A stretch of DNA of 64,000 bases, taken from NCBI RefSeq assembly GCF_030209445.1, contig NZ_JARVSD010000011.1:124001-188000 (forward strand), given 5' to 3'. Below, in pieces: positions 1 through 64,000 of this stretch. Both the position numbers and the translations under genes were made by a program. The notes beneath the pieces were generated by a model. That model saw only the letters and a list, made by a program, of their open reading frames with translations, searched no databases and was not told where the DNA came from. The stretch is from Promicromonospora sp. MEB111. Its GTDB lineage: Bacteria; Actinomycetota; Actinomycetes; Actinomycetales; Cellulomonadaceae. The stretch's first letter is position 1, and each line of letters begins with the position of its first letter.

Positions 1-446
1 CGCTGATCGTCCTACCGATGTTCAGGTCGCTCAGGTTGCTGCGTGTCCTGGCGCTCGCGCGCATCTTGAATCGGTCTGCCAAGAACTCGCTTGTGGGCCG
101 CGTCGGTACCTATGTGATCGGCACCGCCATCGTCGTTTCGGGACTCGCAGCAATCGCGGTGCTCGATGCCGAGCAGGACGCAGCCGACGCGAACATCACG
201 ACCATCGGCGATGCGCTCTGGTGGGCGGCCACGACGGTCACCACAGTTGGTTACGGAGATCGTTACCCGGTGACGGTCGAAGGCAGATTCATCGCCGTGG
301 GGTTGATGATCGTAGGGATCGCGACGGTCGGAGCGGTCATCGCCAGCGCGACGGCCTGGATCATCTCTCAGGTCCAGGGCGGCACGCAGCAAGCCGCTAG
401 TGGTGAGGCGCGCCGGACTCAGCCGCAGGGGTCGCCGCCCGAGTAG
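1..446 (+). CDS. Voltage-gated-type potassium channel, C-terminal part (5' partial)
   Basis: This is the pore-forming end of a K+ channel of the plasma membrane. The selectivity filter TVGYGD is visible, preceded by a pore helix (WWAATTVT) and flanked by two hydrophobic helices (VIGTAIVVSGLAAIAVL and FIAVGLMIVGIATVGAVIASA). The reading frame is open from position 3. It begins LIVLPMFRSLRLLRVLALAR, whose regularly spaced arginines look like the end of an S4 voltage sensor. The ATG at 18 is therefore probably internal, and the sensor helices lie before the window. The tail after the last helix is short, with no RCK or cyclic-nucleotide domain. The channel class is confident; its gating is inferred only from the S4-like arginines. 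Confidence 0.85.
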   Translation, partial: LIVLPMFRSLRLLRVLALARILNRSAKNSLVGRVGTYVIGTAIVVSGLAAIAVLDAEQDAADANITTIGDALWWAATTVTTVGYGDRYPVTVEGRFIAVGLMIVGIATVGAVIASATAWIISQVQGGTQQAASGEARRTQPQGSPPE

Positions 447-556
447 CACGGGGCGTCATCGATGTTGTGCTCCACGGGCGGTGGGTCATTGAGAGAACGC
501 CAGTCCACCTGCGGGACCATGAACAGCACGGCCGCCGCGACCGCCACGATCCCCAC
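419..556 (-). CDS. Possible small single-pass membrane protein (short or broken)
   Basis: A minus-strand frame here reads like protein. A hydrophobic stretch (VGIVAVAAAVLFMVPQ) is followed by a polar tail with two cysteines, ending CYSGGDPCG and TGA. It overlaps the last 28 bases of the potassium channel. Plausible sequence continues upstream of the GTG used here (RRAQVIAYVWHTL), but no start codon precedes it before a stop. The gene may therefore have lost its start through a frameshift, or it may begin at this weak GTG. I see no gene in the remaining stretch up to 756. Function unknown. Confidence 0.25.
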   Translation of the reverse strand: MGIVAVAAAVLFMVPQVDWRSLNDPPPVEHNIDDAPCYSGGDPCG

Positions 557-723
557 GAGTGTGTGCCAGACGTACGCGATGACTTGGGCGCGCCGTGAGA
601 GCGATGAGCGGTCCGACTGCTTCGATCACGCCGGCACGAGTGTCGGCGACTCTCTCGCACTGCCGGCTCACCGCGGCTGCTCCTGGTCCTGGTCCTGGTG
701 TGGCGTGGACCTTTGTCCGCCCG

Positions 724-1803
724 TCATGTGTGGATGGTATTGCCTGGCCCCAAGGCGCTACGCACCCTGTGAGTACCCAGGGTGCGTAGCACGTCAGCTC
801 CGGACGGACCGGGTCGCTCAGAAGAAGTTGCGCGGGTCGAACTTCTCCGCGATGTCCGAGAGCGACTGGCCCGCCTCCGAGACCTGGTCCCCGACCCCGG
901 ACACCGCACCCTCGGCCGTGCCGGCGAGGTCCTCGACGCCCGTGGTGGCCTGGTCGACGTAGCCGGCACCGAGGCGCTGACCCCGGCGGCTGCCTCGCCC
1001 AGCGCACCGGTCCCGTACTCACCGATGCCCGCGGCTGCCTCGCCGAGGGCACCGGTGCCGAACTCGCCGGCCGCCGCCGTCAGGCCCTCGACGTCGACGC
1101 CCGCCGCGAGCGACTCGAAGTCGACGCCGAGGTTCGCCGCGTTCTCCAGGATCGGGCCGGCCACGCTGCTCACGATCGCACCGGCCGCGACGGCGCCCAG
1201 GATGCCGACCGCGCCCACGGCGACCCCGGCGACGACGCCACCGGTGCCCACCTTGGCGAGCACCGACCGCATGGAGCCGGGCCGGCGGGCCTCGGTCCGG
1301 GCCGCTGCCCGGGACAGCTCCACGGGGTCGGCGGACCGGGGCTGCTCGTGCGGCGGGAGCTCCGTCTGCATGCGCTGCAGCACCTCCTGGCGCTGCGCCG
1401 GCGTCAGGCGCGCGAAGGACTCGGCGTGGATCCGCTCGATCTGGTGCGGGTCGGCGGTCTGCATGAGGTAGTCGTAGCGGGCAATCGCCTGGCGGTCGGC
1501 GTCGGTGGCTCCCGGTGCACCCGGCCGGCCCTGTGCGGCGGCGGGGTAGCCCTGCTGGGGCGCCGGGTAAGCCTGCTGACCTGTCGGGTAGCCCTGCTGC
1601 GTAGCTGGGTAGCCCTGCGGGGCCGGCGCGTGGCCCTGCTGCTGATCGCGCCCGGTCACCGCGCCGGCGATGTCCTGGAGCGTGGACTGCCAGGATCTCT
1701 GGCCCGTCGTGCCGCCCTGCGGCGCGCCCTGCTGTTGCTGCTGCCCGTTCTGCGAGTCGAGCATCTTCTTGGCCAGGCCGATCATGTTCGTGAGCTTGGA
1801 CAT
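724..1803 (-). CDS. Q/P/G-rich protein with hydrophobic segment; apparent frameshift near its 3' end
   Basis: Not a family I can name. The protein starts MSKLTNMIGLAKKMLDS. A Gln/Pro-rich linker follows, built of repeated QQGYP-like units, then a helical acidic region (ARYDYLMQTADPHQIERIH), a strongly hydrophobic Gly/Ala/Val segment (VVAGVAVGAVGILGAVAAG), and a duplicated module GTGALGEAAAG. After the second module the open frame becomes arginine/serine/proline-rich and reads through a perfect hairpin to a stop at 724. In the neighbouring frame the sequence continues sensibly (YVDQATTGVEDLAGTAEGAV ... FDPRNFF) and stops at 818-820, before the hairpin. One missing base near 965-972 would reconcile the two. 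The ATG at 1803 was chosen over upstream in-frame starts because protein-like sequence begins there. The gene is divergent from treY. Confidence 0.65.
   Translation of the reverse strand: MSKLTNMIGLAKKMLDSQNGQQQQQGAPQGGTTGQRSWQSTLQDIAGAVTGRDQQQGHAPAPQGYPATQQGYPTGQQAYPAPQQGYPAAAQGRPGAPGATDADRQAIARYDYLMQTADPHQIERIHAESFARLTPAQRQEVLQRMQTELPPHEQPRSADPVELSRAAARTEARRPGSMRSVLAKVGTGGVVAGVAVGAVGILGAVAAGAIVSSVAGPILENAANLGVDFESLAAGVDVEGLTAAAGEFGTGALGEAAAGIGEYGTGALGEAAAGVSASVPATSTRPPRASRTSPARPRVRCPGSGTRSRRRASRSRTSRRSSTRATSSERPGPSGADVLRTLGTHRVRSALGPGNTIHT
757..790 (-). terminator. Perfect 13-bp hairpin, probable terminator
   Basis: GCTACGCACCCTG and its exact reverse complement are separated by an 8-base loop. 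There is no clear U-tract. The hairpin lies just past the stop (818-820) that the upstream minus-strand gene would use if its apparent frameshift were repaired, so it fits as that gene's transcription end. Confidence 0.65.
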
Positions 1804-1969
1804 GCGGTCCGTTCCTTCCGTCGGGCGGAAGGACCACGCTTCCAGGCCATCATGAGAAGTACGTGAGACCAGGATGAGAGATTCACCCGGTGGCCTGGCG
1901 ATATACCCCGTGATCAGCCATTGTGGGCCACACGGGACGGCCGGACGACCACCGAACGACGGAGGCACA

Positions 1970-4477
1970 GTGCATTCCCATCTCCCTGGACCCGGCCGCC
2001 GCACCCCGGTGAGCACCTACCGGCTGCAGCTCGGCCCCGACCTCACGTTCGCGGACGCCGAGAAAGCCCTCCCGTACCTCGACACCCTCGGGATCACCGA
2101 CCTCTACCTCTCGCCCGTGCTGCAGGCGGCGCCGGGTTCCACGCACGGGTACGACGTCGTGGACCACACCCGGATCAGCGACGTGATGGGCGGTCGGGAA
2201 GGGCTCGAACGGCTCGCGGCGGCGGTGCACGCGCGGGGGATGGGCGTCGTCGTCGACGTCGTGCCCAACCACATGGCCGTGCCGACGCCCGCCTGGCACA
2301 ACCGGGCCCTGTGGTCCGTGCTCAAGCACGGGCACGAGTCGCCGTACGCGACGTGGTTCGACGTCGGCCTCGCCGAGGGCGAGGGGCTGCTCATGCCGGT
2401 GCTCGGCGCGCGCATCGGCACGGTGCTGGCCGCGGGGGAGCTCGTGCTGGACCACGTCGTCGTCCCCGGGGACGACGGCGACGGCCCTGGTGACGGCGAG
2501 CCACAGCCCGTGCTGCGGTACTACGACCACCTGTTCCCCGTGCGGCCCGAGACCGAGGACCTGCCGCTCGCGGAGCTGGTCGGTCGCCAGCACTACCGGC
2601 TCGCGTACTGGCGCGTGGCCGACGAGGAGCTCAACTACCGGCGCTTCTTCGACGTCGGCACGCTGGCGGGCATCCGCGTGGAGGACGCCGACGTCTTCGA
2701 CGCCACGCACGCCCTCCTGTTCGAGCTCTTCGACACGGGTGTGATCGACGGCTTCCGGATCGACCACCCCGACGGACTGGCCGACCCGCGCGGCTACCTG
2801 CGCCGGCTGCACGAGGCGACCGGCGGGGCGTGGGTCGTGGCCGAGAAGATCCTGGAGGAGGGCGAGGCCCTGCCCGACGACTGGCCCGTCGCCGGGACCA
2901 CCGGTTATGACACGGCCTGGCGGCTGCACGCCCTCCAGGTCGACCCCGACGGCGCGGCTCCGCTCGCCGCCCTGACGCAGGAGCTGACGGGCGAGCAGAC
3001 GAGCCTCGACGACGTGATCGAGCAGGCCAAGCGGCAGATCGTCGAGACCTCCCTGTACGCGGAGATCCACCTGCTGACCACCATGGTCGCGGACATCTGC
3101 CGCGAGGACGTGCGGCTGCGCGACCACACGTTCCGGTCGCTGCAGGACTGCGTGGTCGAGCTGGTCGTCGCGTTCGGCCGGTACCGCGCGTACGTCGTGC
3201 CGGGGGAGGCGGCTCCGCCCGAGGCGGAGCGTGTGGTGCGGGAAGCGGCCGACGTCGCCCGCTCGCGGCTCGACCCGGACCGGCACGACACGCTGGACCT
3301 CGTGGTCGACCTGGTGCTCGGCCGGGAGGCCGGGTCCGCGGGCCGGCGGGACGAGGAGCGGCGCGCCGAGCTCGTCGTCCGGTTCCCGCAGGTGTGCGGA
3401 GCCGTCATGGCCAAGGGCGTGGAGGACACCGCGTACTACCGGTGGACCCACCTGGTCAGCCTGTGCGAGGTGGGCGGCGCGCCTTCGCTCTTCGGTGTCG
3501 GGCCGGACGAGCTGCACGAGCACGCGCGGCACCTGGCCGAGTCGTGGCCCGCGACGATGACCGCGGGCTCCACGCACGACTCCAAGCGCGGCGAGGACGT
3601 GCGGTCCCGGATCGGGGCCGTCGCCTCGCACCCGGATGCCTGGGTCGCGCTGGTGCGGCGGCTGCGCGAGGCGACGTCGGATGCACGGCCTGCCGACCTC
3701 GACGGTCGCACCGAGAACCTGCTGTGGCAGACGCTCGCCGGCACGTGGACCCCGGACGGGCCGATCGAGGCCGAGCGGCTCGCCGCGTACCTGGTCAAGG
3801 CGTCGCGGGAGCAGAAGGCGTGGACCACGTGGATCACCCCCGACCTGGCCCGTGAGGAGGGGCTGGTGGGGTACGCGACCTCGCTGCTGAACCATCCCGA
3901 GGTCGTCGCTGCTCTCAGCGAGTGGGTCGAGCGGGTGACGCCGACCGTGCGGCGGTCGGTGCTCACGACCAAGCTGCTCCAGCTCACGGTGCCGGGCGTC
4001 GCCGACGTCTACCAGGGGACCGAGGTCACCGGGACGTCGCTCGTGGACCCGGACAACCGGCGGCCTGTTGACAGGGAAGCGCTCGCGGTGACGCTTGCAG
4101 CGCTCGATGCGGGGCGGACGCCGTCGGGGCTCGCGGAGGAGAAGCTGGTGCTGACGGCTGCTGCCTTGCGGGTGCGGCGGGCGCATCCCGGGGCGTTCGT
4201 GGGCGAGGACGCGGGGTACGAGCCGCTGCCGGTGACGACGGGGCGGGCGGTCGGGTTCGTCCGGCTCGACGCTGCGGGGCCGCGGGTGGCCGTCGTCGCG
4301 ACGCGGCTCGGGGAGGCTTCGGGGCTCGGTGAGGCCTCCGTGGTGTTGCCGGAACTGGACTCGGCGGAGGGGTGGCGGTCCGTGCTGACGGGGTCGTTCT
4401 TTGCCGGCGGGGCGGTGCGGCTGGGGGAGCTGCTGGGGTCGTGGCCGGTGGCGCTGCTGGTGGCGGAGTCCGCATGA
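1970..4477 (+). CDS. treY: Maltooligosyl trehalose synthase
   Basis: TreY converts the reducing-end maltose unit of maltooligosaccharides to a terminal trehalosyl unit, the first step of the TreYZ pathway in the cytoplasm. GH13 signatures are in order: STYRLQL at the N-terminus, region I VVDVVPNHM, region II GFRIDHPDGL carrying the nucleophile Asp, the acid/base Glu in WVVAEKIL, and TAGSTHDSKRGEDVRSR near the C-terminal third, characteristic of TreY. At 835 residues it is close to the usual family length. The GTG at 1970 follows GGAGG with a short spacer; a second in-frame GTG at 2009 is possible. The stop overlaps the treZ start (ATGA), so the two are translationally coupled. No treX debranching gene follows in this window. 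Confidence 0.95.
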   Translation: MHSHLPGPGRRTPVSTYRLQLGPDLTFADAEKALPYLDTLGITDLYLSPVLQAAPGSTHGYDVVDHTRISDVMGGREGLERLAAAVHARGMGVVVDVVPNHMAVPTPAWHNRALWSVLKHGHESPYATWFDVGLAEGEGLLMPVLGARIGTVLAAGELVLDHVVVPGDDGDGPGDGEPQPVLRYYDHLFPVRPETEDLPLAELVGRQHYRLAYWRVADEELNYRRFFDVGTLAGIRVEDADVFDATHALLFELFDTGVIDGFRIDHPDGLADPRGYLRRLHEATGGAWVVAEKILEEGEALPDDWPVAGTTGYDTAWRLHALQVDPDGAAPLAALTQELTGEQTSLDDVIEQAKRQIVETSLYAEIHLLTTMVADICREDVRLRDHTFRSLQDCVVELVVAFGRYRAYVVPGEAAPPEAERVVREAADVARSRLDPDRHDTLDLVVDLVLGREAGSAGRRDEERRAELVVRFPQVCGAVMAKGVEDTAYYRWTHLVSLCEVGGAPSLFGVGPDELHEHARHLAESWPATMTAGSTHDSKRGEDVRSRIGAVASHPDAWVALVRRLREATSDARPADLDGRTENLLWQTLAGTWTPDGPIEAERLAAYLVKASREQKAWTTWITPDLAREEGLVGYATSLLNHPEVVAALSEWVERVTPTVRRSVLTTKLLQLTVPGVADVYQGTEVTGTSLVDPDNRRPVDREALAVTLAALDAGRTPSGLAEEKLVLTAAALRVRRAHPGAFVGEDAGYEPLPVTTGRAVGFVRLDAAGPRVAVVATRLGEASGLGEASVVLPELDSAEGWRSVLTGSFFAGGAVRLGELLGSWPVALLVAESA

Positions 4478-6297
4478 CCGCGCCCCTGCGGGTCTGGGCG
4501 CCGTTCGCGTCTCGCGTCGACCTCGTGCTGCCGGCGACCGACGCGACGGAACCCATGGCGGCCGATGTCGGCGGCTGGTGGGCGGCGTCGCGCTCGCTGC
4601 CGCCCGGCACCGACTACGCGTTCTCGCTCGACGGCGGGCCGCCGCGTCCCGACCCGCGCAGCCCCTGGCAGCCCGCCGGGGTGCACGGCCCGTCGCGCAC
4701 CTTCGACGCACGTGCGTACTCATGGTCCGACGACGGCTGGGCCGGCCGCGACGTGCGCGGCGCCGTCGTCTACGAGCTGCACGTCGGGACCTTCACGCCC
4801 GAGGGCACGCTCGACGCCGCCGTCGGACGCCTCGACCACCTCGCCGACCTCGGCGTCGACATGGTCGAGCTCATGCCGCTCGCCGCGTTCGGCGGGCGGC
4901 ACGGCTGGGGCTACGACGGCGTCGCCCTGTGGGCGGTGCACGAACCGTACGGCAGTCCGGCCGCGCTCCAGCGCTTCGTCGACGCCGCCCACGCCCACGG
5001 GCTCGCCGTCTGCCTCGACGTCGTCGACAACCACCTCGGTCCCTCCGGCAACTACCTCGGCGAGTTCGGCCCGTACTTCACCGACCAGCACCAGACCCCG
5101 TGGGGCGCCGCCGTGAACCTCGACGGCGACGGGTCCGCCGAGGTGCGGGCGTTCGTCGTCGAGAAGGCGCTGCGATGGTTCCGCGACTTCCACGTCGACG
5201 CGCTGCGCCTGGACGCCGTCCACGCGCTGGTCGACGACTCGCCGCGGCATGTGCTGGCGGAGCTGTCGGACGCCGTGTCTGTGCTCGCGCGCGAGCTTGG
5301 GCGGCCGTTGTCGCTGGTGGCCGAGTCGGATGCGAACGATCCCCGGACCGTGACGCCTACCGGTGTCTCGTTCCAGGGGCGGGCCGGGTACGGGATGACG
5401 GCGCAGTGGGCGGACGACGTCCACCACGCCCTGCACACCCTCCTGACCGGTGAACGGCAGGGCTACTACGTCGACTTCGGCACCCCGGAGACGCTCGCCA
5501 AGGCCCTCACCGGCGTCTTCGTGCACGACGGCAGCTGGTCCACGTTCCGCGGAAAGCCCTGGGGCGCGCCCGTGCCGGACGACATGGACCGGCGCCGCTT
5601 CGTCGTCTGCTCCCAGAACCACGACCAGGTGGGCAACCGCGCGCTCGGCGACCGGCCCTCCCGCGTGCTGACACCGGGGGCGCTCGCGGTCAGCGCGGCC
5701 GTGGTGCTGCTCGGGCCGTTCACGCCGATGCTGTTCATGGGCGAGGAGTGGGGCGCGACCACGCCGTTCCAGTACTTCTCGGACCACGAGGAGCCGGAGC
5801 TCGCGGCGGCGATCTCGCGCGGGCGGGCGGCGGAGTTCGGCGGGCACGGGTGGGCGGACCTGTACGGGGCTGATGTGGTGGTGCCGGATCCGCAGGCGTT
5901 GTCGACGTTTGAGGCGTCTCGGCTGGACTGGGACGAGGCGTCGTCGGAGGGCGGGGCGCGGATGCTGGAGCTGTACCGGGCGTTGGTGGGGCTGCGGCGT
6001 GCGGAGCCGGCTGTGGCTTCGGGGGATGCGGGTGGGACGTCGGTGCGGGTGCAGGACGGGGCGGTGGTGATGACGCGTACTGGCTCTGGTGGTCCTGGTG
6101 GCTCGGGTGGGCGCGTGGATGTGGTGCTGGTGGTGGAGGAGGGGCCGGTGTCGGTGGTGGTGGAGCGGAACGGTGATCCTGCGCACGTGGTGCTCGACAC
6201 CGGGGTGGTGCTCGGGGGTGCGGCCGCGGTTGTGGAGGGTCGGGACGGGGCGGTGGTGGTGACTGTGCGGGGGCCGGGGGTTGTCGTGCTGCGGTAA
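4474..6297 (+). CDS. treZ: Malto-oligosyltrehalose trehalohydrolase
   Basis: TreZ releases free trehalose from the product of TreY. The 607-residue protein has an N-terminal carbohydrate-binding-like beta domain (PLRVWAPFASRVDLVLP) and then a GH13 barrel. Visible motifs are VYELHVGTFTPEGT, region I CLDVVDNHLGP, region II DALRLDAVHAL with the catalytic Asp, LVAESDANDPR with the catalytic Glu, and CSQNHDQVGNR. FMGEEWG is also typical of the family. It starts at an ATG overlapping the treY stop by four bases. The last 400 bases use unusually G/T-rich codons (long GTG GTG GTG runs), but the frame stays intact to a TAA. Trehalose production would serve osmotic and desiccation protection. Confidence 0.95.
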   Translation: MTAPLRVWAPFASRVDLVLPATDATEPMAADVGGWWAASRSLPPGTDYAFSLDGGPPRPDPRSPWQPAGVHGPSRTFDARAYSWSDDGWAGRDVRGAVVYELHVGTFTPEGTLDAAVGRLDHLADLGVDMVELMPLAAFGGRHGWGYDGVALWAVHEPYGSPAALQRFVDAAHAHGLAVCLDVVDNHLGPSGNYLGEFGPYFTDQHQTPWGAAVNLDGDGSAEVRAFVVEKALRWFRDFHVDALRLDAVHALVDDSPRHVLAELSDAVSVLARELGRPLSLVAESDANDPRTVTPTGVSFQGRAGYGMTAQWADDVHHALHTLLTGERQGYYVDFGTPETLAKALTGVFVHDGSWSTFRGKPWGAPVPDDMDRRRFVVCSQNHDQVGNRALGDRPSRVLTPGALAVSAAVVLLGPFTPMLFMGEEWGATTPFQYFSDHEEPELAAAISRGRAAEFGGHGWADLYGADVVVPDPQALSTFEASRLDWDEASSEGGARMLELYRALVGLRRAEPAVASGDAGGTSVRVQDGAVVMTRTGSGGPGGSGGRVDVVLVVEEGPVSVVVERNGDPAHVVLDTGVVLGGAAAVVEGRDGAVVVTVRGPGVVVLR

Positions 6298-6337
6298 AGG
6301 GGCGCGCCTATCCGCGCGAGGGGCGTAGCCTCCCGGC

Positions 6338-6721
6338 ATGCATGTGCATCGGAGTTTCTACAACCCTCCAGCACTGCCGCACGACGAGGTGGTCGAGACG
6401 CTGGAATGGGCGCTCGGCGACCGTGCCTATGAAGGCGAGGCGGCGAATGCGCTGGTCGGAAGCGCCTTGAACGACAACGATCGGGAATTCGTCGAGCACT
6501 GGTGCATGCAGGTCGGGACGCGGGCCGTGCCCGGCAGCCCGCTGCTCGGGCTGGCCGGTCTGTGCCTCGGACACACCGCTCGAAGGTTCGGACATCTCAG
6601 CGATGAAGCTGTCGCGCTGGTGCACTCCTTGGCAGCGCGTGCCGAGGCGGATCCGGTGGACGTGGACAGCCGGGCGCTCAACGGTCTCGACGACGTCAAG
6701 GACTACCTGCACCCCTGGTGA
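6338..6721 (+). CDS. Small all-helical hypothetical protein
   Basis: A 127-residue soluble protein that I do not recognise. It is predicted helical, with HEAT-like alternation (DEVVETLEWALGD, LLGLAGLCLGHTARRFG, DEAVALVHSLAARAE). Similar-sized helical proteins occur as accessory or immunity-like genes in actinobacteria, but nothing here proves that. It starts at an ATG in GGCATGCATG, 40 bases after treZ. A GAGGGG lies rather far upstream, so expression as a treZ read-through or from its own weak site are both possible. It converges on the methyltransferase that ends at 6738. Confidence 0.6.
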   Translation: MHVHRSFYNPPALPHDEVVETLEWALGDRAYEGEAANALVGSALNDNDREFVEHWCMQVGTRAVPGSPLLGLAGLCLGHTARRFGHLSDEAVALVHSLAARAEADPVDVDSRALNGLDDVKDYLHPW

Positions 6722-6737
6722 AGTGGGATAGAACGCG

Positions 6738-7418
6738 TCAAGTCGGTCTCCACAGTTCGACCACGTGTCCGTCCAGGTCGGGAACTACGCGCGACTCGGC
6801 GAGTGTCCAACCTGCCTCGGTCATCTGCTCTCGGTAGGGGACGATGCTGCTCCCGTAACAGTTCGCCACCAGAAAGCCATCTGTCGTGGAGCACCGGCGC
6901 AATTCCCGGAGCATCGACGTCGGAACTCTGAAGTGCATGACGAATAGCGCGTGCAGCAGGTCAAACACGTCGGCCGCGAACGGCAGCGGTCCTTCCGGCG
7001 CTACCACGATCGTGTTCGGCCGTCGGCAGGCGATGAGCGAGTTCAGGCTCATGTCACAGCCGACCACCCTCGGAGCGAACGCACTGAGGACGTCCATCGA
7101 TTCGCCTGAGCCCGTGCCGAAATCAAGGGTCCTGTGGGGCACGATCTCGGTATCGCGGACGAGGCCGACCATTGCCGCCTGGACCTTGTCGTGCAAATCC
7201 TGGTCCAGGACACGGTGTCGTTCACGGAGCCGGAGCTCACAGACCTCTTGGACCAGTTCAGGCTCCATCTCGGCGGGCGGTGTGGGGACGTAAAGGTAGT
7301 CCATGAATCGGTACCAGGACCTGCCGTCATGTTCGATCACGCGAGGCCCTGGCTCGCCGTCGTTCACCAGAAGACGTGGTCCATGCTGGACGAGTCTTTC
7401 AGCGAAGTCAGGCGGCAC
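6738..7418 (-). CDS. SAM-dependent class I methyltransferase
   Basis: A 226-residue protein with a Rossmann-type SAM-binding core. Motif I is TLDFGTGSGESMDV, an acidic strand end follows in VVGCDMSL, and a motif IV-like stretch is PFAADVFDLLHALFVMHF, followed by methyltransferase-11-like helices. The roughly 95 residues before motif I form a less familiar helical cap. The substrate cannot be read from sequence. It is the last gene of a five-gene overlapping operon; its GTG start lies inside the end of the 2H phosphoesterase gene (11-base overlap). The GTG was chosen because upstream residues in the same frame are antisense-like low-complexity sequence. A role in modifying an RNA or nucleotide product of the operon is inference. 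Confidence 0.75.
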   Translation of the reverse strand: MPPDFAERLVQHGPRLLVNDGEPGPRVIEHDGRSWYRFMDYLYVPTPPAEMEPELVQEVCELRLRERHRVLDQDLHDKVQAAMVGLVRDTEIVPHRTLDFGTGSGESMDVLSAFAPRVVGCDMSLNSLIACRRPNTIVVAPEGPLPFAADVFDLLHALFVMHFRVPTSMLRELRRCSTTDGFLVANCYGSSIVPYREQMTEAGWTLAESRVVPDLDGHVVELWRPT

Positions 7419-7971
7419 CGAGCACGAATCTCTCGATGACGGTGCCCTTGGCCCCGCGCGCGCCGGCGCGCGCGACATCTACGTGAGTGACTCGGCAGTC
7501 CGCAAGGGGTTTGTCCGTGTGGTTGGCCAGGAGCCGATCAACGGCGGATTCCTGGCCGTCGACGACGGCGATGGTGAGGTGCGGGTCGTCCGTAGTCCGG
7601 CCGACCCCACTGAGGTGCTCTGTGATCTTCGCGTGCAGAGTGCTTCGCCAGACCGCGACCTGTACTGGGATGACGACGTCGGCGAGGACGTATCGGCCGG
7701 TGACGGTCTCTCGGGCGACCTGGCCGAAACTCATCCGGAACGGCTTCGTGTCTCGGACTGCCTTGTCCACCACCGCGATGATGCTGGCGAGCGCGGCGCG
7801 ATCTGCTTCGCCCAGGGCGATGGTGACGTGGGGGCTGCTGTTGCCGCCCGCTCCCAGCCGTATCTGCGAATCAAAGCTCTGTGCGAGGGCGGCGTTGAGG
7901 CGGACGGCGTCGTCGGCGGCTTCTCCTTCGACGGCGAAGCTCACCCCGACTCTTTGCTGGCTGTCGATCAC
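7408..7971 (-). CDS. 2'-5' RNA ligase/2H phosphoesterase superfamily protein
   Basis: A 187-residue protein with both H-x-T motifs of the 2H fold: SPHVTIALG in the first half and DPHLTIAVV in the second, separated by about 80 residues as expected. Family members hydrolyse 2',3'-cyclic phosphates or 2'-5' linkages, or ligate RNA ends. The start at 7971 overlaps the stop of the nucleotidylyltransferase gene by four bases and the end overlaps the methyltransferase start, so expression is coupled. The neighbours suggest a role in nucleotide or RNA-end processing. A second, broken 2H gene of a different subtype lies at 37915-38556. Confidence 0.85.
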   Translation of the reverse strand: MIDSQQRVGVSFAVEGEAADDAVRLNAALAQSFDSQIRLGAGGNSSPHVTIALGEADRAALASIIAVVDKAVRDTKPFRMSFGQVARETVTGRYVLADVVIPVQVAVWRSTLHAKITEHLSGVGRTTDDPHLTIAVVDGQESAVDRLLANHTDKPLADCRVTHVDVARAGARGAKGTVIERFVLGAA

Positions 7972-8447
7972 AGTTTGACCCCTTCAGCGTTGACGATCGA
8001 GGCGATGATCTCCGAGGTCGACCTCAGCGCGGGGCGTGGCAGCTTTGTGAAGGCCACACCTTGGGATTCCAGGTCTGCCCGGTCGGCGGGATTGATCCAC
8101 CCGAAGTGGCTTGCGCAGACCCGTGCAGGGCGGACGGCGCGGATCGTGCGGGCAGTGGAACCTGCGTCGTCCTCAACGACGTAATCGACACAGGAGAGCG
8201 CGCTGAGGATCTCTGCCCGTTCGGCGAACGACAGGATCGGTCGTGTCGGTCCCTTGGTGCGTCGCACCGACTCGTCGGTGGCGAGGCCGACAACAAGGGT
8301 GTCGCCCAGTGCTCGGGCGCTCACGAGGGATCTGACGTGCGCCGCGTGGGTGAGGTCGTAGACGCCCTTGGTCATGACGATCCGGCCGAGAGCGGCGCGG
8401 ACGTCATTGTCGGCGAAGCCTCGTAAGGGGGTCAGCTTGGTTGTCAT
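7968..8447 (-). CDS. Cytidylyltransferase-like (HIGH-superfamily) nucleotidyltransferase
   Basis: A 159-residue single-domain protein resembling the RfaE2/TagD group of nucleotidylyltransferases, which join a sugar or polyol phosphate to CMP or AMP. It has the nucleotide-binding start MTKGVYDLTHAAHVRSL, a conserved RPILSFAERAEILSAL helix with the expected Arg, and the late STSEII motif. The usual H-x-G-H is H-A-A-H here (Gly to Ala), a mild departure that could alter activity. It sits between a P-loop kinase and a 2H phosphoesterase with four-base overlaps on both sides. A kinase followed by a nucleotidylyltransferase is the classic order for making an activated NDP-linked metabolite, but the substrate is unknown. 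Confidence 0.8.
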   Translation of the reverse strand: MTTKLTPLRGFADNDVRAALGRIVMTKGVYDLTHAAHVRSLVSARALGDTLVVGLATDESVRRTKGPTRPILSFAERAEILSALSCVDYVVEDDAGSTARTIRAVRPARVCASHFGWINPADRADLESQGVAFTKLPRPALRSTSEIIASIVNAEGVKL

Positions 8448-9112
8448 GTGTCCGCTCCAAGGCTCCGCGCGACATCTTCAGGAACGATGGTGGCAATGGC
8501 CTCCAGAGCGAACCGGGCCGTCTCGCGGACGGCACCGTCCAGCCGGGCCGTATCGACCGGGATGATCCTAGGGCCGGCTGGGGCTGGTTCCGCGGCGGAG
8601 AAGTCAGTCGCGGCCTTGCGTAGTGCCTCGATCCGTGGCGAGTTCATGATCCTGCCGTCGGCGGTAGTCAGCCGGTTGGCGCGCTCCCGCCGCAGACTGA
8701 GCTCGGACGTCGTGGTGAAGACGAAGCACAGATCGACCTTCGACCGTACGTCAGGCACGTCAGCGAGCTGTTCGATCGCGGCGACGTGGACGCCGTCGAG
8801 CAGGCCAAGAGACCGCAGTGCACGAGAGAAGATGACCCGGTCGTTCAGTCCGCGATCGAGCAGATGGAAGCGTGGCGGGCGTTCGTCGGACCCGATCGTG
8901 GCGACATACTGCAGCGCACTTCCTGCGAGATACAGATTGAGGCTCGCCAGGTTCTTCTTGCCGACCGGCGCATACCGTCCGCCGCCGTGGAAGTCGGCTG
9001 CGGTCCAGCCGGCCCGCCGGATCCGATGGGAGAGGATGTCCAGCACGGTGGTCTTCCCGCTCTTGGGCATGCCTGCGAACTCGATCACGATGTCACGTGG
9101 CAGTGCGGTCAC
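8444..9112 (-). CDS. P-loop nucleotide kinase-like protein
   Basis: A 222-residue protein with an N-terminal Walker A (EFAGMPKSGKTTVLD), a later FHLLDRGLNDRVIFSR segment like the DR-x motif of nucleoside/thymidylate-type kinases, and an arginine-rich lid (SLRRERANRLT). The fold is that of small-molecule or nucleoside kinases (AAA_33/dTMP kinase-like); the substrate is unknown. The start overlaps the stop of the TPR gene (ATGA) and its own stop overlaps the nucleotidyltransferase start. It is the probable first enzymatic step in the operon. Confidence 0.75.
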   Translation of the reverse strand: MTALPRDIVIEFAGMPKSGKTTVLDILSHRIRRAGWTAADFHGGGRYAPVGKKNLASLNLYLAGSALQYVATIGSDERPPRFHLLDRGLNDRVIFSRALRSLGLLDGVHVAAIEQLADVPDVRSKVDLCFVFTTTSELSLRRERANRLTTADGRIMNSPRIEALRKAATDFSAAEPAPAGPRIIPVDTARLDGAVRETARFALEAIATIVPEDVARSLGADT

Positions 9113-10164
9113 GCAGTGGTCTCCCTTGCCTCGGCGGGATGACTGAACGCCTGGATGCAGAGGTTGTCTGCTGGAAACTCACCGCGCGCGGCCAGGTAGA
9201 ACTCCATGTGGCCGAGCACTGCCTGCCGATTCCTGGCCACGCTGTACCTTGCCATCTGCTTCGCAATTCTCAGGGCCTTTGCCCGTGATGAGGCCGTCCC
9301 GCGCGAGTATTCGTAGGCCCACTCGATGACGTCGGCCCACGCGCGCTTTATCCGACCGGACTGCCGCTTGAGCTGCACGCCTTTGGCTGCGTCGGCGAGC
9401 AGCGTCCGTGAGCCGCCCGCGTCGCCGTCCTTCAGTGCTACGAGCGCAGCAAAGAATGATGAGGTCGGCTCCATCGGGGCGAGTGACAACGCCCTCCGGT
9501 GTGCTTCGAGCGCCTCGGCCCACCGTTTCTGGTCGCGGAGCAGAAGGCCGAGGTAGTCCCAGCTCTCGTAGGATGATCCGTCGACACGAATCGCCTTGAG
9601 GATGTTGTCCATTGCTCGGTCGGGAGCCTCATACCGGTAAGCCGTCGCCAGAGCGCGCCAGGTCCCCGCAGAGTCGATGTCGTTCGGATCGGCGGCCTCA
9701 AGCACTGCCTCGGCAACCCGGTTGATGCCCTTGTTGATGTACGACCGAGCCAGACGCACCCTGATCCGTCCGTTACCCGGTTGGATCTCCAATGCCTGCT
9801 GGTAATAACTGATCGCCCGGTCATAGTCCGCCTCGACGTAAGCCGACTGTCCTTCGTTGAAGAGGTGTGCGGCAAGCACGATGCGCTCTGACTCCTGCTC
9901 GAACGCGTGCAAGCGCTCGTCGAGCTCAGCGCGACGTCGGGATGCCTCTGCCAATTCCGTCCGCAGGGAATCTCGGTCCCGCCGTACTTCATTGAGGGTC
10001 CGCACACCGAGCACCGCGACGATCGCCAGAGCAAACGTGATCACAGTGATCGCGGCCATCGCTACAGCGATCGTGAGGTTGGCGAAGTCGATGTAGGTCG
10101 ACGGGTCGAAAGCGGGGTTCGAGGGAATGGGCGCGGGGCTTGCCAGGAGCGTGCGCCTGTCCAC
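9109..10164 (-). CDS. Membrane-anchored TPR protein, first gene of the five-gene operon
   Basis: A 351-residue protein. It has a single N-terminal transmembrane helix (IAVAMAAITVITFALAIVAVL), a basic/acidic coiled coil (RRDRDSLRTELAEASRRRAE), and then several TPR-like repeats (NEGQSAYVEADYDRAISYYQ, YLGLLLRDQKRWAEALEAHR). It is probably a cytoplasm-facing scaffold or sensor. The GTG at 10164 has GGAGGG seven bases upstream and was preferred to longer in-frame starts that lack protein-like sequence. It is the promoter-proximal gene, so it may set the location of the enzymes encoded behind it. Specific function unknown. Confidence 0.75.
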   Translation of the reverse strand: MDRRTLLASPAPIPSNPAFDPSTYIDFANLTIAVAMAAITVITFALAIVAVLGVRTLNEVRRDRDSLRTELAEASRRRAELDERLHAFEQESERIVLAAHLFNEGQSAYVEADYDRAISYYQQALEIQPGNGRIRVRLARSYINKGINRVAEAVLEAADPNDIDSAGTWRALATAYRYEAPDRAMDNILKAIRVDGSSYESWDYLGLLLRDQKRWAEALEAHRRALSLAPMEPTSSFFAALVALKDGDAGGSRTLLADAAKGVQLKRQSGRIKRAWADVIEWAYEYSRGTASSRAKALRIAKQMARYSVARNRQAVLGHMEFYLAARGEFPADNLCIQAFSHPAEARETTA

Positions 10165-10334
10165 GGGGCTCCCTCCGAATCCACTGTGACCTGAGACTAT
10201 GGTACGAGCGTTGCTGAAACCAGGCCTGTGCTTTGTGTCTGTCGAGAGGGCTCGGAGAGGCCGCGCGTGACGTGCGTCCCTGTAGGTTGGTAGCCCGTGG
10301 AGGTCAGGCAGCAATCTGTCGACGTGAAGTCGCA

Positions 10335-10664
10335 GTGAGCACATCGGATCTTCGGGGTCTCATTGCGCTTCTATTCGTCACTGATGCCCGTGAGCGCGGA
10401 CTGGCAGCCGATGGCGCTGTCGACTGGCCTGACAGCATTGACCGCAGTGCCGGCGAAGTAGTGAGCAGAGCGCTTGAGATTGCGCTCCTACTCGAGGACT
10501 CGCCTGATGCGCTTGAAGCCCAGCTTCATGCACTGGCGGAGCTTGCGGCGTGGGATCTCGTTCCCAGCGACGTTCTGCAACGCGTGCCAGGTTGTCGCCT
10601 GTGGACGCAACCGTGGGCCATCGAGTACGTGGACTATCTCAGAGAACAGCTACGTGGTCCTTGA
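10335..10664 (+). CDS. Small hypothetical protein
   Basis: A 109-residue helical, acidic protein that I do not recognise. It starts at a GTG (GCAGTGAGC) with a weak GAAGT upstream and contains regular amphipathic helices (AGEVVSRALEIALLLED, DALEAQLHALAELAAWDLV). It is divergent from the TPR-led operon, with 170 bases between the starts that probably hold both promoters, and it converges on the next TPR gene. Confidence 0.5.
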   Translation: MSTSDLRGLIALLFVTDARERGLAADGAVDWPDSIDRSAGEVVSRALEIALLLEDSPDALEAQLHALAELAAWDLVPSDVLQRVPGCRLWTQPWAIEYVDYLREQLRGP

Positions 10665-10730
10665 GACCAATCGGGCCGGCACCTTCTCACGCTGAACTTC
10701 GGGATTCGTGATCGGCATCGTAGTGAGGCA

Positions 10731-11639
10731 TCAGCTCGCGGAGTAGAGGTCGATCCACACCTCGTCCGGCTGGTTCCACTCGTCGTCGTGGTGGCTGACG
10801 ACTACTCGGGTACGGACGCCGGGGGCGGGCAAGAGGATCTCGCCCTCGGCGTCATCGAGGCGCAATGACTTGCTCGGGGTCTCCAGCATCGTGTCGATCA
10901 CCACAGCCCGCTGCGGTCGTGCGAACCTCGAAGGGTGGTCGACATAGATGGTGACGAGCGCCGGTCCTTGTTCGTCGGCTCCATGTCCGTCGGCCTGCCA
11001 GTTGACGTCCGAGGCGTTCCGGACCCGGATGCAGAGTCCGAGCGGCGACGTGATGACAGGGGACTCGTCGTCGACCTCGGGGATCTCGCCGTCGACGGGT
11101 TCATTGAGGAAGGCGACGCCCCAGCCCCAGGTCCGGGTGTGAGTGAGCGGCCACGGGATGAGATCCAGGGCGCGGTTCAGCGCCATGCGCGAGTCGTTGA
11201 CGGACGAGGCGTCTGCACCGGTAGCGAGCCGAAGGTCGAGCGCGCGCCGGAAGCGAGCGGCGGCGTGCGGATAGTCCCCAGCCACGAACAGCGCCTCGCC
11301 CAGATGCCAGACCGCGACCTCCTCGCCTGGCTTGTACTCGTGGGTGTCGACGAGCTTCTCGAGAATCTTGATCGCGGTCGAGGTGTCGCCACGGTCGCGG
11401 ATCACGTCCGCCGCGAGGGTCTGCAGGCGCAGCGACGTCGGATCGCCGTCGAACAGCGGCTTGAGCAGCGACGCCGCGCGGTCCGGGGCTCCCGACCAGA
11501 GTGCGACGAGTACCTCCAGCGCCGGGTCGGTGGCGTTCGCGACACGAAACACCACCTCGTCGTCGAGCACTGGCAGCAGGGTGCTGGGGTCGGTGTGCCA
11601 GCCGGGCCTGGCGCCGATCATGCTGGTCATGGAGGCCAT
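10731..11639 (-). CDS. TPR-containing hypothetical protein
   Basis: A 302-residue soluble protein. The first half is TPR-like (DPALEVLVALWSGAPDRAAS, VAVWHLGEALFVAGDYPHAA). The second half looks like a beta-rich domain (LGLCIRVRNASDVNWQADG, GPALVTIYVDHPSR, GVRTRVVVSHHDDE). No enzymatic motif is seen. The start at 11639 is the first of three closely spaced ATGs; the ribosome site is weak. It is divergent from the HAD-like gene, with only 33 bases between the starts, so the two probably share a promoter region. Function unknown; a regulatory or binding role is inferred from the repeats. Confidence 0.6.
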   Translation of the reverse strand: MASMTSMIGARPGWHTDPSTLLPVLDDEVVFRVANATDPALEVLVALWSGAPDRAASLLKPLFDGDPTSLRLQTLAADVIRDRGDTSTAIKILEKLVDTHEYKPGEEVAVWHLGEALFVAGDYPHAAARFRRALDLRLATGADASSVNDSRMALNRALDLIPWPLTHTRTWGWGVAFLNEPVDGEIPEVDDESPVITSPLGLCIRVRNASDVNWQADGHGADEQGPALVTIYVDHPSRFARPQRAVVIDTMLETPSKSLRLDDAEGEILLPAPGVRTRVVVSHHDDEWNQPDEVWIDLYSAS

Positions 11640-11672
11640 TGTGCTCGACGGCGGACGGTAGGGTGCCGGTTC

Positions 11673-12719
11673 GTGACACAGCGACCCATCGTGTTCCTGG
11701 ACATCGACGGCACCCTTCTGCCGCTCGGGCCTGGCGACCGGTCGCGATCCGTGGACATCCCTCAGGAGTGGCGGGCGCAGTCCAACCCACAGCTGGCCAA
11801 GCTCCGCCGGACGTCCGGCTACAACTTGCTCCGGCTTGGAGCCGAGCTGGTGTGGGCCACTGCGTGGGGGCAGGACGCGAACGACGTCGTCGCGCCGATC
11901 TTGGCGCTCGGCCGACTGCCGGTTGTCGACTTCGACCAGGACGACGACGTCCCGGTGCCCGGCGGGCTGCACTGGAAAGCGGCGGCTCTGGTCCGGTTCG
12001 CGGCGGGGCGTCCGTTCGTCTGGCTCGATGACGAGATCCGTGACCTCGACGTGCAGTGGGTCGAGGCGGCGCATCCTGGTCCGGCGCTGCTGCACCACGT
12101 CAGCCCGACGTTAGGACTGACGGAGGACGATGCCGCTGCGGTGGAAGCCTGGGTGCGGGAGGTGGCCGGTCCGCCCGTTCCCGAGGACGTGCCCCCGCCG
12201 CTGCGCGCGATCATGGACGCCTGCCACGACTACGACGACGGGCGGGGCGTCGCCTTCGAGCCCTACCCCGGGCTGGAGCCTGTTGCGGAGACCGGCTGGT
12301 GGTTCCGGCACTGGACGGGAAGTCCGGAGGTCACCGGCCAGGAGTTTCGTCCCTTCGGGCAGGACGGCGGTGGCGGGTACGTCTGCTCGTGGACGATCCG
12401 GCCGGGTGCGGACCTGGCGGATCAGCCGGTGATCTATCTCGGGTCGGACGGCGACGTCGCCGTCCTGGCCGCCGATGCTTGGGACGCGCTGTGGTTCTTC
12501 GCTCACGGGTACGGGCCGCACGACGTCCCGAGCGAGTTCGAGCCTGGTGAGCGCTACTTCCAGCCCGAGCCTGACCGGGTCGTGCGCCCCCATGCTGAGC
12601 TTGTGCGGGCTGCCGAGCTGCTCGCGCCGGGGCGCCGTAGGCCCGTGGAGCAGATCGTCGCGGAGGCACCGGCGGGACTGCCCGACTTGCGGGTCTGGGT
12701 CGACGGCCTCTGCCGTTGA
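11673..12719 (+). CDS. HAD-like hydrolase fused to a SUKH (SMI1/KNR4)-like domain
   Basis: A 348-residue protein in two parts. Residues 1 to about 165 form a HAD-superfamily domain: motif I FLDIDGTLLPLG, LVWATAWGQDAND, and GRPFVWLDDEI as the metal-binding acidic motif, which predicts phosphatase activity. From about residue 175 the sequence changes to a module resembling SMI1/KNR4 (SUKH) proteins (GGYVCSWTIRPG, QPVIYLGSDGDVAVLA, WFFAHGYGP), which in bacteria often serve as immunity or adaptor domains. The N-terminal part is paralogous to the free-standing HAD protein at 48209-48712 (both share LVWATAW and GRPFVW-DD). It is followed by an ADP-ribosylglycohydrolase gene. The SUKH call is pattern-based. 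Confidence 0.65.
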   Translation: MTQRPIVFLDIDGTLLPLGPGDRSRSVDIPQEWRAQSNPQLAKLRRTSGYNLLRLGAELVWATAWGQDANDVVAPILALGRLPVVDFDQDDDVPVPGGLHWKAAALVRFAAGRPFVWLDDEIRDLDVQWVEAAHPGPALLHHVSPTLGLTEDDAAAVEAWVREVAGPPVPEDVPPPLRAIMDACHDYDDGRGVAFEPYPGLEPVAETGWWFRHWTGSPEVTGQEFRPFGQDGGGGYVCSWTIRPGADLADQPVIYLGSDGDVAVLAADAWDALWFFAHGYGPHDVPSEFEPGERYFQPEPDRVVRPHAELVRAAELLAPGRRRPVEQIVAEAPAGLPDLRVWVDGLCR

Positions 12720-12780
12720 TCGGCCCGGCGGGTCGTGATTGCTGCTGGCCGCGACGTCCTCCGCCTGACAGGATCTGCGG

Positions 12781-13743
12781 GTGCCACGCAGCCTTGACCC
12801 GACCATTCATCCCGAGCAACGAGTCGCACTGTGCGCCAACAGCCTTGCCGGATTGTCGGCCGGCGACGCGCTCGGTGCCCAGTACTTCGTCCCGACCAAC
12901 GATCCGGCCCTGTTCCTCGGGGAAGGGACCCTGCCGCCCGGCCCGTGGCCCTGGACCGACGACACCGACATGGCCTGCACCGTCGCCGCCGAGCTGATCC
13001 AGCACGGTGAGATCGACCGCGACAGGATCGCTCAGAACTTCGCGCAGCGGTGCGATCCCTACCGCGGTTACGGTGCGGGCGCGGTCCAGGTGCTGCACCA
13101 GATCCGGGACGGCGTGCCGTGGCGCGAGGCGGCCGTCGCCGCGTTTCCCGCCGGGTCGTTCGGCAACGGCGCGGCCATGCGGGTCGCGCCGCTCGGCGCC
13201 TACTTCGCAGGTGACCTGGACCATGCCGCCGAGCAGGCGATCCGCTCGTCGGAGGTCACCCACGCGCATCCGGAAGGGATCGCCGGCGCGGTCGTCGTCG
13301 CGGTGGCCACGGCGTTCGTGGCCGACGCGTCGGTTGCGCACGTCATCCCGAAGCCGGAGGAGGTGCTCGACAGCGTCGAGCCGTACCTGCTGTCCGGTGC
13401 GACAGCCAGGGGCGTGGCCGCCGCGCGCGACCTGTTGGGTGCGTCGGTGGGCGAGGCCGCCTGGAAGCTCGGGAACGGGTCACGCGTCTCGGCGCAGGAC
13501 ACCGTGCCGTTCTGCCTGTGGGTCGCAGCTACCCATCTGACTGACTACCCCGCGGCGATCAAGGCCTGTGTCGAGGCCGGCGGGGACGTCGACACCACCG
13601 CTGCGATCGTCGGCGGGATCGTGGGTGCGTACACCGGGCACGGTGACCGGGACGGCGTCGTCGGCGTGCCGAACGCGTGGCTCGGCCAGCGGGAAGCGCT
13701 GCCCGAATGGGTGCCGACCGAGGCGTTGCGCGCCGCGAGCTGA
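12781..13743 (+). CDS. ADP-ribosylglycohydrolase (DraG) family protein
   Basis: A 320-residue protein with DraG-family metal-site motifs: SLAGLSAGDALGAQYF at the N-terminus, PWTDDTDMA, and GGDVDTTAAIVGGIVGAY near the C-terminus. These carry the Asp/Thr ligands of the binuclear Mg2+ centre. The family removes ADP-ribose from protein side chains (often Arg) or acts on O-acetyl-ADP-ribose-like metabolites. The GTG start at 12781 follows AGGATCT. It lies 61 bases after the HAD-SUKH gene on the same strand and may be co-transcribed with it, which would pair a phosphatase with an ADP-ribose hydrolase. The window's TIR protein is a possible but unproven source of ADP-ribosyl species. Confidence 0.88.
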   Translation: MPRSLDPTIHPEQRVALCANSLAGLSAGDALGAQYFVPTNDPALFLGEGTLPPGPWPWTDDTDMACTVAAELIQHGEIDRDRIAQNFAQRCDPYRGYGAGAVQVLHQIRDGVPWREAAVAAFPAGSFGNGAAMRVAPLGAYFAGDLDHAAEQAIRSSEVTHAHPEGIAGAVVVAVATAFVADASVAHVIPKPEEVLDSVEPYLLSGATARGVAAARDLLGASVGEAAWKLGNGSRVSAQDTVPFCLWVAATHLTDYPAAIKACVEAGGDVDTTAAIVGGIVGAYTGHGDRDGVVGVPNAWLGQREALPEWVPTEALRAAS

Positions 13744-13783
13744 TTCGCGGGGCTGCGAGTCGCCTCGGTCGGCATCCGGACTA

Positions 13784-15436
13784 TTACTCGCCCGCCGGAG
13801 CCGGCACCCGCGTCGTCCCCGCCGGCACCGCCTCGCAGACCGTGCCCTCGGCGGGCAGCACGCCGTCGATCAGCGCCGCGTCCACCGCCTCGTCGATGCA
13901 CGGCCCGCTGGTGCGGTAGGACGTGTGGCCCACGCCCGTCCGGGTGAGCAGGACGGCGTCCTCTAGGCGCTCGGTCATGGCCTGCGCCCAGTGGTACGGC
14001 GACACGTTGTCCACCTCGCCGCCGACCACCAGGATCGGGGGCGCGCCGGCGCCGGTGAGCTCGTCGGTGAAGCGGTCCTCGTTCGTGGCCGGCCAGAGCG
14101 CGCAGTTCAGCGCGCTGTAGGCGGCCCGGCTGCCCAGGCGCTCGCCGCGGGCGGCGATCTCGCGGGCGGCGGCCCGGTGCTCGCCCAGGTTGCGCAGGGA
14201 CGGCCAGTCGGCGCAGCGGACGGCGGTGTGCGGCTCCTGGAGGGTGGCGAACGGGCCGCCGAACGGCGCGACCGTGACGTTCGAGACCAGGAAGTGCAGG
14301 AACGTCCCGTTGCCCTGCTGGGCGGAGAGCAGGCCCGCGGTGAGCGAGGGCCACAGTGTGCGGACGCCCGCCGCGGCGCGGATGCCCTCCAGCGCCATGG
14401 CGCCGTCGAGCGTCCCGCCGGGGGTGAGGCCCTCGACCGGCGGGACCCGCAGGGGCTCCCGCTCCAGGTCGGCGATGAGGGCGTCGAACGCTGCCTCCGG
14501 ATCGCCGTCCCCGAACGGGCACGCCGCCACACCCTCGGCGCGGCACGTCTCGAACCAGAGGTCGAGGGTCTCCTCGTTGGACCGCGCGACGTCGTCGAGC
14601 AGGCGAAGCGGGTCGTTCTGCCACAGGTCGGTGTCGACGGGGGCGTCGATCACCATCTGGCGCACGCGCTCGGGGAACAGCGTGGCGTACATGGGGCCGA
14701 CCACCGTGCCGTACGAGGCGCCGTAGAACGTGATCCGGTCCTCGCCGATCGCGGCGCGCACCTGGTCCAGGTCGCGGGCCACGTTGTCCGTGGACATGCT
14801 CGCCAGGAACGCGCGGTCCTGGTGCGTGGCGCAGCCCTTGGTGAAGGTCCGGGCGTCCTTGAGCAGCTGCCCGAACGGCTTGCCGCCCGGGATGCTCGGG
14901 TCGCGGTCCTCGGCGGCCTGCGCGGCCCGCTGCTCGTCGGTGAGGCACCGGACGGCGTCCGACTCCCCGACGCCGCGCGGGTCCATGCCGACGACGTCGA
15001 AGCGCGCCACGACGTCGGGCGAGAACGGGCTGGTCTCGCCGGCGGGGTCGATCGACCGGACCATCTCGGAGGCGGGCACACCCGGTCCGCCGGGATTGAT
15101 GAACAGGCTGCCGATGCGCCGGTCGGGGTCCGTGGCGCGGTGCCGGACCACCGCGAGCGGGATCTGCTCGCCGCCCGGCTCGGCGTACTCCAGCGGGACC
15201 TCGACGGTGGCGCAGTCCAGGTTGGGGCCGCACTCGGCCCAGTCGATCGGGTCGGGGGTGGGGGCTGTCGCTTCCGGGGCGGGTGGGGCGCTCGGCGCGG
15301 CGGGCGCGCCGCTCGCGGCGGACGCCGTCAGCGCACCGCCCGCGCCGGCGGCGCACCCGGACACGGCCAGGGAGACGACGGCGAGCACAGCGGCGATGCG
15401 CAGCGCGGCGTTCGGGGAACGGGTTGATCCAGGCAT
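13784..15436 (-). CDS. Secreted alpha/beta hydrolase, TAP-like peptidase lipoprotein
   Basis: A 550-residue lipoprotein of the actinobacterial tripeptidyl-aminopeptidase group. The N-terminus has a signal helix ending in the lipobox VSGC, so it is probably anchored to the outer face of the membrane. The catalytic core shows the oxyanion stretch FINPGGPGVPAS, the nucleophile elbow FYGASYGTVVG, a late Asp in VVGGEVDNVSP, and the His in GVGHTSY. A TAP-like C-terminal domain follows. It would release short peptides or cleave esters outside the cell. It is convergent with the DraG gene and precedes the two-component genes on the same strand, with 92 bases between. Confidence 0.88.
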   Translation of the reverse strand: MPGSTRSPNAALRIAAVLAVVSLAVSGCAAGAGGALTASAASGAPAAPSAPPAPEATAPTPDPIDWAECGPNLDCATVEVPLEYAEPGGEQIPLAVVRHRATDPDRRIGSLFINPGGPGVPASEMVRSIDPAGETSPFSPDVVARFDVVGMDPRGVGESDAVRCLTDEQRAAQAAEDRDPSIPGGKPFGQLLKDARTFTKGCATHQDRAFLASMSTDNVARDLDQVRAAIGEDRITFYGASYGTVVGPMYATLFPERVRQMVIDAPVDTDLWQNDPLRLLDDVARSNEETLDLWFETCRAEGVAACPFGDGDPEAAFDALIADLEREPLRVPPVEGLTPGGTLDGAMALEGIRAAAGVRTLWPSLTAGLLSAQQGNGTFLHFLVSNVTVAPFGGPFATLQEPHTAVRCADWPSLRNLGEHRAAAREIAARGERLGSRAAYSALNCALWPATNEDRFTDELTGAGAPPILVVGGEVDNVSPYHWAQAMTERLEDAVLLTRTGVGHTSYRTSGPCIDEAVDAALIDGVLPAEGTVCEAVPAGTTRVPAPAGE

Positions 15437-15528
15437 GCGATCGACCCTAGGAACGCCGTCCGACCTGGGCTATCGGCCGATGGGTCCGGACTCGCCGACC
15501 GAAGTCGGAGCCTCCTCGCCCGCGCAGG

Positions 15529-16227
15529 TCATTCCGGTCCGTCGGGGGAGTCGAGCCCGGCCTCCTGCACCAGCAGCGCCACCTGGACCCGGTTGTTCAG
15601 ACCGAGCTTGGCCAGGATCGACGACACATGGGTCTTCACCGTCGTCAGACCCAGGAAGAAGCGCGCCGCGATCTCGGCGTTGGACCGCCCGGCCCCGATC
15701 TCGACGGCGACCTCCCGCTCCCGCTCACCGAGCGCGTCGAGGCGCTCGCGGGCCGTGGTGCGCCGGGCGTCGTCGTCCGACTCCGCGACCTTGGCGATGA
15801 GCCGCCGGGTCACCTCAGGTGAGAGCACGGGGCGCCCCTGGGCCGCGTGCCGGATGGCGACGACGAGCTCGTCGGGCGGCGTGTCCTTGAGCAGGAACCC
15901 CGCCGCCCCGGCCCGGAGCGCGCGCAGCACGTGGGCGTCGGCGTCGAACGTGGTCAGCACCATGACCTGGGGTGCGGGGGAGTCGCCGCGCAGGATCTCG
16001 GTCGCGGTGAGCCCGTCCGTGCCGGGCATCCGGATGTCCATCAGCACGACGTCGGGGTGGTGACGCCGGGCCAGCTCGACCGCTTCGGCGCCATCGCCTG
16101 CCTCGGCCACCACGCGGAGGTCGGGGGCGCCGTCGAGCATCATCTTGAGGCCGAAGCGGACCATGGCGTCGTCGTCGGCGATGAGGACGTCGATGGCCGG
16201 CTCGTCGCCGGGGGCGGAATGGGTCAC
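15529..16227 (-). CDS. NarL/LuxR-family response regulator
   Basis: A 232-residue cytoplasmic regulator. The receiver domain has the acidic pair in IADDDAMVRFGLKMML, the phospho-acceptor Asp in PDVVLMDIRMPG, and the late Lys in GFLLKDTPPDEL. The C-terminal LuxR helix-turn-helix is clear (EVAVEIGAGRSNAEIAARFF, GLTTVKTHVSSILAKLG). It starts at a GTG overlapping the stop of the histidine kinase (GTGA), so the pair is co-translated. Its targets are not shown by sequence; autoregulation or control of the adjacent secreted hydrolase is possible. Confidence 0.95.
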   Translation of the reverse strand: MTHSAPGDEPAIDVLIADDDAMVRFGLKMMLDGAPDLRVVAEAGDGAEAVELARRHHPDVVLMDIRMPGTDGLTATEILRGDSPAPQVMVLTTFDADAHVLRALRAGAAGFLLKDTPPDELVVAIRHAAQGRPVLSPEVTRRLIAKVAESDDDARRTTARERLDALGEREREVAVEIGAGRSNAEIAARFFLGLTTVKTHVSSILAKLGLNNRVQVALLVQEAGLDSPDGPE

Positions 16228-17399
16228 GTCGGCCAGGGTAGGCGCAGCCGGACGCGCCAGCCGCCTCGGTCGGTGGGGCCGTGGTCGAGAGCGCCGTTGA
16301 CGAGGCGGGTGCGTTCGTCGAGTCCGCGGAGTCCGGTCCCGGAGCCTTGGGGGTATTGGGGTGTGGCTGCGGGGCGCGCGTTGGTCACCTCGGCGACGAC
16401 GACGTCGTCGGGCCGCCCGGTGATGCGGACGGTGACCGGTGCGCCCGGGGCGTGCTTGCGCGCGTTGGTCAGCGACTCCTGCACCATGCGGTAGAGCGTG
16501 CGGCCCTGCACGTCCGGGATGGTTCGTGCGCCGGTGGTGAGCCCGGCGTCGTCCAGGAGGGTTACCTCGGTACCGGTGGCGCGGGCGTCCTCGACCAGCT
16601 GGAGGACGTCTGTTGCGGCCGGCATCGGCAGCTCTCCGACGGGCGCGCGGAGCACGCCGATGACGTCGCGCAGGTCCTGGAGGGCGCGGTGCGCGTTCTC
16701 GCGGACCACCTCGGCGGCGCGGCCGACGTCGTCGGGCGGCGCGGTGCGCGCGTAGGCGAGGGCGCCGGCGTGGACGCTGAGCAGGGACAGGCGATGGCCC
16801 AGGACGTCGTGCATCTCGCGCGCGATGGTCTCGCGGGCTTCGCGTTCGGAGCGCTCGGCGCGGAGCTGGGCCTCGACCTCGGCGGCCGCGGCGCGCTCGC
16901 GCAGGGAGGTGACGAGGGCTCGTCGGTTGCGGATGGTCAGGCCCCACGCGACGGTCGCGGCGTTACCCAGGGCGATCATGGTGAACACGGTGAGTGGCGG
17001 GGTGCTCTGGTCGGGCCAGACGAGCTGGTAGGTGCTCAGGGCTGCGACGCTGATGGCGCAGACAGTTGCCGTGGCGCGGATCGAGCTGTGCACGGCGACG
17101 GTGAAGAGGGCGACGATCGCGGCTCCGGTGACTGTCTCGGAGTAGACGCTTGTCGCGGCCAGGGCGATACCGATCTGGACCGGGTACGTGCGGCGCCACC
17201 ACAGGGCGATGCAGCCGAGGAGGCCGGTGAGGCGGTCGGCGACGAGGAGTCCGGTGGGGAGTGGGTCGGGCTCGGTGGTCTGCACCTGGAGGGCGATCAG
17301 GGCGAGCGCTACGGCCAGCGCGATCAGGACGCAGTCGACCAGGCGGTCTCGCAGCGGCTGCCGGGGCGGGGGCGCGTGGGCGGTCGTCGGGCCGTTCAT
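16224..17399 (-). CDS. NarL-type sensor histidine kinase
   Basis: A 391-residue membrane kinase. The N-terminal half has four to six hydrophobic helices (LIALAVALALIALQV, ETVTGAAIVALFTVAVH, VFTMIALGNAATVAWGLT). A HisKA_3 dimerisation domain follows, with the phospho-accepting His in IAREMHDVLGHRLSLLSV, then an HATPase domain (MVQESLTNARKHAPGAPV, SGTGLRGLDERTRLV). The start is the ATG at 17399, four bases inside the end of the upstream GlxA-type gene. There is no extracellular sensing domain of any size, so it probably senses through its membrane helices. Confidence 0.92.
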   Translation of the reverse strand: MNGPTTAHAPPPRQPLRDRLVDCVLIALAVALALIALQVQTTEPDPLPTGLLVADRLTGLLGCIALWWRRTYPVQIGIALAATSVYSETVTGAAIVALFTVAVHSSIRATATVCAISVAALSTYQLVWPDQSTPPLTVFTMIALGNAATVAWGLTIRNRRALVTSLRERAAAAEVEAQLRAERSEREARETIAREMHDVLGHRLSLLSVHAGALAYARTAPPDDVGRAAEVVRENAHRALQDLRDVIGVLRAPVGELPMPAATDVLQLVEDARATGTEVTLLDDAGLTTGARTIPDVQGRTLYRMVQESLTNARKHAPGAPVTVRITGRPDDVVVAEVTNARPAATPQYPQGSGTGLRGLDERTRLVNGALDHGPTDRGGWRVRLRLPWPT

Positions 17400-18400
17400 C
17401 GTGCTGAGCCTAGGACGGCCTCGGGTCGCGCCGTCGGCTCCGGCGCGTTGTGGGCACGGCGGTAGGCCACCGGGGAGAGGCCCAGGTAGGCGTGGAACTG
17501 CTTGCGCAGCGCGACCGGATCGCCGAAGCCGCACGCGGCGGCGATCCGGGCGACGGGCAGGTCGGTGGACTCCAGGAGCAGGCGTGCGTGTGCGAGCCGG
17601 CGCTGGTTCAGCCACTTGAGCGGGCTGGTGCCCGCCTCGCTGCTGAACCGGCGGGTGAAGGTACGCACGCTCATGTGCGCGTGCCGCGCCATGTCCTCCA
17701 GCGTGATCGGCTCGGCCAGCTGCCGCAGGGCCCACTCCCGGGTGGCCGACGTCGAACGGTCGGTCTCCCGGGGGACGGCGTGCTCGATGAACTGGGCCTG
17801 CCCGCCCTCCCGCCACGGGGCCGCCACGCACCGACGCGCCGCGGCCGCCGCGACGGCCGCCCCGTGGTCCCGGCGGACCAGGTGCAGGCACAGGTCGATG
17901 CCCGCGACGCCGCCGGCGGACGTCAGGATGCGCCCGTTGTCGACGAACAGCACGTCCGGATCGACCTCGACGTCGGGGAAGAGCTCGGCGAAGGTGTCGC
18001 ACAGCGTCCAGTGGGTGGTGGCCCGCCGGCCGTCGAGCAGGCCGGCCGCCGCGAGCAGGAAGGCCGACGTGCACAGGCTCACGATGCGGGTCTGTGGCCG
18101 GACCTGGTCCAGGATCGCGGCAAGGTCGTCCGGCAGCGTCCCCGTCGCGAGCAGGTGCTCGCCGGGCTCCTGGGTGGCGATCACCACGGTGTCCGCGGTC
18201 CGCAGCACCGACTCGTCGTGGTCGACGACGATGCGGAAGTCCTCGCGCGTACGGACCGCCCGGCCCCCGGGCGAGAAGGTGCTCACGGAGTAGAGCGGGG
18301 TGCCGTCGGCGGCGCGCGCCTCGTTGAACACGCGGGCGGGGATGCCCAGGTCCAGCGGCAGGACGCCGTCCAGAGCGAGGACGGCAACATGATGCGGCAT
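17396..18400 (-). CDS. GlxA-family transcriptional regulator (DJ-1/PfpI + AraC)
   Basis: A 334-residue regulator with an N-terminal amidase-like DJ-1/PfpI domain (HHVAVLALDGVLPLDLGI, RIVSLCTSAFLLAAAG with its conserved Cys, GRRATTHWTLCDTFAELFP). The C-terminal AraC domain carries two helix-turn-helix motifs (ITLEDMARHAHMSVRTFTR, LPVARIAAACGFGDPVALRK). The ATG at 18400 was preferred to an upstream in-frame start because the family begins at this MPHHVAVL strand. Its stop overlaps the histidine kinase start, giving an unusual three-regulator operon. It is divergent from the oxidoreductase gene at 18518, the usual arrangement for regulator and target. Confidence 0.92.
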   Translation of the reverse strand: MPHHVAVLALDGVLPLDLGIPARVFNEARAADGTPLYSVSTFSPGGRAVRTREDFRIVVDHDESVLRTADTVVIATQEPGEHLLATGTLPDDLAAILDQVRPQTRIVSLCTSAFLLAAAGLLDGRRATTHWTLCDTFAELFPDVEVDPDVLFVDNGRILTSAGGVAGIDLCLHLVRRDHGAAVAAAAARRCVAAPWREGGQAQFIEHAVPRETDRSTSATREWALRQLAEPITLEDMARHAHMSVRTFTRRFSSEAGTSPLKWLNQRRLAHARLLLESTDLPVARIAAACGFGDPVALRKQFHAYLGLSPVAYRRAHNAPEPTARPEAVLGSAR

Positions 18401-18517
18401 GGCCAGAATGGTACGACAGGTGACCTTCAGGCCACTCACTGGGCGCCGTCGGTGCGCCCCAGAGTGGGTCTCGCCGGGCGTTGGCCCGGCGATCGACCTT
18501 CAACGGACAGTGAGTGA
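18401..18517. promoter_or_regulatory. Divergent intergenic region between GlxA-type regulator and oxidoreductase
   Basis: This 117-base stretch separates two divergent starts and must hold both promoters, plus probably the regulator's operator. I see short repeated motifs (GGTCTCGCC, CACTCACTGG/CAGTGAGTGAGTGG) but no convincing -35/-10 pair, so the site is assigned by position only. Confidence 0.4.
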
Positions 18518-19486
18518 GTGGACATGAGCGAGGACACGATGCGGGCCGTCACCATCAGGGAGTTCGGCGGACCCGACGTGCTGACCGTCGAGCGGGTCGC
18601 CCGGCCGGAGCCGCTGCCGACCGAGGTGCTGGTCCGGGTGCACGCCGCCGGGATCAACCCGGTGGACTGGAAGACCCGTGCGGGCCAGGGCATGGCCGGC
18701 CTGCAGACGTTCCCGGCGATCCTGGGCTGGGACGTCTCCGGCGTCGTCGAGGAGGTGGGCTTCGGCGTCACCACGCTCGCGCCCGGCGACGAGGTCTATG
18801 CGCTGCCGTGGTTCCCGCGGCCCGCCGGTGCCTACGCCGAGTTCGTCACCGCGCCCTCGCGCCACTTCGCCCGCAAGCCGGACTCGATCGGTCACGTCGA
18901 GGCCGCGGCCCTGCCCCTCGCCGCGCTCACCGCATGGCAGGCGCTGGTCGACACCGCCGCTGTGCGGGCCGGGCAGCGCGTGCTGGTGCACGCGGGGGCC
19001 GGCGGCGTCGGGCACCTGGCCGTGCAGTTCGCGCGCCACCTCGGTGCCGAGGTCGTGGCCACGGCCAGCGAACCGAGGCACGCCTGGCTCAAGGAGCTGG
19101 GGGCCGACCAGGTGATCGACTACACCCGGCAGCGGTTCGAGGACGTCGCCGGCGAGGTCGACGTAGTGATCGACCTGGTCGGGGCTCATGACTACACCGA
19201 TGTGCGGTCGGTGTCGGTGACCCGTGCTGGCGGGTTGGTTGTGTCGATCCCTAGCGGAGTCTCTGAGCGGCTTGCGGTCGTGGCTCGTCGGGCTGGGGTG
19301 CGTGCCAGCGCGTTCCTGGTGGAGCCTGATGCACCGGCACTGACGACGATCGGTGGGCTGGTCGACTCTGGTGCGGTTCGGGTCGAGGTGGAGCGGGCTT
19401 TTGCGCTGGAGCAGGTCGCGGAGGCGCATCGGCTGGGGGAGGGGAATCGGACGCGGGGGAAGCTGGTGCTGGACGTGGCGGGGTGA
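18518..19486 (+). CDS. Zinc-independent MDR oxidoreductase (NADPH:quinone reductase-like)
   Basis: A 322-residue medium-chain dehydrogenase/reductase. The N-terminal GroES-like domain includes VRVHAAGINPVDWKTRAG, FPAILGWDVSGVVEEVG and LAPGDEVYALPWF. The Rossmann domain carries the nucleotide-binding motif VLVHAGAGGVGHLAVQFA and then ELGADQVIDY. The structural zinc cysteines are absent, as in quinone oxidoreductases. It would reduce quinones or activated alkenes with NADPH. The GTG at 18518 and the ATG at 18524 are both possible starts. Codon use in the last 250 bases becomes less GC-biased at wobble positions, but the frame is intact. Probably controlled by the divergent GlxA-type regulator. 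Confidence 0.92.
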   Translation: MDMSEDTMRAVTIREFGGPDVLTVERVARPEPLPTEVLVRVHAAGINPVDWKTRAGQGMAGLQTFPAILGWDVSGVVEEVGFGVTTLAPGDEVYALPWFPRPAGAYAEFVTAPSRHFARKPDSIGHVEAAALPLAALTAWQALVDTAAVRAGQRVLVHAGAGGVGHLAVQFARHLGAEVVATASEPRHAWLKELGADQVIDYTRQRFEDVAGEVDVVIDLVGAHDYTDVRSVSVTRAGGLVVSIPSGVSERLAVVARRAGVRASAFLVEPDAPALTTIGGLVDSGAVRVEVERAFALEQVAEAHRLGEGNRTRGKLVLDVAG

Positions 19487-19658
19487 TGCGGTGCTTCTGC
19501 TTACCTGATGCTGCGCGCCGGTCAGCTCCCCGAGCCCGTGGTGGTCGATGAGCGGGTCGGTTCGACGAGAGGTGCGGGTTCAGGACCGAGGGCGCGTCGT
19601 TCAGGGACGATCTCGGGATCGTGAAGATCTGGATGGTCCGGTGAGGTCGGCGTCGATG

Positions 19659-21212
19659 TCAGGGCGCCGGACGTAGCCGCAGAGCGCTCGGGGAGATCTC
19701 CTGCACCGCGGCGAGCTTCTCCAGCAGAAGGTCCGCCACCTTCTCCATCGGCTGGTCCTGCAGGCTGAGGAAGCCGTAGGTCGCGGGCAGCCCCGTGATG
19801 GGTGGCCGGTTTCCGACGATGAGGGGCAGCAGATAGTCCTCGGTCCGCTTGCTCGCCGCGTTCCTTCCGACCTCGTACTCGAACGTCGTCCAGTCGCGCT
19901 CGGGGTAGTCGTCGGACAAGCAGATGACCATGAACTGTGCCTGCTCCCCGTAGATGCGGGCGAGCCCGCGGCGTAGGTCCTTTCCCCAGAGCTCCGCCTG
20001 CTGGTTGAAGTCGTAGAAGACCTTGAGGTCTCGTTCCTCGAGCATCTCGACGAACTTTTGAACGACCGACCGGTCGTTCCCCGCGAACGACACCGCCACG
20101 TCGTACTCGTACCTCGACCGACGGGGGACCACCTCGGAGCTGACCTGGGTGAGGTCGAGGTGGTCGAGGTAGAAGCGGAAGGCCGGGTCATCGATCCGCA
20201 GGGTCCGGTGCTCGTAGGTAAGGGTCGCGTCCAGGCCGCTCTCCTCGATCACGGCCGGGAGGGAATCGATCGCGCGGCGGAACGCGCTCCTGACCCGGCC
20301 CTTGATGGCCGGGTCGGCGGTTCCGACGACGGCGGCGTCCAGCTCCTTGTAGGTGGTGCGGAACCCCTCGCTGGTTGCGGCGCGCTGGACGAACTTGAAA
20401 TAGACGTCGTGCACAGAACGCCGCCCTTGTGTCAGGCGGACGATCTTCCGGATGTAGCGGCCGTCGAACTGCTTGGCGATCTGCGGGGCGACGACGGCGA
20501 GGTCGATGGCGACCTGCTGCGGCTCCGCGGCCGTCCGCATCACGTCGGCCTCGACACAAGCAGACCGACAGATCGCCTGGAAGATCGACGGTGATCCCCT
20601 GGCGGCCCTGATCGCCGCACCACGGGTCGCGTCGTCGAACTTGATGTTGAGGGCGCGTTCCCCTTGGGTCATGAGCGTGTCCATGAACGTGTCGCTCTGC
20701 GTGCCCAGATACCAGGTGTCGTTCCGGATCGCGAGCTCCGGGTCGTGGCCGAGGATCGCGTCGCTCGTCTTGGCGATCCCGATCATGAAGACGCGGATGC
20801 CGCTCTCGTGCCAGAGCTTGAGGCGCGAGGCGAGCTGGGTGCGCGCCTTGAGCGAGAGGCGGTGGACGTCCTCGATCTTGATCAGGTCGAATTCCCGCAG
20901 CCTCGGCTCTACCGCCTTCGCCGTCCGCCCGACGCCGAGCTCGGCGCCGAGGACGGTGAAGATGCTCTGCGCCCCGGTATGGGCCCGGGCGTTGAAGGAG
21001 AGGACCCGGTCCGCGTCGAACCCGGCTGCTGCGAGTGCCCGCTCGGCGACGGTCGACTTGCCGCTCCCGGACGGTCCGACGAGGGTGACGTGCTTTCCCG
21101 GCGTCACGAGCGAACCCTTGAGTCGTTGTGTTTCGGCCGGCGCGACGTAGGTGATGCCCGACGCCTGCGATTCGTTGAAGACCTGGGCTAGCTGGTACAC
21201 GTCCCGCGTCAT
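19659..21212 (-). CDS. AAA ATPase with C-terminal TIR domain (putative defence NADase)
   Basis: A 517-residue protein. Residues 40-300 form an AAA/STAND-like ATPase: Walker A GPSGSGKST at 46-54, Walker B-like FDLIKIEDVH at about 108-117, then a helical region. Residues 368-500 form a TIR domain: YEYDVAVSFAGNDR at the first strand, LKVFYDFNQQAELWGKDL, FMVICLSDDYPERDW, then WTTFEYEVGR, where Glu445 is in the position of the catalytic glutamate of NAD-cleaving TIRs. Bacterial TIR proteins of this kind typically destroy NAD+ or make cyclic ADP-ribose signals after phage sensing. The ATG at 21212 follows AGGAG at good spacing. It is divergent from a HIT-membrane fusion gene, the likely partner. 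No known STAND family repeat domain is seen. Confidence 0.85.
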   Translation of the reverse strand: MTRDVYQLAQVFNESQASGITYVAPAETQRLKGSLVTPGKHVTLVGPSGSGKSTVAERALAAAGFDADRVLSFNARAHTGAQSIFTVLGAELGVGRTAKAVEPRLREFDLIKIEDVHRLSLKARTQLASRLKLWHESGIRVFMIGIAKTSDAILGHDPELAIRNDTWYLGTQSDTFMDTLMTQGERALNIKFDDATRGAAIRAARGSPSIFQAICRSACVEADVMRTAAEPQQVAIDLAVVAPQIAKQFDGRYIRKIVRLTQGRRSVHDVYFKFVQRAATSEGFRTTYKELDAAVVGTADPAIKGRVRSAFRRAIDSLPAVIEESGLDATLTYEHRTLRIDDPAFRFYLDHLDLTQVSSEVVPRRSRYEYDVAVSFAGNDRSVVQKFVEMLEERDLKVFYDFNQQAELWGKDLRRGLARIYGEQAQFMVICLSDDYPERDWTTFEYEVGRNAASKRTEDYLLPLIVGNRPPITGLPATYGFLSLQDQPMEKVADLLLEKLAAVQEISPSALRLRPAP

Positions 21213-21393
21213 CGCACTCCTCTGACCTGGGTGGAGATGCCTGGTGCCCGTCATCCTTCCCGACCGGCGTCGTCCGGCGCCACCACCGGTTGGCGGGTGT
21301 TTCCGTCATGCGAACCGTCTGGAAGGATCGTCACGAAGGTGACATCCGGGACACGGACAGTGGTGACGCCCGTGTCCTGCCCTGCGCGGAGAG

Positions 21394-22314
21394 GTGCCGA
21401 CCTTGACGACGTCCGACAGGTGCTCGTTCTGCAGGATCGTTCGCGGGGACGATCCGGCCGCCCGCGTGATCTACGAGGACGAACGCGTGGTGGCCTTCTT
21501 CCCGACCAAGCCGGCGGTCGTCGGGCACGTCCTCGTCGTTCCGCGCCGTCACGTACCGGACATCTGGGCGCTGGACGAGAGCGAGGCCGCCTACCTCGGG
21601 CGAGTCTGCGTGCGGCTCGCCGGCGTCGTCAGAAAGGCGCTCCGTCCCGAAGGCCTCAACGTCATCCAGTCGAACGGTGCGGCCGCCACGCAGACTGTGT
21701 TCCACCTGCACGTACACCTCGTGCCGAGACGGGCCGGGGATGCGATGGGACGCATCTGGCCCGCCAGGACGAGGTACTCGGAGGCCGAGAAGGACGAGGC
21801 ATGGGCGCTGCTGCGCACGGCATGCCAGACCGGGGTGGCTGTGGGTGACGGACCGAGCGGTGAGGACCGTCGCAAGCATCTTGAGCTCGTCCAGGCCGTC
21901 GTGACCCGTATGGCCGGCGCCTCGGCGAACGTGAAGACCTGGCTGCTCCCGGTGGTTACAGCCCTGTACGGGTTCGGCGTGACCGAACGGTCCGCCGGCC
22001 TGGCGCTGCTCGGGCTGGCTACGGTGCTCCTGCTCATGTACATCGACGCCAACTACCTGCGCGTCGAGCGTGAGTACCGGCAGCTCTACGACGCCGTCGC
22101 GCGGAACGCCGCGCCGATCAGAGCCTTCTCGCTGGACCCTTCCGGTGTCGCTGTGCCGGCGCGGCCGGGTTCGCGGCCGGGCCGGCTGGCGGCCGCGCGC
22201 AGGCCATGGCTGCCCGGCTGGAACGTCTGGAGGTCGTGGTCGATCCTGCCGTTCTACGGGGTGCTTGCGTTGATCGGTGTAGTGATTGTGATCAGTGCGG
22301 TGTGGCGGGCCTGA
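21394..22314 (+). CDS. HIT-family hydrolase fused to a multi-pass membrane module
   Basis: A 306-residue fusion. Residues 10-125 form a HIT domain with CSFCRIVRGD, VGHVLVVPRRHV and the histidine triad FHLHVHLVPR (H104, H106, H108), which cleaves nucleotide phosphoramidates, dinucleotides or AMP conjugates. From about residue 160 the sequence changes to HLELVQAVVTRMAGASANV, followed by hydrophobic helices near 181-196, 202-216 and 263-282, with RVEREYRQLYDAVA between. This recalls small membrane effectors seen in bacterial defence loci, but that is from memory. The GTG at 21394 has poor spacing to GGAGAGG; a TTG at 21403 is eight bases downstream of it and may be the true start. It is divergent from the AAA-TIR gene. 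Confidence 0.8.
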   Translation: MPTLTTSDRCSFCRIVRGDDPAARVIYEDERVVAFFPTKPAVVGHVLVVPRRHVPDIWALDESEAAYLGRVCVRLAGVVRKALRPEGLNVIQSNGAAATQTVFHLHVHLVPRRAGDAMGRIWPARTRYSEAEKDEAWALLRTACQTGVAVGDGPSGEDRRKHLELVQAVVTRMAGASANVKTWLLPVVTALYGFGVTERSAGLALLGLATVLLLMYIDANYLRVEREYRQLYDAVARNAAPIRAFSLDPSGVAVPARPGSRPGRLAAARRPWLPGWNVWRSWSILPFYGVLALIGVVIVISAVWRA

Positions 22315-22498
22315 TGCCGGGAGGGGAATCGTGCAGCGAGTGGACATCCGGCGGCTCCCGATCGCCGCCGTGTGACGACGCCACGCGGTCGGCATCTCTG
22401 ACCAGTCGCTATGCTCGGCGCTCACAGGCGTTAGATGGATTGTTGGCTGGACGCCTCAACGACACGCATCGCCAGAAGCCGTTCGAAAGGGCCCCGCC

Positions 22499-22786
22499 TT
22501 GAGTGCTTACGTCGTGTTCTTCAAGGAAAGCACGCACGACCAGTCCGAGGTCGACGCCTACTTGGAGAATGTCGGGAAGTCGTTCGAAAGACATGACGCC
22601 AAGATCCTCGCCGCATACGGCGAGCAGCAGATCCTCGAAGGCCCTGCACCCGAGGGAATCGTGGTGATCGAGTTCCCGACGACGGCCGCTGCCCGCGCGT
22701 GGTACGACAGCCCCGCCTATCAGGCGGCGGCGGAGCACCGGTTCAAGGGAGCCATCTTCCGAGTCGTTCTCGTGGAAGGTGCCTGA
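22499..22786 (+). CDS. DUF1330-like small protein
   Basis: A 95-residue ferredoxin-fold protein of the DUF1330/dimeric alpha-beta barrel type (YVVFFKESTHDQSEVDAYLE, EGIVVIEFPTTAAARAWYDS, YQAAAEHRFKGAIFRVVLV). Family members are small homodimers whose chemistry is mostly unknown. It starts at a TTG after GAAAGGG. The 184 bases before it hold no gene that I can see. It may be unrelated to the flanking defence-like genes. Confidence 0.82.
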   Translation: MSAYVVFFKESTHDQSEVDAYLENVGKSFERHDAKILAAYGEQQILEGPAPEGIVVIEFPTTAAARAWYDSPAYQAAAEHRFKGAIFRVVLVEGA

Positions 22787-22872
22787 GGGTCGATCGACGA
22801 TCCCTGCTTCATCGCCCCTCGCCGAGCGGCGTCGAAGTGGGGGGAGTCGTACAGCGGGGCAGAATCAACCTC

Positions 22873-23214
22873 ATGGACGACGCCACCACCATCGAGTCCG
22901 TCAGGGACCGACTCCGCGATTTCGCTCGCGCCCGGGACTGGGGCCAGTTCCACACACCGAAGAATCTTGCGATGGCGCTGGGTGGCGAGGTGGGCGAGCT
23001 TCTCGCAGAGATGCAGTGGCTCACGGACGACCAGGTCCACGAAAAGCTTGCCGACCCTCGCACGCGAGGCGATGTCGAGGAAGAGTTCGCCGACGTCTTC
23101 TTGTACCTGGTCCAGCTGGCCGACGTCTGCGGCGTCGATCTGGTACAGGCCGGCCACGCGAAGATCTCGCGGAACGACGGGCGGTTTCCTCCGCCGCCCC
23201 AGCCTGCTTCCTGA
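22873..23214 (+). CDS. MazG-like nucleotide pyrophosphohydrolase
   Basis: A 113-residue all-alpha NTP pyrophosphatase of the dCTPase/RS21-C6 type. The metal-binding E-x-x-E pattern is in GGEVGELLAEMQWL, and the E-x-x-D pattern in VEEEFADVFLYLVQLADVC; the N-terminal FHTPKNLAMAL is also typical of the group. It would hydrolyse (d)NTPs to NMP and pyrophosphate. The start is the ATG in CCTCATGGAC. It lies 145 bases upstream of the DUF2075 gene on the same strand; in other genomes I associate such small pyrophosphohydrolases with DUF2075 proteins, which suggests a joint nucleotide-defence role. That link is inference. Confidence 0.88.
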   Translation: MDDATTIESVRDRLRDFARARDWGQFHTPKNLAMALGGEVGELLAEMQWLTDDQVHEKLADPRTRGDVEEEFADVFLYLVQLADVCGVDLVQAGHAKISRNDGRFPPPPQPAS

Positions 23215-23358
23215 TTGGGCGAATCGCCCGTGCGCCGTCGACTCGCACGCGCCTGACCTGCCTAGACTCGACCTGCCTACGCGGCATCGACGGACTTCCG
23301 GCTTGACCTGCGGATATGTCCCCGCCGCACGTTCATTCGTGCTGCTCAGGGGACGTAC

Positions 23359-25272
23359 TTGTCGGTCATCCGCTACTCGGCGGCGTCGTTGTCGTCGTCG
23401 CTCACCTCAGACTCATCCGCTGTGGAGACGCATCTCGCAGACCAGCTCTCTCGCCAAGGTGTGTACGTCGGTGCGGGCGAGCGTCGCTCGTGGCGCAACT
23501 CGCTACCGGCTCTCGCTCGCGACCTGAGCGATGCCGGCCTGGACCAGGTGGAAGTGCTGCTGGAGCACCGCCTGCCGCTGACGTCGAAGCGAACTGACGC
23601 GATCCTCGCGGGAGTCCATCCGCGAACAGGAGATCACTCCTACGTGGTCGTCGAGCTCAAGCAATGGAGCGAGGCGCACCTGTGGGAGGACGACGACGCG
23701 CTCGTCGAGGTTGATGGCGCCGGCTATCTGTCGTCGCACCCGAGCACTCAGGTCGCGGGTTACGTCCAGTACTTGCGTGATTTCGCAAAGGCCTTCGAGC
23801 ACACGCCCGACCAGCTTCAGGGCGTCGTGTACCTCCACAACGCGACCGACTTCGGCGTCGGCGATTTGCTCGCGAGCAAGGAGCTCGCGCAGGCCCCCAT
23901 GTTCACGGGAGAGCGCCGCAGCCAGTTCATCGCGCACCTGCAGTCGCTGCTTGCCAAGGACGCGTCAGGTGCCGAGGCTGCAGACCGCCTCGTTCGCTCC
24001 AAGACCGCACCTTCCAAGCAGCTCATGTCTGTCGTGGCCAAGGAGATTCGCGAGCAGGAGCAGTTCGTTCTCCTTGACGAGCAGAAGACGGCGCGCGACC
24101 TGGTGCTGCACCAGGTGAAGAAGGCGGTAACCGCCGATTCCAAGTCGGTGGTCCTGGTGACGGGTGGCCCGGGTTCGGGCAAGTCCGTGATCGCGCTGTC
24201 GCTCATGGGCGAGCTTGCCCGGGAGGGCCGGACGGCGATCCATGCGACGGGTTCACGAAGCTTCACCCAGACGCTTCGAAAGGTCGCGGGGAAGGGCTCC
24301 ACGCGGACGCAAGGGCTGTTCAAGTACTTCAACAACTTCATGGAGGCCGAACGCAACGGCCTCGAGGTACTGATCCTGGACGAGGCACACCGCATCCGGG
24401 AGAAGTCGGTGGACCGGTACACCCGCAAGGAACTCCGCGAGCGGGCACGAGCACAGGTCGACGAACTGCTCGACGCGGCTCGCGTGCCCGTCTTCCTGCT
24501 GGATCAGAACCAGGTGGTGCGGCCCGGTGAGATGGGAACACCTGACGACATTCGTCTCGCTGCTGAGGCCAAGGGGCTCGAGGTGCGTCAGATCGACCTG
24601 ACCGATCAGTTCCGTTCCGGTGGCAGCCTCGCGTATATCGAGTGGGTCGAGCGCCTGCTCGGTCTGCGTGATGTCGAGGACGGACCTCAGCCGTGGGACG
24701 GCGTGGATGAGAACTTCGAGGTCGACGTTGTGGACTCGCCCGAGGAACTCGAGTCGCGGCTGCAGGCTTACCGAAATGCAGGCAAGGGCGCGCGGATGAC
24801 GGCCGGCTTCTGCTGGCCGTGGTCCGATCCCCGCGACGATGGGTCGCTCGTTCCGGACGTCACGATCGGCGCCTGGCAGCGTCCGTGGAATCTGCGTGGC
24901 GAACGCGCGGTCGGCGGGGCGCCGCCGTCTCCTTTGTGGGCGACCGATCCCGCTGGGTTCGGACAGGTGGGGTGCGTGTATACGGCGCAGGGGTTCGAGT
25001 ACGACTGGAACGGAGTGATCCTTGGTCCTGACCTTGTGTGGCGACAGGCTGCCGGTGCGGGTCGAGGGGCGTGGGTCGTGCAGCGGGCTGAGAGTCGCGA
25101 CGGGGAGCTGACCAAGAAGAGTGTCACTGATGCTCGGTTCGAACGGCTGACCCGGAACACTTACAAGGTTCTGCTTACTCGGGGGATGGTCGGGACGCTG
25201 ATCTACTCCACGGATGAGGAGACTCGGGAGTTTCTTCGGTCGTTGGTGTCTGGGCGGCGTCCGGCCACATGA
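23359..25272 (+). CDS. DUF2075 ATPase with N-terminal restriction-nuclease-like domain
   Basis: A 637-residue protein. Residues 60-190 contain a PD-(D/E)xK-like pattern (TSKRTDAIL with D80, then VVVELKQW with E99 and K101). From about residue 262 a DUF2075-type P-loop domain follows: Walker A VTGGPGSGKSVIAL at 267-280, Walker B EVLILDEAHRI at 336-346, VPVFLLDQNQVVRPGEMG, LTDQFRSGGS and a late helicase-like CVYTAQGFEYDWNGV. This suggests a nucleic-acid-dependent ATPase/helicase tied to a nuclease. It starts at a TTG at 23359. The stop is followed by a short hairpin and a 40-bp perfect palindrome. The neighbouring pyrophosphohydrolase may act with it. Confidence 0.82.
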   Translation: MSVIRYSAASLSSSLTSDSSAVETHLADQLSRQGVYVGAGERRSWRNSLPALARDLSDAGLDQVEVLLEHRLPLTSKRTDAILAGVHPRTGDHSYVVVELKQWSEAHLWEDDDALVEVDGAGYLSSHPSTQVAGYVQYLRDFAKAFEHTPDQLQGVVYLHNATDFGVGDLLASKELAQAPMFTGERRSQFIAHLQSLLAKDASGAEAADRLVRSKTAPSKQLMSVVAKEIREQEQFVLLDEQKTARDLVLHQVKKAVTADSKSVVLVTGGPGSGKSVIALSLMGELAREGRTAIHATGSRSFTQTLRKVAGKGSTRTQGLFKYFNNFMEAERNGLEVLILDEAHRIREKSVDRYTRKELRERARAQVDELLDAARVPVFLLDQNQVVRPGEMGTPDDIRLAAEAKGLEVRQIDLTDQFRSGGSLAYIEWVERLLGLRDVEDGPQPWDGVDENFEVDVVDSPEELESRLQAYRNAGKGARMTAGFCWPWSDPRDDGSLVPDVTIGAWQRPWNLRGERAVGGAPPSPLWATDPAGFGQVGCVYTAQGFEYDWNGVILGPDLVWRQAAGAGRGAWVVQRAESRDGELTKKSVTDARFERLTRNTYKVLLTRGMVGTLIYSTDEETREFLRSLVSGRRPAT

Positions 25273-25320
25273 TCAACTTCTGAGACCGGTCTCCCGGTTT
25301 CTCGGGAGTCGAACCTGGTC

Positions 25321-25360
25321 AGAGGCCCGGATCCGCGGAATTCCGCGGATCCGGGCCTCT
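25321..25360. repeat. Perfect 40-bp palindrome
   Basis: The two 20-base halves (AGAGGCCCGGATCCGCGGAA and its exact reverse complement) meet with no loop. It lies 48 bases after the DUF2075 stop and 105 bases before the integrase start. It could act as a strong rho-independent terminator in both directions, or mark an integration boundary. A smaller hairpin (CTCCCG...CGGGAG) lies just upstream at 25291-25308. Confidence 0.85.
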
Positions 25361-25465
25361 TCGCGTCCTGGGGTGTCGTGGACACCTATGGACGTGAGGA
25401 GCCCCGAATTGCCTCCCCGAGAGGCACGCAGGAGGCACGCCGATACGACCAGGAGGGAACCGACG

Positions 25466-26773
25466 ATGGGCACGAAGACCGAGGTAAGGCCGCAGAAGCG
25501 AGAGGCATGGGGCAGGCTGCGCAAGCTGCCCTCGAAGCGCTGGCAGGCACGTTTTGTGGGTCCGGACGACAAGGTCTACTCGGCACGGACCGAGGACGAC
25601 AAGCCGCTGACCTTTCTCACCAAGGGTGACGCTCGTGCGTGGCTCAACGGTGTGCACGCGGCGATCAGCCGAGGGGAGTGGCTTCCGCCCGGCGAGGCCG
25701 TCCGACGACGTCGGGCTGCCGCGGAGGCCGCAGCCGCGAGGGACGTGACCTTCCGCGAGTACGCCGAGCGGTGGCTGGAACGCATCGCGACCGAGCCCGG
25801 CAAGGGCGGCAAGCTCCGCCGGCCGGGGACCGTGCTCGCGTACCGAGGGCGGGTGCGCAACTACCTCACGGCACCGCTCGGGGACGTGAAGGTCCGGGAG
25901 ATCGATACCGACCGAGTACGCGCGCTCGTGATCAAGCTCGTTGCCATGCCCTCGGTGCTCAAGGAGGACGCCCGGCACAACGGGATCGCGGGTGACGCCG
26001 TCGACGTGCTGAAGATGATCCTCCGGGCGGCGGTACGTGACGGGGTTCTCGCGAAGATGCCGGATGTTCCGACGCCGAGGCGCAAGTCCGTGCGGCACGA
26101 CGACTCCCACACGCCTGAGGACGACGTCGCCACGCCGACTCAGGTCGACGCGCTCCACGCGGCTGTGCCTCAGCCCTGGCGGATCGCTGTGCTGTTCGCG
26201 GCGTGGTGCCAGCTTCGGCGCGGGGAGGTGCTGGGGCTGCAGCGGCACGACATCGTCTGGAACAGCGACCGGACCGCGGCGATCGTGCATGTGCGGCGGC
26301 AGAAGAACGGGAGCACGGGGAAGCTCTCGGACCCGAAGTCGGACAGCGGCCGCCGGTCCATGGCCGTGCCTCCGCTCATGATCGAGCGGCTGCGCGAGCA
26401 CCTCGATCAGCACGTCGGACGGGGGCGGATGGCGCCGGTGGTGCCGGGTGCAGCGCGGGGTAATCAGTACCTGTCGGCGTCGCGGTGGAACGGCATCTGG
26501 GCGGGCGCTCGGGGCGCCGTGGCGGGGCTTCCGGACGGCTACCGGTTCCACGACCTGAGGCACACGGGGCTGACGCGGATTGCGCAGGAGGGGGCGACGC
26601 TGGCTGAGCTCATGCGGCGTGGCGGGCACTCCGATGTGACGGTGCTGCTGCGGTACCAGAAGGCGACGATGGCTCGGGACATCGAGCTCGCGGCGCGGAT
26701 GAGTGCGACGGCGGGGGAGGAGATCCGGCTGGAGAAGGAGCGTGCGAAGTCCCGAAGGGACAGGGCTGCTTGA
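25466..26773 (+). CDS. int: Tyrosine recombinase (phage/ICE-type integrase)
   Basis: A 435-residue site-specific integrase. It has an arm/core-binding region (KRWQARFVGPDDK, VTFREYAERWLERIA) and a catalytic domain with the first Arg in CQLRRGEVLGLQ, H-x-x-R in YRFHDLRHTGLTRIA, the His in RRGGHSDVTVLLR, and the nucleophile Tyr in LRYQKATMARD. The start is an ATG with AGGAGGG eight bases upstream. The upstream 100 bases contain near-duplicate GAGGCACGC units that could be arm-type sites. It is followed by a hairpin and a convergent excisionase gene. This int-xis pair is one end of an integrated element whose other end I cannot identify. Confidence 0.93.
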   Translation: MGTKTEVRPQKREAWGRLRKLPSKRWQARFVGPDDKVYSARTEDDKPLTFLTKGDARAWLNGVHAAISRGEWLPPGEAVRRRRAAAEAAAARDVTFREYAERWLERIATEPGKGGKLRRPGTVLAYRGRVRNYLTAPLGDVKVREIDTDRVRALVIKLVAMPSVLKEDARHNGIAGDAVDVLKMILRAAVRDGVLAKMPDVPTPRRKSVRHDDSHTPEDDVATPTQVDALHAAVPQPWRIAVLFAAWCQLRRGEVLGLQRHDIVWNSDRTAAIVHVRRQKNGSTGKLSDPKSDSGRRSMAVPPLMIERLREHLDQHVGRGRMAPVVPGAARGNQYLSASRWNGIWAGARGAVAGLPDGYRFHDLRHTGLTRIAQEGATLAELMRRGGHSDVTVLLRYQKATMARDIELAARMSATAGEEIRLEKERAKSRRDRAA

Positions 26774-26779
26774 TGCTCG

Positions 26780-26816
26780 AGCGGCTGGACCTCCTCCGCG
26801 AGGAGGTCCAGCCGCT
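26780..26816. terminator. 17-bp perfect hairpin between convergent int and xis genes
   Basis: AGCGGCTGGACCTCCTC pairs exactly with the downstream GAGGAGGTCCAGCCGCT across a three-base loop. It lies seven bases after the integrase stop and before the convergent excisionase stop, and so is probably a bidirectional terminator. Confidence 0.85.
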
Positions 26817-26855
26817 GTGGTCGCACGGTACGCGCTGCCGCGATCTGTCTGGCGT

Positions 26856-27068
26856 TCACACGGAACGCGCAGACGGGATCGTGACAATAAGGCTCTGTGT
26901 CAAATCATCGAGGTCGACCCGGATGAGCCGGCCTACTCGGTAGCCCGCGATGGTGCCGTCTGCGATTCGGCGACGCAGCGTCTTGACGGACACGTGAAAG
27001 TGCTCGGCGGCCTCGGCCAGCGGGACCAGGTGGGTGGGGTGGGCGGGTGCTGGGTTGGTGTACGGCAT
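26856..27068 (-). CDS. xis: Excisionase/MerR-type helix-turn-helix protein
   Basis: A 70-residue DNA-binding protein with a MerR-like/excisionase winged helix (PLAEAAEHFHVSVKTLRRRI, then GTIAGYRVGRLIRVDLDDL). Such proteins set the direction of integrase-mediated recombination or control the element. The ATG at 27068 has a GGAG site seven bases upstream; longer in-frame starts were rejected. It is convergent with the integrase across a strong hairpin. Confidence 0.82.
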   Translation of the reverse strand: MPYTNPAPAHPTHLVPLAEAAEHFHVSVKTLRRRIADGTIAGYRVGRLIRVDLDDLTQSLIVTIPSARSV

Positions 27069-27609
27069 GATGGCTCCATTCCGAAGTCCTGGCTCTACGC
27101 CACAGGTGCGCAGCGAACTCCGGCGACGAGGCACGAGTTGTCCGAACCGCACTCACTCGGGGCCTACTTGCGGCGAACTGCGTGGTGGCTCGTAGATTGA
27201 GCGCCGTGGGTCGGCCACGAAGCCTCGTGATGGGGAGCAGTGCGTTGCGCACTGACGACCTGGTCGCTCCGTCGGGATCACGCCCTCCACGGGAGACGGC
27301 TGAACGGTGGAGTGTTGCGCTGGGTTCTGATCGCTAAAGGGTGACGGCGACACGCTCGGCCTGGATGGGCCCGCCGCTTGCGTTCATCCGCGTGAGTCCA
27401 GGTGATCAGAATCGGCTCCCTGGTGACCGATTGTCCGATATTTCCGATCGGCGTTGTGGGTTATTTCCCAGCGAGCGCGCCGATCTCACCCGGGTGAAGT
27501 CCGCACGATCTAGGTCGCGAAACGATTTGATGACTTGTCCGATTGGATACGGTTTCGCGGTCTTGGTCCCACTGTCCTGGTGGTGCCTTTGCGGACTAGG
27601 GGAGCACCG
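27069..27609. other. Gene-free 541-base interval upstream of the Rhs locus
   Basis: I see no convincing gene here; every open frame is low-complexity. The segment is less GC-rich than its surroundings from about 27400 to 27560. It contains a direct near-repeat (CCGATTGTCCGATATTTCCGATC, then TTGTCCGATTGG) that could be an operator, and a possible promoter TTGATG...GATACG near 27526-27555. It probably holds the xis and LamG-Rhs promoters. Confidence 0.4.
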
Positions 27610-30600
27610 GTGGCAATGGTGGTAACGTCGGGTCGTGCGGATGGGCGTCTTCGTGGTGGGGCAGCGGTAGCGCTTTGCCTCGCGCTGTCGTCCGGAGTGA
27701 TGGTCGGGCTTCCCGCAGCCGCATGGGAGTCGGCTGAGGCGGTGCCGGTGTCCGTCGAGGCAGATTGTGCGGTGACCGAGGCAGGCACGGTCCTTGAGGC
27801 TGAGGCCATCGCCGCGGAGTGCGACATCGACGTCACGGTGACCGACTCGCTCACTCCGTGGCAGACGGCCGTGGTAGAGGCCGAGACGGGCCATGTCGCT
27901 GTCGACACGGCGGTCTCGGCGGTGCGGCAGGACTCGGACGACGACGGAGCCTGGGCTCCGGTCGATGTCCAGATCGCAGCGACCCCTGACGCAGCCACGG
28001 GGATGCTCGCCGTTACCGGTGGTGTGGAGCCGATCTGGCTGAACCCAGGTGGTGCTGCGGGTGCTGACCTGCCGCTGGCGGTCATCGGGCCCGACGGCGA
28101 CCAGGTGCGGATGTTCTCTGGATCGCTGCCGATCACCGGGGCCGTTAGCGTCGAAGACGACCGCGTGACGTACGACCTCGGTGAGGGGATCTCGCTGGTC
28201 GCTTCACTGAATGGTCAGGGGACCTCGGTGACGCCGGTCGTGCGACTCGAGGACACTGCCGCTCTGGACGCCCTGGTTGACCGGACCGGCGACCCGGTGG
28301 GCGAGCTGGGGCTCGACTTTCCGTTGGAGACGTCCGCCGGCCTGACCCTGCAGGAGAGCGAGGGCGGGTTCGAGATCGTGAAGTCTGACGGGACACCCCG
28401 GTTCACGTCGGGGCCTGCCCTGATGTGGGACAGCGCCGGTGGCGACCAGGCCGAAAGCAGCCCCTCCGCTCGCGCCCTGGTGGAGCAGGACGCGCCGGAC
28501 CGGGTGGAGCAGCCCGTCCTGGGCGACAACGTCGCCGCGATGGAGGTGCAGCTGTCCGAGAACGCCTTCACGGTGGTGGCGGACGGCGCGGCACTGACGG
28601 CACCAGGCAGCGTGGCGCCGTTCTACCTCGACCCGGAGATGGGTGCGCACACCCCGGCCCGGTACGCGATGGTGCAGAGCCACTGGCCGACCACGGCCAC
28701 GTTCAACTACGAGGGCTCCGAAGGCCTGGGATTTTGCAATCCGAGCTGGGACGCGCGGTGCGCTGGCGTGGAGAACACTGAGCGCCTGTTGTTCGAGTTC
28801 TTCTCCCTGGACAACAACGGCACTTATCTCGCCAACCTTGACGGCGCTGACATCGTTAGCGCCGAGTTCGGTGTGGACGGGACGACGAGCTGGGACTGCA
28901 CGTCGCGCCAGGTCAACGCGTACGCCACGGGCCGGATCAGCAGCGCAACGACCTGGAGCAACCAGCCTGACTGGGGACCGGTGCAGGACACATGGTCGGG
29001 CACGCACCGTGCGGGCTGCTCGACCGGCCGGGCGGAGTTCGACTTTACGACGCGGGCCAAGGTCCAGGCGAACGCGGACGAGTCGTGGATCGCGATCGGG
29101 CTGCAGGCCGCGAACGAGACGAGCATGACCTGGTGGAAGCAGTACCGGGGCGACTCCGGAGCGTTGCGGATCACGTATGACCGTCCGCCGCTGGCACCGA
29201 GCGAAGCGTCGATGGACATCAAGAACGACGAAAGTGCCGCGGCGCCGGACTACGACTGCTACCAGGACGAGAACCGGCCGGTGCTCCGGTCAGACAACCC
29301 AACGCTGGAGGCCCGGACCAACGACCCGGACGGCACCCCGGTATACCTGCAGTTCCGGGTTGTTGCGCTGACGGGTGAGCAGGTCTGGCAGTCGAGCTGG
29401 CGGGGCCCGGTCGGGCCGGGCATTGATGCCACCGCAACGGTGACCAGTGGTGTGGTGAAGGACAAGGAGTACCGCTGGCAGGCGCGAGCCAAGTCCACGG
29501 ACTCGATCGTGGAGACGACCAGGACGCTCTCCTGGGACGATGTTCCATCGTGCCGTTTCCGGGTCGATGGAGAGGACCCGAACGACCCGAAGATCACCAG
29601 CTCGAACTACCCACCCGGGATCGTCTCAGGCGGGATCGGCACGCCAATCAAGTTCACGTTGTCGCCCAACGGTTCCAACGACGTCGAAGGTTTCTACTAC
29701 GGCATCAACACCACGGAACCCTCCGAGTGGGCGGACATCGATCCGGGCCAGTCGACGACCGGGACGTTGGAGGCTGACGTCACGCGTGCAGGACGTAACT
29801 TCCTCGCCGCGTACGCGTATGACGTGTCTGGGCGCACATCTGGGATTCCTGTGCAGTACGAGTTCTACGTCGGGTTCCCGCACGCCACGGGTATCTGGCG
29901 GTTCAATGACGCAGGCTGGCAGACGACACCGCCACTGGTAGCCGCCAATAGCCTCGCAGGTTCGGGAACGGGCGGTCTGACGAGGACTTCGACGGTGGGC
30001 TGGGGATGGGGCTACGACGGTGTGAACGGCACCTTCCCGCCTGGCTCCACGGCGGAGACAGGCGTACCGGATGGTGCCCTGGTGTTCGATGCGCCCGGTG
30101 ACGTGGCCAAGTCGTCCAAGGCTGTGGTGGGCGTCGACAAGTCGTTCTCTGTCTCAGCCTTCCTGCACCCGAGCGAGGTGACTGGCTCGGCAGCCGCAGT
30201 TACGCAAGAAGGCGAGCACGTCGGAAGTTTCCACCTCGGGTTGTCAACGTCCGCCGACTGCCCCACTGAAGGTGAGCCTTGCTGGGCATTCTGGATGCGC
30301 AACACCGACGATCCGAATTCCGACAACACAATCGCCCTCGTGGACCTGCCAGTAGTAGTTGACGAGTGGACGTTCGTGGTCGGCGTACACGACGCCACGG
30401 CGGACAAGATCCACGCGTACGCCTGCTCGGCCGGACCCAACAGCCACCACGAGGTCGAGCAATCCGACTTGGAGGACTTCCAGCCCGCTTGGAACGCGAC
30501 AGGACCCCTGCGCCTGGGCTCGGGAGTCAGCGACGGCAGCCCGATGTGGCAGTTCAAGGGCGCCATCGACGAAGTCCGCGTGTACGAGGACCAGGTCCTC

Positions 30601-30669
30601 GGGATGGGCAGCGATGCGGCGGCCGTCGCCGAGATCGCACGGCTCTGCTCGGTGCAGGTGGAGTCATGA
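27610..30669 (+). CDS. Secreted LamG-like/DNRLRE-type protein preceding Rhs
   Basis: A 1019-residue exported protein. It has a signal peptide (GGAAVALCLALSSGVMVGL with a following AAA cleavage area), then a beta-rich region (about 50-290). A DNRLRE-like segment follows (TERLLFEFFSLDNNGTYLAN, VSAEFGVDGTTSWDCTSRQV, TTWSNQPDWGPVQDTWSG), then a fibronectin-like region (PVYLQFRVVALTGEQVWQSS), and a C-terminal LamG fold (SVSAFLHPSEVTGSAAAVTQ, DEWTFVVGVHDATADKIH, FKGAIDEVRVYED). Such proteins commonly sit directly before giant Rhs proteins in actinobacteria and may help display or deliver them. The GTG at 27610 follows GGGGAG; an ATG at 27616 is also possible. The stop overlaps the Rhs start (ATGA). 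Confidence 0.82.
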   Translation: MAMVVTSGRADGRLRGGAAVALCLALSSGVMVGLPAAAWESAEAVPVSVEADCAVTEAGTVLEAEAIAAECDIDVTVTDSLTPWQTAVVEAETGHVAVDTAVSAVRQDSDDDGAWAPVDVQIAATPDAATGMLAVTGGVEPIWLNPGGAAGADLPLAVIGPDGDQVRMFSGSLPITGAVSVEDDRVTYDLGEGISLVASLNGQGTSVTPVVRLEDTAALDALVDRTGDPVGELGLDFPLETSAGLTLQESEGGFEIVKSDGTPRFTSGPALMWDSAGGDQAESSPSARALVEQDAPDRVEQPVLGDNVAAMEVQLSENAFTVVADGAALTAPGSVAPFYLDPEMGAHTPARYAMVQSHWPTTATFNYEGSEGLGFCNPSWDARCAGVENTERLLFEFFSLDNNGTYLANLDGADIVSAEFGVDGTTSWDCTSRQVNAYATGRISSATTWSNQPDWGPVQDTWSGTHRAGCSTGRAEFDFTTRAKVQANADESWIAIGLQAANETSMTWWKQYRGDSGALRITYDRPPLAPSEASMDIKNDESAAAPDYDCYQDENRPVLRSDNPTLEARTNDPDGTPVYLQFRVVALTGEQVWQSSWRGPVGPGIDATATVTSGVVKDKEYRWQARAKSTDSIVETTRTLSWDDVPSCRFRVDGEDPNDPKITSSNYPPGIVSGGIGTPIKFTLSPNGSNDVEGFYYGINTTEPSEWADIDPGQSTTGTLEADVTRAGRNFLAAYAYDVSGRTSGIPVQYEFYVGFPHATGIWRFNDAGWQTTPPLVAANSLAGSGTGGLTRTSTVGWGWGYDGVNGTFPPGSTAETGVPDGALVFDAPGDVAKSSKAVVGVDKSFSVSAFLHPSEVTGSAAAVTQEGEHVGSFHLGLSTSADCPTEGEPCWAFWMRNTDDPNSDNTIALVDLPVVVDEWTFVVGVHDATADKIHAYACSAGPNSHHEVEQSDLEDFQPAWNATGPLRLGSGVSDGSPMWQFKGAIDEVRVYEDQVLGMGSDAAAVAEIARLCSVQVES

Positions 30670-33600
30670 GTGGCGCGAGTGCAAGGGCAGTCCGAACGTC
30701 AGGTGCTAGCGGCTACGAGCGGGAGACATTCGTGAGCGGGTACGGCGCGGCAAGGTGGACGGGTAAGGCTGGCATGAGTGTCGTGGCCGCAGCCGTCGTG
30801 ATCACGCTGATGGGGACGGGCGTCGTGCCCGCTACTGCGGCGGCGGATGATGATCGGGCCAACTGGACTCTGGAGGAGCGCCGCGAGTACGGCGAGGAGC
30901 TCAAGGACACATCTCTCTCCTCGGAGGAGACGCCGGTCCCGGCTGTCGACGTCGACCCGGACTCCCCGGCACCAGATCTGACCGGATACGAGGACACGCC
31001 TGAGGCCCGGGTCGAGGCCGACCCGGTGACGTGGCCTGCAGCCGGTGACGTCACCCTGCCGTTGCCCGCACCGGCCGCTGGGGTCGCTGAGGGTCGCGCG
31101 GGTGGGCTGCCCGTGCAGATCGAACAGGCGGCCGCCGAGCAGACCGCCGGCAAGGAAGCGGGAGCTGCTCGTAGCGCGGTCGCTGCTGCCGGCGACGTCC
31201 GCGTCGAGCACGAGCCGCGCTCGATCGCGGCACAGGTCGGCGCGATCGGCGGTGTCATCACCCTGGATCAATCAGGATCGGCCGCCGTCACAACCTCCCG
31301 TACCACTGCTAGCGCTGACGAGACCACCCGCGTGCGCGTGGGAGTGGACGTCGGATTCCTCGCCGGAGCGGGCGCCGACCTTGCCTCCCGATTGACGCTG
31401 GTGCAGCTGCCGCAGTGCGCCCTGAGCACACCAGAGCTGGAGGAGTGCCGCACGCGCGTCCCACTCGACCACGTCACGCTCGACGATCAGCGCGGCGAGA
31501 GCGCCACGTCGGGCGCCATGATCCTGTCGGGTGAGGTCGACCTTCTCGCTGAGGGCACGGCCAACACGGCGGCGCGTTCGGCCAGCAGCACCACGGCCCA
31601 GAGCCAGACCGTGGTCGCACTGATGGCCGAGGACGAGGGCCCGAACGGTGACTGGGCCGCGACGTCGTTGTCGGCGTCGGCGTCTTGGGACGTGTCCGAG
31701 CAGACCGGTAGCTTCAACTGGTCCTACCCGATGCGGACGCCACCGGTCCCGGGAGGTTTGTCCCCGCAGCTGTCGCTGGCCTATTCCTCGGCTTCGCTGG
31801 ACGGCAAGGTCGCATCTAGCAACACGCAGTCCTCGCAGGTCGGTGACGGCTGGGAGGCGAACGTCTCTGGGTACGTGGAGCGCAAGTACGTGCCCTGCGT
31901 CGAAGACCAGCAGGACAAGAACAACGTCGCGCCGAACAACGCGACGCGTGACACCGGCGACCTGTGCTGGAAGACGAACAACGCCACCCTCGTCTTCAAC
32001 GGGTCTGCGACCGAGCTGGTCCGTGACGGTGAGTCGGACACGTGGCGTCCGGTGAACGACGACAACACGATGGTCACCCGGGCGACCGGTGGGTGGGGCG
32101 AGGGCGAGGACGGCACCGACGCCGGCGAGTACTGGATCGTCACCACGGACGACGGGACCAAGTACTACTTCGGGCGCAACAAGACCTCGGCCACCGGAGC
32201 CGCGCTGGGCTCGGTCTACTTCGCGCGCGTGTACAGCAACCACGCCGGCGAGCCGTGCAACGTCACGACGTACTCGGGCTCTGCCTGCACCATGGGCTGG
32301 CGATGGATGCTCGACTACGTCGAGGACGTACGCGGCAACACGATGACCTACACCTACAACCGTGAGGTCAACCGGTACGGCCACAACAACAACGGCGGCG
32401 TCACGCAGTACGTCACCGGCGGGCGCCTGGCCTCGATCGAGTACGGCACCAAGACCGGGTCGACTGCTGAGGCCCCGGCGCGTGTCGCATTCTCCTACGG
32501 AGAGCGATGCATCCCGACCAGCACGTTCACGTGCGCGGCCGAGGACCGCACCGTCGAGCACGGTTCGCACTGGCCCGACCTGCCCCTGGACCTGGTGTGC
32601 ACGTCAAGCACGACGTGCCCGGACGTGCAGAGCCAGGTCTTCTTCGACCGGTTCCGCATGACCGGGATCACCACACAGATCCGGTCCAACGGCACCTTGG
32701 TGGGTGTCGACAACTGGGGTCTGGTCCAGACGTTGCCGACGGTCGGCGATTCCATGCCGACCCTGTGGTTGGACACGATCACCCACAAGGGCCTGGGTGG
32801 CAACAACGACGACACTGATGACCTCGCGTTGCCGGTGGTCGATTTCACGAGTGAGCAGCTGGCGAACCGGGTCAACGGCATTGGCGACGACGGTGCCAAA
32901 GCGATGACGCGCCTGCGCGTGAACGAGATCCTTTCTGAGTCTGGTGGCGTCACGGCTATCGACTATTCCGGGACGGAGTGCTCGTCGAACGTTCTTCCGG
33001 CCAACCCGTGGAGCAATGACAAGCGGTGCATGCCGGTGTTCTTCACCCCACCGGGCGTGGAGGAAGCGACGGAGCACTATTTCCATCACTACCGGGTGGA
33101 GCGGATGACCGAGTCGGCGGGCTCGGCGATCGGCGGCACACTGGTGACCACGGACTTCGTGTACACGGGTGGCCCGGCGTGGCACTACGACGACAACGAG
33201 CTGGTCAAGGCCAAGGAACGCACCTGGGGTGAGCTCCGCGGCTACTCCCGCGTGGATGTGTACACCGGCGACAGCGGGGATGCGAACGCTCCGCGGTTGC
33301 GGACTGCCTACCGGTACTTCCAAGGAATGGACGGCGACCGCAACGACCGCGATGGCAACACCGTCAAGTCGGAAGATGTCGATGGCATCACGGATCTCGA
33401 CCAGTATGCCGGGATGGTGCGCGAGGAGATCACCTACCAGGATGCCGCGGGTGACACCCAGGTGTCCTCGACGGTGAGCACGCCGTGGCGTTCGTCCTCT
33501 ACGGCGACGAATCCGGACGACACCTCCAAGGAAGCGTTCCACACCGGTGTTAGCTCGGTGGTGACCACCGCGCGAGCCCCGGAACGTGCCAGTGGTCAGA

Positions 33601-36600
33601 TGGTCACGCAGGTCGACACCGTGCACGACGGTTTCGGTCGGCCGCACACGGTGTCCGACCGGGGCGACACCAGTACCACCGGAGACGAGACCTGCACGAC
33701 CACCGCCTACATGGTGAACCCGGGCGCGAGCGCGGCGGTGCTGGCCCGTAATCAGCTGACGCCGGTGCAGCAGCAGGACGTTGTCAGCGTGCGCTGCGAC
33801 CAGACGCCTACACTGCCGGATCAGGCGATCTCCGAGACGAAGTACACGTACGACGGCGGCACGCTGTCGCGCGGCCTGGTGACAAAGACTGAGGAGCTGG
33901 ATCGGTACGAGGGGACCACCCCGAAGTACGTCTCCACGACAACGGACTACGAGCTCGTCGGAACCGGTTACGCACGGCCGACCAAGGTCACCGACCCCAA
34001 GCTCCGGGTCACGGAGACCAGCTACGTGGATACCGCCGCGGGTTTGAATTCGCAGACCAAGGTGACAAGCCCGGACCCTGACGGGACCGGCGCGCTCACG
34101 GTGCATGAGACGACCACCGAGGTCGATCCCGCCTGGGGTTCCCCGATCAAGATCACCGACCCCAACGGCAAGGTCACGTCCGGCAGCTATGACGCGCTGG
34201 GCCGGCTCAAGCAAGTTTGGGAGCCTGGCCGTCCCCAGGCCACCGCGACCCCGAACACCAAGTACGCGTACTGGGTGCGGACCACGGGCCTGAACGCCGT
34301 GATCACCGAGACCTTGAACCATGACGCGTCGGCGTACGTGAAGTCGACCCAGATCTTCGACGGTCTGCTGCGTTCGATTCAGACACAGGCACCGTCGGCG
34401 TCGGATACCCAGCCTGGACGTGTGGTGACCGACACGATCTACGACTCGCGCAACCTGCCGATCAAGACGAACGACGGCTGGTACAACACCAGCGCCCCGG
34501 TCACGACGCTCGCCAAACCGACCATCGCCGTACCATCTCGCACCGTCACCCAGTTCGACGGCGCCGGCCGCGCGGTGAACGAGACGTTCTATGTCGGCGA
34601 GGACAACATGCCCGACACGGACGGCAACTACGACCCATCGTGGACGACACTCACCACCTACGCCGGTGACCGCGTGCACGTCAACCCGCCTGCCGGTGGC
34701 ACCCCGACCACGACGATCAATGACGCACGAGGCAACACGATCGAGCTGCGTCAGTACGAAGGCGCGACCCACTCGGGTACGCACCACGACACGACGTACA
34801 AGTACGACCACGCCAACCGCCTGGAGTCCGTGACCGACGACGCGGGCAACCAGTGGGGCTACGAGTACGACCTGCGGGGTCGGCAGACCCTCACGACCGA
34901 CCCGGACAAGGGCACCACTGAGACCACCTATGACGAGGTCGGCAACGTCCTGACCACGAAGGACGCTCGCAACCAGATCCTCGGCTATACCTACGACGCG
35001 CTGGACCGGAAGACCACGCAGCGGTCGGGCGGGGTCAGCGGCACGGTGCGCGCCAAGTGGGCCTACGACACCGTCCAGAAGGGACAGCTCACTTCCAGCA
35101 GCCGTGTGGAGGGCACCGCGGAGTACATCACCGCGGTGACGGGGTACTCCAACGACTACCAGCCGACCGGTCAGAAGGTGACACTTCCGACGAACGTGAC
35201 GGCGCTGGGCAGCCTGGCGGGCACCTCGTACACGACCGGGTACACCTACACGCAGGACGGTCGCCTGTACGAGACCGACTACCCGGCCGCTGGACAGCTG
35301 AGCGCAGAGAACGTCCGGATCCACTACGGGGCCGCGAACCTGCCCGACGCCCTGTCGGGTGCGGGGAACTACGGGTACTACGTGGTCGCGGCGACCCACT
35401 CGCCGTTCGGCGAACTGGACTACCTCGACCTTGGTTCCGAGTACAGCTACCAGCACTACCTCAACATCGAGCGTGGCACGCGCCGCCTGGTCGGCGTGAC
35501 CCAGAACGCTCACCGCGCGGACGGCAGTATCGACTCCTTGGTCAACGCTGCGTATGCGTGGGACGACGCCGGGAACCTGACCTCGGTCAAGGACACCCCG
35601 GTGACAGCGGATGGCGGCCAGCCGGCCGATCAGCAGTGCTACCGGTATGACTGGGCGCGCCGGCTGACTCAGGCGTGGACGCCGTCCAATGGCGACTGCG
35701 CCACGTCGCCCACGACTTCGACCGTGCTCGGCGGGGGCGCGCCGTACTGGAACACCTACTCGTATAACGCGATCGGCAATCGGACCGGGGTCACGACCCG
35801 CACTCCGGCGGTCGGCGGTACTGCCGCGACGTCGACGACCTCGACCTACGCCTACCCGACCTCCGGGCCGGGTGTGGCGCGGCCACATGCGGTCACCGGG
35901 GTGACTGCTACCGGGACTGACGCCGGGACCTCGTCGTTCATCTACGACGCTTCCGGGAACATGCTCCAGCGAGCCGTGGCGGGCCAGGCCGCACAGGCCC
36001 TGACCTGGGACGCCGAAGGCGAGCTGGCCAGTGTCGGGAGTGACCAGAACGGCGACGGAACCGTCTCCGACACCGAAAAGGCCGCCGGGGACAAGTACGT
36101 CTACACCGCCGACGGCGACCGATTGGTCCGACACCAGTCCGGTGAGCAGGGCTCCACGACCACGGTCTACCTGCCCGGCGGGCAAGAACTCGTGCTCGAC
36201 AAGACCACGAGTCAGCTGACGGCATCGCGGTACTACGCCCTCGAGGGCAAGACAGTGGCAGTGCGCACGGGGATGGCCCGGGACGACGTCGCAACGATCG
36301 TTCCCGACCACCACAACACTGCTCAGATCCAGATCACCAACGTCTCCGGTGTGGTCACCCGCAAGTACACCGACCCGTTCGGTGTCGAACGTGGGACAAC
36401 CGGTGCAGCAGCCGGATGGGCTGGCGACCACGCATTCCTGGACAAGCCGCTGGACGCGACCGGGCTGACCGCGGTCGGGGCACGGATGTATGACACGGCT
36501 CTCGGCCGGTTCATCACAATCGACCCGGTCATGGACCTGACCGACCCCCAGCAGTGGAACGCGTACTCCTACTCCAACAACAACCCCACCACCTTGAGCG

Positions 36601-37394
36601 ATCCCACCGGCCAATACGTCGGCTACACACTTGACCCCGGTAGTGGCGGTGGTTGTGGTTGCGACAACGGGTACGACGGTGGTGGATCTAGCGGGCCAAG
36701 TGACCCGGGTGACGAAGCTCCGGTGGCAGATCCCTCCGACCTGTCTCTTTACGATGAAGGTGTTGCCAACGGCACCATCCCGCCAGCACTGCCCCCTTAT
36801 CTGACGCAAGAGGGGTGGGGCGACTTCTTCATCACCAATTCGGTGAATTTCGGAATCGACACATACCACGCATGGAACGACCCTGCCCTCTTCTGGGAGT
36901 TTTGGGGCGAACGCGGACCACTGGCATGGCAGGATCAACTTGAGCTTGAGTTGGTCGGTTGGGCTGGCAGTTTTGGCGCAACCAGGGTTGCGACCGCGGG
37001 GGCCAGCGGAGCAGCTCGGGCAGCAGGTGGCGCGGCGAGCGCGGAGAGTGCACTTCTACGGGCGGGTGGGAAGTCCCCGAGCGCCCGCCTCCCTATGAAT
37101 ATGGATAGTGTCTGTGACGTGGCGTGCAAGTATGACGTCGATCTGACGGGCGTTCGAGTGAGGATTGACAAATCTCGAGCAGGGGCCTATGGAAGTACGG
37201 CTCCTGACAAGACAATCACACTCTTTCGAAATGCCTTTGAGAACGAGGAGCAACTGGCGCGCACGCTCGCGCACGAGAGATTTCATGTGCACCAGATCGA
37301 CTCCGGGATGGGGTACCCGACGGTATATGATGCAGCAAACAAGTGGGAGCAGGCGGCAATCGCCTTCGAGGATGCCTGGTGGTCAAGTCGATGA
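30666..37394 (+). CDS. Rhs repeat protein, polymorphic toxin with C-terminal HExxH tip
   Basis: A 2242-residue secreted Rhs/YD-repeat toxin. The N-terminus has a membrane/signal helix (AGMSVVAAAVVITLMGTGVV). Many YD-type repeats follow (YDALGRLKQVWEPG, YDHANRLESVTDDAGNQWGY, YDLRGRQTLTTDPDKGTTET). The Rhs core is YDTALGRFITIDPVMDL, then NAYSYSNNNPTTLSDPTG near residue 1978. The last 260 residues are a separate tip: a Gly-rich linker, a membrane-active-looking Ala/Gly segment, then LARTLAHERFHVHQID, with HERFH at 2203-2207 matching the zinc-protease HExxH motif. The tip DNA (from about 37050) is AT-richer than the repeats, as expected for swapped toxin cassettes. It is coupled to a candidate immunity gene by a four-base overlap. 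Confidence 0.92.
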   Translation: MSGASARAVRTSGASGYERETFVSGYGAARWTGKAGMSVVAAAVVITLMGTGVVPATAAADDDRANWTLEERREYGEELKDTSLSSEETPVPAVDVDPDSPAPDLTGYEDTPEARVEADPVTWPAAGDVTLPLPAPAAGVAEGRAGGLPVQIEQAAAEQTAGKEAGAARSAVAAAGDVRVEHEPRSIAAQVGAIGGVITLDQSGSAAVTTSRTTASADETTRVRVGVDVGFLAGAGADLASRLTLVQLPQCALSTPELEECRTRVPLDHVTLDDQRGESATSGAMILSGEVDLLAEGTANTAARSASSTTAQSQTVVALMAEDEGPNGDWAATSLSASASWDVSEQTGSFNWSYPMRTPPVPGGLSPQLSLAYSSASLDGKVASSNTQSSQVGDGWEANVSGYVERKYVPCVEDQQDKNNVAPNNATRDTGDLCWKTNNATLVFNGSATELVRDGESDTWRPVNDDNTMVTRATGGWGEGEDGTDAGEYWIVTTDDGTKYYFGRNKTSATGAALGSVYFARVYSNHAGEPCNVTTYSGSACTMGWRWMLDYVEDVRGNTMTYTYNREVNRYGHNNNGGVTQYVTGGRLASIEYGTKTGSTAEAPARVAFSYGERCIPTSTFTCAAEDRTVEHGSHWPDLPLDLVCTSSTTCPDVQSQVFFDRFRMTGITTQIRSNGTLVGVDNWGLVQTLPTVGDSMPTLWLDTITHKGLGGNNDDTDDLALPVVDFTSEQLANRVNGIGDDGAKAMTRLRVNEILSESGGVTAIDYSGTECSSNVLPANPWSNDKRCMPVFFTPPGVEEATEHYFHHYRVERMTESAGSAIGGTLVTTDFVYTGGPAWHYDDNELVKAKERTWGELRGYSRVDVYTGDSGDANAPRLRTAYRYFQGMDGDRNDRDGNTVKSEDVDGITDLDQYAGMVREEITYQDAAGDTQVSSTVSTPWRSSSTATNPDDTSKEAFHTGVSSVVTTARAPERASGQMVTQVDTVHDGFGRPHTVSDRGDTSTTGDETCTTTAYMVNPGASAAVLARNQLTPVQQQDVVSVRCDQTPTLPDQAISETKYTYDGGTLSRGLVTKTEELDRYEGTTPKYVSTTTDYELVGTGYARPTKVTDPKLRVTETSYVDTAAGLNSQTKVTSPDPDGTGALTVHETTTEVDPAWGSPIKITDPNGKVTSGSYDALGRLKQVWEPGRPQATATPNTKYAYWVRTTGLNAVITETLNHDASAYVKSTQIFDGLLRSIQTQAPSASDTQPGRVVTDTIYDSRNLPIKTNDGWYNTSAPVTTLAKPTIAVPSRTVTQFDGAGRAVNETFYVGEDNMPDTDGNYDPSWTTLTTYAGDRVHVNPPAGGTPTTTINDARGNTIELRQYEGATHSGTHHDTTYKYDHANRLESVTDDAGNQWGYEYDLRGRQTLTTDPDKGTTETTYDEVGNVLTTKDARNQILGYTYDALDRKTTQRSGGVSGTVRAKWAYDTVQKGQLTSSSRVEGTAEYITAVTGYSNDYQPTGQKVTLPTNVTALGSLAGTSYTTGYTYTQDGRLYETDYPAAGQLSAENVRIHYGAANLPDALSGAGNYGYYVVAATHSPFGELDYLDLGSEYSYQHYLNIERGTRRLVGVTQNAHRADGSIDSLVNAAYAWDDAGNLTSVKDTPVTADGGQPADQQCYRYDWARRLTQAWTPSNGDCATSPTTSTVLGGGAPYWNTYSYNAIGNRTGVTTRTPAVGGTAATSTTSTYAYPTSGPGVARPHAVTGVTATGTDAGTSSFIYDASGNMLQRAVAGQAAQALTWDAEGELASVGSDQNGDGTVSDTEKAAGDKYVYTADGDRLVRHQSGEQGSTTTVYLPGGQELVLDKTTSQLTASRYYALEGKTVAVRTGMARDDVATIVPDHHNTAQIQITNVSGVVTRKYTDPFGVERGTTGAAAGWAGDHAFLDKPLDATGLTAVGARMYDTALGRFITIDPVMDLTDPQQWNAYSYSNNNPTTLSDPTGQYVGYTLDPGSGGGCGCDNGYDGGGSSGPSDPGDEAPVADPSDLSLYDEGVANGTIPPALPPYLTQEGWGDFFITNSVNFGIDTYHAWNDPALFWEFWGERGPLAWQDQLELELVGWAGSFGATRVATAGASGAARAAGGAASAESALLRAGGKSPSARLPMNMDSVCDVACKYDVDLTGVRVRIDKSRAGAYGSTAPDKTITLFRNAFENEEQLARTLAHERFHVHQIDSGMGYPTVYDAANKWEQAAIAFEDAWWSSR

Positions 37395-37702
37395 GTCCGA
37401 GTAGCTCGATAAATGAATATCAATCCTGGCTCAACGCGTACGAACTTGCCTATAGCGATCCGTCGAACCTGGGAAATGTCCGATGCCCGCACTGTGCGAA
37501 TATGACACTTCGGCTGGTCTTCGTTGCGGACAATGTTGGAGCTGCGCGGGCGATGGCCGTTTTTTGGTGTGATACATGCCTACGTGGTCTCGCGCCAAAC
37601 CGAACGTTGGTGCCCGCGCGGGGTAACATTGCTGCGCGTGGCTCTGAGGCAATCCCGAATTACACGCTGGTGATTGATGAGCGGGACCACCGTGATCGGT
37701 AA
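37391..37702 (+). CDS. Candidate immunity protein with zinc ribbon
   Basis: A 103-residue protein beginning at an ATG that overlaps the Rhs stop, the standard place for the cognate immunity gene. It contains two CxxC pairs (VRCPHCANMTLRL and FWCDTCLRGLAP), which predict a zinc ribbon, and a short beta-rich body (LRLVFVADNVG). The GC content is lower than the flanks, matching the toxin tip. I do not recognise a named immunity family. Pairing with the HExxH tip rests on position only. Confidence 0.7.
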   Translation: MSPSSSINEYQSWLNAYELAYSDPSNLGNVRCPHCANMTLRLVFVADNVGAARAMAVFWCDTCLRGLAPNRTLVPARGNIAARGSEAIPNYTLVIDERDHRDR

Positions 37703-37914
37703 GTAATCCATGGTTGTCGCCATCACGGTCCCGAACAACGCCATACATCTGAATGTTTCCGCGGCTCGTGCGTGCCACATCTAGTTCTCGGGCCAGGCCA
37801 CACTGATCCCGTCACCCCACCTACCATCGAGGAGAAGGCGGACGCCGACACCAGAGTTCGACAGTTTCACTGCTTGGAAGATTTCGGCCGGCTGGAGCGG
37901 CTGGTCAACCACTG

Positions 37915-38556
37915 GTGATGGTGCCCGGCTGGTCCGTTGGCCGCACGTTCTACAAGTGGCACCTCACGTTCGATGACGCCACGGCGGCACCGCTGCATGA
38001 GCTCGTCGGCCGGCTGCAGGAAGAGCTGGCGGGTGTCGAGCGGTTGTATCTGATCCCGCAGCGGTGGCCGCAGGTGACGATGCAGGGACTCGGCTTTACC
38101 GACGAGGTCTCCGACGACGACGTCAAGGCCATCACCCGCGCCGCAGCCGAGCGCTTGGCGGCGGTCCCAGCATTTGAGTTGACGCTCGGCCCGATTTAGG
38201 CCGACGACGAGGCTACCGGTCTGCTGGTGCGGCTAAGGGCCGTTGTGAATGCTGTGCGCGACGGCATCCGCTCAGGCATCGCCGAGGTCTGGGACGAGGT
38301 TCCCGAGAACCCCGAGTTCCACCCGCACGTCTCGATCGCCTACAGCAACGCCGACATCTCGACGGGTCCCCTGAGAGCGCGGGTGGCGTCGTTGCGCGAC
38401 ATTGAGCCGGTTGTGGTCACGCACCCGGATGCGCATGGTGTGCCGATGAGTTTGGCGTCCGCGCCGTTGGCGCAGCGGACGCGACTTCTCGGGAGCGGCT
38501 GGCCACTGGAGACGTGCGGCGGGTCATGGTCGAGCGCTACGCCGACCGCCTCCTGA
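37915..38556 (+). pseudogene. 2'-5' RNA ligase family gene broken by an in-frame stop
   Basis: Two open segments lie in the same frame on either side of a TAG at 38197-38199. The first has the H-x-T motif KWHLTFDDAT and ends ELTLGPI. The second continues GLLVRLRAVVNAVRDGIRSG and carries the second motif FHPHVSIAYSNAD. Together they make one 2H phosphoesterase. A CAG-to-TAG change would explain the stop. The C-terminal residues also lose the family pattern and look frame-shifted, so the gene appears to be decaying. It lies between an intact Rhs cassette and an orphan Rhs remnant. Confidence 0.75.
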
Positions 38557-38623
38557 ACCAGACGGACCTCTAGCCGCAGCGGATGGCCGACTCTGCACCT
38601 GAGATGAGCGGCGCAGTCAGTAG

Positions 38624-40255
38624 CCAGGAACCGGCACCATCAACGGAAACGGCAACGCGGCCGGGGCGAGCGACGCGGTCAAGAAGGCCAACACGCTCGT
38701 TTACTCCTACGACAACCTCGGCCGCACGACCCAGGTCGCGGACGGCGCGGGTACGGTGCGCTCGTCGTGGACGTACGACGCCACTTCGGGACCGGGTGGA
38801 AAGCCCGCCCTTGGTCTGGCGTCCAGCTCGACCCGGATCCAGGACGGCTATACAAATACGACTAAGGTTGACGCTTACGACGCGGCGTACCGCCCGACGT
38901 CGACCACGACGGTCCTGCCGGACAAGCTGCCAGGCTTGACCGGGTTGGTCGAGCGTCAGTTCACGACGTCGTACGAGTACCGGCTCGACGGCTCGGTGCG
39001 CCAGCAGGTACTGCCTGGCGTCACCGCTACCGACGACGACGCCGCAACTGCGGACGCCTTGGTGCTGGGCGCGGAGCACGTGACCACGTTCTACGACGAC
39101 GCGGGCATGCCGGTGTGGATGGGCGGCGGGTTCGGCTGGGGCACATACGTGGCCGACTCGCAGTTCACCGCGGACGGCAAGCCGCTGGCGATGGACCTGG
39201 GCAACACCTATGGCGCCGTCGTCACCTACAACTGGAACTACTCGACGGGTCGGCTGAACGGGATTCGCCTCGACCGGGAACGGTTCTCCGGCCGCGATGT
39301 CGATATGGCCTACACGTACGACGACGCGGGCAATGTGCTGTCCATCAGCGACAAGCCGGTCGTCGGGGACGGCGCGAGTCCACGGGCCAACGACGACACC
39401 CAGTGCTTCGACGTGAACGGCCTTGGCCGGCTCATCGGGGCCTGGACGGAGGCCGACGGCACATGCGCGGCGTCGATTAACGCCGTGATGCCTGCGGATG
39501 TTGGCACCCCGGGCAATAGTGCTGCGCCCTATTGGCACGAGTACACCTATGACGCGGTGGGCAACCGGACGTCGCTTACCAAGCACGTGCTCGACGGGGG
39601 CACGAACGTCGTGCGGACTAACTACCAGCACGCAGGCGGTGGAGCCGGGCCGCACCAGGTGACGTCGATGACCCAGCAGACCGGGCCATCGGCAACGATC
39701 GATTCCGCCCCACGCAAGACCGTGGCCGGATTCACCTACGACGCCGCGGGCAACCAGACCACACGGAACTTCTCCGAGCCGGTCGACACCTCGAACCCGG
39801 GCCAGGTGGAGGACGACCTGGACGGTGACGGTGCCGTGGAGACGACCCAGCTGCTGGGCTGGGACGGCGAGGGCGAGCTGGCCACCGTCGCCACCAGCGG
39901 CGAGGGGACCGAGGGGGAGAACACCACCGAAGCCGGTGAGGCGTCGTACGTGTACTCCGCCGAGGGGGAGCGGATCACGCGTACCGATGCCTCTGGCACG
40001 ACGGTGTACCTGCCCGGCGCGCAAGAGGTGCACGTCGACCCCGCCGGCGCGGTGGCGACGACGCGGTACTACAGCTTCGCCGGCCAGACCGTCGCGGTGC
40101 GCAACGGCCGAGGCCTTGGCGGGGTCACCTCGTTGGTCTGCGACCAGCAGGGCACACCCGTGGCGTCGGTGACAGCGAATATGATTGGTTTTGGTCGCGG
40201 GATTTCGAAGACCGGCAACACCGTGTGGCGAACGATGACTCGTAGGGTTGAATAG
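38624..40255 (+). pseudogene. rhs: Orphan Rhs fragment lacking N-terminus and core
   Basis: An open frame begins right after a stop at 38621-38623 without a start codon and reads typical Rhs repeats (LVYSYDNLGRTTQVADGAG, YTYDDAGNVLSISDK, HEYTYDAVGNRTSLTK, VYSAEGERITRTD, TTVYLPGAQEVHVD). It matches the order of the large Rhs protein. However, where that protein continues into the conserved RKYTDPFG...GRFITIDP core, this fragment jumps from GTPVASVTAN straight to a short tail (MIGFGRGISKTGNTVWRTMT) and stops. The tail is probably the last piece of a former toxin tip. It serves as a donor-like silent cassette, with its immunity gene intact directly after it. Confidence 0.8.
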
Positions 40256-40256
40256 A

Positions 40257-40829
40257 ATGAGCTTCGGCTCGGTGGGGGATGTGAACAATTTTATCGACCG
40301 GGTCGGATTTGTTGGCGCGCTAAGTTTGTTTCGCATGACTCCAGTTATTCAGCGTGCAGACAGAAGTTTGGCGACCGCAGTTTCCTTGTTCGTGACTTCT
40401 ATAGCGAGAAATGATAAGAGCGATTTCGACCAGGCCCTCGAGGAGATCGAAGAGTGCTCTGCGAGAATGGGTTCGACGCAAGTGGTCTTCCTCGACCGCG
40501 AGTACTACGTCCACACCGCTGCAATTCTGTGCGGGTATATTGCACACCCATCGGTTGCGGATCGTGCACGGATGATCCGGACGGTGGCTGCCGATTTCTG
40601 GAGCTCCGTCGATGGCTTGGTTGATCGCGGGGGCGATATTCCTGGTGTGAGGCTTGATGGCACTCTCGAGAATATCGAAATGCGTTGGCTCGATCGAGAT
40701 TGGGAGAGTTTCCAGGCGCCGTCAGGGCTGACATTGCTATTTAACTCCAGGATAACTGCTATTGTTGGAACTTTTGCTATTCGGGAGCAAATTGCCGTTC
40801 ATGCGGCCCGTGCTGCGGGTTGGAGCTGA
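40257..40829 (+). CDS. Candidate immunity protein of the orphan Rhs cassette
   Basis: A 190-residue helical protein that I cannot assign to a named immunity family. The start ATG lies two bases after the Rhs-remnant stop (TAG AATG), and an in-frame TTG at 40248 would overlap it. The sequence is clearly AT-richer than the rest of the window and uses codons rare in its neighbours (TTT, ATT, AAT), a strong sign of recent acquisition. Helices include LATAVSLFVTSIARND and DFDQALEEIEECSARM. The role is inferred from its position behind a Rhs tip. Confidence 0.65.
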   Translation: MSFGSVGDVNNFIDRVGFVGALSLFRMTPVIQRADRSLATAVSLFVTSIARNDKSDFDQALEEIEECSARMGSTQVVFLDREYYVHTAAILCGYIAHPSVADRARMIRTVAADFWSSVDGLVDRGGDIPGVRLDGTLENIEMRWLDRDWESFQAPSGLTLLFNSRITAIVGTFAIREQIAVHAARAAGWS

Positions 40830-40847
40830 TAGGCGATAGTGCGTGTC

Positions 40848-41063
40848 TTATGCCCGCTTGCTGGTTGTGAAACTTGAAGTGGACGCCACTATCGCCTGGC
40901 CTGAGTCGTGCTGCGCGGGCGCGAAGAGGCGGTTCATCAGCCCGATGACGTACCTGGCCCACGACCCGGGCTGCAGGTCGTCGTCTAGGGTAGCGGCGGC
41001 TTCGAACTGCCGCCGCAGGGGGGATGGATCAGGCGATCGAGCGTGTTGCGACGGGGACGGATG
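40848..41063 (-). pseudogene. C-terminal fragment of an unknown protein
   Basis: A minus-strand frame with no start reads like protein (LRRQFEAAATLDDDLQPGSW, YVIGLMNRLFAPAQHDSGQ) and ends at a TAA at 40848-40850. It is probably the 3' remnant of a mobile-element or accessory gene. I do not recognise it. Confidence 0.3.
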
Positions 41064-41170
41064 AGTACATTCGGCTGCGGGTGTTTAATCGCGCAGTCGC
41101 AATCGAGCATGCTGAAATTCAATGGGCCCATATTCTCGACATAACGAATATGGCTCTTCCTGGCGCATGA
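41024..41170 (+). CDS. Possible 48-residue helical protein
   Basis: A short frame starting at an ATG preceded by a G-run encodes a plausible helical peptide (EYIRLRVFNRAVAIEHAEIQ). It is AT-richer toward its end and sits in mobile-element debris, so it may be a remnant rather than a gene. Function unknown. Confidence 0.22.
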   Translation: MDQAIERVATGTDEYIRLRVFNRAVAIEHAEIQWAHILDITNMALPGA

Positions 41171-41230
41171 TCACATCACTCGATGCGTCATTCAGGTGGC
41201 GTGGGGTGTTTCTGTATCTGAAGTTGTCAC

Positions 41231-41280
41231 GGGCACACGGGCACACGGGCACACGGGCACACGGGCACACGGGCACACGG
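41231..41280. repeat. Tandem octamer repeat (GGGCACAC)6
   Basis: Six exact copies of GGGCACAC in a row plus a partial copy, with no spacers. It directly precedes the serine-recombinase remnant. Such short tandem arrays vary by slippage. It does not have CRISPR structure. Confidence 0.9.
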
Positions 41281-41290
41281 GGGCGGGCGG

Positions 41291-41433
41291 GATGCGATCG
41301 AGCGTCAGCGGATCGACCTGACCCCGATCCTGGCTGCTGAGGGCGGGTGGACGGTGCCAGGGAATACATCGACCGGGACTCGGCCAGCGCCTACGCTCGT
41401 ACCGAGCGCAACGGGTGGCGTGCGTTGAACGCA
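41291..41433 (+). pseudogene. Serine recombinase (resolvase) N-terminal remnant, frameshifted
   Basis: One frame reads DAIERQRIDLTPILAAEGGW and the neighbouring frame continues AREYIDRDSASAYARTERNG, WRALNA. Together they match the N-terminal catalytic domain of large serine recombinases (Q-R-x-D-L...EGWTV...Y-x-D-x-S-A-S). A one-base loss near 41350 separates the frames, and no catalytic Ser start or C-terminal part remains. It is a dead fragment. Confidence 0.6.
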
Positions 41434-41505
41434 GGGGATCTCGTCCGGCCGGGTGCGGGCGGTCGCGTTCTTGAAGCTGGACCTCTGCCTGGGGGAACTG
41501 ATGCG

Positions 41506-41663
41506 CTACGCATCGGGACGTGAGTGGGCAGAATCGATGGCACAGCCGCAGTTGAGGCAGTAGGTGCCCTCTTCGTCCTTGAAGAGCGTGCTGCGACCGA
41601 AAGGGTCGCTTCTGTGAACTCGCTGCCGCATTGGTCGCAGCGCGCTGCGCGGGCGTACTTCAT
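41506..41663 (-). pseudogene. Small two-CxxC zinc-ribbon gene, frameshifted
   Basis: One minus-strand frame gives MKYARAARCDQCGSEF, and an adjacent frame continues STLFKDEEGTYCLNCGCAID to a TAG at 41506-41508. The joined product would be about 52 residues with two CxxC pairs. A one-base change near 41590-41600 breaks it. Function unknown; it lies immediately beside the ISL3 remnant. Confidence 0.4.
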
Positions 41664-41665
41664 CG

Positions 41666-41862
41666 GCTCATCCGAATCGAGGGTGTAGCGCGGGTCTGAA
41701 GCCGCCGGTTTCCAGGAGTGAGCGGACGATGTAGTGGGTGAGATTGCGGAAGCCGAGGGCGGAGCCGCGCAGGTGTTCGAGGCGTCCGTTGATCGCTTCA
41801 GTCGGGCCGTTGCTCGTGCCGGTCCGGTCGAAGTAGGCCAGGACGTCCGGGGCTCGTTTCTC
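41666..41862 (-). mobile_element. ISL3-family transposase C-terminal remnant
   Basis: The minus strand reads DVLAYFDRTGTSNGPTEAIN, GRLEHLRGSALGFRNLTHYI, VRSLLETGGFRP and a stop at 41666-41668. This is the characteristic C-terminal end of ISL3-type transposases common in actinobacteria. A stop lies just upstream at 41863-41865, and the rest of the transposase is missing. No terminal inverted repeats were recognised. The element's break point falls at the start of the truncated SUKH-like gene. Confidence 0.75.
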
Positions 41863-42432
41863 CTAGGTGTTCGGCTACCGCCGGCGGTGCGTGAGTTCTA
41901 TCGGCATTTCGGCCGCCGCGATGATCTGTTCAGCAACCAGGACGTGATGCTGTCCGTCGTGCAGAGACAGATCTACGTCGACGAAGGCGCGCTGATCCTC
42001 CGCCCCGAGAACCAGAGTGCGTGCCGGTGGGGCATCCTCCTGGAGCACCTGGACCGCGACGACCCGCCCGTCGTCGTGCTTGGCGACCTCGCGGACAAGT
42101 CCCTGGAGAAGTGGGAGCCATGGACCGAAACGTTCTCCGCAGCGGTGGTCCAATGGCTGGTCTACGAATCGTGCATGCGTCCCGCCGTCGGTGATCTGGC
42201 TACAGAATTCGAACGACCTGAGGACCTCGCCGAGGTCGCTGCACATGGCAGGTCGCTGGACATCGCTCCCTTCCCCACGGGGCACCTGAGCACCCAGACC
42301 GGAGCGCGCTGGCTGATGGTCGATGACGTCATCGTGCTGGTCGACGAGACGACAATTCTTATGAGTGCACGGACCCATGAGGCTGCCGATGAGTTTCGTC
42401 GTCGCTACCAGGCTGACTGGCTCATCGAATAG
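41734..42432 (+). pseudogene. 5'-truncated SUKH (SMI1/KNR4)-like protein
   Basis: The open frame spans 232 codons. However, its first 45 or so codons are antisense to the ISL3 remnant, so only sequence from about 41866 on is native: LPPAVREFYRHFGRRDDLFS, VDEGALILRPENQSACRWGI, DDPPVVVLGDLADKSLEKWE, SAAVVQWLVYESC. This order (LP..LREFY...GR, FAxENQ..WG, DDPPV) is typical of SMI1/KNR4 proteins, which often act as immunity proteins in toxin loci. The missing N-terminal helix was presumably removed by the insertion. The remaining part could still be made from the fused start, but a functional product is doubtful. Confidence 0.6.
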
Positions 42433-42516
42433 CGATCACGTTCCCACCGGCTCAGGTCTGAGCGGTATCGGTCACCCTCGGCACGACGGCCGAGGAGAGC
42501 CCTAGACTCCCGGCAC

Positions 42517-43500
42517 ATGGCTGACGTCGTTGAACTCGGGAAGATCACCTGCCCCTCGGGACAGCTCGTGCTGACCGACGGCGGCTACCTCAGCCTGTGG
42601 TCGGGTGACCGTCGCCCTGAGGACGTCGCGGCGCGGCCGGGTCCCGCCGCGGACATGGAGATCGTCGGACCCGATGCCAGTGCCGCCGCACGGACGTTCG
42701 ACCGGCAGCCCGGGACCAGGCTCTATGACATCCCGGCCCAAGGCATCGAGGAGGTCACCGAGGCGTTCGCCGAGCACTGCAAGAAGGCGGGGCTCGATGC
42801 CGGCCTCCAGGTCTTGCCGCAGCAGGTCCCGCATCGCGAGCGGGTTCGGCACGCGATCGCCAGCGGTAATCACACCTTCCTGAATGTCGGCGTACCCGTG
42901 ATCCCCGTCGGCGGTGTTTCCACCAGCAGCTCGCTTCTCGTGACCGCGACCGCCGGTGACTGGGGCTGGACACAGATCCGCATCGCGCTAAGCGCGGCAG
43001 CAACCGCCCAGACCCGGGTGCTTGGCCACTTGCGTGTCGATCATGCCCGCCTCGTGATCGCCGACGCCGATGCCCTCAGCTCGTGGGTACACGAGGACCC
43101 GATCGATGGCCTGGCCGACGTCGTGTTCTGGGGTCGGGACCAGGCACAACTCGCGGTCGAGCTCGACGCCCCGCGTCTGACCGGCCCGGGCGACGTCGGC
43201 TACGGCTGGGTGGACCTGCCGTTCCAGGACGCGCTGAACCGGGCGCTCGACCTGGAGTCGCGACGGCGATCGAGCGGGCAGTCGATGTTCAACTTCGACT
43301 TCCGGCCGCACTCGCACCACTGGCAGGTCATGGCAAAGGTCCGCGCGGACGAGCACGAGGCAGGCACGATCTCGGTCGGCGGCGCCGACATCATGATGGC
43401 GATGACATCGGTCGGTGACGGTGACTTTCCCGTGCACCTCGAGCTCGACGACGCCGGAACGCCCACAGCGATCGTGGTCGTGATCGACACTGAGGCTTAG
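42517..43500 (+). CDS. Hypothetical protein with DUF4241-like C-terminus
   Basis: A 327-residue soluble, beta-rich protein. The start at 42517 is an ATG in GGCACATGGCTGACG. The C-terminal stretch SVGDGDFPVHLELDDAGTP, then AIVVVID, resembles the closing strands of DUF4241-type proteins found near toxin-immunity genes. I am not certain of that link. The middle (HSHHWQVMAKVRADEHEAG) is His-rich. It converges on the minus-strand gene ending at 43509, with eight bases between. Function unknown; a toxin-immunity or stress role is only suggested by context. Confidence 0.6.
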   Translation: MADVVELGKITCPSGQLVLTDGGYLSLWSGDRRPEDVAARPGPAADMEIVGPDASAAARTFDRQPGTRLYDIPAQGIEEVTEAFAEHCKKAGLDAGLQVLPQQVPHRERVRHAIASGNHTFLNVGVPVIPVGGVSTSSSLLVTATAGDWGWTQIRIALSAAATAQTRVLGHLRVDHARLVIADADALSSWVHEDPIDGLADVVFWGRDQAQLAVELDAPRLTGPGDVGYGWVDLPFQDALNRALDLESRRRSSGQSMFNFDFRPHSHHWQVMAKVRADEHEAGTISVGGADIMMAMTSVGDGDFPVHLELDDAGTPTAIVVVIDTEA

Positions 43501-43508
43501 CTGCGAGG

Positions 43509-44309
43509 TCAGGCGATCGCACGCCAGCGGTGTGCCAATGCCTCGCTCGGCCTTCCCCAGTTGTCATCGATCCAGAGGCTGTCGACGAAACCCTCCGAGG
43601 AGGCCAGCGGGACGCCGCGCAGTGCCGTGAACCGGCCCACAGTTTCGAGTTCTCTGAGCGACGACGCGCTGTCGATGCCTGCGAGCAACCCTCCGTATGT
43701 GATCTCGACGAGAGCGTCCACCGCTTCCCGCGTCGCGCCCGGGTCGATGCCGCATGACGCAATCTCGTCCCGGACGTTCTGCGGCCACAGCTCGTTCGCG
43801 CCGAGTCGCGCCAAGGGATGCGACCCGTGCCAGGCGTCGAACGCGTCTGGGACAGTAGTGATGAAGTCCCACAGGTGGTTCTCGACCGTCGCCAGTTCCG
43901 GCACGTCCAGGCCAACGACGTGGCGCCAGCGGCGGAAGGTCACCAACGCGGTGGCCTGCCTTGCCCGAACCGACAGGTCCGAGTAGATCGCAGGCTCCGT
44001 CCACGTCAGCGAGCCTCGCTCCACCGGATACAGGGTTGTGTCGTCGTCGACTCCCCATGGCGACAGATCGACGAGGTTGAGTATTCGTCCGTCGTGGGAG
44101 CGGTGTTCCTGCCGCCGGGGTAGACATGCGATCTGAACCGGAGCGGGATATCGCGTCGATGCGGTGAGTCCACCGTCAGCGTCGACAACTGCAGCCTTCT
44201 CTTCGAGGCGATGAACATGCCCGTCGGCGTCAGTGATCTCGATCCTGACCAGTCCGGGTTGGGGATCGTCCGCGATCCATTGCGTGACGAGTCCTCGCAG
44301 GAGCAGCAC
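43509..44309 (-). CDS. Hypothetical protein
   Basis: A 266-residue soluble protein without a recognisable family. The first half is beta-rich (GLVRIEITDADGHVHRLEEK), resembling a small barrel. The second half is helical (VENHLWDFITTVPDAFDAWH, VDALVEITYGGLLAGID). The GTG at 44309 has GGAAGGA nine bases upstream and was chosen over a much longer open frame whose extra N-terminus is antisense to the DUF695 gene. It is divergent from that gene, with 91 bases between the starts. Confidence 0.6.
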   Translation of the reverse strand: MLLLRGLVTQWIADDPQPGLVRIEITDADGHVHRLEEKAAVVDADGGLTASTRYPAPVQIACLPRRQEHRSHDGRILNLVDLSPWGVDDDTTLYPVERGSLTWTEPAIYSDLSVRARQATALVTFRRWRHVVGLDVPELATVENHLWDFITTVPDAFDAWHGSHPLARLGANELWPQNVRDEIASCGIDPGATREAVDALVEITYGGLLAGIDSASSLRELETVGRFTALRGVPLASSEGFVDSLWIDDNWGRPSEALAHRWRAIA

Positions 44310-44400
44310 CTGTGCATCCTTCCAGATGGACTTTCGCGATCTGGCAGCGGCGGTAGGGTCGGCCGCGAACTGGTGGAACGGACATGAGCAAGGGGGAGTC

Positions 44401-45432
44401 GTGGGCCTGTTCAGGAAGCGCGAGCGAGAAACGACCGACGCTGAACTCAGCGCAAAGCTTGAGGAGTTCTGGCGGTGGTGGGACAGCGCTGCTGGGGAGC
44501 TCGCCGATGCGGTGCCGGCTGGCCGCCTTGCTGAGCATGCCGACGTGGTCAGCGAACGGGTGAACGCGATCCATCCTGAGCTGGCTTGGGAGTTCGGGCC
44601 GGGCATCCATAGCAAGCACCAGCTGACTGTGACTGCCAGCGGGGACCCTGCACTACGGCGCATCGCGCGGCGGTGGAGGCGCTCGGCACCGCGCTCGGAC
44701 CGGACTTGGTCGTACTACGACATGCGGCTACCAGGTTCGCTGGACGCTGTGCTGAGGATCGAGGACGCGGAGGTCGCGTTCGCCGACGTGCGTGTTGTCG
44801 CTGAGCGGCGGGCAACGGGGCTGGACGTAACGGTGTATCACCCGGTGTTCACTGCGGTTCCGGCTGAAGTCCGTGGACAGATCGCATTCCTTTGCTTGGA
44901 TGCTGCCCTGGGCGAGGAGACGACGGAGCTCTGGATCGGGGAGATCGACTGGGCACTCGAGGAGCCGGCCGGTAGTAGTCCGCTCGCTGAGCTTCCGGCG
45001 ATGCTTGCCCTGGTGACCCAGGAGTACGCCCCCGAGGGGAAGATGGGCTGGCTCGTGGCCGAGGCACGGACGCCGCACGGACCCATGCTTGTGCGATGCC
45101 TGAATCGGCTGTCGCCTGTACAGGCTCCGGACCTTGACCATCACGTCGCGATCACCGCGGAGTTCCGGGCTGCGACGTCGGCGGGTATGCCCGGACCGCG
45201 CGACGAGAGCGATCTAGCTGACCTGGAGAGGGCCCTGAGCGCGGCCGTAGACGGAGTGGGGCAGGTGGTCGCGGTTCAGACTGGTGGCGGTAGCCGTACG
45301 TTCCACGTCTACGCCGACAACAAGGGCGCCGACGACCTCAAGACGAAGGTGAGAACCTTTTCCGGGGCTCGAGTCCGAGTGCACGCAGCGCCTGATCCGT
45401 CCTGGGACGCCGTACGACCGTTCCGTGTGTGA
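44401..45432 (+). CDS. DUF695-type hypothetical protein
   Basis: A 343-residue soluble protein. The C-terminal third (DLADLERALSAAVDGVGQVV, SRTFHVYADNKGADDL, APDPSWDAVRPF) matches the DUF695 pattern, including the terminal D-P-x-W-x-x-x-R-P-F. The N-terminal part (LEEFWRWWDSAAGELADAV, HQLTVTASGDPALRRIARRW) is a helical/beta region often seen before DUF695. The GTG start at 44401 follows AGGGGGAG closely. The stop overlaps the start of a tiny membrane-protein frame. Biochemical function unknown. Confidence 0.7.
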   Translation: MGLFRKRERETTDAELSAKLEEFWRWWDSAAGELADAVPAGRLAEHADVVSERVNAIHPELAWEFGPGIHSKHQLTVTASGDPALRRIARRWRRSAPRSDRTWSYYDMRLPGSLDAVLRIEDAEVAFADVRVVAERRATGLDVTVYHPVFTAVPAEVRGQIAFLCLDAALGEETTELWIGEIDWALEEPAGSSPLAELPAMLALVTQEYAPEGKMGWLVAEARTPHGPMLVRCLNRLSPVQAPDLDHHVAITAEFRAATSAGMPGPRDESDLADLERALSAAVDGVGQVVAVQTGGGSRTFHVYADNKGADDLKTKVRTFSGARVRVHAAPDPSWDAVRPFRV

Positions 45433-45557
45433 CACCGGTCTCGCTCCTCCTGCCGTCGGTGGTTGGCGTCGTGGGTATCACGTTGATCGTCGCAGTAGTC
45501 GGGTGGCTGGCGCAGCGTCCCAGGCCCGAGTCAGACGTGCGTCACAGAGACAGGTGA
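45429..45557 (+). CDS. Small single-pass membrane protein coupled to DUF695 gene
   Basis: A 42-residue frame begins at a GTG overlapping the DUF695 stop (GTGA). It is almost entirely one transmembrane helix (LLLPSVVGVVGITLIVAVVG) followed by a basic tail (LAQRPRPESD). The start-stop overlap and clean helix argue for a real gene. It may anchor or regulate the DUF695 protein; that is inference. Confidence 0.5.
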   Translation: MTPVSLLLPSVVGVVGITLIVAVVGWLAQRPRPESDVRHRDR

Positions 45558-45635
45558 GATGGGGTGTTGCGCCGATCTGAAGTCGACGGTGCGGACACGT
45601 CAGTTCCGAGCCTCTGGCGACCGGTTGCGCCGTCA

Positions 45636-46774
45636 TCATTCGTGTCCGTCCGGCGCGGAGTCCGTCGCGTCGAAGAGGGTCTGGTCGTCGGTAGTGTCGC
45701 GCGGCTGCCTCTTCGCGTTTCGAGCGACCTGGGCGCGTCTAGCAAACGCGTTGATCTCGGCGAGCACTTCGCGGAATGTGGCCCAGTCCGCCTCGGAGGC
45801 GTTTGCGGCGATGACCGTGGGGTCGTACTGGGCGGACCAGCCCCTGAGGCCAGGCCAGATGGAGGCCCACTGGCGCAGGCTGGCCGGTGCGGTGTGCAAC
45901 CTGTTGTCGGGGTAATCGTGCTCGCGGCCCTCGAACTTACCCGCGTCGTTGCCTGACGGGTGAGGGCGGTTCTCGTTCTTCCGGACCGTGGCCAGTAGCT
46001 CCTGAACATCGGCGGCGGTCACGGGCTCGATGGTCTGCTGGTCGGGATCGGTGGCGGCGAGAGCTGCCCGTACGGCCTCGTACTCGGGGTAGACCGGGTG
46101 CCCGTCCTGGATCCGAGCCAGGGCCCCAGTGGCGAGGTTCCGGATGTGGTCGGTCCGGGTGGTGTCGCGGGTGAGGTCGACGAGCATGCTGAGGCGTTCG
46201 AGCGTGTTCTGCGACTTGCTGCCAGTGACGATCAGCGCTGCCTGCTCCCGGACCTTGCCCCGTCCAGACTGATCCTGCGCGGCATCTGTCCTGCCCTCAG
46301 GCTGTCCCGGTGAGGTCCGGTGGACTCCACCGCCGGCACCGACCGTGGCTGTCCTCTTGTTCTCGTTCCGCCGCGCCCCACCGAACCGCGTCTCGGCCTG
46401 ACGGCGTTGGGCATCTTCGCGCAACAGTTCCTTGATCTCGCGGTAGAGCGCTTCCTTCTCCAGTGGGTGTAGTCCTTGCGTTGGGTGTTCTCGTCGCGTT
46501 CGGCCAGCAGAGCTGCGACCGGGTCGGAGATCCCGGAGCGCACCCAGACCTTGATCGACTCCCAGCCCAGGCGCTTGACGGCCTCCAGACGCCGCCACCC
46601 GCACACCAGCACCCGGTCCGGCGTGACGGTGATCGGCTGCAGCAACCCGAGCTGGTCAATCGACGCGGCGAGCGAATCAAGGTCGCCAGCGTCCTTGCGA
46701 TGGCGAGCCCCGACGATGATCGAGTCGACTGTCACGGTGAGCGCCCCGGCGAGGGCGTCGGCTTCGTCAGGCAT
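45636..46774 (-). pseudogene. parB: ParB-like partition/nuclease gene with a one-base frameshift
   Basis: The N-terminal segment from the ATG at 46774 is a ParB/Srx-type domain (SIIVGARHRKDAGDLDSLAA, SIDQLGLLQPITVTPD, VCGWRRLEAVKRLGW, AALLAERDENTQRKDY). The frame then degenerates. The neighbouring frame carries on with LEKEALYREIKELLREDAQR, TDHIRNLATGALARIQDGHP and FREVLAEINAFARRAQVARN to the stop at 45636. Adding one C to the CCC run (GGG at 46464-46466 on the plus strand) restores a single product of about 379 residues with the expected T-P-L-E-K motif. This is either real inactivation or a base-calling error. Its start overlaps the gene upstream by eight bases, as in plasmid/ICE maintenance operons. 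Confidence 0.7.
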
Positions 46775-47681
46775 TGCGCACCGTCCGTGTCATGGCCGAT
46801 CGATCTGTTGCGGGCGTGATGGCGTCGCGTCCTGACAGCCATGAACGGGCGACCTGGCTGACGAGCTTCTGATCCGTCAGCAGAGTGGCGATCGGTTCGC
46901 CGGACAGGACACGGCGCAGGAGACCGGAGACCTGCCCGAGGCCATCATCGGGTCCCAGGACGATGCGGCACAGGGCGGTCCACGAGCGGTGCGGGATGTC
47001 CAGCAGGGTCAGCGGCGTCAGGTCACGCCGCAAGTACTCGAACGCGGTGGCTGGGTTGCCGGCCTCGACCAGGCGGGAGCAGATGTAGTCCAAGCCGTTC
47101 GTCGCGACGGCGCGGGGCCAGCCGAGCGCGACGAGCAGCTCGACGATGTTCGCCACGGCCACCGGAACCTCCCGGGGTGTGACACCGTTGACTGAACTCG
47201 GGTCGGCGGAAGTGTCGTCCGACGCCCGACGCCGAGCATCAGTGATCGTGTCGAGGTGATCCGTCCAGGAGCGGTCGCCGTCATCACGCTCGCCGAACCG
47301 GACCACGTCATGGTGCCCGCCGGACATCAGGCGTCGAGCCTTGCCCGTGGAGCACAGCAGGGCGTCTGCGCGCTCGTTCGCCTGCACGGTCAGCTCCACC
47401 GCTCTGGTCACCACCGCCCACGGGTCCGCGGCACGCGCCGTCGCGGCGGCACGCAGCACCTCGAACGCGGCCACCGCGGCGTCGTGCGGAGTCTGCCGAT
47501 ACCGGCGGGCCAGCGCACCGAACCGGTAGGCGCAGTGCTCAAGCAGGGCCTCTGCCTCCGGATCGGTGGCCCAGACGTCAGGGCCTGCGTCATGCAGTCG
47601 AAGCAAGAGCTGACGCAGGCCGTCTGGTGAAGTGAATCTGCGTGGCTCTACCGGCTGGCCGAGCGGGCCGGGCGGCGTCAT
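46767..47681 (-). CDS. Plasmid/ICE-associated hypothetical protein upstream of parB
   Basis: A 304-residue, mostly helical soluble protein that I cannot assign. Segments such as AYRFGALARRYRQTPHDAAV, VANIVELLVALGWPRAVATN and VSGLLRRVLSGEPIATLL look like a helical scaffold. Its end overlaps the ParB-like start by eight bases. I placed the start at the ATG of 47681 because it overlaps the stop of a short upstream frame (ATGA), an arrangement typical of coupled genes; an ATG at 47699 is also possible. A role in maintenance or replication of a mobile element is inferred from the ParB neighbour. Confidence 0.6.
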   Translation of the reverse strand: MTPPGPLGQPVEPRRFTSPDGLRQLLLRLHDAGPDVWATDPEAEALLEHCAYRFGALARRYRQTPHDAAVAAFEVLRAAATARAADPWAVVTRAVELTVQANERADALLCSTGKARRLMSGGHHDVVRFGERDDGDRSWTDHLDTITDARRRASDDTSADPSSVNGVTPREVPVAVANIVELLVALGWPRAVATNGLDYICSRLVEAGNPATAFEYLRRDLTPLTLLDIPHRSWTALCRIVLGPDDGLGQVSGLLRRVLSGEPIATLLTDQKLVSQVARSWLSGRDAITPATDRSAMTRTVRNA

Positions 47682-47791
47682 GCGATCGGTGGCGTCCATG
47701 TCCTGCACCGTGACATGCACCTGTACCCGTCGAGGTACCACGCGACGTCCCCCTGGGCGCGCATCCTGCAGTCCCGGCGCTTGGGGGACAT
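47678..47791 (-). CDS. Short Cys-containing protein coupled to the parB operon
   Basis: A 37-residue frame (SPKRRDCRMRAQGDVAWYLD, GYRCMSRC) ends in a TGA that overlaps the next gene's ATG. An in-frame GTG at 47893 would extend it to 71 residues. Charge and Cys spacing look protein-like, but the ribosome site is poor. Function unknown. Confidence 0.35.
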   Translation of the reverse strand: MSPKRRDCRMRAQGDVAWYLDGYRCMSRCRTWTPPIA

Positions 47792-48208
47792 GGCGTTCAC
47801 GCAGGTCGATGTGTGGGTCGTCCATGTCCCCCAACTCGTGCAGATTGGCCGCGGTGTCTGGTGGTCGCGGGCCGCACGAAATGCGTGGGTCACCGTGCAA
47901 CGCGGGATCTGGCGAGGGAGCGTTTGGCTTCGTGTTCATGGGCGCGATCATGCAGATCGTGCGCGCACTTTCCGCACGCCCAAGGAGCGCACACCTGTTG
48001 GTGTGCGGGGCGTACGCCCTGGTCAGGGGCGCGCACCTATTCGTCGTCGTGGGGTCCCGCTCCGCGGCACGGTCGTTCGAGATTGGCGTCCCGATCTGCT
48101 GCATCTCCCGGGCGGTGCGCGTCCGTGCGCATCGTTCGCCTCCTATCGTCTGAGAGGGCGGGGGCACACCAGTGCCGGCCGCTGTTCGCAGGCCGCTATC
48201 GTGCGTGC
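47792..48208. other. Gene-poor interval with a perfect 8-bp hairpin
   Basis: No convincing gene is seen. At 47988-48007 CGCACACC pairs exactly with GGTGTGCG across four bases. GTGCGCGCAC and GGCGCGCACC nearby give a cluster of related GC-rich words. The region lies upstream of the ParB-type operon and of the HAD gene, so it could hold their divergent promoters or a partition/control site. Confidence 0.35.
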
Positions 48209-48712
48209 GTGACTGTTGCCCGCACGCTGCTGTTCCTCGACGTCGACGGGACCCTGTTGCCGTTCGGCGGGCCCGGGATGCTGCCTCAGCCTCGCGACGG
48301 TAAGCCCGAGGACCCCGACACGCCGCGCCCGGAGCTCGACTTCATCGATCCGGCCCTCGGTCCGCTCCTGCTGGGTCTGGGCTGCGACCTGGTGTGGGCG
48401 ACGGCTTGGATGGGTGACGCCAACGAAGTGATCGCGCCGCGGGCCGGGCTACCAGAGCTGTCGGTCGCGGACCTGCCGGCTTATGGCGAGGGCGATCCGA
48501 ACGGTCTGGGGTGGAAGACGCGCACCCTGGTCCGGGTTGCGGAGGGCCGACCGTTCGTGTGGGTCGACGACGTCATCACGGAGACGGACCGCTGGTTCGT
48601 CGAGCTGGAGCATCCTGGGCCTGCGCTGCTGTTCCAGGTCGAATCGTCTGTCGGGCTGACTTCCGACGGAGTCAACGAGATCGCGACATGGCTGCGAGGC
48701 CTGGAGTCGTGA
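48209..48712 (+). CDS. HAD-superfamily hydrolase-like protein
   Basis: A 167-residue protein with HAD motif I (LLFLDVDGTLLPFG), a conserved LVWATAWMGDANEVIAP, and the acidic motif GRPFVWVDDVITETD. It is the single-domain paralogue of the N-terminal half of the HAD-SUKH protein at 11673-12719. It predicts a small phosphatase of unknown substrate. The GTG at 48209 is taken as start because it directly precedes the catalytic strand. Its stop overlaps the next gene's GTG. Confidence 0.78.
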   Translation: MTVARTLLFLDVDGTLLPFGGPGMLPQPRDGKPEDPDTPRPELDFIDPALGPLLLGLGCDLVWATAWMGDANEVIAPRAGLPELSVADLPAYGEGDPNGLGWKTRTLVRVAEGRPFVWVDDVITETDRWFVELEHPGPALLFQVESSVGLTSDGVNEIATWLRGLES

Positions 48713-49830
48713 CGGGCCGCGCTACGCGGTCGGCCGGATCGAATGTCCCGCCGGATTCGCGGAACTCCGTGTTCCAGCACGCGGTCCGGTTGCGCGACGA
48801 GAACCCGGACGTCCCGCTGCCGAGGGACGGCTACCCATTTCCTGACGACGAGGCACACCGTAGGCGCAAGGCCGACCGTCCAAAAGATCCGCTGCTCCAG
48901 GGGGCCGCAGCCGCGGACCTCCTCGGTGAGTTTCTCAGCGATCCACACGACGATCTCGACCGGGTTGAGAAGGCGTTCCATGGTGTCGACGTTCCGATCC
49001 ACCACAACGACCACCTGCGATCAGTTGCCTTGCGCGCGGATCCGGAACTGGTGCGACGTAACGGGCGGTGGCTCGTCGAGCACGCGCGTGATCGGTGCGC
49101 CGTGACGATCGGCCTGGTACTTCTCGCCGCGCGGCCCTCGGCCGACGACGTCGAGGTTGTCAGGACGATTGGACTGCTCTCGGACCGGTTCGCGCCACTC
49201 GCAGTATGGTTCCTGCGCCGGGTCCGAGATGGTGGCGAAAGCCTGCTCTGGCTCGCGGAGCGCTCGTCCGGGTGGGGCCGCGTGTACTACGTCGAGGCGC
49301 TGAGCGAGTACTCCGGTGAGTATCGGGACTGGTTGCTACGTCACGCCTTCGACGGTGAGTTTCTCAACGCGTACTTCGCGGGCAAAGTCGCACTCGCGGC
49401 AAGCCTCCACGAAGCGATCATCCGACCCGTGGTAGACGACGAGTTGATCGACCACACCGGTCGTCTGCTCAGCGCGATGGCAGGCGCCAGTGGGATGGGA
49501 CTGGATCTGTCGCGGTACCCGCCGGCGCGGATCGTGCTCGCCGAGTACGCGCGCCACCTTGCCTCTCAGGAGGCCACTGGTGCCCGGGTTCGGGTCGCAG
49601 TAACGCTCACTCACGATGTCCGGTCGCGCGTGGCAGCACGGCTCGGATGCTCTGTGCAGGAGAAGGCCGGGCTCTTGAGCACTTTGGGCGAGGCCTTGGC
49701 ACGACCCGCGTGGCTTAAGGTCGCGTCCGAAGAACTGGCCCGGTCGACGTCGTGGGCGACATGGGCCCAGGCAAATGACGTGCTTCCAGTGGCGTTTGAC
49801 AGCCGCCAGCGGATTCCTCGCCGATACTGA
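48709..49830 (+). CDS. Hypothetical helical-repeat protein coupled to the HAD gene
   Basis: A 373-residue soluble protein that I do not recognise. After a charged N-terminus it is largely helical with HEAT-like character (AAAADLLGEFLSDPHDDLDR, CAVTIGLVLLAARPSADD, APLAVWFLRRVRDGGESLLW, HTGRLLSAMAGASGMG). The GTG at 48709 overlaps the HAD stop (GTGA), so the two are expressed together. No catalytic motif is visible. It may be a binding partner of the HAD protein. Confidence 0.6.
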   Translation: MTGRATRSAGSNVPPDSRNSVFQHAVRLRDENPDVPLPRDGYPFPDDEAHRRRKADRPKDPLLQGAAAADLLGEFLSDPHDDLDRVEKAFHGVDVPIHHNDHLRSVALRADPELVRRNGRWLVEHARDRCAVTIGLVLLAARPSADDVEVVRTIGLLSDRFAPLAVWFLRRVRDGGESLLWLAERSSGWGRVYYVEALSEYSGEYRDWLLRHAFDGEFLNAYFAGKVALAASLHEAIIRPVVDDELIDHTGRLLSAMAGASGMGLDLSRYPPARIVLAEYARHLASQEATGARVRVAVTLTHDVRSRVAARLGCSVQEKAGLLSTLGEALARPAWLKVASEELARSTSWATWAQANDVLPVAFDSRQRIPRRY

Positions 49831-49860
49831 TGAAGCGAACTCGCAACGTGAAGGACGGTC

Positions 49861-50565
49861 ATGACGCAAGACGCCGATGGGGTCGATGGGTTCCGGCCAG
49901 TCGTCGACCCACAGGCTGTGCTCGCGTGGATCCCGCGGGACGTTCGTGAGGACGGAGTCACCTGTGGAATGGACGCTTCCGGTTGGGAGGATGACACGTG
50001 GATCTTGCACGACCTGACCGTCCCGATCGATCTCGCAGATCGCGAGGAAGGGCCACGGCTCCGGCGCCGATGGCGTGACGTCACCGACGAGGATCTGCCG
50101 GCGTTGTCGAAAGCAAGGGGATGGCCGCCGAACGCCGCGTACCTGGTCAGGAATCTTCGGTGGCCGGACATTGAGGTTGAGGAGGGTGTCCTCGGTGGCG
50201 AGTCGCTGACAGCGTTGCTCGACATCGTGGGTGACTTCTCCGGACCTGGCTTAGCCTGCTTCGCCTACTACGGGATGGTGCCCGCCAACGAGTACGAGAG
50301 ACTCACCGTCCTAGAGGGAACGCTGTCGGCCATCGGCGGCCTGACACGAAATGAAGACCTGTTCCGCGGCCTCAGCCCGTCGAATTGGTGGCCCTCGGAC
50401 CGATCGTGGTTCGTCTGGACGGACTACGACCTCACCGCGACCCGAGTGTCTGGATCGCGCACCCTGATCGAGGCGGTCCGCTCGCACCCGCTCCTGGAGA
50501 CTCTCGACTGGCAGTGGCCCGGCGGAAGCCGATCCGCGGCTGAACGTCTTCGTGAGCGCAGGTGA
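49861..50565 (+). CDS. Hypothetical protein
   Basis: A 234-residue acidic soluble protein, Trp- and Asp-rich (ASGWEDDTWILHDLTVPIDL, FRGLSPSNWWPSDRSWFVWT, DLTATRVSGSRTLIEAV). Its start is an ATG with AAGGA nine bases upstream. No family is recognised. It follows the HAD-linked gene by 30 bases and may belong to the same transcript. Confidence 0.65.
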   Translation: MTQDADGVDGFRPVVDPQAVLAWIPRDVREDGVTCGMDASGWEDDTWILHDLTVPIDLADREEGPRLRRRWRDVTDEDLPALSKARGWPPNAAYLVRNLRWPDIEVEEGVLGGESLTALLDIVGDFSGPGLACFAYYGMVPANEYERLTVLEGTLSAIGGLTRNEDLFRGLSPSNWWPSDRSWFVWTDYDLTATRVSGSRTLIEAVRSHPLLETLDWQWPGGSRSAAERLRERR

Positions 50566-50749
50566 AGGTGGCGCCTCTTTTCTGTGCGGTGACCTGCCCA
50601 GACCGGGACCGAGGTCGGTGCCTCCGAGCCGCTTTGCGGCGACCTTGACTGGGCGATGATGCTGATGGTTCGCCCGGGCCCGGGTGAAGACGGTCCTGGT
50701 GACGAGGCTTATATGGGACCATTCGGTCACGACGATGAGGGGTGGCACC

Positions 50750-51376
50750 GTGCATGGGTCTGCAACCGGACACGGGTCCATCGGAAGCAGCCCGCTTGGG
50801 CGTGCGCTAGCCATGCTCGCGGCGACGCTCATTCTTCTGACGGGATGCTCGTCGACGGCGGAATCGGGGGAGCTCCTCAAGAGTTTTGCCTCCGTTCGGT
50901 CGGAGCTTGTTGCCGCGGGGTTCGACGACGCGGGGGTACACGCCGGGCGCAAGGAGTACTTCGAACATCTCGAAGAATCGGTCGACGTCGTGACGATCGT
51001 GCTGCTGCACGACACCATGAACGGTGACCTCGCGCGGAAGACGGCTGCCACGGTGGTGTGGAACGAGCTGCCAATGAAGTTCGACATCCTCGCGATCGAG
51101 TACCAGGGTGAGACCCGGGAGATCGAGTACGAGTGGCTGGCGAACGAGCTCGGCCCGCGGCCTGCCGGTCTCGATGACACGAGCGTCGGAGACCACATGG
51201 CTGGTGTCGGGAACGTCCTGATGGTCGCCGGAGGAATCGCCCTCGTGGTTCTCCTGATCGTGGCGGCACCCGTCGTCGTGCTGATCCGAAGGAACCTCAG
51301 GAAGAAGGCGCAGCTGCCCAAGTCAGGCCGCGAAGCTCTTCGAGACGAGCACACCTGTCCTGAACGGTCGAAGTAG
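50750..51376 (+). CDS. Lipoprotein with C-terminal membrane helix
   Basis: A 208-residue protein with an N-terminal signal helix ending in the lipobox LILLTGC, a roughly 110-residue extracytoplasmic domain (SFASVRSELVAAGFDDAGVH, VDVVTIVLLHDTMNGDLA), and a C-terminal helix (VLMVAGGIALVVLLIVAAPV) followed by a basic tail. It would be tethered at both ends. The GTG at 50750 has GAGGGG seven bases upstream and was preferred to the ATG at 50735. Function unknown. Confidence 0.65.
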   Translation: MHGSATGHGSIGSSPLGRALAMLAATLILLTGCSSTAESGELLKSFASVRSELVAAGFDDAGVHAGRKEYFEHLEESVDVVTIVLLHDTMNGDLARKTAATVVWNELPMKFDILAIEYQGETREIEYEWLANELGPRPAGLDDTSVGDHMAGVGNVLMVAGGIALVVLLIVAAPVVVLIRRNLRKKAQLPKSGREALRDEHTCPERSK

Positions 51377-51454
51377 CTCGACGCACATCACCTTCCTGCT
51401 CGAGGATCGCGGCTTTCACGCCCTATCGAAAGGTGCGCTGGTCGGACAGGTGGC

Positions 51455-51757
51455 TCACCGACTTGGGTACTGGATGACGGGCCAGCCATCCACGGCGGGG
51501 TATTGGACGCTGTCTCGGCGGACGTATGCCGTGCGAACTCGCGGATACCCAACCGCAACGTAGCCCTTGTACGTGGGGATCCAGAACACGGCGCTCTTCC
51601 AGCCCGTGCGGTCGTATAGCGAATCGACAGTCGCGACGATCCAGCCGCGCAGCCATGCGTCATCCAGCCCGAACACCCTCAGTGCGTCGTCGAAGCTCTC
51701 TGGACCGTCTACATCGCGCGGCGTGGTGGTGACAACCGAAGCTGCGGTGGAGTTCAT
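51455..51757 (-). CDS. Small hypothetical protein
   Basis: A 100-residue soluble protein (SFDDALRVFGLDDAWLRGWI, DRTGWKSAVFWIPTYKGYV). It has a balanced composition, unlike shadow frames nearby, which supports coding. The ATG start at 51757 has no strong ribosome site. Convergent with the lipoprotein gene. Function unknown. Confidence 0.45.
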   Translation of the reverse strand: MNSTAASVVTTTPRDVDGPESFDDALRVFGLDDAWLRGWIVATVDSLYDRTGWKSAVFWIPTYKGYVAVGYPRVRTAYVRRDSVQYPAVDGWPVIQYPSR

Positions 51758-51899
51758 CGCAACGTCGTCGCGGCTGGGCAGCCGATGAAGCGTGTTCCGG
51801 TGGTCCTGGCTGAGGCGCGATCGCGTGCCGGCGAGCAGCTACGCCGCGAGGCTGATGAGCGCGCCCGCCGTGACCATGCTGAGGGTGCACGCGACAGTT

Positions 51900-53112
51900 T
51901 CACCGGGCCCAGCTGGTAGAGACCACGGGAAAGCCGGAGCGGCACGACCGCGCCACCGGCTGGGGCCGAGCGGACGCGGAAGCACCCGTTGGGCCGATGA
52001 CGGGGCGGCACTCAGGAATCGCCGGTCTCGATTCGCTGCCGTGGCTCTGTCCGCCCCTCCTGCCCGTCGAGCGCACGGGCCCGGGTCGGACCGCGTGGCG
52101 AGGACCAGCCCCGCTACCCGGGTACTGCGGCTCCACGGCTGTGTCGGGGGCCCGCTCGGCGCAGGGAGGCACCGGGGCAGGACCGTCGTCCGCAGTAGTG
52201 GCTGTTGTCGCGGCGGCAGGGTGACCCGTGTGCTCGGCGGTGCGGGCATCGGCCATGCTGGGTGGACTGACGGGCCGCCGCCGGCCGCCGGGCTGCGGCG
52301 TCGCGTCGCCGTCCGCCATCTCGACCGGGCCGTCGCTCTTGCTCGCGGTCGGTTCTAGGGCGAGCCGTCTGCAGGCCCCGGCCTGCATGGCGCGGTCCCA
52401 GCCGCTCAGGACGTTGTCGATCTGCAGGCTGTAGTACGCAAGTCTGCTCAACGGTCCGGTGCCGATCATGCCCAGGGTGATGAGGAGGTAGAGCGGGGCG
52501 AACAGCCACGCACCGACCATCACACTCCACGGGTTGGCCGAGTAGGTCCGCAGTTCACTGGCCGCGGACAGGAGGATCCTGACCCAGAACATCCCGATCA
52601 AAGAGCCCGTGAGCACGCTCATCACGGCGGTGGGCCGGTCGCCGATACCCAGATGCAGGCCGGCGAGGGTCGCCAGCAGCGCGATGCTGAGCAGGCCGGC
52701 ACCCGCGACGGTCAGACTCTTGCTCAGGACTGTGGGCCCGGCCGGCCGGCCGGGCGAGTGCGAGGTAGCCCGCGCAGTGGATGGCAAGGACCATGCCCAG
52801 TGTGCGCGCCGCCCTGAGGTGGCCGACACGCCTGGCGCGGTCGCGCCGTCCGGCGACGCTGCGGGCCAGTGTGGTCTTGACCAGCAACCGGCTGCGGCCA
52901 GCGAACTTCGGGAATGCGTCGAGCTTCCCGATTTCGATGATGAGTACCGCCGCGAGTATCAGGTAGAAGAATGCCGGCTGTACCCACCCGGTCCGAGAGT
53001 CGACCACCGTGTCGATGCCCAGCATGAACGTGAGGATCGCGGTCAGCATGGCGATCCCTGTGCTGATCGTCAGTGCGCCGTCCAGGAGGGTGAGGCGGGC
53101 GTAGTCGTCCAA
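51900..53112 (-). pseudogene. Multi-pass membrane protein split by a (CCGG)4 frameshift
   Basis: The first frame, from a TTG at 53112, gives membrane helices (TISTGIAMLTAILTFMLGID, FFYLILAAVLIIEIGKL, RTLGMVLAIHCAGYLALARP) and then loses sense. The neighbouring frame continues with LSKSLTVAGAGLLSIALLAT, MSVLTGSLIGMFWVRILL, MVGAWLFAPLYLLITLGM, then a long Pro/Ala-rich tail to 51900. The break falls exactly in four tandem CCGG units at 52738-52753; removing one unit restores a single protein of about 402 residues. The function of the protein is unknown. It could be inactivated, phase-variable, or a base-calling artefact. Confidence 0.6.
52738..52753. repeat. Tetranucleotide tandem repeat (CCGG)4
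   Basis: Four exact CCGG copies inside a coding region, flanked by GGGC and GGGCGAG. A change of one unit shifts the reading frame of the surrounding membrane gene, and three units would put both halves in one frame. Confidence 0.85.
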
Positions 53113-53314
53113 GCTCGGTCCGCACCGGAAGGCAAGGACTTCGCTCCCCGGCCCGACCGCGGCTTTTCATCCTCGTTGCCCCAGATTCACCCGCGAGCAC
53201 GCATGCGTCCCAGCCGTGACCTGTCAAGATTGACCTCTCGTCGCCCGCATCCGTATCACCCTCCCCTGAACGAAGGAAAGGCGTCTTGACATTGACGTAG
53301 GTCGTGAAGAGCCA

Positions 53315-54130
53315 GTGCACGGGCCAGGAAAAGCTCGGGTCCCGATCAACGGTGACGAGGAACGTCTACGAGACCTCGCCCTCTCGGTCGCGCGCTGTCC
53401 CGAGGTCGATCGGGCGCGGAGCGACCTCGCGCACCCGTGCCGCACGATCGTGAACGTCCAGGAAGGGCCGCCTGAGAGGTTCCAAGTTCCCGAAGGGTGG
53501 GCCGGCAACCTGGCCCAGGCGCGGATCGTGTTCCTGAGCTCGAACCCGTCGATCAGCGAGCCCAAGGAGGGCAAGCCACCCGAGTCCGCCGAGGCATATC
53601 CCGCGGCAGCGGACGACAATGACCTCATCGCGGACTTCGTCGTCCACCGCTTCGACGGGTGCTGGGCGCGACCCGAAGGAAAGCATCGGCGCATCGATGG
53701 TGGCTACACCTACGTCGCGTTTTGGGGGGCGATCCGCAAGGTTGCCACCGACCTTCTCGGGTATCAAGCGAGTCCGGCGGCCGACTACGTCATGACGGAG
53801 GTCGTCCACTGCAAGAGCAAGGGCGAGACTGGAGTCAATAAGGCCCTGGACCGATGCAGCGGATTGCACATGGACCGCATACTCGCCGATTGTCCCGCCG
53901 CTGTGATGGTTGTCGTTGGCGGCAAGGCTCGTGACCGCGTCGCGCGCATCTGGGACCTAGGGTGGGACAAGAAGCACACGCCGGCCGTCGTGCGTGAGAT
54001 CGCAGGTCGACGGCGCACGATCGTGCAGCTCGCCCATCCCGCCGCGTTCGGCGCCAATGAGTACGTGTCCACCAAGTATCCCGAGCACCTTGCCGTGCTG
54101 CGAGCGGCCGCGCTGGGTGCGCCCGCCTAA
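53315..54130 (+). CDS. Uracil-DNA-glycosylase-like protein of unknown activity
   Basis: A 271-residue soluble protein with a UDG-superfamily pattern: ARIVFLSSNPSISEPKEG early (like the GxNPS motif I strand), VMTEVVHCKSKGETG in the middle, AAVMVVVGGKARDRV, and a late RTIVQLAHPAAFG resembling the H-P-S/A motif II. The expected catalytic Asp/Asn of motif I is not obvious, so glycosylase activity is uncertain. Start GTG at 53315 with a weak ribosome site. It converges on the GTPase/helicase operon, separated from it by a hairpin. It may be a DNA-repair or defence accessory. Confidence 0.65.
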   Translation: MHGPGKARVPINGDEERLRDLALSVARCPEVDRARSDLAHPCRTIVNVQEGPPERFQVPEGWAGNLAQARIVFLSSNPSISEPKEGKPPESAEAYPAAADDNDLIADFVVHRFDGCWARPEGKHRRIDGGYTYVAFWGAIRKVATDLLGYQASPAADYVMTEVVHCKSKGETGVNKALDRCSGLHMDRILADCPAAVMVVVGGKARDRVARIWDLGWDKKHTPAVVREIAGRRRTIVQLAHPAAFGANEYVSTKYPEHLAVLRAAALGAPA

Positions 54131-54204
54131 GCGGGCAGCCAGAACCTGGGCGTCCGGCAGGCCGAGCGGCTCGCAGCGAGATCGCCGGGACTTCGCAAAC
54201 TGCG

Positions 54205-54220
54205 GCCTCCCGGGGGAGGC
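54205..54220. terminator. Short hairpin between convergent genes
   Basis: GCCTCCC pairs with GGGAGGC across two bases, halfway between the convergent stops at 54130 and 54264. No U-tract is seen. It is plausible as a weak bidirectional terminator. Confidence 0.45.
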
Positions 54221-54263
54221 ATACCAAGCAGGAGGCGAAGTCTGCGCAGAAGGCTTCGGGGAA

Positions 54264-55556
54264 CTACTTCTTGGTTCGCTGCTTCACAAGGGCATTGACG
54301 ACCTGCATGACGGTCGGTGCGTAGTCCTTCCAGGCCGTCTCGACCATTTCGATCGGGAGCTTGCCGTTGTAGACCCGCTCGCACAGTCGCATCCAAGCTT
54401 CGCCGGTAGCGGTGGTCAAGGCGCCTGCGACGGCGGCGTTGATCACGTTCCCGAGGCCAGGGATCAACTTGAGGAAGCTCCTTGCAAGGGCCTTGCCTGC
54501 GAACTGAACGGCGAGCTGTGCCAGAGCCTGAGCGCTGAGCACTACTTTGATGTCAAGCCCGTAGACAGACGCGATCTTGCCCATCATCGTCAGCTGGATC
54601 GGCGCGATGATCGCGGCGTCGGCCAACGGAATCGGCGTTGCTGCCGCTGCCGCGGCAGCGCCCGATGCTGCGGCTATGTACCGACGACACAGTGCCCGCT
54701 TGAGCGGCAGCGAGAGGCGCTGCGCGACGCGAAGCGCATCCTTCGTGTCGCCAGGAGACAATTCGAGGGTCGTCTCAACCAACTCGTGCAGTCCATGGGC
54801 AGGCCCACCAAACCTGCCCTGATCCTTGGCGGCGGTCAGGACGACTGCATCGACCGGCAGATCAAATGACTCACCCTCTCGATCGAGGGGGCCCTCAAGC
54901 CAGTCGCGCAGGCTCTGCGAGTCGTCCGAAGCAGTCCACGTTCCTGTGAGGTTCATCCTCCGTGCGACCTTGGTGAGGACGATGACCACGGGCACACCCT
55001 GCCTCCGGAACTCGCGGAGGACGGCGATCTCTGCAGGCTGAATTTTGCCGAGCGTCGACAGGACGCAGTACCAAACCGCGGAGATCCGCTGGTGCGCCGG
55101 CCCTGCGGCGATGGTTTTCAGGTCGGCACGCACCGATTCGGCAGGATCCGTGCGAGAGCCGATCTCAAAACCCTCGAAGTCCCAGATCCCCAGAGATTTG
55201 TCGGCGTTGGTGTAGTAGTTGATGCCCTTTGTGACGGGCAATCCGATGCCCGTCTCTGCGAGGTCTTCTCCGAAGACGGCGTTTACGAGCGTGGATTTTC
55301 CTACTCCTGTTCCGCCGACCACCACGAGATTGAACCGGCCGATCCGGTCCCGTTCGGACTTCGCCGCATCGATGAGCGGCGCGGGGTCGAGGAACGGTTC
55401 GTCGTCGAGGGCTTGGGCACCGGTCACGGCGTAACCCTGACAGATTTGGACAACGGGCGCTGGGCCTTTGGCGGGTGATCTTCCGTCGAAACCACCGGCG
55501 TCGCTGAAATCACGCTTACCCGGAGCGGCACCGGCCAAGTGCTCACTGCGGCTCAC
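54264..55556 (-). CDS. P-loop GTPase with DUF697-type membrane region
   Basis: A 430-residue protein. Walker A/G1 GGTGVGKST is at 81-89 in NLVVVGGTGVGKSTLVNAVF; a G3-like stretch is GIWDFEGFEI; the G4 position reads VVIVLTKVA, lacking the canonical Asp of TKxD. After about residue 290 a DUF697/YcjF-like region follows (AAASGAAAAAAATPIPLADA, IAPIQLTMMGKIASVYGL, FLKLIPGLGNVINAAVAGAL), which probably inserts into or presses on the membrane. Start is a GTG overlapping the end of the SNF2 gene by 14 bases, so it is the third gene of the helicase operon. Such GTPases may sense or act at membranes. The missing G4 Asp suggests altered nucleotide specificity. Confidence 0.82.
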   Translation of the reverse strand: MSRSEHLAGAAPGKRDFSDAGGFDGRSPAKGPAPVVQICQGYAVTGAQALDDEPFLDPAPLIDAAKSERDRIGRFNLVVVGGTGVGKSTLVNAVFGEDLAETGIGLPVTKGINYYTNADKSLGIWDFEGFEIGSRTDPAESVRADLKTIAAGPAHQRISAVWYCVLSTLGKIQPAEIAVLREFRRQGVPVVIVLTKVARRMNLTGTWTASDDSQSLRDWLEGPLDREGESFDLPVDAVVLTAAKDQGRFGGPAHGLHELVETTLELSPGDTKDALRVAQRLSLPLKRALCRRYIAAASGAAAAAAATPIPLADAAIIAPIQLTMMGKIASVYGLDIKVVLSAQALAQLAVQFAGKALARSFLKLIPGLGNVINAAVAGALTTATGEAWMRLCERVYNGKLPIEMVETAWKDYAPTVMQVVNALVKQRTKK

Positions 55557-58500
55557 CTCCGAGATTCCAGAGCTTCACCCAATCTTTGACGTACTTCGTC
55601 GTCGTGAAGTCATCAGTGTCGGTGTCGTCGAAGGCGCGCAGGACGTATCGCAGGCGGTCCTCGCTTGCGGGACCGAACGAGACCTCCACCAGGGCCAGAC
55701 GGTGACCGTCACCGAGGTTCTTGGCGTAGATGACCTCGTTCTTCGTGACGGTGAAGTCGACCGCGCCGAGGATCCGCCCCTTGACCTCGATCTGCACCAC
55801 GGACCCGTCCGCTCTGACCGACCTGACGTCGAAGCCAGGGTTGTTGTGCGGCATCTCGACGGGCTCGGCACCGAGCACCCTCTCGGCCGCCAGCACGGCT
55901 TCCACGGCTCTGCGGTCCACACGGGCGGTGTCGCGCGCATGCAGCGGAACGTCGACTTCCATGTCGACCGGCGCACCCGGCCGGAGCATGCCGGCCGGGA
56001 CCACGATCGCCGCCCCACGCACCAGCGGAGGCTGCACTGTTAGCTGCTCCTCCAGATCGAGCGAGGCCATTCGTCGAAGAAGGCGGACCTCCAGCTCGCG
56101 GGCTCGCAGGAAGGCCGTCTCCGGCCTCGTCCGCACCTTCTTCCCGGCTGCGACCTGATCCGTCAGCCTGGCGTGCTCGGCGTCCCAGTGGTTGACCTCC
56201 GCGATCAGACGTGTCCGGACCGCTGCTCGGGTTCTACCGACCGTCGCGCCGACCGCGCGTCCGACGTCATCGGAATGTGCTGGCAGCGTGTGCTCGGTCG
56301 CCCAGGCGAGAGCCAGAGCTTCGGCGCCGTCCGCGAGCCAGCCCTGACCCGAGACCTGATCGGCGGCGTCGGACAGATCGACTGGTACCGGCCCGTAGTC
56401 GAGGTACGGTGCAGGGCCGCCTGCCCGTGCCTCACCTGACGGATCCAGCTCGGTGTACGCGAACCGCCGGGAGACCACGCGTCCATGGCCGTCGTGGATC
56501 GCCTCGGTCGACGCGACGAGCAGCCATGGGTCGAGCTCCTCGGCCTCCGCGTCGTAGAGGATGGTGCCGCGCTCGAGAGCGGACCCGAGATCCTCGATCG
56601 TCAGGTCGACGACGGCGTCGAGCAGGGGATGCCCTGGCGCGAGAAGCTCTGCGACAGGAAGCCCAGGCTTCCGGATCTCGGCGCGTTCGAACACGACTCG
56701 CTCGTACCGTTCGAGCACAGAGGGAGCAGCACCGCGCCGACGGCGCTCGCGGAGCCGGAGCGGCACCCGGGTGATCTCGTACCTCCCCGTCTCTCGCGCC
56801 ACGATGCGCCCGCCGAGCCGGGAGAACGCCGCGTGGAAGAAGGCCCGCACGTAGTGGGGCTGCAGCCGTCGCGCCCGGGCGAGCTCCAGCCGGCGTGCGA
56901 TCTCCTCTGAGTCGGTGGCTGTGAGAGCGTCCGAGGTCAGAGCTCGTTCCGCGAGCAGCCGGTCCAGTCCTTCGCCGACGGTCGCGTCGATGACCTCCTC
57001 GAGCCGGGACCGGACGTTGGGTCGGTCGCCGTATCGGATCGCCTCGAGCAGGAGACCGCGTAACGGCTGGTTCTCGAAGGCCTCGCCGAGCACGTCGAAG
57101 ACCTGCCCGCCGTAGTCCCTCCGTTGCTGCTCCACCTTGGCCAGCAAGCTGGTGAAGACCTGGCCTTCTCGGGTGTCCTCGGCCACGAGGTTCCAGAGGT
57201 GACAGGTCTCGGTCTGCCCGATCCGGTGGATGCGTCCGAACCGCTGCTCGATCCGGTTCGGGTTCCAGGGCAGGTCGTAGTTGACCATCAGGTGGGCCCG
57301 CTGCAGGTTGAGCCCTTCGCCGGCAGCGTCGGTGGCAACTAGGACCCTGACCTCGCGGTCCTGCGTGAACCGCTCTGTCACTCCCCGGCGCGCCTCGCGG
57401 GCCAGTCCGCCGTGGATTGAGACGACGGCGCCGGAGTCGCCGAGCAGCGTCCCGATCTGGTCGACCAGGTACCTCAGCGTGTCCTTGTGCTCGGTAAAGA
57501 CGATCAGCTTGCGGGGCGCACCGTCGGCACCGGCCGCCACGCCCTGGTCGATGAGGATGGACCGCAGCTCCGTCCACTTCCGGTCGGCGCCCGCGAGTCT
57601 GACCCGCCGCGCCAGGACGACGAGGTCGTCGAGCGCCGCGATCTCGGCTCGGAGCTCAGCGACCGTCCGCGCGGCCGTAGCAGCATCAAGCACCTCATCC
57701 TCAACGCCTTCGACCTCGCCGGCGTCGAGGTCGTCGAGTCGCTCGTCGAGGTCGTCTCCTTCCCAGGCCTCCAGCCGCGTCTCGTGGTGCCCGACTGTGT
57801 CTGGGGTTCCGCCCGCCTCGATCTCGCGGACGCGCGAGCTGAGCCGATCGTGGCGACGTTCCAAGCTTCGGAGGATCGCCTCCGGGCTTGAGGCCAGACG
57901 GCGCTGCAGGACGGTGAGGGCGAAGCCGACGGTGTTGCGACGTCCTGCATCGGCTGCGAGCCGCTCGGCCCGGCCCATCTCGGTTCGCACGTACTCGGTG
58001 ACCCGCTCGTACAGCTCGGCCTCGCCGGGCGACAAGGCATAGGGCACCGTGTAGGCCCACCGCTCGGGGAACAGCGGCCTGCCATCCAGGGTGAGCAGCT
58101 GTTCCTTGACCCGGCGCAGCATGAGGTCGTTCGGCCTCGCCGAGGATCCGCCTCGGGGCCGGCCCTCGAACCTGTCGGCGTCGAGCAGGGCGAGGAAGAG
58201 CTGGAAGTCGTCGGCGTGCCCGGAGTGCGGTGTCGCGGTCATGAGCAGCAGATGCCTGGCGATCCGTCCCAGCAGCAACCCGAGCTGGTAACGCCTGGTC
58301 CGTTTGAGCTCCTGGCCTGCCCAGTGGGCCGACATGCGGTGGGCCTCGTCGACGACGACCAGGTCCCAGTCGGTTGCCTTCAGCGCTTCGAGCAGGCCCT
58401 CATGCCGGGAAAGCTGGTCCATCCGCGCGATGAGGAGCGGCGATCTGGCAAAGACCTCAGCCGGATCGCGGGCGGCGTCGATCGCACTCTTGGTGAGGAT

Positions 58501-59073
58501 GTCGAACGTCAGCCCGAACTTGTCCGCGAGCTCGTCCTGCCACTGCTCGACCAGTGACCCTGGAGCGACGACGAGACAGCGTTCCAGGTCACCGCGAAGG
58601 AGGAGCTCCTTGATGTACAGGCCGGCCATGATCGTCTTGCCGGCACCGGGATCGTCGGCCAGCAGGAATCGCAGGGGCGTGCGGGGCAGCAGGTCCTCGT
58701 ACACCGCGCGCAGCTGATGAGGCAGCGGGTCCAGGTCCGAGGTCGAGACAGCGAGCATCGGGTCGTAGAGCGCGGCATACCGGATCCGCAGCGCTTCTGC
58801 GGCGAGGCGCCACTCGGCGGGGTCGGCATCGAAGGCTCGGCGGGTCGAGCCCTCCACACGGAGCCGTGCCTCGTCGGACCGTCGCAGAAGGGCCTCGCCC
58901 AGACCGCCCGACACGTCGCGGTAGGTCAGCTCGACAGCGCTCGTGCCGATCCATCGTGCGGCGACAACAGTGACGACGTCTCCGGCAACGCCTCGCACGC
59001 GAAGCCCGGGAACGAGCTTCTCCAGCTTAGTCCCGAGCGCCGCTGTGACACGGGAGTCGTCGTCCGCGGTCAT
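55543..59073 (-). CDS. SNF2-type helicase with C-terminal DUF3883-like domain
   Basis: A 1176-residue SF2 ATPase. The N-terminal beta barrel is followed by motif I FLLADDPGAGKTIMAGLYI (141-147 core), DEAH at 242-245 in LVVVDEAHRM, motif III LLLMTATPHSG, and motifs V-VI VLVATDAAGEGLNLQRA and LPWNPNRIEQRFGRIHRIGQ. Between the two lobes lies a long coiled-coil insertion. The C-terminus (EMPHNNPGFDVRS, VVQIEVKGRILGAVDFTVT, NEVIYAKNLGDGHRLALVEV) matches the DUF3883 pattern, a restriction-nuclease-like fold often fused to defence helicases. The start ATG overlaps the upstream helicase stop (ATGA). It recalls DISARM DrmD and similar SNF2 defence proteins; no methylase is visible in the window. Confidence 0.88.
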   Translation of the reverse strand: MTADDDSRVTAALGTKLEKLVPGLRVRGVAGDVVTVVAARWIGTSAVELTYRDVSGGLGEALLRRSDEARLRVEGSTRRAFDADPAEWRLAAEALRIRYAALYDPMLAVSTSDLDPLPHQLRAVYEDLLPRTPLRFLLADDPGAGKTIMAGLYIKELLLRGDLERCLVVAPGSLVEQWQDELADKFGLTFDILTKSAIDAARDPAEVFARSPLLIARMDQLSRHEGLLEALKATDWDLVVVDEAHRMSAHWAGQELKRTRRYQLGLLLGRIARHLLLMTATPHSGHADDFQLFLALLDADRFEGRPRGGSSARPNDLMLRRVKEQLLTLDGRPLFPERWAYTVPYALSPGEAELYERVTEYVRTEMGRAERLAADAGRRNTVGFALTVLQRRLASSPEAILRSLERRHDRLSSRVREIEAGGTPDTVGHHETRLEAWEGDDLDERLDDLDAGEVEGVEDEVLDAATAARTVAELRAEIAALDDLVVLARRVRLAGADRKWTELRSILIDQGVAAGADGAPRKLIVFTEHKDTLRYLVDQIGTLLGDSGAVVSIHGGLAREARRGVTERFTQDREVRVLVATDAAGEGLNLQRAHLMVNYDLPWNPNRIEQRFGRIHRIGQTETCHLWNLVAEDTREGQVFTSLLAKVEQQRRDYGGQVFDVLGEAFENQPLRGLLLEAIRYGDRPNVRSRLEEVIDATVGEGLDRLLAERALTSDALTATDSEEIARRLELARARRLQPHYVRAFFHAAFSRLGGRIVARETGRYEITRVPLRLRERRRRGAAPSVLERYERVVFERAEIRKPGLPVAELLAPGHPLLDAVVDLTIEDLGSALERGTILYDAEAEELDPWLLVASTEAIHDGHGRVVSRRFAYTELDPSGEARAGGPAPYLDYGPVPVDLSDAADQVSGQGWLADGAEALALAWATEHTLPAHSDDVGRAVGATVGRTRAAVRTRLIAEVNHWDAEHARLTDQVAAGKKVRTRPETAFLRARELEVRLLRRMASLDLEEQLTVQPPLVRGAAIVVPAGMLRPGAPVDMEVDVPLHARDTARVDRRAVEAVLAAERVLGAEPVEMPHNNPGFDVRSVRADGSVVQIEVKGRILGAVDFTVTKNEVIYAKNLGDGHRLALVEVSFGPASEDRLRYVLRAFDDTDTDDFTTTKYVKDWVKLWNLGGEPQ

Positions 59074-62000
59074 CCTGCGAGCCGCTCCCAAAGCTCGGTG
59101 CCCACAGGCAGGACTACCCAGCCCTCGGCGGCGAGGTCGCGCCGATCCGCGTCGCTAAGATCCTCCACCTCCAAGGCGATCTGCCGGTCGGCCCAGGAGA
59201 TTCCGATCGGGACGCCACCTTCGGACTCGAATCCGAGGTCCGGCACAGGCGCGCCGTGGTCGGCGAGGATCTGGAGGACGGCGCGCTCCGCACCGGTCGA
59301 GAGGGAGAAGGCCTGCTCCCAGCCAGACGGGACAGCCGAGCCTTCGGCGCCCAGGAGGCTGCGCAGGATGTCGGCCGCGTCGCCGCGAGAGAGCTCGTCG
59401 TGATCGCGCTGGTTGCTGAACGACCTGAGGCAGCCGTAGCAGGACGTCTCGGCTCCGCACTCGCACGAGCTGACCCGTCGCAGGGCGGCGTCGAGCACGC
59501 GTTCCAGGTTCGCCTCGACGTTCAGCACGTGCCCGGCGCCGCCGGGGACCCGGTCGAACAGGGAGATGGACCAGTCCTCGAGTCCCTCCGGGACGAGGGA
59601 ACCACCGAGGTCGTCACGGGCGATTTCCAGCGTGTCGCTGGCGGCCTCGACGATCGCGTACAGGACCGACTTCCAGGCGCCCTGCGTCCTCCGGCCGCCG
59701 CCGACAGAGAACCGGAGGGAGACGAGATCCGTCTCGTAGTGATGGGCAAGGTCGAGCAGTCGCATCGGCCCCGTGCAGTCGACGTTGCGCAAGGTGTGCT
59801 TGTGCTTGGCTGGCGGAACCTTCGGATGCTTGGCCCGTGACGTCCCGAACCCGCACCACTCGCAGATCCAGAATCCCATCCCCGCGGGACCGTCCGCGAC
59901 GGAGACGAGTCGTCCTCGTGGGCCGGCCTCGGCCTCGATCCCGCCGCCGGCCAGCCGCAGCTCCCGGGTGTGAGCCTCGGGGGACTTCGCCAGGACGTGC
60001 ACCGCACCACTCCATGAGCGCTGCGGAGGGCGAGCCCCGGGGCGCTTCGGCTCAGAGCCGGCGATGAAGCCGAACTCGGGGATCGTCAGGGTCCGCGGGC
60101 TCGCCTGGTTCACGTGCTTGCAGACGGAGCACGTGCTGTCGAGCGCCTCCAGGCCCTGCCAGAACGCGCCGCAATGTCCGCAGACCTGGTACTTGAACTC
60201 CTGGAGTTCGCGCCCAGGCAGCCTGTAGATGCCACGCGACACCCACAGCCGGCCTCCGGCCACGAGCTCGGCGTCGGGGGCGTATTCGTGAATGGCCGAG
60301 GAGAGGTCCCGCGTGAGGTCGAGGTCTGCGCCGCCGTCCTTGCCATATCCGAAGTCGGTCCGGAGTTCGACGGAGTCCACGGGGAAGCCGTACTTCGGGA
60401 GGACGTTGCGGTTTGCGAGGTAGCCGAGCAGGTCGCGGCTGCGCAGGGTGTTGCTGACCTTCTGGTATCGCTCGGCCAGACCGTACTTCTTTTGCTCGGA
60501 GGCTTCGGTGCTGAGCTGCTCAAGCACGTCGATCTCGCCAGTCAGCTCCAGGCGAACCTTCTCCAGAAGGTCGACGAGACGCCCCGCCCAGCTTTGGTCG
60601 TCAAGGCCCACCTCGGCGGCAATCTCCGCCGGGATCACGCGGGCGAGCGACTCCGCTACGCCGGGCGGCACCGGACTGAGGAAGCCCTTGATCAAGGTAA
60701 CAGGAGGATCGTTCCCCTCGTCGTCCGGCAGGAAGAACTCGCCGGCCTTCCGGTAGATCCGCCCCGTGCTCTCGAAGACCCATCGGAAGAAGGCAGCCAT
60801 CGCGATGGACTGGGCATGACGTCGATCGATGCGCTCGTTGACGAGCGGGATGTACGGCGCGCGGACGTGCCCGCTGATCATCACCTCGGGATCGGCAAAC
60901 CTCGTTAGGTCGTGGGACCGGCGCTGTGCGAAGGTCACGACGAGCGCGGCCGCACCGGACCGCCGCCCGGCCCGCCCAGCCCGCTGCAGATAGTTCGCGG
61001 TCATCGGAGGCATGTTCCGCATCATCACAGCCTGCAGCTCACCGACGTCGACGCCGAGCTCGAACGTCGTCGAGCAGGACAGAGCGTTGACCTCGCCTTT
61101 TACGAACTGGTGCTGGATCTCGGCCGCCCGGGTGTTGGCCCACTGAGCGGTGTGCTCGATCGCCGTCAGCGAGACGGCGTTGAGGGTGCGGTACACGGTG
61201 CGGTAGTGGTCTCGGTCCTCGTCGACGGGTGGAGGCGAGAAGGGCTCGAGGGTTCCTTCGCACCGCAGCGCCGGACAGACGTCACGGACCGACACGGGGG
61301 AGGTCCGGCGGCACACCGAGCAGCGGTACACGGGGGCCTTCTCCGTAATCAGGGAGAACCGCAGCAGCTCGTGGTCGATCTGGTGGACGACGCCCAGGGA
61401 CTTCTCGGTACTTGCGCGGAGCCACTTGACCGGTGGGGTCGGTGCGGTCAGCATCCGCCAGATATTTGCGAGGAACTCGTGCGGGTCGGCGTCCGAGCCG
61501 AGCTCCGCGAGGACCTTGGTTACGTAGTCGACGCGCCGGTTGGTGCCCTTGGTCGGCAGCCAGGAGAGCACCTTGCGCATCGGCTCCGAGCCCTTCCCGC
61601 GGACTCGGATCGGGCCCAGACGCGGAGCGAAGATCTCGTCGTTCGACGGGACGGACCCCGGCATCTCCACCGCGCCCTGCTGGCGCAGGGTGCGGACGAG
61701 CTCCTGGAGGAGGTCCCAGGCTTCGTCGTCGGACAGCCCCAGGGCGGTCAGCGGACGCGGTGCCGGACCCGAAGGCCGCTCCAAAACGATCCCGACCAGT
61801 CCCAGGCCTTCGAGAGACTGACGGTCGTCCGTGGCCACGGCCTCCGCCATGACCCACGGCGCGACGATCCGCGACTCGCCCTGCGCCGTCAGCCCGCCCT
61901 TGAAGAACTGCACCTTCTTCGCAGCGGCGCGCGTGCTGAACACGAGATCCTCCACCGAGACGGCCTCGTCGTCGGCGTGGGCCTTGGCCAGGCCCTGGGT

Positions 62001-64000
62001 GATCAGGCGGCGGCGCTGGACCTTTCCATAGGAGTCCTGCAGGTACGGCGCGAAGTACGCGGCGGCCTGCCGCGAGTCGCTGAAAGCCAGGAGCTTGCGG
62101 CCCTCGCCCGGCAGAAAGCCGCCCGCGGCCTGGTCCGTCGCCGGCGGAAGGTTCTGGTAGAGCGAGGTCGCGATGACCGCGCCGCTCGCGTCGGAGCCCG
62201 TCTCGAACACCCGGACCGTCCCGGGGCCGCGGGCACCACACACGAGGCACCCCGAGATCTCGTCCCCGCGCTGCTTGAGCTTGCGGATCGTCCGCAGCGA
62301 ACCCGACCCGCACCCGGCACAAGTCCGCGCTGCACCCGCGTTGATCGCGCCACAAGTCGTGCAGAGCCTCTCGTCCTCGCCGACTGCGGTTACGGGCGCG
62401 TCTGAGCCCTGAGCCGGGGCGTCCGTCTCGTTCCCGTCGGTGGGGACGAGGTCAACAGTCGCGTCCTCGTCCTCGTCGTCGACCGACTCCTGATCCCCGA
62501 GGACATACCAGGTGCCGCGCGTCATCGCCTTCCGCGGCCGGAGGTGGAACAGGCCCTCGTGGACCTCGGGGCTGCCCAGAACGTGCACGGAACCGCAACG
62601 GCGGCAGGACCCGATCTCGAATACCGGCGCGTCGCAGTCCGCGCACTCCGTGTGCCGGGCGAGCTGGACGTGCGGGCCCGACGGCGAGAGACACGTGAAC
62701 GCCCCCTCGGTCGCGCGCAGGAACAGGTGGTACCTCGCCGAGAGCGCCGTCGTCCCGTCTGGGCGGTGCAGGGCGCTCGCGAGCTCGACGAGCGAGGCGA
62801 GCCCGCGCTCGCCGTCGGGGTCGTTGCCGAAGAGCGCCCGCTGGACGCGTCCGAAGGTCTCCGGGCCGTCGGCTAGGCGGGTGCGGAGGGTCGCGAGCGT
62901 CTTTTCGTGCAGGATCGCGTCGACAGCCGAACCCGTGCCCTGCCAGCCGGCGGACCGGGCCGCGTCGAGCACAGCTTGCTCACGGTCCCAGTCCTCGGCC
63001 AGCCTGACGTAGTCCTTCGCGTCCAGGGGGCCCCAGAACGGGCCTGGGGGCATCGCAACGCGCTGCGCGCCGATCAGGTCCTGCCGGGCGGGGTCGCTCA
63101 CCTGCCATTCGAAGGGTTCCCCGAACAGGTTGGTCGCGAACTTGGTCACCGCCGACGGGTTGGTGTCGGCGCCGACGGTGGCCGACGTCGCAAGACACTG
63201 GATCGGCCGGTCCGGGGCCACCCGGTCCCGCACCCGGCGCAGCAGCATGGCCACCTCAGCGCCCTGGCTGCCGTCGTAGACGTGGGCCTCGTCCACGACG
63301 ATGAAGCGCCACGGGCTGTCCTTGCCGCTGCCGAACAGCTCCAGGTCGAGCGGCCGCAGGAGCAGATATTCCAGCATCGCGTAGTTGGTCAGGAGCAGGT
63401 TCGGTGGCGTCGCCCGCATCTCGGTCCGGCTGAGCAGCTCGTTGTCCAGGATCGGCTCGCCGATGTTGAGGTTTCCGAAGGCCTCGCGAGCACGGGCGGG
63501 ATCAGTCTCCGTGTCGCCGGTGTACCGGCCGAACGTGATATCCGGGTAGCCGGCGAGCAACTGGCGCAGGCGTTTCATCTGGTCGTTGGCCAGCGCGTTC
63601 ATCGGGTAGAGCAGGAGAGCCCGAACGCCGGGCCCCAGCGTGCCGGCCTCCCGCTCACGGACCAGACTGTCCAGGATCGGCAGGAGGAAGGACTCCGTCT
63701 TGCCCGAACCTGTGCCGGTCGCGACGACCACGTTGCGTCCCTCGGCGGCCTTCCGGATCGACCGCTCCTGGTGGACATAGAGCGGACGGTCCAGGGGCAG
63801 GGCAGTGCTGCCCAGCTCGGCGAACCCGCGCGACAAGACGCCGTCGTCAATGAGGGACTGCAGCGTGGCGCCCGGCGCGTATGGCGGCGTGGCCTCCAGG
63901 TACGGCCCCTTGTCCAGCATCGGGGTTCGGTCGATCGTCTCGGCGAGCGCATCGCTGATCTCGGAGTCCCGGACTGCCAGAAGCGTCTGGAGGTAGCGGC
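59070..64000 (-). CDS. Giant DEAD/DEAH helicase with DUF1998/MZB-type C-terminus (5' partial)
   Basis: More than 1640 residues; the frame is open to the window edge (RYLQTLLAVRDSEISDALAE precedes the internal Met at 63920), so the start is outside. Motifs: VVVATGTGSGKTESFLLPIL, LLLYPMNALANDQMKRL, FIVVDEAHVYDGSQGAEV, CLATSATVG, then LSCSTTFELGVDVGELQAVM and YLQRAGRAGRR. Several CxxC pairs form zinc sites (CTTCGAINAG, CAGCGSG, CLVCGARG, CGHCGAFW, CSVCKHV). The end, ISLFDRVPGGAGHVLNVEAN and SCECGAETSCYGCLRSFSNQ, is the MZB/DUF1998 signature of MrfA/YprA-, DrmAB- and DruE-type helicases. It is probably a 3'-5' translocase in a DNA-defence complex with the SNF2 and GTPase products. Confidence 0.9.
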   Translation of the reverse strand, partial: RYLQTLLAVRDSEISDALAETIDRTPMLDKGPYLEATPPYAPGATLQSLIDDGVLSRGFAELGSTALPLDRPLYVHQERSIRKAAEGRNVVVATGTGSGKTESFLLPILDSLVREREAGTLGPGVRALLLYPMNALANDQMKRLRQLLAGYPDITFGRYTGDTETDPARAREAFGNLNIGEPILDNELLSRTEMRATPPNLLLTNYAMLEYLLLRPLDLELFGSGKDSPWRFIVVDEAHVYDGSQGAEVAMLLRRVRDRVAPDRPIQCLATSATVGADTNPSAVTKFATNLFGEPFEWQVSDPARQDLIGAQRVAMPPGPFWGPLDAKDYVRLAEDWDREQAVLDAARSAGWQGTGSAVDAILHEKTLATLRTRLADGPETFGRVQRALFGNDPDGERGLASLVELASALHRPDGTTALSARYHLFLRATEGAFTCLSPSGPHVQLARHTECADCDAPVFEIGSCRRCGSVHVLGSPEVHEGLFHLRPRKAMTRGTWYVLGDQESVDDEDEDATVDLVPTDGNETDAPAQGSDAPVTAVGEDERLCTTCGAINAGAARTCAGCGSGSLRTIRKLKQRGDEISGCLVCGARGPGTVRVFETGSDASGAVIATSLYQNLPPATDQAAGGFLPGEGRKLLAFSDSRQAAAYFAPYLQDSYGKVQRRRLITQGLAKAHADDEAVSVEDLVFSTRAAAKKVQFFKGGLTAQGESRIVAPWVMAEAVATDDRQSLEGLGLVGIVLERPSGPAPRPLTALGLSDDEAWDLLQELVRTLRQQGAVEMPGSVPSNDEIFAPRLGPIRVRGKGSEPMRKVLSWLPTKGTNRRVDYVTKVLAELGSDADPHEFLANIWRMLTAPTPPVKWLRASTEKSLGVVHQIDHELLRFSLITEKAPVYRCSVCRRTSPVSVRDVCPALRCEGTLEPFSPPPVDEDRDHYRTVYRTLNAVSLTAIEHTAQWANTRAAEIQHQFVKGEVNALSCSTTFELGVDVGELQAVMMRNMPPMTANYLQRAGRAGRRSGAAALVVTFAQRRSHDLTRFADPEVMISGHVRAPYIPLVNERIDRRHAQSIAMAAFFRWVFESTGRIYRKAGEFFLPDDEGNDPPVTLIKGFLSPVPPGVAESLARVIPAEIAAEVGLDDQSWAGRLVDLLEKVRLELTGEIDVLEQLSTEASEQKKYGLAERYQKVSNTLRSRDLLGYLANRNVLPKYGFPVDSVELRTDFGYGKDGGADLDLTRDLSSAIHEYAPDAELVAGGRLWVSRGIYRLPGRELQEFKYQVCGHCGAFWQGLEALDSTCSVCKHVNQASPRTLTIPEFGFIAGSEPKRPGARPPQRSWSGAVHVLAKSPEAHTRELRLAGGGIEAEAGPRGRLVSVADGPAGMGFWICEWCGFGTSRAKHPKVPPAKHKHTLRNVDCTGPMRLLDLAHHYETDLVSLRFSVGGGRRTQGAWKSVLYAIVEAASDTLEIARDDLGGSLVPEGLEDWSISLFDRVPGGAGHVLNVEANLERVLDAALRRVSSCECGAETSCYGCLRSFSNQRDHDELSRGDAADILRSLLGAEGSAVPSGWEQAFSLSTGAERAVLQILADHGAPVPDLGFESEGGVPIGISWADRQIALEVEDLSDADRRDLAAEGWVVLPVGTELWERLAG

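Follow-up and report, generated by a model that had tools for sequence, protein, structure and literature searches.

The described systems that come closest to the locus analysed here are Hma (Type-1 BR), Druantia III and ARMADA. The core of Hma consists of a DUF499 ATPase with a HEPN domain, a DUF1156 methylase and an SNF2 helicase with a PD-(D/E)XK-like domain at its C-terminus; in Druantia III, the helicase DruE is preceded directly by DruH; and ARMADA (ArmA-D), as presented in PMC12458937, resembles our locus in its combination of a YprA helicase, a BrxHII/RapA-like helicase and an adenine methylase with a neighbouring UvrD helicase. The same source describes a Druantia III-like branch that often lacks a nuclease, and the functions of the Hma and Druantia III modules are taken here from PMC8565338, PMC12839542, PMC13192584 and PMC13316683. 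No description of a hybrid between Hma and Druantia was found in the main texts searched on Hma, DUF499/DUF1156, Druantia and ARMADA; the word "Druantia" is absent from the main text of PMC12839542 and "Hma" from that of PMC12458937. With slightly better than even confidence, we interpret the present locus as such a hybrid, an anti-phage operon in which a Druantia III-type DruH-DruE pair lies between HmaC and HmaA of an Hma system and which additionally carries an accessory membrane GTPase.

The initial annotation, made from the window (the whole 64,000-nucleotide stretch of DNA that was analysed), described three genes chained by start-stop overlaps, a possible anti-phage system in its own right. 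Three long minus-strand ORFs are indeed present (first called at 54264-55556, 55543-59091 and from 59070 to the window edge) and their domains are real, but the unit is not self-contained. It is cut by the window edge: the start of druE lies 55 bp beyond it (64055 in extended numbering; L006:3056), and three further genes on the same strand precede druE. Extending the contig past 64000, as proposed in that annotation, did bring up a methylase gene, hmaB, and DUF genes, with hmaC and the gene of a DruH-like protein, P0004, as the other two. The operon thus comprises six genes in the order HmaB–HmaC–DruH-like–DruE–HmaA–DUF697 GTPase (Table 1). The first five overlap or sit no more than 2 bp apart, with spacings of +1 bp at HmaB/HmaC and +2 bp at HmaC/DruH, TGATG at DruH/DruE and ATGA at DruE/HmaA; the last is a 4-bp overlap of the upstream stop with a possible hmaA ATG at 59073, so this one of the claimed overlaps stands. 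Because homology in hmaB begins only around residue 76-100, its true start may be later than the one given. The three Hma genes are not adjacent, hmaA being parted from hmaBC by the DruH-like and DruE genes. The surroundings are rich in defence genes; a pPIWI_RE set, for instance, is located some 4 kb upstream of the locus.

Table 1. Genes of the composite operon and its flank; positions refer to the window or, with the prefix L006, to the flanking contig stretch, in which position x equals window position x+60999
Feature	Position	Strand	Description
DUF697 GTPase gene	54264..55556	minus	430 aa from first GTG; Pfam PF01926 and PF05128
hmaA	55543..59073	minus	SNF2/SF2 helicase with C-terminal NOV_C; PADLOC HmaA, Pfam
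druE	59070..64000, runs past edge	minus	YprA-family DEAD helicase, MZB/DUF1998 Zn domain, 1661 aa
DruH-like gene (P0004)	L006:3056-6385, outside window	same strand, upstream of druE	1109 aa
hmaC	L006:6388-9789, outside window	same strand	HEPN and DUF499 ATPase
hmaB	L006:9791-12916, outside window	same strand	DUF1156 adenine methylase
Response regulator gene	L006:13672-14337	divergent, beyond hmaB	
UvrD/HisKA_3 protein gene	L006:14359-17265	divergent, beyond response regulator	

All three core proteins of Hma are encoded here. HmaA matches its PADLOC profile (PDLC00659) with 1334 bits over residues 22-1156, compared to 379 bits at best for DrmD, so the initial comparison of the SNF2 helicase with DrmD of DISARM does not hold; HmaB reaches 1063 bits (PDLC00660, with a PF06634 match) and HmaC 777 bits (PDLC00662, with a PF04465 match). 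The SNF2, Helicase_C and NOV_C domains of HmaA all exceed the Pfam cut-offs, and NOV_C (DUF3883-type, PD-(D/E)XK-like; PF13020, 50.7 bits), with its GFD...IEVK motif, is a candidate nuclease located C-terminally, as in Hma. In the HEPN domain of HmaC, the arginine of the R-x4-H motif is replaced by Ala, both here and in a related operon from another genus of the same family (G392), and by Gly in L104. What sets the locus apart from Hma is the insertion of two genes between hmaBC and hmaA. Among the fetched loci with all three Hma genes on one strand, the A-B-C order prevails (L106, L107, L117, L118, L120 and L121; also, for example, L263 and L266-L268), and C-B-A is found in weakly matching loci (L238, L241, L244, L279 and L282).

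The other helicase had been likened both to a DrmA-DrmB fusion and to a Druantia-type enzyme, and only the latter comparison survives: the PADLOC scores are 595 bits for DruE1 and 585 bits for DruE3, against 52 bits at best for DrmA among the 25 matches listed. Membership in Dpd was rejected by the defence-profile search. At E 0.001, the Pfam domains of DruE are DEAD, Helicase_C and MZB only, all above cut-offs, with no PLD domains of the III-A type among the matches. The gene for P0004 lies directly upstream, in the position of DruH in Druantia III, and its product has a similar three-part layout; the pair (1109/1661 aa) also falls in the size class of that of M. smegmatis (1132/1667 aa in PMC13316683), and the DruH-like ORFs of three mycobacterial relatives (G468, G429 and G415) are about as long, at 1134-1160 aa. 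None of the nine members examined gave a PADLOC hit. An hhalign comparison with four DruH sequences gave no match; with seven, the local alignment was colinear at E 0.0026, with a probability of only 12%, and the global one gave E 0.46. The profile used with the seven contained 32 rows drawn from P0004 and 37 loci, rows with short matches having been dropped and ORFs cut down to the C-terminal 1160 or 1200 residues (as also for the HmaA tree below). A fold search with the P0004 model returned weak matches only, with TM near 0.1 and many of them to Ig-array or beta-sandwich proteins, from a library that may lack a DruH structure, and neither the single-protein scan of genome contigs nor the plasmids yielded relatives. 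We call P0004 DruH-like; its putative identity as DruH is based on the position of its gene, on its layout and on a weak resemblance between profiles. Compared with Druantia III, and in particular with its III-B-like branch (a tentative label taken from PMC12458937), the differences are the embedding of the pair in an Hma operon, the lack of a Pfam PLD nuclease match in DruE and the lack of a DruH HMM match in P0004.

Could Hma and Druantia III simply be two systems, each complete and independent of the other, that have come to be co-transcribed in a defence island, with neutral interleaving and a stray GTPase? We regard this as possible but on the unlikely side. Each module usually occurs without the other, the region is rich in defence genes, the pPIWI_RE set included, and Druantia III is commonly found in RM-rich regions (PMC13192584). 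The joining is rare: a strong HmaA beside DruE was detected in one of the 18 genomes of the class with a P0004 match, and HmaC beside DruH/DruE at one of its 22 places in the order, the window's own in both cases; HmaA accompanies DruE in 1 of 25 named loci that have DruE, and none of 36 HmaC loci on viral contigs has DruH or DruE beside it. Across the order, query A1 matched in 1 of 396 genomes and HmaC in 21 of 396 with no further composite (a PDB sequence search with A1 gave no match). Given such low counts, most of the Hma and DruH-DruE loci examined lack each other. However, the internal junctions, at which the genes overlap or nearly abut, speak against independence, as does the interleaved order in the second genus, where G392 reads HmaB-[GmrSD]-HmaC-DruH-DruE-HmaA and so retains all five genes in this order, at 71-85% identity, with an extra GmrSD_N gene between HmaB and HmaC. 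Furthermore, the joining apparently took place separately with differing arrangements. In the Rhodobacter plasmid NZ_CP023549.1, the co-directional order is HmaA-x-HmaB-HmaC-DruH-DruE (gaps of 13, 9, 10, 26 and 1 bp), and in a Propionibacterium MAG (L166) it is DruH-DruE-HmaA, with a partial HmaA. The DruE tree (32 hand-picked rows, quick search, SH-aLRT only, several long branches including Rhodobacter) and the HmaA tree (20 hand-picked rows, including four of the 36 viral loci, several nodes weak) assign each of the three arrangements to a clade of its own, amid relatives that lack the joining, which suggests that Hma and Druantia were joined at least three times. The joining of the two defence systems, physically interleaved here, seems to recur in unrelated bacteria.

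ARMADA was rejected: in a quick tree with SH-aLRT support only, the DruE of the window falls in a 19-row clade (support 100) apart from five rows that we labelled ARMADA-like by gene order. It lies outside the ArmC-like clade, the methylase and the SNF2 helicase are HmaB and HmaA, and the DUF499 and DruH-like genes are additional. A rather unlikely explanation is that DruH-DruE forms a plug-in cassette able to team up with different adenine-methylase modules (ArmA/ArmB-like SNF2 and MTase, HsdR/N6-MTase, NERD-kinase or Hma), Hma being the partner here. Among 27 named loci, an SNF2 helicase lies downstream of DruE in six, five of these with an ArmB-like MTase (the sixth, L154, matched the ArmD query within the flank instead); a divergent N6-MTase lies upstream of the P0004-like gene in nine (L163, L164, L167-L170, L175, L178 and L179); and HmaA is present in one. 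This apparent recurrence beside several adenine-methylase modules suggests that a partner may often be involved in the action of Druantia III. Yet these matches were called by tblastn, some of the same loci having supplied the queries, with no random-locus control; a recognised partner is missing in L160, L172 and L177, and also in L158 and L174, both cut off by a contig edge; and the M. smegmatis pair protects when overexpressed in its own host (PMC13316683), which weakens an obligate form of the cassette reading.

Returning to the hybrid operon, the activities of the individual proteins would, by analogy with the work cited above, be as follows. HmaB would adenine-methylate self DNA and HmaC assemble a scanning complex; the DruH-like protein would sense infection and DruE load onto 3' single-stranded DNA of replication intermediates; and HmaA, a translocase with a NOV_C nuclease, would cut unmodified DNA. 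What the analysis itself establishes is the gene content, the spacing, the protein families and the recurrence of the joining. From the present analysis only, we infer that the modules work together: they would share one transcript and attack phage DNA in the successive forms that it takes. A bolder, quite tentative version, which we think improbable, makes Hma and Druantia III two halves of one machine, in which self/non-self scanning by HmaBC licenses, or is backed by, the DruH sensor and DruE unwinding, HmaA is the shared nuclease-translocase, mutual potentiation of the modules drives the repeated fusions and the GTPase provides a membrane-level response analogous to that of animal immunity-related GTPases (IRGs). 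The operon is a naturally occurring example in which coupling of a methylation-based system to Druantia III can be tested directly.

The GTPase, with DUF697 and MMR_HSR1 domains above the Pfam cut-offs, is an accessory, non-conserved component. That it is the integral effector or sensor of a new three-gene system, as first proposed, seems to us very improbable. Its ORF can overlap hmaA, by 14 bp, but for the first in-frame GTG only; among the first 75 codons, starts occur at 1, 7 and 44 (the last at about 55427), and since most of the homology to aligned proteins sets in around residue 43-50 and pLDDT stays under 50 for residues 1-51 of the AF2 model, the true start may lie downstream, separated from hmaA by about 115 bp. 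Upstream of the trio lie three further genes. The trio is no chance assembly, given its domain matches and the fact that another genus retains both helicases, but it is not conserved as such, an outcome that the initial annotation had named as refuting its proposal: no GTPase match was found in the stretches fetched around the G392 operon, nor in the fetched HmaA/HmaC neighbourhoods (0 of 12 in one set and 0 of 32 in another), and the 14 of 101 family genomes with a match do not include G392, taken as part of that sample. Core membership was therefore rejected. The initial impression that this looks like a defence locus was sound. We found no named system that contains the GTPase, its only match being a weak one to LeoBC (22.9 bits); in the literature, DUF697 GTPases in defence brought up one unrelated paper, and bacterial DUF697 in connection with immunity-related GTPases brought up animal-immunity papers among the ten listed. 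Some of its relatives adjoin restriction-modification or YprA-helicase genes, which places them near defence genes. The AF2 model combines an IRG-like G domain with a helical bundle, and in a fold search both predicted domains align with the IRGs Irga6 and Gm4951 (about 272-285 residues, Z about 16), at 12-16% identity, an rmsd of about 5-6 A, a Z tied with G-domain-only matches and a Foldseek TM of about 0.4, the protein itself belonging to the bacterial DUF697 family. With this predicted fold, the GTPase may add a membrane-level response to the operon, one dispensable in evolution.

The three ORFs and the domains assigned to them in the initial annotation are borne out by ORF reading and Pfam, and defence-system profiles, the check proposed there, now supply names for two of them. 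In PADLOC, the DEAD/DEAH helicase (P0003) is DruE (DruE1 595 bits, DruE3 585 bits), as the suggested Druantia III-type affiliation would have it, and the SNF2 helicase (P0002) is HmaA (1334 bits, residues 22-1156) as opposed to the DISARM-type DrmD previously envisaged, which is the runner-up at 379 bits; the GTPase (P0001) yields a weak LeoBC match alone. When the contig was read onward beyond the edge of the window (G000:C31:124001-188000), as had also been proposed, methylase and DUF genes were found upstream on the same strand. The junctions are tight (HmaB/HmaC, +1 bp; HmaC/P0004, +2 bp; P0004/DruE, TGATG; DruE/HmaA, ATGA), so that the start-stop chaining originally claimed holds for the two helicases. 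For the GTPase it depends on an uncertain start: a 14-bp overlap with hmaA exists only from the first GTG, in most homologues the alignment begins near residue 43-50, and a start at a further in-frame GTG, at codon 44, would leave a gap of about 115 bp.

Features of the window, of the contig past its edge (L006, L007) and of the G392 composite locus (L199)
Feature	Location	Strand	Remarks
HmaB	upstream of HmaC	same	DUF1156 methylase; 1063 bits
HmaC	upstream of P0004	same	Swt1-HEPN and DUF499 domains; 777 bits
P0004	upstream of DruE	same	1109 aa; no Pfam or PADLOC match
DUF697 GTPase	window 54264-55556	-	
Uracil-DNA-glycosylase match	window 53315-54130	+	convergent with the GTPase; marginal, 24.8 vs cut-off 24.3
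RHS-repeat protein	window 30366-37394		2342 aa; a laminin-G-like protein of 1044 aa comes before it
Schlafen group 3 helicase protein	window 23359-26773		PF09848, 287 bits; adjoins a phage-integrase-family protein
LuxR-type response regulator and UvrD helicase with HisKA_3 histidine-kinase domain	L006:13672-17265	+	adjoining genes
Same regulator and UvrD/HisKA_3 pair	L199:10932-14599	+	
pPIWI_RE-type defence set	L006:17325-19931 and L007:146-6378 (G000:C31)		upstream of hmaB by at least about 4 kb; PprPIWI 396 bits, PprDinG 777, PprPDDEXK 259
GmrSD_N gene	L199:4834-6771		inserted between hmaB and hmaC in G392; different accessory, same operon

What, then, is the protein encoded between HmaC and DruE? 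Matches to P0004 occur in 18 of the 296 class genomes, spanning nearly all of it in nine and part only in the other nine, and in all 18, the window's own locus counted, DruE lies downstream on the same strand (after about 4.7 kb in G016). Among the 27 named loci with this gene, DruE follows in 25, directly in 22 and after about 4.7 kb in three (L163, L164, L168); the remaining two stop at a contig edge. This is the order of Druantia III, DruH and then DruE, according to PMC13316683, where the Mycobacterium smegmatis proteins have 1132 and 1667 aa, compared with 1109 and 1661 aa here. Sequence tests are weak: PADLOC recognised none of nine P0004-type proteins, and hhalign of P0004 against four proteobacterial DruH proteins gave no match; deeper profiles (32 and 7 sequences) produced a colinear local match of residues 362-889 to 401-924 (E 0.0026, probability 12%; E 0.46 in global mode). 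The AF2 model (pLDDT 70, pTM 0.40) is helical towards both its N- and its C-terminus and beta-rich in between (~269-768), a layout resembling that described for DruH in PMC13192584. Given the position next to DruE, the sizes, the weak profile match and the model layout, we call P0004 DruH-like. In five family f24 genomes (L049-L053), a 626-663-aa open frame before DruE shares the middle of P0004 only (~residues 348-696) and may be a shortened DruH-like variant.

In a YprA tree of 32 chosen rows from a quick search, the window's DruE is sister to that of G392, a genome from another genus of the family (support 100), and both fall inside a 19-row clade of P0004-partnered helicases (support 100). 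Five ARMADA-like rows and the proteobacterial Druantia III rows stand outside this clade, and ARMADA membership was rejected. A Druantia III-like branch whose helicases mostly have no nuclease domain is described in PMC12458937. Partners of DruH-DruE were surveyed in the 27 named loci by tblastn with queries drawn from some of these same loci and no control loci. An SNF2 helicase lies downstream of DruE in six (the ArmB-like MTase query matched in five, the ArmD query in L154). In nine, an N6-MTase gene lies upstream of the P0004-like one in divergent orientation, and six have an HsdR match, including L171, which has no MTase match; L173 carries a divergent SNF2 and MTase. A NERD-kinase gene follows DruE in one locus, with a partial one in L163, HmaA is present in one, and L160, L172 and L177 showed no recognised partner gene in this survey.

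HmaA is present in 24 of the 296 class genomes. Twelve of the 23 besides the window's were sampled, with one HmaA neighbourhood each, and none of the 12 contained DruE above 200 bits or a GTPase match. Because most of these stretches ended inside or just after HmaC, the far side was fetched for the same 12 genomes; adding the neighbourhoods of the 20 other HmaC sites from the order search (22 minus the window's own and that of G094) gives 32 control stretches, in none of which DruH, DruE or the GTPase matched at 60 bits. Downstream of HmaC, coverage reached 5 kb or more at 15 of these 20 sites and in seven of the eight class genomes with HmaC seen. In a loose first look, P0004-type proteins turned up in one of 396 order genomes, and on viral contigs DruH or DruE stood beside HmaC in none of 36 loci (29 with at least 5 kb downstream). 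HmaC-like matches occur in 117 plasmid records and DruE-like ones in 184, of which the best 60 and best 40 rows, respectively, were examined; nine of the DruE rows were followed to their loci, and one is a hybrid of interleaved Hma and DruH-DruE genes. Given these low counts, the hybrid is uncommon, and the control stretches confirm its rarity.

The hybrid nevertheless recurs. The P0004-type query is positive in four of 101 family genomes, two of which have the hybrid, the window's own and G392. In the latter the order is HmaB, a GmrSD_N protein, HmaC, DruH-like, DruE and HmaA, the window's order being otherwise kept, with alignment identities of 85% (HmaC), 84% (DruE) and 79% (HmaA) and best tblastn segments of 76% (HmaB) and 71-75% (DruH-like). 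As in the window's genome, the response regulator and UvrD/HisKA_3 genes are divergent beside the composite; this helicase-kinase fusion with its own regulator, found beside both full composites, looks unusual. A Propionibacterium MAG contig (L166) carries DruH-like, DruE and HmaA, then ends; the 1.2 kb upstream of its DruH-like ORF hold another ORF and no HmaC match. On the Rhodobacter sp. CZR27 plasmid, the order is HmaA, a 210-aa protein, HmaB, HmaC, an STY4851/ECs_5259 protein (DruH) and DruE, separated by 13, 9, 10, 26 and 1 bp. In a 20-row HmaA tree, the window and G392, L166 and the Rhodobacter plasmid occupy three different parts. The nearest HmaA relatives of the Rhodobacter protein (L220, L224) show no DruH/DruE in their flanks, which extend 10 and 7 kb past HmaC on its downstream side. 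The HmaA closest to that of L166 (73%), from G233 (L116), belongs to a locus in which A, B and C follow one another and DruE is missing from the 13 kb upstream and the 7 kb downstream. The simplest reading of the separate tree positions and of these relatives without the joining is that Hma and Druantia genes were joined at least three times.

The claim that the GTPase is the third coupled gene of a conserved trio fails in G392, where the fetched stretches, composite included, have no GTPase match and which is absent from the 14 of 101 GTPase-positive family genomes (22 of 296 in the class; window's own included). In 13 fetched family neighbourhoods, some of them short, a YprA helicase above 200 bits lies near the GTPase in three (L141, L146, L148) and HmaA in none. 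PADLOC on nine hand-picked neighbour proteins from five of the loci identified type IIG RM (L140), type I RM (L143, L151), Dsr1-like (L143) and Mko-like (L141) proteins and a weak type II REase match (L150), one of the L151 proteins having no match. The GTPase model (pLDDT 79.5) finds immunity-related GTPases as the best Foldseek match (E 1.7e-8, TM ~0.4), and VIA-align superposes it on Irga6 and Gm4951 over ~272-285 residues (Z ~16, tied with shorter G-domain matches). We read it as a putative IRG-like membrane GTPase that may have been recruited to defence loci, and not as a core subunit.

In functional terms, HmaB, HmaC and HmaA have been proposed, on the model of BREX, to constitute an RM-like system (PMC12839542). 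DruE unwinds 3'-tailed DNA and DruH is a likely sensor according to PMC13192584, and in M. smegmatis the pair blocks phage DNA circularisation and replication (PMC13316683). By sequence, HmaB has DPPY and FAGGG motifs, HmaA and DruE have DEAH boxes, and a NOV_C motif is present. RNase activity of HmaC appears doubtful because the arginine of the HEPN R-x4-H motif is replaced, by Ala in the window and G392 and by Gly in L104. Any joint action of the Hma and DruH-DruE modules is inferred. The component parts are already known; no description of the interleaved operon was found in the literature searched. Elsewhere in the window, the Schlafen/phage-integrase pair at 23359-26773 is possibly the edge of a mobile element, and the RHS-repeat protein could be a polymorphic toxin or a surface protein.
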